Below are positions 1 to 32,335 of a stretch of 32,335 bases of DNA, piece after piece. The notes under the pieces were generated by a model. That model saw only the letters and a program-made list of their open reading frames with translations. It was not told where the DNA came from and did no database searches. The position numbers and the translations under genes were made by a program. How positions within the stretch are numbered: the first letter of the stretch is position 1; each line of letters begins with the position of its first letter. The stretch covers positions 1 through 32,335 of the forward strand of contig DWZZ01000029.1 of the NCBI GenBank assembly GCA_019117305.1, written 5' to 3'. The stretch is from Candidatus Mediterraneibacter merdigallinarum. Lineage in GTDB: Bacteria; Bacillota; Clostridia; Lachnospirales; Lachnospiraceae.

Positions 1-43
1 CAGTCTCTTCCGGCGTCCCTTCTCAAATTATACAAATCCGAAT
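1..43 (-). repeat. Copy A of the same repeat, truncated by the window edge
   Basis: Reverse complement: ATTCGGATTTGTATAATTTGAGAAGGGACGCCGGAAGAGACTG, starting immediately after the AKR stop codon. Confidence 0.8.
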
Positions 44-1195
44 CTACTTCCCGAAAATCTCCGCTGCCTGTTTCATGTTTTCTATTATCGGCACTCCAAA
101 CGGGCATCTGGTCTGGCATGCGCCGCACTGGATGCACTCTCCTGCATGATGGGGCAGTACTTCATAATGCTCTCTGACTGTCTCCGGCACAGTTCCCTGG
201 GCTTTTACAAGATTGAGGAATTTTGTGACTGAAGCCACATCAATTTTCTGAGGGCAGGGTGCGCAGTGACTGCAGTACATACAGTGTCCCTTCCAGCTGA
301 TATTCGGAAAGGACGCGAAGGCAGGCGCATAGTCCCGTTCTTCTTCTGCGGCCTCCTCATAGGCAATACTCTCTTCAAGCTGCTCCACGCTGTGGACTCC
401 CGTCAGAACGGTTGCGACTCCCGGCCGCGTCAGAGCATAATGAATACACTGATTCACAGTCAGGGCCTTTCCGGCCGGTGAAAGTTTTTCATCCAGAAGA
501 TCTCCGCCTCCAAATGCTTTCATAACGGTGATCCCTATCCCCAGCCTCTGACAGGTTTCATACAGTTCCTGACGCTCCGGATTCATATTGATCAAATGTT
601 CCTTATAGTTCTTCTCCGCCCACAGTTCTTCTACATCCTCACTTGCCGGCTGCAGGTCATAACACGGATTCACGCTGAACATCAGCACTTCAATGTCACC
701 GCTTTTCACCGCTTCCAGCGCCACCTCCGGATTGTGGCTGCTCAGACCGATATGTCTGATTACGCCTTTTTCTTTCAATTCCTTTACATACGCGAGCACA
801 GGTCCGCCCGCGACTGTATGCCAGTCTTTCACAGAGTCTACATAGTGGATCATGCCAACATCAATATAGTCTGTCTGAAGGAGAGAAAGCATCTCCTCCA
901 TGCCCGCTTTTACTTCATCAATATTTCTCGTCCTTTTATACTGTCCCTCTTTCCAGACCGAACAGACGTGAGACTGGATCATAAACTTTTCTCTTCTTCC
1001 CCTCAGCGCTTCTCCGACGCTCGCGCGTACCTTCGGGTCAGAAGCGTAAAGGTCAAAATAATTGATGCCCTGACTCTCTGCCTCGTCCAGCAGTCTCTTT
1101 GTATTGCGGCACTCATCCTCCGCAAAACCTTCACATCCTAATCCGATCTCACTGACCAGAAGCCCTGTGCTGCCCAATTTCCGATATTTCATCAT
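44..1195 (-). CDS. Aldo/keto reductase with C-terminal 4Fe-4S ferredoxin-like motifs
   Basis: Translation MMKYRKLGSTGLLVSEIGLGCEGF is an AKR N-terminus; C-terminus has CMYCSHCAPCP and CIQCGACQTRCPFGVP cysteine motifs. ORF track starts at 1291, but GGAGGAGA sits just upstream of ATGATG at 1195/1192, so the start is probably there. Confidence 0.9.
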   Translation of the reverse strand: MMKYRKLGSTGLLVSEIGLGCEGFAEDECRNTKRLLDEAESQGINYFDLYASDPKVRASVGEALRGRREKFMIQSHVCSVWKEGQYKRTRNIDEVKAGMEEMLSLLQTDYIDVGMIHYVDSVKDWHTVAGGPVLAYVKELKEKGVIRHIGLSSHNPEVALEAVKSGDIEVLMFSVNPCYDLQPASEDVEELWAEKNYKEHLINMNPERQELYETCQRLGIGITVMKAFGGGDLLDEKLSPAGKALTVNQCIHYALTRPGVATVLTGVHSVEQLEESIAYEEAAEEERDYAPAFASFPNISWKGHCMYCSHCAPCPQKIDVASVTKFLNLVKAQGTVPETVREHYEVLPHHAGECIQCGACQTRCPFGVPIIENMKQAAEIFGK

Positions 1196-1398
1196 TCTCC
1201 TCCATTCCTTCAGCGCCCATGCGGTCCATGTCCTCAGCACCGTACGCCTTTTCTGCTCCATATTCTGAAAGAAAGGATGCTTCAGATCCATCTTTGCGAT
1301 AAATCTGAAGCACCCTGTTCTTATCTGTCAGACATCTCCATTTTCATCTTCAGCACGGCGATCATGGCAATGTCCGATTTTCCGCTTTTATTTTGCGG

Positions 1399-4300
1399 TT
1401 ATTTTTCTGTTTTTCTTTTCTTCCAGGCCACAAACAACAGTGCTGCTGCCATCAGCATTCCCGCTGCCGGCAGGAACAGGTTTGTAGTATCTCCTGTCTG
1501 TACCGCTTTGTCTGTCTGGTCTCCGTCCTGGCCGCCTGAAGGCTTCTGAGTATCTGACGGCTTCTGTCCCGGATCTGTCGGATCAGATGGATCTGTCGGC
1601 TGTTTACCTTCCTCTACTGTTACTGTAAAGGCAGCTGTTTTACCGCCGTAAGTTACCGTCACATTCTGTTCGCCTACTGTATTCGGATCATATCCGCTTA
1701 CCGTGTAATCGCCGGCCTTGAGTTCAACTTTACTTCCATCGCTATATACCGCTGTTACTGTCAGACCACTCAGATCAAGTTTCTCACCCTGAGTGTACAC
1801 TGTCTTCACGTCACCGCCAAGCTCGATCCTGTCAAGTGTCGGCTGAGGTTCTTCAGAAGCTTTTACTGTTACAGTAAAGACTGCTGATACGCCTTTGTAT
1901 GTCACAGTTACTTCCTGCGTGCCTAACGCGTTCGGATCGTATCCTGTTACTTCGTATCCTTCTGCAATCTCTTCTGTTGTTCCGTCACTGTATACCGCGA
2001 TTACGCCCAGATCGCTCAGATCCAGCTCTTCGCCCTGGATGTATTCTGTCTTGGACGGACCGGTAAGCTCGATTCTGTCAAGCGTCGGCTCCGGCTGCGG
2101 CTCATCTTTTGTAACGGTAACAGTAAATGTTGCTGTCTTTTCTGTATCACCGCTTGCAGCTGTTACAGAAACAGTCGCTTCACCTTCTGCTACAGCAGAA
2201 ATTGTTACAGATGCTGTATCAGCGCCGTCTGTAATTTCAACAGCGTCTCCGTCAACAGTCCATGCGTATGTCGGATTATCCATTCCTGCCGCAAGTGCGT
2301 TCAGGACAGTTGTATCGCCGATCACCAGCTGGCTGTCGCCGCCGATCTTAACGCTTGCGCCGGATGTATTTGTCCAGATCAGCATCTGGCTGCAGTTATT
2401 CTGGCCTTCTACACCGTCGTTGCCGCGGTTGTTCCATGCATAGTACGGAATTGCCTGCAGTTTTGCATCAATGATCTCACCGTTGTTATTATATTTAACA
2501 TCGCCGGTGATCTCTACTACGCCGTTCAGAAGATCTTCATTGTAGGTAGCTGTCAGCTCAGCGTCTCTCGGGATCACAAAGTTCAGCGGGCTGAAGTTCG
2601 CGATATCAGAATTCAGCTGTGCGTTTCCTGCCATCTCAATGCTGTATACGATCGGTCCGCGCTGCAGAGCGATTCTTCCCTGGTTAGCTTCTACATTCGG
2701 ATCTGCCTCTGTCATTCTGATTTCCATCGGGATGGAAATTCTGACAACGTCGCCGGCATTCCATGTACGTGTAATTGCAACATAACCTTTTTCTGCCTCA
2801 GCTGTTACAGCTTCGCCGTTGACAGAAATTGTTACGTTCTGGTTTGCCTGTTCCTCTACCCAGCCCGGGATACGGATGTTCATTGTGAATTCCTTTTCCT
2901 CATCCGGGTTAACCGTCATCTTGATGTCGCCGTTCCACGGATATTCTGTTTCCTGGATCAGGCCAACATTTGTTCCGTCAACATTTACATTACCATCGCT
3001 TCCGATGTACATATTAACAAACAGTTTGTCGCCATGTACTGTGTACATATATTCGCTTAATTTTGCGATTGTACGCATCAGGTTCGGCGGGCAGCATGCG
3101 CATGCGAACCAGTCAGAACGCGGATCTCCGTTTCTTGCCTCAAGATATGTACTGTAGTAGAACTTATCTCCTGTCAGATTTGTTCCTACAAGGATTGCAT
3201 TGTACAGGTTCTTCTCCACTACGTCCGCGTATTTTGCGTCTTCGTGGATCAGGTTCATTCTCTGGTTCCAGTTTGCAAGTGCGATCGTCGCGCAGATCTC
3301 ACAATAGGAGTCGTCATTCGGCAGTTCGTACGGATCACCAAAATCCTCGCCGTGGGAACGTACACCGATACCGCCGGTGATATATGTCTTTGTGTTTGCA
3401 ACAGAATCCCAGATCGCGTCCATCGTATTCAGATAAGCCTCTCTGTCCGGATCATCTTCCGGAAGCAGTGTGGCAACATCTGTTACGCCCGCGTAGAAGT
3501 AGCATGCACGTACTGCATGTCCTACAGCCTCTGTGATTTCCTTGATGGATGCATTATCCTGTGAATATTCACCGCCCCAGTAACCGCTTTCACGTTCATC
3601 CATGTTCGTACCTCTGCGGTCAATCAGCGTTTTTGCTGTCTCTACATATTTATCGCCTGTGCCTTCGCCTTCATATTCCTCTACGAGTTTCGCGAATTTT
3701 ACAAGCGCCAGCTCGATCTCTTCATGCCCCGGAACTTCATGACGTGTTCCGTCCGGTCCGAACAGAGTTACAATCTCGTCCGCGAAACGTCTTCCGACTA
3801 CATAAAGGCTGTAGTCCGGATCGCCGATTCCTTCTCTGTAACGTGTATAAGCTACAACACCCTCAAGGAAATGTCCAGCATTATACATCTCATGGTTGGA
3901 GAAGTCATGCCATCTGTGTGTTCCCGGTGAGCTTCCGCCTGCATGAGCAGTGCTTCTTAATGTAAAGTGTGTGTCGATATAACCGTCTGCGTACTGTACC
4001 TGCTCGATCAGTGAGATCCAGTAAGCCAGTTTCTCTTCCAGTACCGCTTTCTGAGCTACCATCTCCGGATCTGTATCATCATTGATTACAGACAGAGTAT
4101 AGGAAATTGCCTCGATACTCTTGTAAATATCAGAATCCTGGAATACATATCCCTGGAATTCATCATAGGGCTCGCCGTTCAGCTTCGCAATTGCATTTAC
4201 GAAGTTCGGCTCTCCGCCGGACGGCTGTTCGATCTGATAGATCGCTTTGTTCAGTGAATTTACAGCGTTTACTTTCTGTTTCGGATTCCAGAAGTTATCT

Positions 4301-6702
4301 GTCAGCTGTACATTTTCAAAGGTAACTGTGCTGTTGGCAACCGGTGTAACGACCGGCTCATTTACTGTTACTCTCGCAACCGCATCAAATGTATCATCTC
4401 CCGAAACAACTGTACCTTTTACTTCAAAGGTTGTTCCGACCTTATCTTCTGCATATAATTCCGGATCAACATCTTCCCACTCAACAGGAACAAGTTTGGA
4501 GTTGAATTTCTCGCCGAAATTAAAGCCGTTATTTCCCATCAGGTCAGGTGTCGGATCATCAAACGCGATACCATTTGCCACAACTGTCTTCGGGAGAATC
4601 GGCGCTCTTCCTGCCTCAGTTGCTGTTACATAGTCGTCAATGCTTGTAATCGCATCAACTTTGATCTGCATGCTGGCTGTACGGGATACAGTTTCTCCGT
4701 TCTGCTCACGGGATACTGTCAGGTTCAGAGTGCCATAACCACTGTCTTTTGCCTGAATGCTTACCTGCGCTTCGTCAGTTGCGCCGGCGATAGACATGTA
4801 CTCGCTTCCTTCTGTCAGTTCCCACTTATAGCTGAGTCCGTCAAGGCCTGTCGGAAGACTTTCTGCTGTAAAGACTCCTGTCTCGCCTTTAAGGATTCTT
4901 TCTTTTCCTGTAATCTGTGCGGAAATAAGCTCGTTCCATTCCGCAGTCATTTCCTCGCCGAATACTTCCCACTCGCCGATACCTACGCCATTTGCGCCTG
5001 AGCCGTTGCGTTCGATATTCAGACGAAGCTGTGTTGTCTTCACCGGTTCTTTGAATGTTACAACATTCCAGTAACGGTTATTTCCGTTCAGGTAATCTCC
5101 CGGCTGATCAGAAGCAGCGTCCGCGCTTCCGTATTTGACGCCGACAGTAGATACGTCTGCTCCTGTCTCATCTGTCATGTCCGTAATCTTCTGCCAGGAT
5201 GCTGTCTCGTAGTCATAATACTCTACTTCACAGCTCTTCGGGAAAGTTACATTGCCTGACGCCGTCAGATTTCCGTTATCTGCCCAGTACATTACGCGCA
5301 TGCCGTTCAGCACATAAGGCGCGTCCCAGGTCAGCATAACTGTTGTCGGATAAGTGCTGCTGTTCCAGGTGTTCCAGGAAGTTCCCGCATCTGTTGCAAG
5401 CTGGCCGTTATTCACATTTGTAACCGGCGTATTCTGTGCATCTGCAGAAGCAGTAGCCTGGGGAGCAACATTATCGCCTGATGACTGGGCAACCTCTGTT
5501 CCGTATACTTCCACTTCACCGATGCCCACGCCTGTCGAACCATCACCATTGCGGTCAATCACAAGACGAAGTTTGCTTGTCTGAACAGACTCGTTCAGGG
5601 CTACGCCGTTCCAGTAACGGTTATTTCCATTTGTATAATCCGCCGCATTTGCTCCGGCAGCATCTTTGGAGCCGAATTTCACCCCGACAGATGATGTGTC
5701 AGCGCCTGTCTCATCTACAAGCTCTGTGATGTCTGTCCATTCTTTGGACCGCTCATTGTACCACTGAAGTTTGCAGTCAGACGGGAACTGTACGCCGCCG
5801 TTATCTGACCACCACATTACACGTACACTGGAAATGTCATATGTAGTATTGCCCCAGTCAAGGTCCACAGTTACAGGATATTCAACATCCCCGCTCTGAG
5901 CCCAGGTGTTCCATGTTGTGTTGGAACCCTCTGCCATTTTTCCATCATTAATAGCAGCAACCGCGTTGTCCGGCAGCGTTGTATTTGTATATGAAGCAGT
6001 TATATCTGCCTCCCCTGCAACATTGGTGCCTGACGCGATCGTCGGATATCCGAATGCCTCCCACTCACTGATACCTACACCGTTAGTGCCGCTTCCGTTA
6101 CGCTGGATCTTCATCTGAAGTTCTTTTGTAGTAATCGGCTCTGAGAATTTCACATAATTCCAGTATTTGTTGTTTCCGTTAATTCCGTTATTGGAGCTGG
6201 AATCAACTTCAGTACCAACCTCATCTGTCGCCATACCTTTCTCGTTTGTCATACCGGTAATCTGCTGTGCCTCTCCCTCTTCATCCACGTAATAAAGTGT
6301 GGCTGATTTCGGGAATGTCACATTTGCGTTGGACTCCAGCGTAGCGTTATCCGCCCACCAGATTACCCGCATTCCGGTAATAACCTGTTCTGAATCCCAT
6401 TTCAGAGATGTTGTTACCGGATAGTGTTCGTCATCCGTGCCCCAGCTGTTCCAGCTTGTATACGGATCTGACGTAGCCAGCTCACCGTCATTCATAGACG
6501 CCGTAGAGATACCGTACGTATTCGTATAAGACGCATCCGCAGTAGCTTTCAGGGCAATGTTATTGCCCGGATTCTCAGCATCAACCTGAACTGCCGGCAC
6601 TGAATTATCGCCGTCTTCCGGTGCTGCGCTGACCGGGCTTACGGGAGCCATTGTAAAGATCATCGCCGCGCTCAGAAGAACTGCTACAATTCTTTTTTTC
6701 AT
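1399..6702 (-). CDS. Secreted cell-surface GH127-like beta-L-arabinofuranosidase with three N-terminal F5/8C-like modules, Ig-like domains and a C-terminal wall-anchor-like tail
   Basis: Signal peptide MKKRIVAVLLSAAMIFTMAPVSPVSA; three homologous segments (each with NGNN[KR]YWN..., ending NGVGI[SG]E.E.[FY]G); catalytic region VTFENVQLTDNFWNPKQ ... FACACCPPNLMRTIAKLSEYMY typical of GH127; two Big_3-like LDRIEL... repeats; tail KAVQTGD-hydrophobic-KKRKTEK. AGGAGGAAGGAGAAA upstream of the ATG. Confidence 0.9.
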   Translation of the reverse strand: MKKRIVAVLLSAAMIFTMAPVSPVSAAPEDGDNSVPAVQVDAENPGNNIALKATADASYTNTYGISTASMNDGELATSDPYTSWNSWGTDDEHYPVTTSLKWDSEQVITGMRVIWWADNATLESNANVTFPKSATLYYVDEEGEAQQITGMTNEKGMATDEVGTEVDSSSNNGINGNNKYWNYVKFSEPITTKELQMKIQRNGSGTNGVGISEWEAFGYPTIASGTNVAGEADITASYTNTTLPDNAVAAINDGKMAEGSNTTWNTWAQSGDVEYPVTVDLDWGNTTYDISSVRVMWWSDNGGVQFPSDCKLQWYNERSKEWTDITELVDETGADTSSVGVKFGSKDAAGANAADYTNGNNRYWNGVALNESVQTSKLRLVIDRNGDGSTGVGIGEVEVYGTEVAQSSGDNVAPQATASADAQNTPVTNVNNGQLATDAGTSWNTWNSSTYPTTVMLTWDAPYVLNGMRVMYWADNGNLTASGNVTFPKSCEVEYYDYETASWQKITDMTDETGADVSTVGVKYGSADAASDQPGDYLNGNNRYWNVVTFKEPVKTTQLRLNIERNGSGANGVGIGEWEVFGEEMTAEWNELISAQITGKERILKGETGVFTAESLPTGLDGLSYKWELTEGSEYMSIAGATDEAQVSIQAKDSGYGTLNLTVSREQNGETVSRTASMQIKVDAITSIDDYVTATEAGRAPILPKTVVANGIAFDDPTPDLMGNNGFNFGEKFNSKLVPVEWEDVDPELYAEDKVGTTFEVKGTVVSGDDTFDAVARVTVNEPVVTPVANSTVTFENVQLTDNFWNPKQKVNAVNSLNKAIYQIEQPSGGEPNFVNAIAKLNGEPYDEFQGYVFQDSDIYKSIEAISYTLSVINDDTDPEMVAQKAVLEEKLAYWISLIEQVQYADGYIDTHFTLRSTAHAGGSSPGTHRWHDFSNHEMYNAGHFLEGVVAYTRYREGIGDPDYSLYVVGRRFADEIVTLFGPDGTRHEVPGHEEIELALVKFAKLVEEYEGEGTGDKYVETAKTLIDRRGTNMDERESGYWGGEYSQDNASIKEITEAVGHAVRACYFYAGVTDVATLLPEDDPDREAYLNTMDAIWDSVANTKTYITGGIGVRSHGEDFGDPYELPNDDSYCEICATIALANWNQRMNLIHEDAKYADVVEKNLYNAILVGTNLTGDKFYYSTYLEARNGDPRSDWFACACCPPNLMRTIAKLSEYMYTVHGDKLFVNMYIGSDGNVNVDGTNVGLIQETEYPWNGDIKMTVNPDEEKEFTMNIRIPGWVEEQANQNVTISVNGEAVTAEAEKGYVAITRTWNAGDVVRISIPMEIRMTEADPNVEANQGRIALQRGPIVYSIEMAGNAQLNSDIANFSPLNFVIPRDAELTATYNEDLLNGVVEITGDVKYNNNGEIIDAKLQAIPYYAWNNRGNDGVEGQNNCSQMLIWTNTSGASVKIGGDSQLVIGDTTVLNALAAGMDNPTYAWTVDGDAVEITDGADTASVTISAVAEGEATVSVTAASGDTEKTATFTVTVTKDEPQPEPTLDRIELTGPSKTEYIQGEELDLSDLGVIAVYSDGTTEEIAEGYEVTGYDPNALGTQEVTVTYKGVSAVFTVTVKASEEPQPTLDRIELGGDVKTVYTQGEKLDLSGLTVTAVYSDGSKVELKAGDYTVSGYDPNTVGEQNVTVTYGGKTAAFTVTVEEGKQPTDPSDPTDPGQKPSDTQKPSGGQDGDQTDKAVQTGDTTNLFLPAAGMLMAAALLFVAWKKRKTEK

Positions 6703-7534
6703 TTTCTCCTTCCTCCTGTAAATAAGATTTGATGATCCATTGACTCATTGCCGTTCTTGTTTCTTCTTTAATAATAGCGATCCGAATAACAGAAAAAATA
6801 TACAGCATTTCTGCTGCTGTAATTTCCGTTCACTATGCAAGACACAGACCGGCTGATCATTCGTCAGGATCATACTCAGGGATAACGCATCTGCAAATGT
6901 GTCTGTGATTTGTAAACCTTTCTTTCGCCACAGCACCGGCTGCTGATACAACACGCTCTTTCCTCAGGCGTTAACAGCAGGCGCAGCTGCCGGGTCCGAA
7001 AGATTTTTCTGATAAAATGAATGCGCAACGTACTTATATTCTGCGCTGCGCTATAATTTTTTCAGGTTTTCACATCTTTATCAATTGCCATAGATGTCTT
7101 ATCGCTCTATGATATAATCATACCACCGCATAAATCATCCCGCAATCTGAAAACAGCCTGTTTCTCAGGTTTATAAGTTATTTACAATACATTTTTGGGT
7201 TTTTCTTTTCGCTTTTTAATACAAATATATTTTTGGGTTCGTTTTTCTTTTTATAATTGTGATTTTTTTCAGCTTTTCCAGCTCTTTCAGTTATATACAG
7301 CACTCTGAAACTGTTTTTTCATTCAAAATATTAAACGATTTACATGGAAGTTTGTAAGAAATTCTATTTTTTTTATACATCTGACATTAAATTTCCGTCC
7401 TATCCGGCACATACTTCTTTTTTTGCCCGGCCGGCCGGAATCCATCGTGCCTGACTATGCGCACTGCCGCGCTGCGCTCACATCCTAAAACGGTATCCTT
7501 AAGAAACATGCGCCGCCAGGCGCACATACAGCAA

Positions 7535-7574
7535 GACAGCCGCCCGGCCGAACAAATTCGGCCGGGCGGCTGTC
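7535..7574. terminator. Perfect long GC-rich hairpin downstream of the FIVAR surface-protein gene
   Basis: gacagccgcccggccgaa / caaa / ttcggccgggcggctgtc: at least 18-bp perfect stem and 4-nt loop. No clear U-tract on either strand. Confidence 0.6.
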
Positions 7575-7637
7575 TGCTGACTGCTATTTTAATAGTTATT
7601 TCCAGTCGTCAACATTCCGGATTATTCCGGTTGCCGC

Positions 7638-10600
7638 TCATTTTTTCTTTTCTTCCTTTTTTCGGATAATTACTGCTGCCGCAGCGGCACTTAATGCCAT
7701 AACAGATACATAAACTCCCGGGTTTGCATTGTCTCCGGTCTTAACTGCAGCCTTGCCTCCTTCCTTATCCGAATCTTCTTTACTGCCTGACTGTTCCGGT
7801 TTCTTTCCCGGATCATTCTGTTTATCCGGCTCCTTCGGTCCGTCCGGTTTCTCCGGCTGTCCGGGATTTTCAGGATTTTCCGGTTTTTCAGGATCTTCCG
7901 GTTCTTCCGGTTCCTGAGTGGTCTTATCGATATTGGTAATCCTGATTTCCGCTGTCACCGCATTACCTGCAGTATCTGTAAACACAGCTTTTTCTTCTGT
8001 GTTTTCCTGATATGTTTTCACAGCAATCAGACCGTTATCACTTAATATCCAGCCTTCCGGAAGATTTGTTCCGGCCAGAGGCTCATCAAAAGTAATCGTT
8101 ACCACAACATCGCCATCTGTCGGTTCTTCTGTGGAATATGCCACCTCTGCAGTTGGAGCTGTCTGATCGAAATAGAAAGTATATGTCCTTTCTGTCGGAT
8201 ATACGCCTCCGGCAGGAGGAACACAGTCGCGGACAATCAGTATGTTCTTTCCGTCTCCGCCGTTTCCTTCATTTAATACATCCTGTATGTCTTCAAACAG
8301 AACTCCGTCTTCTGTTCCGTCAAGCCGGAATTCTGTTCCATTCAGTACAAACTGAAGCAGCCTTCCATTATCTGTGAACTTAAGATCAAATGTTTCATTT
8401 AATAATGCGTTTTCTTCGATTGCAGTCTCTGTATTTCCGATAACAAACCATGCCGCCGGAGCTTCTGACTCAAATACAAGTTCATTATACCTGGATATAA
8501 GATCCTCTGCAGCTTTCCTTACATCTGCTCCTTCTGCATCCGGATTTTCATATACATCCTCTGCATGTTTGCAGGCTGTCAGGAAATCATCCCATGTATC
8601 ATCATGCTGATAAATGTATTCCTTCCCGATTGCCTCTTCAGCAGTTTTCATTGCTTCTTCCAGAGCTGTTTTATCTACCGCCAGTGCATCAACAGCATCA
8701 TTCAGGGCTTTTGCCGCATCATCAGCCTGCGTCTGAGCTGCTTCCGGATCATCCATTACTTCTTTTGCCGCTTCCAGCTTCTCCTGCATTTCCGTCCAGG
8801 ATTCCTCTGTGTAGTCTTCTTCTTTCAGATCTTCTGCTGCATTGATCGCGGCCTCAAGTTCCGTCTTATCCGCTCTTTTGACAAGTGCGTCTATTGCGTC
8901 TCTAAGCGCCTGTGCCGCATCCGCAATTTCTGTATCCGAAGCCAGCGGGTCGTCCAGAACTGCCTTTGCTTCCTGAAGTTTCTCTTCCATTACACCCCAG
9001 GGATCTGTCAGATAGTCCTCTTTATTCAGCGCTTCTGCTTCGCTGACCACGGCCTCAAGGGCTGATTTATCCGCCTCTTCAAACTTCTGCACTCTATAAT
9101 ATCCCGGCATATAAGCGGTCCGGTAGAAATACAGGTTGACTGCGCTGTCCTGATCAACTGTGAAATATCCTTCAATTCCATTTTTAATATTTCCGTCCAG
9201 CGGTCCCTGATAATCTACGCCTTTTGAGCCTGTTTCCGAAGGCGATTCATAGGCAACGCGGCAGCTTAAATCGCCCATATCACTCAGTGAGAACGGTTTC
9301 CCCTGTTCACCGCTGATCGGATCAATTCCATCATTTACAAATTTAAAAGAAACTTTTACACGGACCACTCCATCTTCGCCCACAACAAACTCCTGGCCTG
9401 TAATCTCAAAATGCCCGTAGTTGTCCGGATCCATAGCATCTGCGTTAAATCCGACTTCTGTGCCTCTCAGGTCACTTTCTGCTGTCTGGATCAGTTTTTC
9501 AGCATCAACAAATGCATTATAGCAGGTGAGTATCTTTTCTGTTGACGCGCCGCTGCTTACATTCGAGCCTTCCTGGAACGCCGCAACCACCGGCAAAATA
9601 CTTTCCGTGAGTTTATCACTGTATATAAATCTGCCGTCTTCCCCTTCTTTATCCGGATTATAATATGCTACCTTGTCATTAAGCATATTCAGCCAGTAAT
9701 ATTTTTCCAGTGTATTATACGCAGTATCCACTTCTGACTGGAATGCCTTTTCATCTTCCAGTACAGTTCCCGCCCGATTCAGCGCATTCGTAAACCCTTT
9801 ATAATATGACTGGGCGGGATAGTCGAACTGCGCATCCTTTACTTCATCATAAAGTTTCTGAAGCGCCGCCTTATCCGTGTCCGGCACAAGAGCTTCCCTT
9901 GCGTTGTTCAGAGCGTCCGCCGCATCATCCACCTCTGACTGCACCGCAAGGACATTATCCCGCACAATCCTCGCCGCTTCCAGCTTCTCCTGCATTGCCG
10001 CCCAGAAGTCCTCCGTGTAATTCTCTTCATCCAAAGCTTCCGCCGCATTGATCGCAGTCTCAAGTTCTGTTTTGTCAGCCGCCGTAAACTTCTGTACCCT
10101 GAAGAAACCGGGCATAACGGAATCTTCCACCGTCAGACTGATTACACTGTCCAGAGGTACTGTCACCTCTCCGATAAAGCCGTTTCCATAAGATCCATTC
10201 AGATTATCTTTGCCGCTGATGCCCTTCGAGCCTTTCTGAGACGGCGACTCATAGGCAACTCTGCAGCTGGCCTTTGTCATCTCGCTGACGCTGTATTCAT
10301 CCCCTTCCTCTCCTGTAACCGGACTGATTCCGTCATTCACAAACCGGATGAAGACCTTCACGCTTACATTTCCGGCCGCATCGGACACAAATTCCTGTCC
10401 TGTGATCTCAAAATGTCCGTAATTTCCTGGATCCAGCGCTGTCTTTGTATCAAAATCATCCTCTGCATTAAAACCGAATTCCACACCTCTCAGATCCGGA
10501 TCCGCTGTCTCCGCCCCGTGTTTCTCAGCCTCTGCAAAGCCTTCATAGTACCCTTTCAGAATATCCGGCTCTGTATTGACATTCGCGTACCTTGCCGTTT

Positions 10601-12575
10601 TAAACGCAGATACAACAGGAAGAATACTCTCTGTAATCTTATCACTGTATACAAATCTGCCGTCCTGCCCCGCCTTATCCGGATTGTAATAAGAAACTTT
10701 ATCATTAACCATATTCAGCCAGTAATACTTTTCCAGATAATAATAAGCAGAATCTACATCTTCCTGTATTGCCGTGTCATTTTCCAGTACATCTGCCGCA
10801 TCTGCCAGCGCGTCTGTGAATCTGTCGCAGAAGGTTGTATTCGGATATGCAAACACCGCATCCTTTACTTCATTATAAAGCTGCTGAAGTTCGGTTTTGT
10901 CTGCCGGCGGCACCTTATCCTCAAGAGCAGCCACCGCGTCGTTGAGCTCCTGCGCGGCTTCCGAGACTTCTGACGTTGTAGCAATGACATCATCCAGAAC
11001 CTCTCTGGCCTCTTCCAGTTTCTGCTGCATCGCTGCCCAGGACTCTTCTGTATAATCATCTGCAGTCAGTCCTTCCGCCCCGACGATTGCCTCTTCAAGA
11101 GCAGAACGGTCAATAACATTCACATTGTTAATCTGTATATTCCAGAAATATGCCGTTGTTCCGTGCCAGCTGATATACAGAGAATAATTTCCCGAAGCCG
11201 GCTTTCCCGTCTGGCTTTTAATCGGGAACTCCATCTCCGTCCGATCCGGGGAAACTACAGCGCCCGCATCAATCGCGCTTTCACCTACGCCTGTACGCTG
11301 ACTCTCTGCCCCCCGCAGATCTACGCCGCTGACATGGACAACCGGTGCTGCCGTGAATTTCAGGCCGGCAATTTCAGTCTTATCTTCATTTTTGCTTAAA
11401 TCGTATGTTTTTCCTCCCGCAGTAATTGTGGCAACCGGCCGGTTTCCATATTCCGTTGATACAGAACCTGCTCCGTCGTCAGAAAGATATACAAAACTCC
11501 AGGTTCCTTCTCCGTCTGTCCCATTCATATCATAAATGCAGACAGCCCGGTAGTTTTTTGTCTCTCCGGATGCCAGAGCCGCTGTATCCCAGTTATCTGT
11601 ATAAAGCAGATGTCTTCCGTCTCTATATTCATAAATCCATTCCGTTGATCCGTCCGGGACATAATTCGTAGGGCCGTTGAGTTCAACTGTAACTCTTCCA
11701 TTTTCATAAGAAACAAAGTCTGTCATATAAATCGGAGAGATCAGTTCCGCAAGATTTTTCTCTGCCGTTTCCAGCGCATCCAGAGCTTCTGTCACGTCAC
11801 CCGCGGAAGCTTCCTCATTTTCATATACAGTCTGCGCATTACTCAAAGCAGTTTCCAGCGCATTCCAGCTGCTGATTACGTAATCTTCTTCATTCAGCCC
11901 CGCCATTTTTTCCACAACACGGTCAATTGCTTCTTTCAGTCCTGTCTTATCTGCCGGATCAGGTTGTTCCGGATTTTCAATCAGTTTATACAGCTCTACT
12001 TCCCCCGTGCTGACTACTGTTTCATGAGCAGAATTTAATGTCAGTCTGACACTTTTTGCAGGAACTGCAGAAAAACTGATGTCCGTCCATGTCAGAGAAT
12101 TGTCAGTTACTGCCTGGTCTGCTGTCTGTATATAGCTGCTTCCGTCGGCGCTCACCTCCACCAGGCAACTGTTCGGCGCGCCATTTCCCACGCCTCCGCC
12201 TGCATTTCGCGGATGAATCCGTACTTTACACAGGTTCACCTGTTCCTCAAAGGTAAACGTATACACCTGAGGCTTTGAATTCGACGGATCGGTATAATTG
12301 CTGTTTGTGTAAGTAGTTGTGTCCCCGTCAAAACTTGCTTCCAGAGTATCGCCGTCATTTGTGGGGCCAAGAGTCTTTGCCGTCATGGACGCAATTTCAT
12401 CCAGGCCGATTTTTACTTCCCGGGATTCATTCTGCCCTGTCCCTGTTCCGCCGGGATCCGGAACGCTCTGAGCATGAGCGACAGCAGGAAGTGCAGAAAA
12501 GTTCATGCTGAATACCATTACAGCACTTAACACAGCAGCAGCACTTCGTTTCAAAACGCCCTTTCCTTTTCTCAT
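7638..12575 (-). CDS. Large FIVAR-repeat cell-surface protein with F5/8C-like N-terminal domain, duplicated unknown module, Pro-rich stalk and wall-anchor-like tail
   Basis: ORF track starts at 12674, but AAAGGAGGAAAAAAG-ATG at 12575 gives MRKGKGVLKRSAAAVLSAVMVFSMNFSALPAVAHAQ (signal peptide). About six FIVAR-like repeats (DKTELEAAINAAE.L.EEDYTEESW..MQEKLEAAKEV...); PEEPEDPEKPENPENPGQPEKPDGPKEPDK Pro-rich region; AAVKTGD-hydrophobic-RKKEEKKK tail. Confidence 0.88.
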   Translation of the reverse strand: MRKGKGVLKRSAAAVLSAVMVFSMNFSALPAVAHAQSVPDPGGTGTGQNESREVKIGLDEIASMTAKTLGPTNDGDTLEASFDGDTTTYTNSNYTDPSNSKPQVYTFTFEEQVNLCKVRIHPRNAGGGVGNGAPNSCLVEVSADGSSYIQTADQAVTDNSLTWTDISFSAVPAKSVRLTLNSAHETVVSTGEVELYKLIENPEQPDPADKTGLKEAIDRVVEKMAGLNEEDYVISSWNALETALSNAQTVYENEEASAGDVTEALDALETAEKNLAELISPIYMTDFVSYENGRVTVELNGPTNYVPDGSTEWIYEYRDGRHLLYTDNWDTAALASGETKNYRAVCIYDMNGTDGEGTWSFVYLSDDGAGSVSTEYGNRPVATITAGGKTYDLSKNEDKTEIAGLKFTAAPVVHVSGVDLRGAESQRTGVGESAIDAGAVVSPDRTEMEFPIKSQTGKPASGNYSLYISWHGTTAYFWNIQINNVNVIDRSALEEAIVGAEGLTADDYTEESWAAMQQKLEEAREVLDDVIATTSEVSEAAQELNDAVAALEDKVPPADKTELQQLYNEVKDAVFAYPNTTFCDRFTDALADAADVLENDTAIQEDVDSAYYYLEKYYWLNMVNDKVSYYNPDKAGQDGRFVYSDKITESILPVVSAFKTARYANVNTEPDILKGYYEGFAEAEKHGAETADPDLRGVEFGFNAEDDFDTKTALDPGNYGHFEITGQEFVSDAAGNVSVKVFIRFVNDGISPVTGEEGDEYSVSEMTKASCRVAYESPSQKGSKGISGKDNLNGSYGNGFIGEVTVPLDSVISLTVEDSVMPGFFRVQKFTAADKTELETAINAAEALDEENYTEDFWAAMQEKLEAARIVRDNVLAVQSEVDDAADALNNAREALVPDTDKAALQKLYDEVKDAQFDYPAQSYYKGFTNALNRAGTVLEDEKAFQSEVDTAYNTLEKYYWLNMLNDKVAYYNPDKEGEDGRFIYSDKLTESILPVVAAFQEGSNVSSGASTEKILTCYNAFVDAEKLIQTAESDLRGTEVGFNADAMDPDNYGHFEITGQEFVVGEDGVVRVKVSFKFVNDGIDPISGEQGKPFSLSDMGDLSCRVAYESPSETGSKGVDYQGPLDGNIKNGIEGYFTVDQDSAVNLYFYRTAYMPGYYRVQKFEEADKSALEAVVSEAEALNKEDYLTDPWGVMEEKLQEAKAVLDDPLASDTEIADAAQALRDAIDALVKRADKTELEAAINAAEDLKEEDYTEESWTEMQEKLEAAKEVMDDPEAAQTQADDAAKALNDAVDALAVDKTALEEAMKTAEEAIGKEYIYQHDDTWDDFLTACKHAEDVYENPDAEGADVRKAAEDLISRYNELVFESEAPAAWFVIGNTETAIEENALLNETFDLKFTDNGRLLQFVLNGTEFRLDGTEDGVLFEDIQDVLNEGNGGDGKNILIVRDCVPPAGGVYPTERTYTFYFDQTAPTAEVAYSTEEPTDGDVVVTITFDEPLAGTNLPEGWILSDNGLIAVKTYQENTEEKAVFTDTAGNAVTAEIRITNIDKTTQEPEEPEDPEKPENPENPGQPEKPDGPKEPDKQNDPGKKPEQSGSKEDSDKEGGKAAVKTGDNANPGVYVSVMALSAAAAAVIIRKKEEKKK
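8870..10900 (-). repeat. Tandem duplication (two ~1.02-kb units) inside the FIVAR surface-protein gene
   Basis: Both units read LxxLYxEVKDAxFxYP...LEKYYWLNMxNDKVxYYNPDKxGxDGRFxYSDKxTESILPVVxAF...DLRGxExGFNA...DPxNYGHFEITGQEFV...FVNDGIxPxxGExG...CRVAYESPSxxGSKG...MPGxxRVQKF followed by a FIVAR repeat. Boundaries approximate. Confidence 0.85.
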
Positions 12576-13182
12576 CTTTTTTCCTCCTTTTCCTACTAAA
12601 TAACTTCCCGGAATCTTCTGCCCTGATTTTATAAGGCTTTCGGACCCTTCTCTCAAAAATTTCTTTTTCCGCACAATATTCAGTTGTCAAATTTCGGTTA
12701 GTATCCCACTCATCGAGATTCCAAGAAGTTATTTTCCCCTCTTTCGGGGTTTCCGTTATTTTTGCCATATTTATCAATGGCAGCTACTTATATATTAGCA
12801 TTTTTCACAATGTTCAGCTTGCATATTTTATCTTTTCATTTATATTAATTAGTTATTTTTAGTTTATCTCCATTTTTTTGTTTATATTTCACGTTCCCGA
12901 TTGTCTTCGCATATTTATGTCAGATATTCACAACGCAAAAGAACATCTCTGTTTTTTCTATATCCCCTGTTTCAAAAGTAACCCGGCTATATGATACACA
13001 TCAGAAATAAACGGACAGACCACCCTCACGCCTGCAATATCCATAATATTTTCAGCCATTCCACTGATTGTAAACGTAACTTCCTGACGGATTATTTTCT
13101 CTTTTATACTTTCCGGAGACTTTACCCTGCTGTTAATAGATTCAATAGGATTTCGGTCATTACAGGCCTCAAAAATAAAAAA

Positions 13183-13210
13183 ATCCCGAAAAACATTGAT
13201 TTTTCGGGAT
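13183..13210 (-). terminator. Rho-independent terminator downstream of tRNA-Cys
   Basis: atcccgaaaaa / cattga / tttttcgggat hairpin; minus-strand reading continues into TTTTTTTATTTTT. Confidence 0.8.
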
Positions 13211-13217
13211 TTTTGAG

Positions 13218-13289
13218 AGGCGCAGACCGGATTTGAACCGGTGCATCAGGGTGTTGCAGACCCACGCCTTACCGCTTGGCTACTGCGCC
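13218..13289 (-). tRNA. tRNA-Cys (anticodon GCA)
   Basis: Reverse complement GGCGCAGTAGCCAAGCGGTAAGGCGTGGGTCTGCAACACCCTGATGCACCGGTTCAAATCCGGTCTGCGCCT: 7-bp acceptor stem GGCGCAG/CTGCGCC, T-arm CCGGTTCAAATCCGG, anticodon loop CTGCAAC. CCA not encoded. Confidence 0.95.
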
Positions 13290-13343
13290 TTACTATAAAT
13301 ATCTGTACATGATGCACTGTTATTATATTCATGCACTTAATGA

Positions 13344-13372
13344 AGTATACCAGAATTTCAGACAAACGTCAA
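13344..13372 (-). promoter_or_regulatory. Sigma70/SigA-type promoter for tRNA-Cys
   Basis: Minus strand TTGACG - 17 nt - TATACT, ~55-60 nt upstream of the tRNA. Confidence 0.7.
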
Positions 13373-13382
13373 ATAAAAACCT

Positions 13383-13419
13383 GCCCTTCTCCCGAAATCA
13401 GCTGTTTCGGGAGAAGGGC
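13383..13419 (-). terminator. Rho-independent terminator downstream of the PepSY lipoprotein gene
   Basis: gcccttctcccgaaa / tcagctg / tttcgggagaagggc, 15-bp perfect stem, followed on the minus strand by AGGTTTTTATTT. Confidence 0.8.
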
Positions 13420-13481
13420 GGATCACATTTCGTTATGTGTTCAGCTCAATGAGAAATATTCGTCATGACCCTTCTTGCAGA

Positions 13482-14144
13482 CTAATCTCTCTCCTCGCTC
13501 CACTCAAGGATTGTTCCGGAATTCGCATCGATCTCGAAGTCATACTCGATACGATTGTAGAAAATCTCTCCTTCGTATTTGTACCTTCCGTCATCTCTGT
13601 CCAGCTCAATTTTTACATTCTGCGCAGTGGCTCCGGGCACACGGTCCAGCGCGATCTGCACTGCCTCATCCTGACTGATTGCCACGCCTGCTGATGAACC
13701 GGAATTTGCGCTGCTTTGATTCTGATCCTGCCCCGCCGTATTTTCAGTAACTGTCTGTCCCTGGGCATTTCCGCTGTCGGAAGCATCTGTCTGATCCGTT
13801 TCATTCTGAACAGAATTGCTGTTCTGTGTATCATCGACCTGAATTCCTGCATTGTTTTCGATTGCCTCTACATCAGAGCTGACAATCGCTCCGTCAGACG
13901 CCTGAATTTCGTAATCGTATTCCTTTTCTGCCGCGTCAAAGCGTATTTCATATACTTTCCTTCCGTCATCTCTGTCTTCTGATACCCTAAGTCTTGTAGT
14001 GTCGGATTCGCTGACTCCGGCGTCATTAAGCGCCACCTCCAGAGCCGCGTCTCTTCCGATGTCACTGCTGTTTCCACATCCTGTAAATACCCCTAATACT
14101 ACTGCTGACGCCAGTGCCGCTGCTGCTAAAATCTTCTTCTTCAT
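13482..14144 (-). CDS. Lipoprotein with two PepSY-like domains
   Basis: Lipobox MKKKILAAAALASAVVLGVFTGCGNSS; two repeats of the form ALxxAxVxxxxxxxLxVxxDRDDGRxxYExxFxxxxxEYDYEIxAxxGxIxx. Confidence 0.85.
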   Translation of the reverse strand: MKKKILAAAALASAVVLGVFTGCGNSSDIGRDAALEVALNDAGVSESDTTRLRVSEDRDDGRKVYEIRFDAAEKEYDYEIQASDGAIVSSDVEAIENNAGIQVDDTQNSNSVQNETDQTDASDSGNAQGQTVTENTAGQDQNQSSANSGSSAGVAISQDEAVQIALDRVPGATAQNVKIELDRDDGRYKYEGEIFYNRIEYDFEIDANSGTILEWSEERD

Positions 14145-14278
14145 TTTTCATTTCTCCTTTCAGATATTATTCTCTATTTTTTATTCTTTGTTTTTGTTGA
14201 TTTAAATATATATGAGAAAGATTAAAGCAACATTAAAGAACGCAGTTTTTTTAATTTTTGATCATTTCTTTTTCTCTG

Positions 14279-15688
14279 TCATATTCTGTTTTCAAGTTCT
14301 GCTTCCTCATCGTCCGCCGGAATGGTAAAGGTAAACCTGCTTCCCTCTCCCGGACGGCTCTCGGCCTTCACAGTCCCTCCGTGGGCCTGTGCAATCCATT
14401 TGACCATAGAAAGTCCCAGGCCGGAATGATTTTCCCCCTGCCGGCCGGTTCTGGACGCATCCGCCCGGTAAAACCGTTCCCAGATATAAGGCAGGTGCTC
14501 CGGCTCAATCCCGATGCCGTCGTCTTCCACACATCCGATAATTTCCCTGCCGGAACGTTTCAGGGAAACAATAACATGGCCGTTCTCTTTGCTGTAAGTC
14601 ACTGCATTTGAAATCAGGTTGATCAGCATGCGGATATAAAAAGTCTCATCCGCCCGGGCATAAAGATCCGGTTCAATCCGGGTTTCTACTGTCACACCGC
14701 GCCCTTCTTCTTCCGCCAGAAGCTGCTGTTCCTCCGCTGCTATGCCGGTAAGTTCGCTGAGATTCAGATATTCTTTGTTCAGCGGCTGTCTGCCCTGATC
14801 TGCTCTGGAAAGGAACAGCAGATGAGAAATAATATCCGACATGTCCCGGGCCTTTTTCTGAATCAGCATAATCTGCTCTCGCTGCTTTGCGGAAAGTGTT
14901 TCGTCCTCCAGGCATGCGCTGCACTGAGCCAGAATCACGCTCACCGGCGTACGCAGTTCGTGCGACACATCCGATGTAAACTGTTTTTCCCGCTGAAACG
15001 CTTCCTCCAGTTCCGAAAGCATTTCGTCAAACGTATCCGCCAGCGTATAGATTTCATCCCCCCGTGTTCTGCCGCCGCCTGTAATGCCGATACGTTGGGA
15101 CAGATCTGCATCTGTCCGGATTTTTCTCACCGTATCTGTAATTTTTTTTACCGGCATCAGCGTGCGTCTGGTAAAACGGTATCCGATAAACGCCGTTGCG
15201 ACAACCAGCGCCGGCAGCAGAATAAGCGCGAACCGGATGGTAACCGTGAAGCTGGCCTCCGCATCTGTAACTGATGTAATTCCCCGTATATATACGGTAT
15301 AGTCTTCTGTCAGGCGGAAGGACATGTCATAAACATACCATTCTGTATTTCCTTCGGTAATACTCCTTACCTGTCCATCCGCGAAATCCGGCTGAGAATC
15401 AAATCCATAAGGAATTCTGCCATAAAGAAAATACATATCTTCATCATAAAGGGAAAGATATACATCCTGTGTCACAGAATAAAAATCAGAATCCAGCTGC
15501 AGTTCTCCGTTCCTGAGCCATACATCATCCGCGCTGTCCTGCACTCTTCTTTCCAGTCGGGACTGCGTGGATGACAATACTTCTCTCGTACTCAGCGAAA
15601 AAAGGATCGCAAGAGCCGCGCAGGTCACAAGAACCATAAAAAATGTATATAGAACGGTCAGTTTTAGTTTTAATGACAATCGTTTCAT
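14279..15688 (-). CDS. Two-component sensor histidine kinase
   Basis: Two TM segments, HAMP-like region, H-box FTSDVSHELRTPVSVI, N-box MLINLISNAVTYS, G boxes EDDGIGIEPEHLPYIWERFYRAD and SGLGLSMVKWIAQAHGG. Start at 15688 (MKRLSLKLKLTVLY) overlaps the response regulator stop as ATGA; ORF track start 15748 is too far upstream. Confidence 0.95.
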   Translation of the reverse strand: MKRLSLKLKLTVLYTFFMVLVTCAALAILFSLSTREVLSSTQSRLERRVQDSADDVWLRNGELQLDSDFYSVTQDVYLSLYDEDMYFLYGRIPYGFDSQPDFADGQVRSITEGNTEWYVYDMSFRLTEDYTVYIRGITSVTDAEASFTVTIRFALILLPALVVATAFIGYRFTRRTLMPVKKITDTVRKIRTDADLSQRIGITGGGRTRGDEIYTLADTFDEMLSELEEAFQREKQFTSDVSHELRTPVSVILAQCSACLEDETLSAKQREQIMLIQKKARDMSDIISHLLFLSRADQGRQPLNKEYLNLSELTGIAAEEQQLLAEEEGRGVTVETRIEPDLYARADETFYIRMLINLISNAVTYSKENGHVIVSLKRSGREIIGCVEDDGIGIEPEHLPYIWERFYRADASRTGRQGENHSGLGLSMVKWIAQAHGGTVKAESRPGEGSRFTFTIPADDEEAELENRI

Positions 15689-16359
15689 TTCTGCACCTTC
15701 AAAACATACCCGGAGCCCCGTACCGTATGAATCAGTTTTACATCGCATCCCTCGTCAATTTTCCTTCTCAGATAACGGATATAGACGTCAATTACGTTCG
15801 AGCCTCCGGCATAGTCAAAATTCCACAAATGCTGCTCCAGCCTGTCCCTGGAAAGTACGATTCCCTGATTCTGTATCATATACCTGAGAAGGGAAAACTC
15901 CTTGCCTGACAGTCGGATCTCCCTGCCCGCCCGCATCACTTTGTGAGTATCCGTGTGCAACTCCAGATCCGCCAGCCGATAACATGCTGTCGGCGCATCC
16001 CCCGGTTTTCTCAGAAGCACCCGGATCCTGGCCAGCAGCTCCTCAAATGCAAAAGGTTTAACCAGATAATCGTTTGCTCCTGCGTCCAGCCCGGTCACCC
16101 GGTCCTCAATGCTGTCCCGCGCCGTCAGAAGAAGTACCGGAGTGGCATCCCCGCGGCCACGCATCTTCTTCAGCACCTTCAGGCCGTCCGCCTTCGGCAT
16201 CATAATATCCAGCACCACTGCGTCATACCCTGCGCTTTCCAGATACTCCAGTGCCTCTTCTCCGTCAAAGCAGGAATCCACACTGTAGTGTTCCTGCGAC
16301 AGACGGGAACTGATAATCCGGTTCAGATCCTTTTCATCCTCCGCAATCAAAATCCGCAT
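15685..16359 (-). CDS. OmpR/PhoB-family response regulator
   Basis: MRILIAEDEKDLNRIISSRL receiver with YDAVVLDIMMPKADGL and LLLTARD; winged-helix C-terminus LSGKEFSLLRYMIQNQG...VDVYIRYLRRKID-like (NVIDVYIRYLRRKID). GAGGAGGTGTGGTT precedes ATG at 16359; ORF track start at 16500 is too early. Confidence 0.95.
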   Translation of the reverse strand: MRILIAEDEKDLNRIISSRLSQEHYSVDSCFDGEEALEYLESAGYDAVVLDIMMPKADGLKVLKKMRGRGDATPVLLLTARDSIEDRVTGLDAGANDYLVKPFAFEELLARIRVLLRKPGDAPTACYRLADLELHTDTHKVMRAGREIRLSGKEFSLLRYMIQNQGIVLSRDRLEQHLWNFDYAGGSNVIDVYIRYLRRKIDEGCDVKLIHTVRGSGYVLKVQK

Positions 16360-16460
16360 AACCACACCTCCTCTGTTTTTCCCATTGTTATCATACAGTA
16401 TACCCTTGCATTTCCGCCATTGTAAAGGGAAGAACGACCGAAGATAAGAGAACATTTTTC

Positions 16461-16489
16461 TTGACATGGAAGAATTGGAATTATATTCT
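16461..16489 (+). promoter_or_regulatory. Candidate SigA-type promoter for the M18 aminopeptidase
   Basis: TTGACA (16461-16466) - 17 nt - TATTCT (16484-16489). Confidence 0.65.
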
Positions 16490-16504
16490 GAAAATATCAT
16501 TAAC

Positions 16505-16540
16505 AGGGGTCAGACCCTTTTGAAAAAGGGTACGTCCCCT
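16505..16540. repeat. REP/REPIN-like imperfect palindrome in the aminopeptidase 5'UTR
   Basis: aggggtcagacccttttgaaaaagggtacgtcccct: outer AGGGG/CCCCT and inner ACCCTTTT/AAAAGGGT stems separated by an asymmetric TCAG/ACGT internal loop. Confidence 0.55.
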
Positions 16541-16558
16541 TTAAGGAGAATTTTCACT

Positions 16559-17833
16559 ATGAACCACACAATTTCCAAAGAGCTTATTCATTTTATCGAA
16601 TCCAGTCCTTCTTGTTTCCATGCGGTGAAATTTACAGAAGATTTGCTTTTAAAGGATCATTTTACGCAATTACAGGAAAATGAAAAATGGCAGATTCAAA
16701 GGGGCGGGCGTTATTTTGTTGCACGTAATGGGTCTGCACTCATTGCTTTTACTGTTCCGGAGCAGAGCTTTTCGGGCATGCGCATTATTGCAGGCCACAG
16801 TGATTCTCCCTCCTTCAAGATCAAGGAGAATCCTGAACTGGAAACAGAGAAGCATTATATACGCCTGAACGTGGAGGGATACGGCGGCATGTTGTGCGCC
16901 CCCTGGTTTGACCGCCCGCTGTCTGTGGCCGGAAGAGTAATTATTAAGAACAAAGAGACCGGAAAGTTTGAATCCCGACTTGTAAATATTGACCGGGATC
17001 TTATTATGATTCCCAGTCTCGCCATCCACATGAACCGTGATGCAAACAAGGGATATTCCTACAATATCCAGAAGGACATGCTGCCTCTTTACGGCGATAT
17101 TTCTGCAAAAGGAACATTTCTGAAAATCACTGCTGACGCTGCCGGTGTAAAGGAAAACGAGATTCTGGGGCATGATCTGTTTTTGTATAACCGGCAAAAA
17201 GGCTGCATCTGGGGTGCTTCTCAGGAGTATATTTCCAGTCCCAGACTGGATGACCTGCAGTGTGCCTTTGCTTCTTTGAAAGGCTTTTTGTCCGCTCCCA
17301 GAGAATCTCACCTTGCTGTTTACTGTATCCTGGACAATGAGGAAACCGGAAGCAATACAAAACAGGGAGCCGCATCCACCTTCCTGTACGACACCCTGAC
17401 CAGAGCATATCGTGGTCTGGGAATGACAGAAGAGGATTATCTGGTGCACCTTGCGGACAGCTTTATGATTTCGGCTGATAATGCCCATGCCGTCCATCCC
17501 AATTATACCGATAAGGCCGATCCGTCCAACCGGCCGTTTCTGAATGGAGGAATTGTAATCAAATTCAACGCCGGGCAGAAATACTGTACCGACGCACTTT
17601 CCGCCGCCATGTTCCGGGATATATGCCGGGAAGCCGGAGTACCGGTTCAGACTTTCGCAAACCGTTCCGACATGGCCGGAGGTTCCACTCTGGGAAATAT
17701 CTCAAACACACGGGTAGCGCTGAACACTGTTGACATCGGCCTTCCTCAGCTTGCCATGCACTCCCCGTATGAAACTGCCGGAACAAAAGACACCGGATAT
17801 CTGATAAAAGCAGCAGAGAAATTCTTCCTATAG
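16559..17833 (+). CDS. apeB: M18-family aminopeptidase
   Basis: MNHTISKELIHFIESSPSCFHAVKF..., IIAGHSDSPSFKIKENPE, DDLQCAFASL, LDNEETGSNTKQGA, DNAHAVHPNYTDKADPSNRPFLNGGIVIKFN, GGSTLGNIS, MHSPYETAGTKD. AAGGAGA RBS upstream of 16559. Confidence 0.92.
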   Translation: MNHTISKELIHFIESSPSCFHAVKFTEDLLLKDHFTQLQENEKWQIQRGGRYFVARNGSALIAFTVPEQSFSGMRIIAGHSDSPSFKIKENPELETEKHYIRLNVEGYGGMLCAPWFDRPLSVAGRVIIKNKETGKFESRLVNIDRDLIMIPSLAIHMNRDANKGYSYNIQKDMLPLYGDISAKGTFLKITADAAGVKENEILGHDLFLYNRQKGCIWGASQEYISSPRLDDLQCAFASLKGFLSAPRESHLAVYCILDNEETGSNTKQGAASTFLYDTLTRAYRGLGMTEEDYLVHLADSFMISADNAHAVHPNYTDKADPSNRPFLNGGIVIKFNAGQKYCTDALSAAMFRDICREAGVPVQTFANRSDMAGGSTLGNISNTRVALNTVDIGLPQLAMHSPYETAGTKDTGYLIKAAEKFFL

Positions 17834-17851
17834 GGAGAATTTCTCTGCTGC
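17810..17851. terminator. Terminator hairpin whose stem includes the 3' end of the aminopeptidase CDS
   Basis: gcagcagagaaattcttcc / tata / gggagaatttctctgctgc, 19-bp stem with one G-U pair, followed by CTTTTTCTTTCCTTT on the plus strand. Confidence 0.8.
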
Positions 17852-17865
17852 TCTTTTTCTTTCCT

Positions 17866-18834
17866 TTATTTTTTTGCTTTTACGTTCCTTTTCTCCACTT
17901 CAGCCTGAAACTGCACGGCAAGATTCTGCCATTCCTGATAGCCTTCTTCTCCTCTGTGATCAGGCAGGGTATAATTTTCTTTTAAATATTTTCCCATATA
18001 TGCAGTAACTTTCTGTGCGCCGTGGAGATTCAGATGATCTCCTTTGTCATAACTGTCTTTTTTCCAGTCGATTCCGATTTCTTTTGTCTTCATATTCAGA
18101 TCAATATATGGAAGTGCGTTTTCTTTGGCATACGCTTCAATCGCATTATGTTTTTTATAGTTGTAATTATGCGGAGACGGCGCGCTCATAAGCAGAAGAT
18201 CCGCGCCATTCTCTCTGCACATTTTCTTTATGTCTTCCATATAGTAATAAACAAATTCCGGAATCTGCTGCACATCTTTTGTTTCTTTCATATAGTGGTC
18301 GCTTCCTTCATAAGGAACCACTTTATCCCGTATTTCAAATCCTTTGAATACAGTACGTCCTGTGTACTTTTTCCCGTCAATAATCTGCTTCCACAGATTA
18401 TGATAACGGAATATAGGGAAATAATACCGGACAGGTTCTATAATTGACATTGAGACATTAGTAAGAAATCCCGGATCACGAAACATCGCATTTGTCTCAA
18501 GAATAACCAATTTAGGCGACTGTGTTTTAAACGCCTCTTTCAGCAGAAAACAAGTCTCCTGGATCCTTTGTCCCGGCTGACCACAGTCAAATGACGTAAT
18601 CCCCGTCTGATTCCACAGATCCATCGGAGACATCGAAGTATAACTTTCACTGTCTCCAATCACCAGAATGTCAATTGTATTTTCCGGTTCTGCGCCAACC
18701 GACGCAAAGGAACGGCTTCTCCCTATAATACCGTCTTTCATGCTGACAGCCACTTTCTGTATGCCAAAAGAAAGCACTCCCAGCAGCATTACAAATATTA
18801 AAACAAATAAAATAATTCTTTTTTTCGCTTTCAA
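17866..18834 (-). CDS. SGNH/GDSL-hydrolase-like membrane-anchored protein (DltD/AlgJ-like role)
   Basis: N-terminal TM; VIGDSESYTSMSP as GDS block and GDHLNLHGA as C-terminal D..H motif; adjacent to an MBOAT gene. Likely TTG start at 18834 with AGGAGG upstream. Confidence 0.8.
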   Translation of the reverse strand: MKAKKRIILFVLIFVMLLGVLSFGIQKVAVSMKDGIIGRSRSFASVGAEPENTIDILVIGDSESYTSMSPMDLWNQTGITSFDCGQPGQRIQETCFLLKEAFKTQSPKLVILETNAMFRDPGFLTNVSMSIIEPVRYYFPIFRYHNLWKQIIDGKKYTGRTVFKGFEIRDKVVPYEGSDHYMKETKDVQQIPEFVYYYMEDIKKMCRENGADLLLMSAPSPHNYNYKKHNAIEAYAKENALPYIDLNMKTKEIGIDWKKDSYDKGDHLNLHGAQKVTAYMGKYLKENYTLPDHRGEEGYQEWQNLAVQFQAEVEKRNVKAKK

Positions 18835-18866
18835 ACTTTCCTCCTCGGTATACTGAAAATACTCCC

Positions 18867-20456
18867 TTAGAATCCTGCGTATATGAGATCAACTTTCTGA
18901 TATCCATCCCCGTACGCCGCAAATATAACCACCGCCAGAATCAGCGCATAGTACGCGCACCAGCGCAGCGGAAGCCGGCATTCCGAGAGCCTTTCCCTCA
19001 CACATATTCCCCGTTCTTTTATCATACCGACTACTGCCACCACAATGCACCCGGCCACAACCGCTACAATATCAGACTTCTGCAGTCCCAGGTTAAGAAG
19101 AGTTCCGTCCCACAACTGCCGGATCTGGAAATCCTCAGATATACTTCGGAACATATGGAGGCCCGCCCGGAATCCATCTGCCCGGAAAAACAGCTCTCCC
19201 ACAAAAATAATGATCCATGTTTTTGTAATCTGTACTCTTCGCCATGCCCGGGAATCCTCGCGGATATGAAAGACGTTCAATGCCCGGTCCCTTACAGGCT
19301 GTACGGCAATGCCCAGCAGGATCAGGGTAAAATAATACAATCCATAGAAAATATAACTCCACCTTGCGCCATGCCACAAACCGTTGCAGATCCATACCGG
19401 CAGAAGCGCCATGGCAGAAGTTCCCAGCATGGTTACATACTTGCCCAGATGTTTTCTGCCGTACTGGTTCCATTTCTTTACAATCCCGGACATAGAAACC
19501 GGATAGAAAATATATGTCTTAAACCATACTCCCAGTGTAATATGCCATCTTCTCCAGAACTCCGCAGCATTTCTTGCGCAGAAAGGCTGACGGAAGTTTT
19601 CCGGAAGACGAACTCCGAAAAGTTCACCGCTTCCGATTATCATATCCATACATCCTGAAAATTCCATATAAAGCTGTACGGTATAGGCTACTGCTGATAC
19701 GGCAACAATGAGACCGCTGTAAGATGTATAGTGCTCAAACACCATTCCTACCGCAACCGCCAGCCGGTCAGCCACAATCTTTTTCTTAAAAAGCCCCCAT
19801 ATAATCCGGATATATCCGTTTTGCAGATTCCGAAGTTCCAACGGCTTCTCTGAGAAAAGGGTATCAGATACATCGGAATATCTGCTGATTGGTCCTTCCA
19901 TAATCTGGGGAAAAAACGCAAGGAAAAGCGCTGTATTTTCCAGATTCGTCTCCGCTTTTATCTTTCCCCAGTACACATCGGCCATATAGCCAATAGCCTG
20001 CAGGGTATAAAAGGATATGCCGATAGGCATAATAAGAGACTTCTGCTCCAGCGAAAAAGGAAGATGACACATCTCTATCACGCCGGATATATTACTGGCA
20101 AAGAAATTATAGTACTTCAGATACGCCAGCACACCCAGCAAAAGCACAACTCCAAGCAGAAGCACCCGTCTGCTCTGCTTCTGGTATGCCGCTTTTACCG
20201 CCTTCCGCTCGCTCCCCGAAACTTTGGCGGCCGCTGCTTTTTCCTCCGATTTCAGCCATGCCAGCCATATACCGATACAGTGGACAAGCAGTGTGGTCGC
20301 GAGAAGATATACCAGCAGCTTTCCGCTGAACAGATAGAAAAACACATAGCCGCATGCCAGCAGCACCCGCCTGCGCCAGCCTTTCGGCGCAAGCTGGTAA
20401 ACTGCCAGACATACAGGGAGGAACAAAAGCACATATAATAATGAATCGTAAGACAT
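18867..20456 (-). CDS. MBOAT-family O-acyltransferase (DltB/AlgI-like)
   Basis: Polytopic membrane protein with IMPIGISFYTLQAIGYMADVYWGK, FFPQIMEGPISRYSD, EFWRRWHITLGVWFKTYIFYP and ICNGLWHGARWSYIFYGLYY (active-site His region). Confidence 0.92.
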   Translation of the reverse strand: MSYDSLLYVLLFLPVCLAVYQLAPKGWRRRVLLACGYVFFYLFSGKLLVYLLATTLLVHCIGIWLAWLKSEEKAAAAKVSGSERKAVKAAYQKQSRRVLLLGVVLLLGVLAYLKYYNFFASNISGVIEMCHLPFSLEQKSLIMPIGISFYTLQAIGYMADVYWGKIKAETNLENTALFLAFFPQIMEGPISRYSDVSDTLFSEKPLELRNLQNGYIRIIWGLFKKKIVADRLAVAVGMVFEHYTSYSGLIVAVSAVAYTVQLYMEFSGCMDMIIGSGELFGVRLPENFRQPFCARNAAEFWRRWHITLGVWFKTYIFYPVSMSGIVKKWNQYGRKHLGKYVTMLGTSAMALLPVWICNGLWHGARWSYIFYGLYYFTLILLGIAVQPVRDRALNVFHIREDSRAWRRVQITKTWIIIFVGELFFRADGFRAGLHMFRSISEDFQIRQLWDGTLLNLGLQKSDIVAVVAGCIVVAVVGMIKERGICVRERLSECRLPLRWCAYYALILAVVIFAAYGDGYQKVDLIYAGF

Positions 20457-20459
20457 TGT

Positions 20460-20687
20460 TTAATTCTCCTGCAGTCTGCAAACCATTTTGTAAATCGCTC
20501 CGGCGGAATTAAAATTCTCCGGAATCATTTCAGATGCCTCAATCTCTATATCAAAAGCCTCCTCAAGTTCTGCTACAAGGGTGATCACTCCGAATGAATC
20601 CAGCAGCCTGTCATCAATCAGCGCCTGTTCCTTCTCATAATCAATACTGTCATCAATCTCCCGTAAAATATTCATTAAAGTTTCCAT
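20460..20687 (-). CDS. Acyl/peptidyl carrier protein (DltC-like)
   Basis: 75 aa, with carrier-protein helix-2 motif RLLDSFGVITLVAELEEAFDIEIEASEM; Ser in DSF is the expected 4'-phosphopantetheine site. Confidence 0.85.
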   Translation of the reverse strand: METLMNILREIDDSIDYEKEQALIDDRLLDSFGVITLVAELEEAFDIEIEASEMIPENFNSAGAIYKMVCRLQEN

Positions 20688-21934
20688 CCTGATAAACCTC
20701 CTGCAATCTCTGTTATTTCTTCTGCCGCGCGGCGTTTTCCGCCGTCACTTCCGTCCTCCGGCATATTCCATAAATATGTATCCCTCTGTTTTCTCAGCAG
20801 CTGCCAGCCTTCGTCCTGCTGATATGTCACAACCGACGGCAGCGGGTGACTCAAAAACAGGGACATTCCTTCCATCGCCGAATACGCGCCTGTCCGTTCA
20901 AAAGCAAGAATTTTTCCGCTCTGCACTCCCGTCAGCTTCACATCTCTGCACAATACGTCATTTACCGTACAGAGCGCGCCGCATATCGTCCACGCTTTCT
21001 CTCTGCCCTGCTGTTCTCCCGGAAGCACCTGGAGATGCGGTTCATACATCCCGCGGATCTGTCCGTCATAATTGATCTGGTGATTTCCTCCGTCCACAAT
21101 ACAGTATTCCGTATCTCCGTTTTTCTTTATATCCCGGATCTGGGTCAGGTAATATCCGCACTCAGCCGCGATGGCCCGACCCAGTTCAATTGTCACATGC
21201 CCCTTCCACTGCATGGAATCTATGGCCTCCCTGAGAGCTGTCAACCCTTCATCTTTGTATGTCTGCACGTCCTTGCCCTGAAAATACGGGACTGCAATAC
21301 CAGGACCATATTCCAGACAGGGAATGGACACTTTCCACTCGTCCCGAATCCGGATCAGAAGATCATCCAGCATGGAGATCTCTTTTTCCAGCTGCTTTAG
21401 CGAACGTTTCTGCGTTCCTGAGAAGTAATGGATCCCTTCTATTTCAAGGTACGGACTCATATTTACCACATTGAATACACTATGGAGCATATCTTCATCC
21501 ATTCCAAACTGATTACCGCTTGTAAGTCTTGGATACAGTCTGAGCTTCACCATATGGGCATCACTCCACTCCACAAAATAGTGAAGCTGTTTTACGGATT
21601 CCACGGTATACGCGCACCGCCCCTGACAGAATTCCAGAATCCGGAATATATCTTCCTTCTTTTTAAGTACTCCGGATATAAACAGTTTTTCAGGCGGGAT
21701 CCGAAGTTTTCTGCAGATCTCAAATTCGCCCATGGAACATACTTCAATCCGATCCGCTTCCTCCGCCATGTGAGCAGTCAGAAAGGGATTTGCCTTCATT
21801 GCATAACACAGGCCCACATCTTTCCCGAAAGCATTCCGGAGCCGCATGGTCTGGGCGGTCAGCCGGTCAAGATCAAAAACATACAATGGTGTTCCATAAC
21901 GCGCCGCCGCGTATTCCAGTTTTTCTTTATTCAA
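20675..21934 (-). CDS. Fold-type III PLP-dependent amino acid decarboxylase (diaminopimelate/ornithine decarboxylase superfamily)
   Basis: YAMKANPFLTAHMAEE (PLP Lys), HYFSGTQ, EYGPGIAVPYF, ELGRAIAAECGYYLTQI (EPGR equivalent), CGALCTVNDVL (active-site Cys), GAYSAM. 13-nt overlap with the ACP gene. Confidence 0.88.
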   Translation of the reverse strand: MNKEKLEYAAARYGTPLYVFDLDRLTAQTMRLRNAFGKDVGLCYAMKANPFLTAHMAEEADRIEVCSMGEFEICRKLRIPPEKLFISGVLKKKEDIFRILEFCQGRCAYTVESVKQLHYFVEWSDAHMVKLRLYPRLTSGNQFGMDEDMLHSVFNVVNMSPYLEIEGIHYFSGTQKRSLKQLEKEISMLDDLLIRIRDEWKVSIPCLEYGPGIAVPYFQGKDVQTYKDEGLTALREAIDSMQWKGHVTIELGRAIAAECGYYLTQIRDIKKNGDTEYCIVDGGNHQINYDGQIRGMYEPHLQVLPGEQQGREKAWTICGALCTVNDVLCRDVKLTGVQSGKILAFERTGAYSAMEGMSLFLSHPLPSVVTYQQDEGWQLLRKQRDTYLWNMPEDGSDGGKRRAAEEITEIAGGLSGWKL

Positions 21935-21939
21935 CTCTC

Positions 21940-23502
21940 CTACCTTCCTTTCCCGGCCGCTACTTTTTTCAGATAATCCCGGTCCGTTTTTCCGTTTTTA
22001 TTCAATGGCATGACGCTCATCTGCACCAGACGTGGAGGCACCATATAAAGTGGAAGCTTTTCCTTCAAAGTTCTGCGTACTTCCGAGGGCTCCACATCTC
22101 CCATATAAAATCCCACGATACGGTTTCTGTCACGGTCAAATATGCAGCAGCTTTTCTGAATATTGTCCACGCTGTTCATAGCGCTTTCGATTTCCTCCAG
22201 CTCAATCCGGTGTCCCATGTGTTTAATCTGAAAATCTTTGCGTCCGGCAAATACCAGCTCTCCGTTTTCATCAAAGCATCCCATATCACCGGTTTTATAA
22301 ATTCTTGTCTTTTCATTTCCATTTACAGGATACAGAACAAACCGCTGCGCCGTCTGCTCCGGATTGCGGTAATAGCCTTCCGCCAGTGATTCTCCTGCCA
22401 CGCAGATCTCTCCCTGTTGTCCCGGCGCAGTTATCTGCTGTCCGTCTTCACCCAGAAGAAATACAACTCTTCCGGGGAAGGCGCGCCCTGCAGGGATTTT
22501 TTCTTTGTCATCATACCGGCGCTTCACCCGGTAAAATGTACAGTTGCATGTAATTTCCGTAGGACCATACAGATTCACGAATTCGGCGTCAGGAAGGGCA
22601 TCCTGCCAGATCCGAAGCTGTTTCGGAGGCATTGCCTCCCCGCTGAACATAACTTTGTTCACATACTCCGGCACCCGGTAAGCCAGTCCTTTCAGCGAGG
22701 ATACAAGCGTCAGCGCGGACACGGCCCAGGTCAGTGTGGTTACTTTCCGATCACACAGATCATCCAGCAGTCTGGGCGGCGTTGAAAAGTATTCTTTCGG
22801 AATCAGCGCCAGTTCCGCTCCTGTCATTACTGCCGAATAGATGTCTTTTACCGATACGTCAAAATCAAAAGGCGCCTGGTTGCCAATCACATCAGCCTCT
22901 GTTATATGGAAGCACTCCGTAAAATGTCCGATAAACTGAAGTACTGATCTGTGGCTTACGATCACTGCTTTCGGATTCCCTGTCGAACCGGATGTAAACA
23001 GTCCGTATAAGGGATCCGCCCTGCGCCCTGCAGAACGAAGCTGTGCAAGCTTTCCCGCGTCCATTTCTGATTTCAGAAGATCTTCTGCCAGAACCGGCTT
23101 CAGTTTACCGTCCGCCAGAAGTCCCGTTGTCTCCAGCAGATTTTTTCCGTTTTCATCCACGACAACAGTCTCCGCTTCCAGCGTCCCGAAAATCTTTTGC
23201 AGCCGGTCTCCCGGATTGTCGGGATTAACAGGAACGTAAAAGCATCCTGCGTACACGGTACCGAACATAGCGGCCAGCGTAACTGCGCTCTTTTCCATGA
23301 GAATAGGCACCGGCCGTCCCGCCGGAACCAGACCGGCAAGTCTGCTCCCGATTTTTCGGGCCATTACGGCCAGTTCATGCCACGTCAGCGACATTCTGGT
23401 ATCAGACACAGCAGTTTTATATTTATACTTCTCTTCTGCCTGCTCAAGGCAGTCAAGAATGCTGTCATATTCTTTTTGTGTGTCATTTTTATTCAAAGTC
23501 AT
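21940..23502 (-). CDS. Amino acid adenylation enzyme (DltA-like/NRPS A-domain)
   Basis: A3 LFTSGSTGNPKAVIVSH, A4 APFDFDVSVKDIY, A5 NLYGPTEIT, A7 YKTGD, A8 GRKDFQIKHMGHRIELEEIE, A10 LNKNGKTDRDYL. Confidence 0.92.
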   Translation of the reverse strand: MTLNKNDTQKEYDSILDCLEQAEEKYKYKTAVSDTRMSLTWHELAVMARKIGSRLAGLVPAGRPVPILMEKSAVTLAAMFGTVYAGCFYVPVNPDNPGDRLQKIFGTLEAETVVVDENGKNLLETTGLLADGKLKPVLAEDLLKSEMDAGKLAQLRSAGRRADPLYGLFTSGSTGNPKAVIVSHRSVLQFIGHFTECFHITEADVIGNQAPFDFDVSVKDIYSAVMTGAELALIPKEYFSTPPRLLDDLCDRKVTTLTWAVSALTLVSSLKGLAYRVPEYVNKVMFSGEAMPPKQLRIWQDALPDAEFVNLYGPTEITCNCTFYRVKRRYDDKEKIPAGRAFPGRVVFLLGEDGQQITAPGQQGEICVAGESLAEGYYRNPEQTAQRFVLYPVNGNEKTRIYKTGDMGCFDENGELVFAGRKDFQIKHMGHRIELEEIESAMNSVDNIQKSCCIFDRDRNRIVGFYMGDVEPSEVRRTLKEKLPLYMVPPRLVQMSVMPLNKNGKTDRDYLKKVAAGKGR

Positions 23503-23563
23503 TTGTTATCACCCCTTGCGTCTTTGTTGGGATTAATTGTAAGGGACAGATATTAACATGTCC

Positions 23564-23603
23564 TGTATAGATTCTTAAGATGATATGTATACATTCTTAA
23601 GGT
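23564..23603. promoter_or_regulatory. Two 18-bp direct repeats with 22-bp period upstream of the Dlt-like operon (candidate operator)
   Basis: tgtatagattcttaagat (23564-23581) and tgtatacattcttaaggt (23586-23603), 16/18 identical. Confidence 0.6.
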
Positions 23604-23610
23604 AATATGT

Positions 23611-23650
23611 ATTCGGATTTGTATGATTGAGAAGGGACGCCGGAAGAGAC
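23611..23650 (+). repeat. Copy B of a ~40-bp dispersed repeat (probably extends rightward)
   Basis: attcggatttgtatgattgagaagggacgccggaagagac nearly matches the reverse complement of positions 3-43. Confidence 0.8.
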
Positions 23651-23901
23651 CGGTGGGGTGCCGGAGACCACACTTGCGTTCGGACCGCAGACGAAGCCGG
23701 TACGTAAGAGCGCAAAGATTTGAACTGTCAGAAATATAAATGTTTTGAATTTATAGTCACACAGGCCTGTACAAAAACCACAGTAAATTCAATTGTCCCT
23801 GGTGTCTCCTGATATGATAAACTGTACTGTAAGAATATATTTATCCAGGCAGCCGGAAGGTCCTGCCCCGGCCGCCTGCGTCCTGACAGGAGGGAAATAT
23901 T

Positions 23902-24909
23902 ATGAATCTTAATATCGGAATTATCGGAACGAATTTTATCAGCAGTGACTTCTGTGAAGCGGCCGCTTCTGTGCCGGAAGCAGCGCTGTATGCCGTTTAC
24001 TCCCGGAAACAGGAAACCGGTGACGGATTTGCCAAAAAACACGGAATTCCCCGGGTATATACGGATTATGACGCCTTTCTTGATTCCGGCCTGAACGCGG
24101 TCTATGTGGCGTCTCCCAACTTTGTTCACTGCGAACAGACTCTGAAGGCGCTGAGGCGCGGAAAGCATGTGCTCTGTGAAAAAGTTATGGCAGTGAATGA
24201 AACCCAGGTGCAGTCCATGATTAACTGCGCCCGGGAAAACGGTCTGATCCTTCTGGAAGCCATGCGCCCGGATTTTGATCCGGCATATGATCTGATTGAA
24301 CAGACTCTGCCCCGGCTGGACCGGCTGTCCCGCGCCACATTTGAATTCTGCCAGTATTCCAGCCGGTACGACCGTTTTCTTAGCGGAGAAACCGTAAATG
24401 CCTTTAACCCGGAACTGTGCAATGCCGCCGTTATGGACATCGGCGTATACTGCATTCACTCTCTGACACGTCTGTTCGGAATGCCGGAACAGATCAAAGC
24501 CTTTTCCACAAAACTGTCAAACGGATTTGAGGGAAGCGGCACAGTACTGATGCAGTATGACGGCATGACGGCAGAAGCCATTTATTCCAAAACTGCAGTT
24601 TCTGTCACGCCCAGTGTGATCCAGGGAGAAAAGGGCTCCCTTCTCATCGACTATGTCAGCCGCCCTGAGACCCTGGAGCTGCGTCTCAGGAAAGGATCCC
24701 GGGATCCACTGTCAGGAGGGAGTACAGAAATGCTGCCCTATACACCGGCAGATAACAATATGATTTATGAAATAAGGGAATTTATAAGACTGATTAAAAA
24801 TAAGGAAGTGAACCATAAGTATCTGCAATATTCTCTGGATACCATTCGGATTATTGACGAAGTAAGACGACAGAACGGGATTGTTTTCCCCGGAGCAAAT
24901 GAAAAATAA
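23902..24909 (+). CDS. Gfo/Idh/MocA-family NAD(P)-dependent oxidoreductase
   Basis: N-terminal LNIGIIGTNFISSDFCEAA Rossmann motif, NAVYVASPNFVHCEQTLKALRRGKHVLCEKVMAVNETQ; AGGAGG RBS. Confidence 0.93.
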   Translation: MNLNIGIIGTNFISSDFCEAAASVPEAALYAVYSRKQETGDGFAKKHGIPRVYTDYDAFLDSGLNAVYVASPNFVHCEQTLKALRRGKHVLCEKVMAVNETQVQSMINCARENGLILLEAMRPDFDPAYDLIEQTLPRLDRLSRATFEFCQYSSRYDRFLSGETVNAFNPELCNAAVMDIGVYCIHSLTRLFGMPEQIKAFSTKLSNGFEGSGTVLMQYDGMTAEAIYSKTAVSVTPSVIQGEKGSLLIDYVSRPETLELRLRKGSRDPLSGGSTEMLPYTPADNNMIYEIREFIRLIKNKEVNHKYLQYSLDTIRIIDEVRRQNGIVFPGANEK

Positions 24910-25004
24910 CCGGCCGGTTTACAGGAAAAACAAACAGTTAAAAAGGGATGGTTTAAAATATACACACCGAATTTTTGACAGCTAAAACTTTCTCCATAAA
25001 ATTC

Positions 25005-25062
25005 AAATTCCCTGCAGCAGGGAGCAGAATTTCAAAAACCTGCTCTCCGCTGCGGGGAATTT
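25005..25062. terminator. Long imperfect hairpin between convergent genes (candidate bidirectional terminator)
   Basis: aaattccctgcagcagggagcag / 12-nt loop / ctgctctccgctgcggggaattt, 23-bp stem with two G-U pairs and one A-C mismatch. Confidence 0.6.
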
Positions 25063-25094
25063 ATGATCTCTTTTCCTATTTCTGTCCGCATGGT

Positions 25095-26429
25095 CTATTC
25101 CATCCCCAGTTTGATCTCCAGAATCCTTCTTACCGACTCGTCAATCCGCTCTTCGGTCAGTTCTCCATTTTCCAGAGCAGCCATAACGCCGTCATACGCC
25201 GCCTGAAAATCCGCCGGCATGAGAAGCATATCCACCCCCGCGTTCAAAGCCGCCACCGCAGCCTCCCCGGAGGAATACTGTTCCGTTATGGCGCCCATAT
25301 TCAGAGCGTCTGTTATTACCAGCCCGTCAAAGCCCATATCCTCCCTGAGGAGGTCTGTAACCAACTGCCGGGACAGAGTAGCCGGTGTATTATCCCCGGT
25401 CACTTCCGGGCAGGCGATATGGCTGACCATAATGACCCGCAGTCCGTTGTCCGCCCCGTCCTGAAAGGGAACCAGAGCTCCGCTTTTCAGCTCTTCCAGG
25501 GTTTCCTCCACATAAACATAGCCCTCATGGGAGTCTGCCGTGGTTCCTCCATGTCCGGGGAAGTGTTTGTACATGCCGATAATCCCCTGGTCATTCAGCC
25601 CTTTCAGCTCTGCCGCCGCCATCCGGGATACCAGCTCCGGATCCGAGCCGAAAGAACGGTATTTCACCACCTCATTTGCCGGATTGGTCAGCACGTCCGC
25701 ATCCGGCGCCGCGTCCATATTAAAGCCCAGATCTTTCAGATAGGCTCCGATGATGCTGCCGGTCTCATATGCCTCCTGCGTATCGCCGCCGGCGCCTACT
25801 TCACTCATATTGCCGATCTCCGGCACGCCGAAGGCTGAATTGCTTCCCACTCTTGCTACCTGTCCGCCTTCTTCGTCCACGGACAGGAAAATGGGAAATC
25901 CGCTCCGGGCAGATGCGTACTCCTGGGTGTTTTCAAGCATGGTCCGGGTCTGATCCGGATCTTTCAGATTCTGAGCAAAATAAATCAGACCTCCCACCGG
26001 ATGTTCTTCCAGAGCCTCTCTGGTACCGTCTCCGGCCTGAATCACCGTTCCCACCCCGGTCAGCGCCTCCGGAGTAATCATAAAAAGCTGGTTTACCTTT
26101 TCTTCCAGAGTCATGGAATCCAGTACGCGGTCAATCTTCATTTCCTGCCAGGCCGCTTCCGCCTCCGGGCCGGCCCCCGATACCTCCGCAGCCGCCTGAA
26201 CACCGGCTTTTGCAAAAGGCACTCCCAGAGGAAGGGGCCCGAAACTCTCTGCCCCGTTCTTCCCGGCCGGACCGGCCAGGAACCAGAATGCGCCTGCTCC
26301 CAGAAGAATGCACAGCAGCACTGCCGGAACAGTCCACAGGATCCATCTGCCGCCCTTCTTTTTCTGCTTATTTGCTCTGCCGTATCCGCTGTTTTTTCCG
26401 GAATTGTACTGTCTGCGTCTGTAATGCAT
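25095..26429 (-). CDS. Membrane-anchored GH3 protein, NagZ/beta-N-acetylhexosaminidase-like
   Basis: N-terminal TM helix; DEEGGQVARVG, YKHFPGHGGTTADSHEGYVYVEETLEEL, GLVITDALNMGAI. Confidence 0.9.
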   Translation of the reverse strand: MHYRRRQYNSGKNSGYGRANKQKKKGGRWILWTVPAVLLCILLGAGAFWFLAGPAGKNGAESFGPLPLGVPFAKAGVQAAAEVSGAGPEAEAAWQEMKIDRVLDSMTLEEKVNQLFMITPEALTGVGTVIQAGDGTREALEEHPVGGLIYFAQNLKDPDQTRTMLENTQEYASARSGFPIFLSVDEEGGQVARVGSNSAFGVPEIGNMSEVGAGGDTQEAYETGSIIGAYLKDLGFNMDAAPDADVLTNPANEVVKYRSFGSDPELVSRMAAAELKGLNDQGIIGMYKHFPGHGGTTADSHEGYVYVEETLEELKSGALVPFQDGADNGLRVIMVSHIACPEVTGDNTPATLSRQLVTDLLREDMGFDGLVITDALNMGAITEQYSSGEAAVAALNAGVDMLLMPADFQAAYDGVMAALENGELTEERIDESVRRILEIKLGME

Positions 26430-26430
26430 G

Positions 26431-28971
26431 TTATTTTTCGGTCCTTTCTTTCTGTCTTTCCTGTTTTTCTTTCTGTCTGCGGTACGCCTGGTATATTCTG
26501 GAGCCGGTTATGCCCTTCAGCACATTTGCCGCGCACCGTCTCAGATCTTCTCTTTTAACGGCTCCGCTCTTTACTGCATTTTTCAGCCCGCGGACTGCGC
26601 TTCTGCCGCCCGGCATGATCAGATCATTTCCGGACGCCACAGCCCGCGCATGGCTTCCAAGTCCCTTGCCTGTGGCAAGCCAGTCCGTCATCACAAGCCC
26701 GTCAAATCCCCATTCGCACCGGAGCACTCCATCCAGCAGCACTTTGCTGTTATTTACATAAGTGCCGTTCACCTTATTATAGCTGGACATGACAGCGCCC
26801 GGCCTTCCTTCTTCAACCGCGATCCGGAACGCTCTCAGGTAAATCTCCCGCAGAGCCCGCTCATTCACATTCGCGTTGGTCCGGTTCCGGTTTTCTTCCT
26901 GATTGTTGCAGCAGAAATGCTTTATGGTGGCAAAGCAGCCCCTTCGGGACTGAACGCCTCTTGTCACTGCCGCGGCTGTCTTTCCCGCAAGCAGCGGATC
27001 TTCAGAATAGTATTCAAAATTCCGTCCGCACAGAGGATTCCGGTGTATATTGAGAGCCGGAGCCAGCCAGTATGTCACTCCATAAGCCTCCATCTCTTTT
27101 CCCACTGCTTCCCCCACAGTTTCCGCGAGAGGCAGATTCCAGGACTGAGCCAGAGACAGCCCTGCCGGAAATGAGGTGGCAAACTGATAAATACATGGCT
27201 GTTTCTCCGGATTTCCCAGGCTGAATCTGGTCAGCACTTTCGGGAAATATTTCATGGCTGACATAGATGGCTCAACACCTTTTACCTTTCCGCTTCTTGT
27301 GACTGTGGACATCCGCTGCAAACGGAGTCCGGCAGGCCCGTCCGCCAGACAGACATTTGGGATTCCTTTTCCCAGCAGCCGTCCGGTAGTATAACCTGCT
27401 GACCCCGGAGCTTCGAAAAATCTGGGGCCGCCGCCATGTACTCCCGCGCCCACAAGCAGTTCACACAGCTCATCATCATCCAGAGAATCCAGAAGTTTCG
27501 AAACTTCCCCTTCGCGAGGAATCTCCGGCAGCACGTACCGGTGCGTCTTCGCCGCAATTTTCTCCGCGCTGACTGCAATCCGCTCCACATCTGTATCCTG
27601 TATATCCGCCGTATCATCCAGCTGCGGAGGATCAATCTCCTTTACTTTGCTCATTCCCCTACATACAGACCGGCAGACCTCTGTCACTGCATCCCGATCC
27701 AGCGTAAGTACGGCAGCCGGCCATGTATTCCGGCTGGATGTTCCCAGACGCAGCACATAGTCTCCGGCCTCCAGCACATAGCTGGCATCTTCTTCCCGAA
27801 AATATGCCAGATCTCTCAGATCAAAATCAAGCTGCAGCTCCATGCTTTCTCCCGGCGCCAGCTCCCGGGTCTTGCCGAATGCGGCCAGTTTCTGATACTC
27901 TTTCGGCGCCCCGGTCTGCGGACAGCTTACATAGAGCTGGACCACTTCTTTTCCCGAAAACCGACTGCCTGTATTGGTCACTTTAACTTTTACCTGTACC
28001 GATACGGCACCGTCCGCCTGGCGTACATTCACCTGCTCCTTTTCCACAGAAAAGTCTGTGTAGGAGAGACCATAGCCGAAAGGATACCGGGGTTCTGCTC
28101 CGAAACTGTCAAAATAACGATATCCCACATAAATACCTTCCCGGTAATACTCTTCATCCACATTTCCATTCAGGTAGCTGTATTCCATTGCGCAGGGAAT
28201 ATCTTCATATTTTCCGGACCATGTATCTGCCGTTTTTCCCGATGGAGACGTCTTTCCGCTGATCAGATCCGCGAACGCCCTGCCGCCTTCCATTCCCTGC
28301 TGGGCAAAGAAAACAACGCTGTTAATGCCATGGATTCTGTCCAGGAAACTCATGTCAAAGACTGAGCCTGTATTGATTACTACAATTGTCCTGTCATATC
28401 CTTCGGCGCATGTCTTCAGGTTGGCCAGTTCCGCGTCAGACAGAGAATATTCTCCGCCCTCAAGCCTTTTGTCTCCGCCCTCGCCTGCCTGACGCGCAAC
28501 TACATAAATACATGTATCCGTATCAGAGGCCTGAATATCCGTCTCTGTAACCGGCTGCCCGAAAGGATACTGATAGGGAACACTCATAAAATTTATGATT
28601 TCAGCAGGTTTCATCCGCATGATTTTCCGCCGGAACTCTTTCCGGAACGCTTCCTCGCCCTCCCGGTACAGTCCGGCATACTCCTCAATCCATTTCTTTG
28701 TCGTCACAGTAAATCCGGCCTGCTCCAGACCTTCCAGGATGGTCACTGCATGCCGCTCATTTACCTCACCTGAACCGGTTCCGCCTTTGATCGTCATCCC
28801 TGCTCCGGCTCCGTACAGCGCAATTTTCCCGGGAACGAGGGGAAGTGTTCCGTCATTTTCCAGCAGTACGATCCCTTCCAGCGCCGCCCGATAGGAAATC
28901 TCTTTGTTTGCTTCTTCCAGAGGCGTTACCCTGTCTGTAAACGCCGCTTTATTTCTGATCTTTATTTTCAT
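26431..28971 (-). CDS. GH3 beta-glucosidase-like enzyme with permuted domain order
   Basis: N-terminal half resembles the GH3 C-terminal domain (ALEGIVLLENDGTLPLVPGKIALYGAGAGMTIKGGTGSGEVN) plus Fn3-like domain; catalytic barrel follows (NVCLADGPAGLRLQ, ATIKHFCCNNQEENRNRTNANVNERALREIYLRAFRIAVEEG, GFDGLVMTDWLATG). Stop is 1 nt from the downstream GH3 start. Confidence 0.92.
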   Translation of the reverse strand: MKIKIRNKAAFTDRVTPLEEANKEISYRAALEGIVLLENDGTLPLVPGKIALYGAGAGMTIKGGTGSGEVNERHAVTILEGLEQAGFTVTTKKWIEEYAGLYREGEEAFRKEFRRKIMRMKPAEIINFMSVPYQYPFGQPVTETDIQASDTDTCIYVVARQAGEGGDKRLEGGEYSLSDAELANLKTCAEGYDRTIVVINTGSVFDMSFLDRIHGINSVVFFAQQGMEGGRAFADLISGKTSPSGKTADTWSGKYEDIPCAMEYSYLNGNVDEEYYREGIYVGYRYFDSFGAEPRYPFGYGLSYTDFSVEKEQVNVRQADGAVSVQVKVKVTNTGSRFSGKEVVQLYVSCPQTGAPKEYQKLAAFGKTRELAPGESMELQLDFDLRDLAYFREEDASYVLEAGDYVLRLGTSSRNTWPAAVLTLDRDAVTEVCRSVCRGMSKVKEIDPPQLDDTADIQDTDVERIAVSAEKIAAKTHRYVLPEIPREGEVSKLLDSLDDDELCELLVGAGVHGGGPRFFEAPGSAGYTTGRLLGKGIPNVCLADGPAGLRLQRMSTVTRSGKVKGVEPSMSAMKYFPKVLTRFSLGNPEKQPCIYQFATSFPAGLSLAQSWNLPLAETVGEAVGKEMEAYGVTYWLAPALNIHRNPLCGRNFEYYSEDPLLAGKTAAAVTRGVQSRRGCFATIKHFCCNNQEENRNRTNANVNERALREIYLRAFRIAVEEGRPGAVMSSYNKVNGTYVNNSKVLLDGVLRCEWGFDGLVMTDWLATGKGLGSHARAVASGNDLIMPGGRSAVRGLKNAVKSGAVKREDLRRCAANVLKGITGSRIYQAYRRQKEKQERQKERTEK

Positions 28972-29159
28972 GGCCGGTTCCTCCTTTTTCTCTTATGCTA
29001 TTATAAGGCAAACCACACAGATTTTGTAAAAAAATAAAAAAAGTATTGTTTTTTATTCTCATCCTGCTTATTCTATTATAGGAACACAAACGGCAGTCCG
29101 GCCGCACACAGCCCTTCCGGACCGCCAGAAACATATTATAAACAGACGAGGTATACAAA

Positions 29160-30023
29160 ATGAAACCGATTAAAGAAGGAAAAGTACGCGAAATCTATGA
29201 CAACGGCGACAGCCTGATTCTGGTTGCGACTGACCGGATCAGCTGTTTTGACGTTATCCTGAAAAACACGATTACCAAAAAAGGAACCGTGCTCACACAG
29301 ATGTCCAAGTTCTGGTTTAACATGACAAAGGATATCCTGCCGAATCATATGATTTCCACAGATGTAAAAGATATGCCGGAATTTTTCCGGAAACCGGAAT
29401 TTGACGGGAACAGTATGATGTGCAAAAAGCTGAACATGCTTCCCATCGAATGCATTGTCCGCGGATATATTACAGGCAGCGGCTGGGCAAGCTATCAGAA
29501 AGACGGCACTGTATGCGGCATCCGCCTGCCGGAAGGTCTCAAAGAATCCGATAAACTGCCGGAGCCGATCTATACACCGTCCACAAAGGCTGAGATCGGC
29601 GACCACGATGAGAATATTTCCTATGAGCAGAGCATTGCTCATCTTGAAAAGGCATTCCCGGGCAAAGGGGAAGAATACGCTTCCAAGCTCCGCGACTACA
29701 CTATCGCCCTTTACAAAAAATGTGCGGATTATGCCCTGAGCCGCGGTATCATTATCGCAGATACCAAGTTCGAATTCGGTCTGGACGAAAACGGCAATAT
29801 CGTGCTGGGCGACGAGATGCTCACACCGGACAGCTCCCGTTTCTGGCCGGCTGACGGATATGAGCCGGGACACGGCCAGCCCTCCTTTGACAAACAGTTT
29901 GCCCGCGACTGGCTCAAAGCCAACCCGGACAATGACTGGACGCTTCCGGATGATATCGTGCAGAAAACAATTGATAAATATCTGCAGGGATACGAGATGC
30001 TGACAGGAGAGAAACTGCAGTAA
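29160..30023 (+). CDS. purC: Phosphoribosylaminoimidazole-succinocarboxamide synthase
   Basis: KPIKEGKVREIYDNGDSLILVATDRISCFDVIL, CIVRGYITGSGWASY, GIIIADTKFEFG, LGDEMLTPDSSRFWPADGYEPG. Confidence 0.97.
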   Translation: MKPIKEGKVREIYDNGDSLILVATDRISCFDVILKNTITKKGTVLTQMSKFWFNMTKDILPNHMISTDVKDMPEFFRKPEFDGNSMMCKKLNMLPIECIVRGYITGSGWASYQKDGTVCGIRLPEGLKESDKLPEPIYTPSTKAEIGDHDENISYEQSIAHLEKAFPGKGEEYASKLRDYTIALYKKCADYALSRGIIIADTKFEFGLDENGNIVLGDEMLTPDSSRFWPADGYEPGHGQPSFDKQFARDWLKANPDNDWTLPDDIVQKTIDKYLQGYEMLTGEKLQ

Positions 30024-30320
30024 TACGGTTTCAATTAAAGACAGATTCAGCAGAACCGGTCACTCCGGTCTTTCTAAATGAATACTGATATAAAATCATT
30101 CCCGCAGTATATGCAAGAACAGGAAATAGTACTGTCACAGACAGTTTTATGGATATTCCACATATCAGCATTATACTGCGGGAATTTTATACTTCAGACA
30201 GCAGCATTCACTTCTGCCTTCTTTCGGGTTAAAACCACCTGTTCTGTATATTTTTTTAAGCAATTCACAGGGATACTTTTCTGACATATAAAACATTTTT
30301 ACTCCCGGCATTTAATTGCG

Positions 30321-30355
30321 AATGTATTGCTTTTGTCCATACATTTGCGTATAAT
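30321..30355 (+). promoter_or_regulatory. Promoter with overlapping inverted repeat upstream of the RelB/DinJ antitoxin
   Basis: TTGCTT (30327-30332) - 17 nt - TATAAT (30350-30355); inverted repeat AATGTAT (30321-30327) - 11 nt - ATACATT (30339-30345). Confidence 0.65.
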
Positions 30356-30399
30356 AGAATTGAAAATGAAGACATTAAATCCCGAAAGGAGTTTTTAAT

Positions 30400-30702
30400 A
30401 TGGCAAAATCAGCGAACCTTTATGCACGAATCGAGCCAGAAGTAAAAGAACAGGCGGAAACGATCTTAAATGCACTGGGCATTCCGGCGTCCAATGCAAT
30501 CACCATGTTCTATAAGCAGATCATTCTTCACAGGGGCCTGCCCTTTGACGTAAAACTGCCAGATCCCCCTATGAATATCAGCCGTATGACGCCGGAGCAG
30601 TTAAACACAGAACTTGAGAAAGGATACGCGGATATCCAGGCGGAACGCACCCGCCCGGCTTCGGAGGTGTTTGCCGATATCCGTAAGGAACATGGCGTAT
30701 GA
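30400..30702 (+). CDS. RelB/DinJ-family antitoxin
   Basis: MAKSANLYARIEPEVKEQAETILNALGIPASNAITMFYKQIILHRGLPFDVKLP; AAAGGAG RBS. Confidence 0.92.
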   Translation: MAKSANLYARIEPEVKEQAETILNALGIPASNAITMFYKQIILHRGLPFDVKLPDPPMNISRMTPEQLNTELEKGYADIQAERTRPASEVFADIRKEHGV

Positions 30703-30909
30703 TTTATAAAGTTCAAATTACAACAGAAGCGGAGAATGACCTTCGAGGCATTTTTGAATATATTTCATCTGACCTGCAGTCAGTTCAGAATGCCGGTGGA
30801 CAATTACCTGGTATTCTATGTACCAAACCATAAGAAGCAAACCGTCACAGTCATGCGCGTCATGTATGGCGGACGAGACATAGACAGACAGTTAAACCCT
30901 CTTTTGTAA
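30699..30909 (+). pseudogene. Decayed RelE/ParE-family toxin (internal deletion and frameshift)
   Basis: Starts as ATGA overlap with the antitoxin: MIYKVQITTEAENDLRGIFEYISSDLQSVQNA..., stop at 30831-30833; +1 frame from 30790 reads MPVDNYLVFYVPNHKKQTVTVMRVMYGGRDIDRQLNPLL*, the expected toxin C-terminus. Confidence 0.85.
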
Positions 30910-30978
30910 TTCACATGCTGTCCGCGTATAACAGCTCGAATACAGAAACAGTCCCCGGCTCTTTTTCTATAAAATATC

Positions 30979-31341
30979 TTATTTTAACATTTCCTCTTTC
31001 TTCTCCAGAATCGCCGCAACAGCAGCACATGCCGGACAGTCACAGTATTTTCCGCCTGCGGCCTTAATCTGACGTCCGTGTTCAGCTACACCTTTTGCAG
31101 CTTCCTCACCGCCGAATACTTTTGCGCCCATCTCTGACTCCGCAAATGCAATCAGATTGTCTACCGGCATAATGTCAGCTTCCAGCTCCTCAATGTATCT
31201 GGCTGTCTCTTCCGCCTCTTTGTCTGTACCGGCAGCATCCAGCCATGCCTGCGCCGCTGCTTTTGCCTCTGCACTGCAGGAATGCGCTGCCATAAGATCC
31301 TTTGTTTTTTCAATAACAAAATCACGTACTTCTTTTGTCAT
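30979..31341 (-). CDS. Conserved small hypothetical protein with CxCPxC motif
   Basis: 120-aa ORF with coding-like composition, KYCDCPACAAVAAILEKKEEML; ATG preceded by AAGAAGG-like RBS. Confidence 0.7.
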   Translation of the reverse strand: MTKEVRDFVIEKTKDLMAAHSCSAEAKAAAQAWLDAAGTDKEAEETARYIEELEADIMPVDNLIAFAESEMGAKVFGGEEAAKGVAEHGRQIKAAGGKYCDCPACAAVAAILEKKEEMLK

Positions 31342-31554
31342 AACAAAAACCTTCTTTCTTATAAATTTGTCTCTATTGTATCACATGATCCAGGATTTTA
31401 CGATATACTTCCCTTAACCGAAAAAATTATCGGGTAAATATATCAAATCCGGAATTCTGCCGGATTTACTGATGTCATTTTCTTACTGCTGCGGTATACC
31501 CCTGAAGAAGGAGGTATCAGCCCCGGTAAACGATCCGTAGATTTTCCGGAACTG

Positions 31555-31968
31555 ATGAATTCCGAAAAATCGAGCAAAAGAAACGATAATATTTCTAATA
31601 TTGATTTAAAATATATGATAACTGATATGGCTGAAATGGATAACAAAAACCGGCAGGACAATCGTATCATTGCATGGACTGCATATCCGGTCGTAATCAT
31701 AACCGCACTCTGGGCTGTATTATCCGGTCATGCAAGTATTCTCGCGGCATGGATATTCGGCGCCGCCGTCGCTCTTGCCATAACAGGGCTCTGTCTCTTT
31801 GCCGTTAATCAGAACGATACTCCCGGCCGCAGAATCTATGGTATATTTATGATTCTCGGAACAGGACTTTCTTTACTGTTTTCATATTTAATGGGATTCA
31901 ACAGTTCAATCCTGTTGTGTGTGGTATTTATCCTGTTCAGTACCGTAGTGGGAATCGCCATCCGGTAA
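31555..31968 (+). CDS. Small multi-pass membrane protein of unknown function
   Basis: Polar N-terminus then about four hydrophobic segments (IIAWTAYPVVIITALWAVL..., AAWIFGAAVALAITGLCLFAV...). No good RBS at the annotated ATG. Confidence 0.5.
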   Translation: MNSEKSSKRNDNISNIDLKYMITDMAEMDNKNRQDNRIIAWTAYPVVIITALWAVLSGHASILAAWIFGAAVALAITGLCLFAVNQNDTPGRRIYGIFMILGTGLSLLFSYLMGFNSSILLCVVFILFSTVVGIAIR

Positions 31969-31986
31969 AACAGAAAAGGCGCACAT

Positions 31987-32030
31987 AAAAATATCTTCCG
32001 AAAACTTTATTGTGATCAGAAGATATTTTT
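31987..32030. terminator. Candidate bidirectional terminator between convergent genes
   Basis: aaaaatatcttc ... gaagatattttt with flanking A and T runs. Confidence 0.65.
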
Positions 32031-32105
32031 TCATTTCTTTATAAATATTATAGCTCTTTCAATTCTTTAGATATGTTCCCACTCACCCCGGACACATGTC
32101 TGTTT

Positions 32106-32335
32106 TCAGGAGCGATTCTGCATCAGCACGCCTCTCTTCAGACGAAAGACCACATCCGCCTGATCTGCCAGCTCACCGGAATGGGTCACTACAATAACAC
32201 ACTTATTCATCCTGTGAGCACTGTCTTTGAGTATTTCCGTAATGTCTCCGGCGGTATCTTCGTCCAGACTGCCGGTAGGCTCATCCGCCAGAATAACCGG
32301 CGATTCACTGGCCAGGGCCCGGGCGATGGCCACCC
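32106..32335 (-). CDS. ABC transporter ATP-binding protein, 5' part outside the window
   Basis: VAIARALASESPVILADEPTGSLDEDTAGDITEILKDSAHRMNKCVIVVTHSGELADQADVVFRLKRG: Walker B, D-loop and H-loop of a MacB/LolD-like ATPase. Confidence 0.92.
   Translation of the reverse strand, partial: VAIARALASESPVILADEPTGSLDEDTAGDITEILKDSAHRMNKCVIVVTHSGELADQADVVFRLKRGVLMQNRS

Follow-up and report, generated by a model that had tools for sequence, protein, structure and literature searches.

A Dlt-like gene cluster with an integral PLP decarboxylase in Candidatus Mediterraneibacter merdigallinarum

A cluster of five genes in the analysed stretch of DNA (the window, 32,335 nucleotides) is supported as a Dlt-like acylation system of the MBOAT/SGNH type that has a decarboxylase built into it; this system probably places a positively charged group other than D-alanine, for example beta-alanine or GABA, on a surface polymer. 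At the level of sequence comparison, the gene set, its conservation, the catalytic residues and a substrate pocket differing from that of DltA are established for the system.

The five-gene unit and its conservation

The genes lie on the minus strand at positions 17866–23502, exactly as placed in the preliminary description. They encode an adenylation enzyme (A; 21940–23502, 520 aa), an AR-fold PLP decarboxylase (K; 20675–21934, 419 aa), a stand-alone carrier protein (C; 20460–20687, 75 aa), a long MBOAT protein (B; 18867–20456, 529 aa) and a membrane-anchored SGNH protein with an N-terminal helix (D; 17866–18834, 322 aa). The gene for K has a TTG start preceded by a GGAG-type ribosome-binding site. 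That the cluster combines the Dlt functional set with a decarboxylase, as claimed earlier, was confirmed by Pfam and NCBIfam domains for A, K, C and B and by a predicted SGNH/GDSL fold for D.

Homologues of K were found in 37 of the 150 sampled genera of Lachnospiraceae, and in these A and C adjoin K nearly always and B and D mostly. All five genes were present on one strand in 73 of the best 80 named K loci, so their co-occurrence is far beyond chance and the five form a genuine conserved unit. The suspected association of K with A, C, B and D is thus borne out, though in several gene orders (AKCBD in 56 named loci, BDAKC in 10 and BDKCA in one); as the order is rearranged in some loci, the linkage outlasts rearrangement. 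The 13-nt overlap between the genes for K and C (20675–20687, minus strand), which had been read as coupling, was verified in this locus from the ORF coordinates and the sequence, but its length is not generally conserved: the median K–C spacing in the conserved loci is +18 nt, and A and K typically overlap by 4 nt.

Of 115 loci, 37 have a response regulator/histidine kinase pair, which directly adjoins in 32. The regulator pair of the present locus is CzcRS-like, with a peptidase gene in between. Distant candidate K genes beside another class of Dlt-like clusters proved on alignment to be surface transglutaminase-domain proteins, not decarboxylases; such false matches to the first K profile came from a fused row (L060), and the profile was rebuilt.

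The PP-binding domain of C scored above the Pfam cut-off, and its phosphopantetheine Ser31, in LLDSF, was present in 100% of 79 sequences. B scored above the cut-off of PF03062 and reached 149.3 bits with the DltB model TIGR04091, below the cut-off of 375. His362 in its active-site WHG motif is conserved in 100%, and its C-terminus, LIYAGF, resembles an acyl-shuttle motif of the FxYxxF type with L instead of F in the first position (Tyr526 conserved in 99%, the last F in 95%). Canonical DltBs of Lachnospiraceae are without a C-terminal Tyr motif. No Pfam or NCBIfam match was found for D. Its predicted model (pLDDT 94.5) folds as an SGNH/GDSL hydrolase, and its Foldseek matches include DltD and PatB; Ser62, His267 and Asp263 are conserved in 100, 99 and 98%, respectively. 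B and D together have what defines an MBOAT-SGNH pair, namely a catalytic His, a shuttle motif and an SGNH-fold partner with Ser and His.

Active sites of the decarboxylase and the adenylation enzyme

K consists of the Pfam domains Orn_Arg_deC_N and Orn_DAP_Arg_deC (PF02784/PF00278). BtrK, with which it had been compared earlier, proved to be its closest relative by both sequence and fold, being the best PDB sequence match (3.6e-33, with a modest margin to LysA, 6.9e-29) and, as 7ru7, the best match in the fold search. Residues K47, E250, C322 and D326 are invariant, with T323 next to C322. Thr stands beside the catalytic Cys in 95% of K, and 78 of the 82 K rows have C-T-x-x-D, as in BtrK, whereas LysA has Glu there (C-E-x-x-D). 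One basic residue at position 294 or 297 of the specificity helix is kept in nearly all K; its counterpart in DAPDC is an Arg binding the substrate carboxylate (PMC7857480). Judged from its residues, the active site of K is of the BtrK type rather than the LysA type. K is also linked to a loading ligase, A, and to a stand-alone carrier, C, like the BtrK/VinO-type decarboxylases.

Pfam and NCBIfam identified an AMP-binding/amino-acid adenylation domain in A. The protein scored 332.8 bits with TIGR01733, above the cut-off (NCBIfam), and 270.8 bits with the DltA model TIGR01734, whose cut-off of 559.85 leaves it outside the DltA equivalog. The FDFDVS motif noticed earlier is present, and its second Asp, D215, aligns with GrsA position 235. 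In the alignment the pocket consists of D215, V216, K219, T258, M285, S287, L311, C319 and N320 (GrsA 235, 236, 239, 278, 299, 301, 322, 330 and 331, respectively). Seven of these nine code positions were at least 97% conserved among 78 A proteins with a median identity of 49%, against a background of 93 such columns out of 520 (p about 1e-4). Canonical DltA and the A group differ at 239 (M and K, respectively), 301 (C and S) and 331 (A and N). Position 301 was Ser in 78 of the 78 aligned A of named loci and Cys in the canonical DltAs of Lachnospiraceae; this position corresponds to Cys269 of DltA, a main enantiomer determinant (PMC4176424).

In the tree, the A clade was separated from canonical DltA with support 100/100, and 45 of its 51 rows were K-linked (support 100/97). 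The comparison with canonical dlt thus agrees with the preliminary description on two points: A and B lie far under the DltA and DltB cut-offs, with A in a separate clade, and the pocket, near-invariant and different from that of DltA, points to a substrate other than D-alanine.

The pocket is no strict predictor of K, as five loci (L101, L118, L129, L136 and L138) have it without K. The K-linked A proteins of L057 and L061 have lost D235 and carry R239, and their K is unchanged. In G002, G057, G121 and G147, genomes with same-pocket A and no K, no match to K, PanD or PF00282 was found, which suggests that the substrate of A is the undecarboxylated acid; import of beta-alanine or GABA could be an alternative source in these genomes. 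The operon includes a formyltransferase gene in two K-less loci, and in one of these the gene sits precisely between A and C. Lys239 had been considered as proof of an acidic substrate, and V236, S301 and L322 of A are like those of the serine code DVWHLSLVDK. Since Lys239 is also found in homoserine codes (DLKNVGSDVK; PMC12283262) and these other residues are serine-like, the pocket falls short of proof that the substrate is acidic. The VinN determinants (shortened loop, K330/R331 and F231) are absent from A, S301 being the only match.

Proposed pathway and alternatives

Once an amino acid is loaded through its alpha-carboxyl, K cannot act on it, that carboxyl being tied up in the thioester. 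For decarboxylation on the carrier the amino acid must instead be loaded through another carboxyl, the beta of Asp or the gamma of Glu, as in BtrI/BtrK and VinL/VinO. BtrK works on Glu-S-BtrI (PMC7857480), and VinN loads 3-MeAsp on VinL, VinO decarboxylating it afterwards; the decarboxylated acid is not accepted by VinN (PMC11284099). The earlier outline, in which an alpha-amino acid is loaded and K acts on its tethered or free form, is supported as a system but not where it joins alpha-carboxyl loading to tethered decarboxylation. The diamine decoration that it named as one option is unlikely, since a second carboxyl is required and an omega-amino acyl group (beta-alanine or GABA) fits better; a diamino substrate is further disfavoured because K no longer has the acidic residue that enzymes of the LysA/ODC type carry next to the catalytic Cys.

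In the pathway proposed here, A would activate an acidic amino acid, most likely Asp or Glu, at the side-chain carboxyl and load it onto the phosphopantetheine of C. K, as a BtrK/VinO-type enzyme, would strip the free alpha-carboxyl on C, giving beta-alanyl-S-C or GABA-S-C. B would carry the acyl group over the membrane with the help of two residues, the His in its active site and the Tyr in the shuttle motif at its own C-terminus. The membrane-anchored D would then attach the group to an extracellular polymer as an ester; this decoration, which bears a primary amine, would be similar to D-alanine in charge but not in chemistry. From the comparisons above we infer the acidic substrate, the tethered decarboxylation and the polymer acceptor; the proposal as a whole, from Asp/Glu side-chain loading through decarboxylation on C to transfer by B and D, is given somewhat better than even prospects. 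A wider reading, in which a Lachnospiraceae envelope polymer carries beta-alanyl or GABA esters from on-carrier decarboxylation, as one branch of a larger Dlt-like family with diversified pockets and tailoring, is put forward more tentatively, its prospects falling just short of even.

The preliminary description had itself allowed for a displaced lysA; K would then be a displaced or duplicated diaminopimelate decarboxylase, lying by chance in a D-alanylation operon. The lysA model is the best NCBIfam match of K, but its 175.6 bits are below the cut-off of 297.9, Thr replaces the Glu beside the catalytic Cys, and another gene of the genome, L071, is more lysA-like, though its 267.9 bits also fall slightly short of that cut-off. 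On these grounds the explanation was rejected, and with K linked to the other four genes through rearrangements and A lacking the DltA pocket it is hardly credible. Ordinary D-alanylation with K in an accessory or regulatory role would accord with the presence of all four Dlt functional types and with the failure to find a canonical DltA in the genome, which is 89% complete. The replacement of the D-alanine pocket residues by a different invariant set makes it very improbable, as does the coexistence of canonical dlt with the five-gene system in at least G082 (L122, L041) and G090 (L077, L036).

The order of events might also differ, K decarboxylating a free amino acid (e.g. Asp to beta-alanine or Glu to GABA) and A then loading the product on C for transfer by B and D. 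IdnL3, for example, decarboxylates beta-glutamate in its free form, and IdnL1 then loads what results (PMC11284099). K has also been retained in L057 and L061, whose A pockets are completely changed, and as this genome yielded neither PanD nor a GAD-type enzyme, K may be the sole source here. This order is nevertheless considered rather improbable: in a substrate lacking a second carboxylate nothing obvious would pair with the invariant Lys239, A with the same pocket occurs where the genome has no match to K, PanD or GAD-type enzymes, and BtrK, the closest solved relative, takes a carrier-bound substrate. Decarboxylation on C is preferred here. As for the target, a secreted small molecule, or a surface protein or glycan other than a teichoic-acid-like polymer, appears unlikely on balance. 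Many envelope polymers are modified by MBOAT-SGNH pairs (PMC12148441), one locus (L215) has four SGNH genes beside a single MBOAT, and no acceptor gene conserved beside the cluster was found. D, however, has a DltD-like N-terminal membrane helix, and two large sulfatase-fold membrane proteins encoded in the genome look LtaS-like by fold family and reading. The genome yielded no CDP-glycerol polymerase.

Significance and comparison with known systems

D-alanylation determines the surface charge of Gram-positive bacteria, their resistance to antimicrobial peptides and their recognition by the immune system. If the proposal is true, the surface chemistry of abundant gut bacteria differs from what a dlt annotation implies, and carriers of this common, uncharacterised alternative include Mediterraneibacter, Blautia, Dorea, Roseburia-related and other bacteria. 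To our knowledge, no other MBOAT-SGNH pathway has its donor group chemically remodelled on the carrier before export, and the present one would be the first. In the open-licence papers that were searched, no earlier description of a Dlt-like operon with a decarboxylase was found, nor anything relevant on beta-alanine or GABA esters on teichoic acid. With purified A, C and K, substrate and product could be tested directly, thanks to the invariant pocket and the K gene.

DltABCD(X) likewise has an A-domain ligase, a stand-alone carrier, an MBOAT and an anchored SGNH protein in one operon. Here the scores of A and B are far below the models, the invariant pocket is different, a decarboxylase is added, and the long MBOAT has a built-in Tyr motif, whereas Dlt has a separate DltX. 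The butirosin system BtrI/BtrK (Glu-S-BtrI to GABA-S-BtrI) shares the decarboxylase subfamily, the stand-alone carrier and the Thr beside the catalytic Cys, but makes an antibiotic side chain where envelope transfer is proposed here; its loading ligase, BtrJ, is not an A domain. VinN/VinL/VinO of vicenistatin also combine an A-domain enzyme, a carrier and a PLP decarboxylase, which acts after loading, but K330/R331 and the shortened loop are absent here, and Vin provides a polyketide starter instead of MBOAT/SGNH transfer. In AlmE-type LPS glycylation a DltA-like enzyme aminoacylates an envelope glycolipid (PMC11253843); that system is Gram-negative, uses glycine and has no decarboxylase. PatA/PatB and other MBOAT-SGNH pairs likewise have an MBOAT ending in a Tyr acyl-shuttle motif and an SGNH transferase, but the donor of PatA is acetyl-CoA, while an aminoacyl carrier would be expected here. 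The exosortase A-associated pair TIGR03098/TIGR03099 also joins an AMP ligase to an AR-fold decarboxylase, but K and A are far below the cut-offs (478 and 592, respectively), K scoring 165.4 bits with TIGR03099 (cut-off 478.45), and the setting is different.

The five-gene unit and its distribution

The preliminary description placed five open reading frames on the minus strand at 17866-23502, and all of them were found there, as was the 13-nt overlap between the second and third genes. Family searches identified an amino-acid adenylation enzyme (A, 21940-23502), a two-domain AR-fold PLP decarboxylase (K, 20675-21934), a carrier (C, 20460-20687) and an MBOAT protein (B, 18867-20456). The product of the fifth gene (D, 17866-18834) had no match in Pfam or NCBIfam, and its model confidently predicts an SGNH/GDSL fold (pLDDT 94.5). 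The assembly to which the window belongs, as contig C78, comprises 2.41 Mb and is 89% complete. Among the matches listed the closest named relatives were Mediterraneibacter MAGs, with K identities of 82-85% in loci L140 and L142.

Homologues of K (E up to 1e-20) were present in 37 of 150 sampled genera of Lachnospiraceae, most of them adjoined by A and C and usually accompanied also by B and D. The scan of 84,980 species genomes produced at least 541 relatives, and 73 of the best 80 loci included all five genes, bearing out their joint conservation. Gene order varied among these 80 loci (AKCBD in 56, BDAKC in 10, BDKCA in one, and further single variants), and A and K typically overlapped by 4 nt. 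Across the phylum the system was rare, being detected in 5 of 399 genomes (E up to 1e-60), and it is thus mainly lachnospiral; the non-lachnospiral members among the matches listed were Oscillospirales-like, Mogibacterium and Lactimicrobium genomes. In 32 of 115 loci the cluster is directly adjoined by a response regulator/histidine kinase pair, VanR-like in the example of L150, which may exert envelope-stress control.

Divergence from canonical Dlt

Both A (270.8 bits, DltA cut-off 559.85) and B (149.3 bits, DltB cut-off 375) remained below the thresholds of the canonical models. Maximum-likelihood phylogeny grouped the family's canonical DltAs in one clade (support 100/100) and the K-linked A proteins in another (support 100/97), which has 51 rows, of which 45 are K-linked. 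The distance from canonical dltABCD, which the preliminary description had proposed to examine, was thus evident in scores and tree alike. Canonical DltA was not found in the source genome, at its 89% completeness. B has about 530 aa and a C-terminal FIYxxF/LIYAGF motif, its Tyr conserved in 99% of the 80-locus set, whereas the canonical DltBs of the family have about 385 aa and lack the motif; in PatA a motif of this C-terminal type bears an acyl-Tyr shuttle (PMC12148441).

The substrate pocket of A, in GrsA numbering, consists of D235 V236 K239 T278 M299 S301 L322 C330 N331. In an alignment of 78 A proteins with pairwise identities of 41-98%, seven of the nine positions were at least 97% conserved, against a background of 93 equally conserved columns out of 520 (hypergeometric p about 1e-4). 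The canonical DltAs of the family have D L M V L C T V A instead, so that A differs from DltA by a near-invariant set of specificity residues. The Cys of the DltA pocket, a main enantiomer determinant (PMC4176424), is replaced in A by Ser, which VinN also has (S299; PMC11253843). The DltA Met is replaced by Lys239, compatible with a substrate carrying a second carboxylate; this falls short of proof because homoserine codes likewise have Lys239 (PMC12283262). The five genes thus form a conserved system of Dlt-like MBOAT-SGNH acylation that is distinct from the canonical one; very probably the group transferred is not D-Ala and K belongs integrally to the pathway. No earlier description of it was found in the open-licence literature searched.

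The decarboxylase and the order of reactions

In K the residues Lys47 (PLP), Glu250, Cys322 (catalytic) and Asp326 are invariant. Its best PDB relatives by sequence were two BtrK entries followed by LysA, and the Foldseek search with the predicted structure (pLDDT 86.5) also ranked BtrK (7ru7) first. The catalytic Cys has a neighbouring Thr in 95% of K, as in BtrK, whereas LysA/ODC-type enzymes use an acidic residue at that place to bind the distal amino group (PMC7857480). The specificity-helix segment includes a basic residue in 78 of 82 K sequences, usually at position 294 or 297, not at both. K was below both the lysA and the exosortase-decarboxylase cut-offs, and a separate lysA-like gene is present elsewhere in the genome (L071).

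Alpha-carbon decarboxylation of a carrier-bound amino acid needs the thioester on another carboxyl, and a tethered model therefore implies Asp bound via its beta or Glu via its gamma carboxyl. Decarboxylation would then convert the former to beta-alanyl-S-C and the latter to GABA-S-C. There is experimental precedent for decarboxylation on the carrier in BtrI/BtrK (PMC7857480) and for loading followed by decarboxylation in VinN/VinL/VinO (PMC11284099). We consider an acidic substrate with tethered decarboxylation somewhat probable.

It is also possible that K decarboxylates a free substrate, as IdnL3 does (PMC11284099). Two loci, L057 and L061, count against loading before decarboxylation, as their K-linked A has a wholly different pocket (IARGCSQAS, with Asp235 absent and Arg239) while K is retained unaltered. 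Loading first is, however, indirectly favoured by four genomes with the same A pocket and no K (G002, G057, G121 and G147), in which no PanD or PF00282 match was found. Two Dlt-like clusters (L118:2-850 and L129:6422-7303) share the A pocket of the window and have no decarboxylase, but their operons include a Formyl_trans_N gene. In L129 this gene lies precisely in the place between A and C, which would suit a slot for carrier-level tailoring enzymes; this too indirectly favours loading before decarboxylation.

Related clusters and other envelope genes

A second large Dlt-like class in Lachnospiraceae (L103-L107, L109, L113, L114, L116, L119, L133-L135) has the A code DAKCAGLGM and no decarboxylase, and most of its members adjoin a surface protein with a transglutaminase-like domain. 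A single open frame of 1114 aa (L060:6713-10057), beside an A of this DAKC class, combines a K decarboxylase with surface domains of Rib/Ig-like and transglutaminase-like type. It would be unusual for a cytosolic enzyme to be fused to a surface protein, and the frame may result from misassembly. In a third class (L102, L111, L112, L117, L128, L131; A code SM-YLALDI) the amino-binding Asp235 is lost, which suggests a substrate without an alpha-amino group.

With regard to the acceptor polymer, the source genome gave no match to PF04464 (CDP-glycerol polymerase) and encodes two large PF00884 membrane proteins, LtaS-like by reading. Two additional MBOATs carry FLYFxF motifs at the C terminus, and each of their genes adjoins one for an AlgX/DHHW-like protein, also by reading. 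One five-gene cluster (L215:11049-15038) has a single MBOAT followed by four consecutive SGNH genes, suggesting several acceptors. Elsewhere in the window there are two large minus-strand frames (1399-6702 and 7638-12674). One product is a GH127 beta-L-arabinofuranosidase that is LPXTG-anchored and has Ig-like domains; the other contains five FIVAR domains as well as F5/8-type C. The GH3 glycosidase at 26431-28971 is permuted, its C-terminal and Fn3-like domains preceding the N-terminal catalytic domain.
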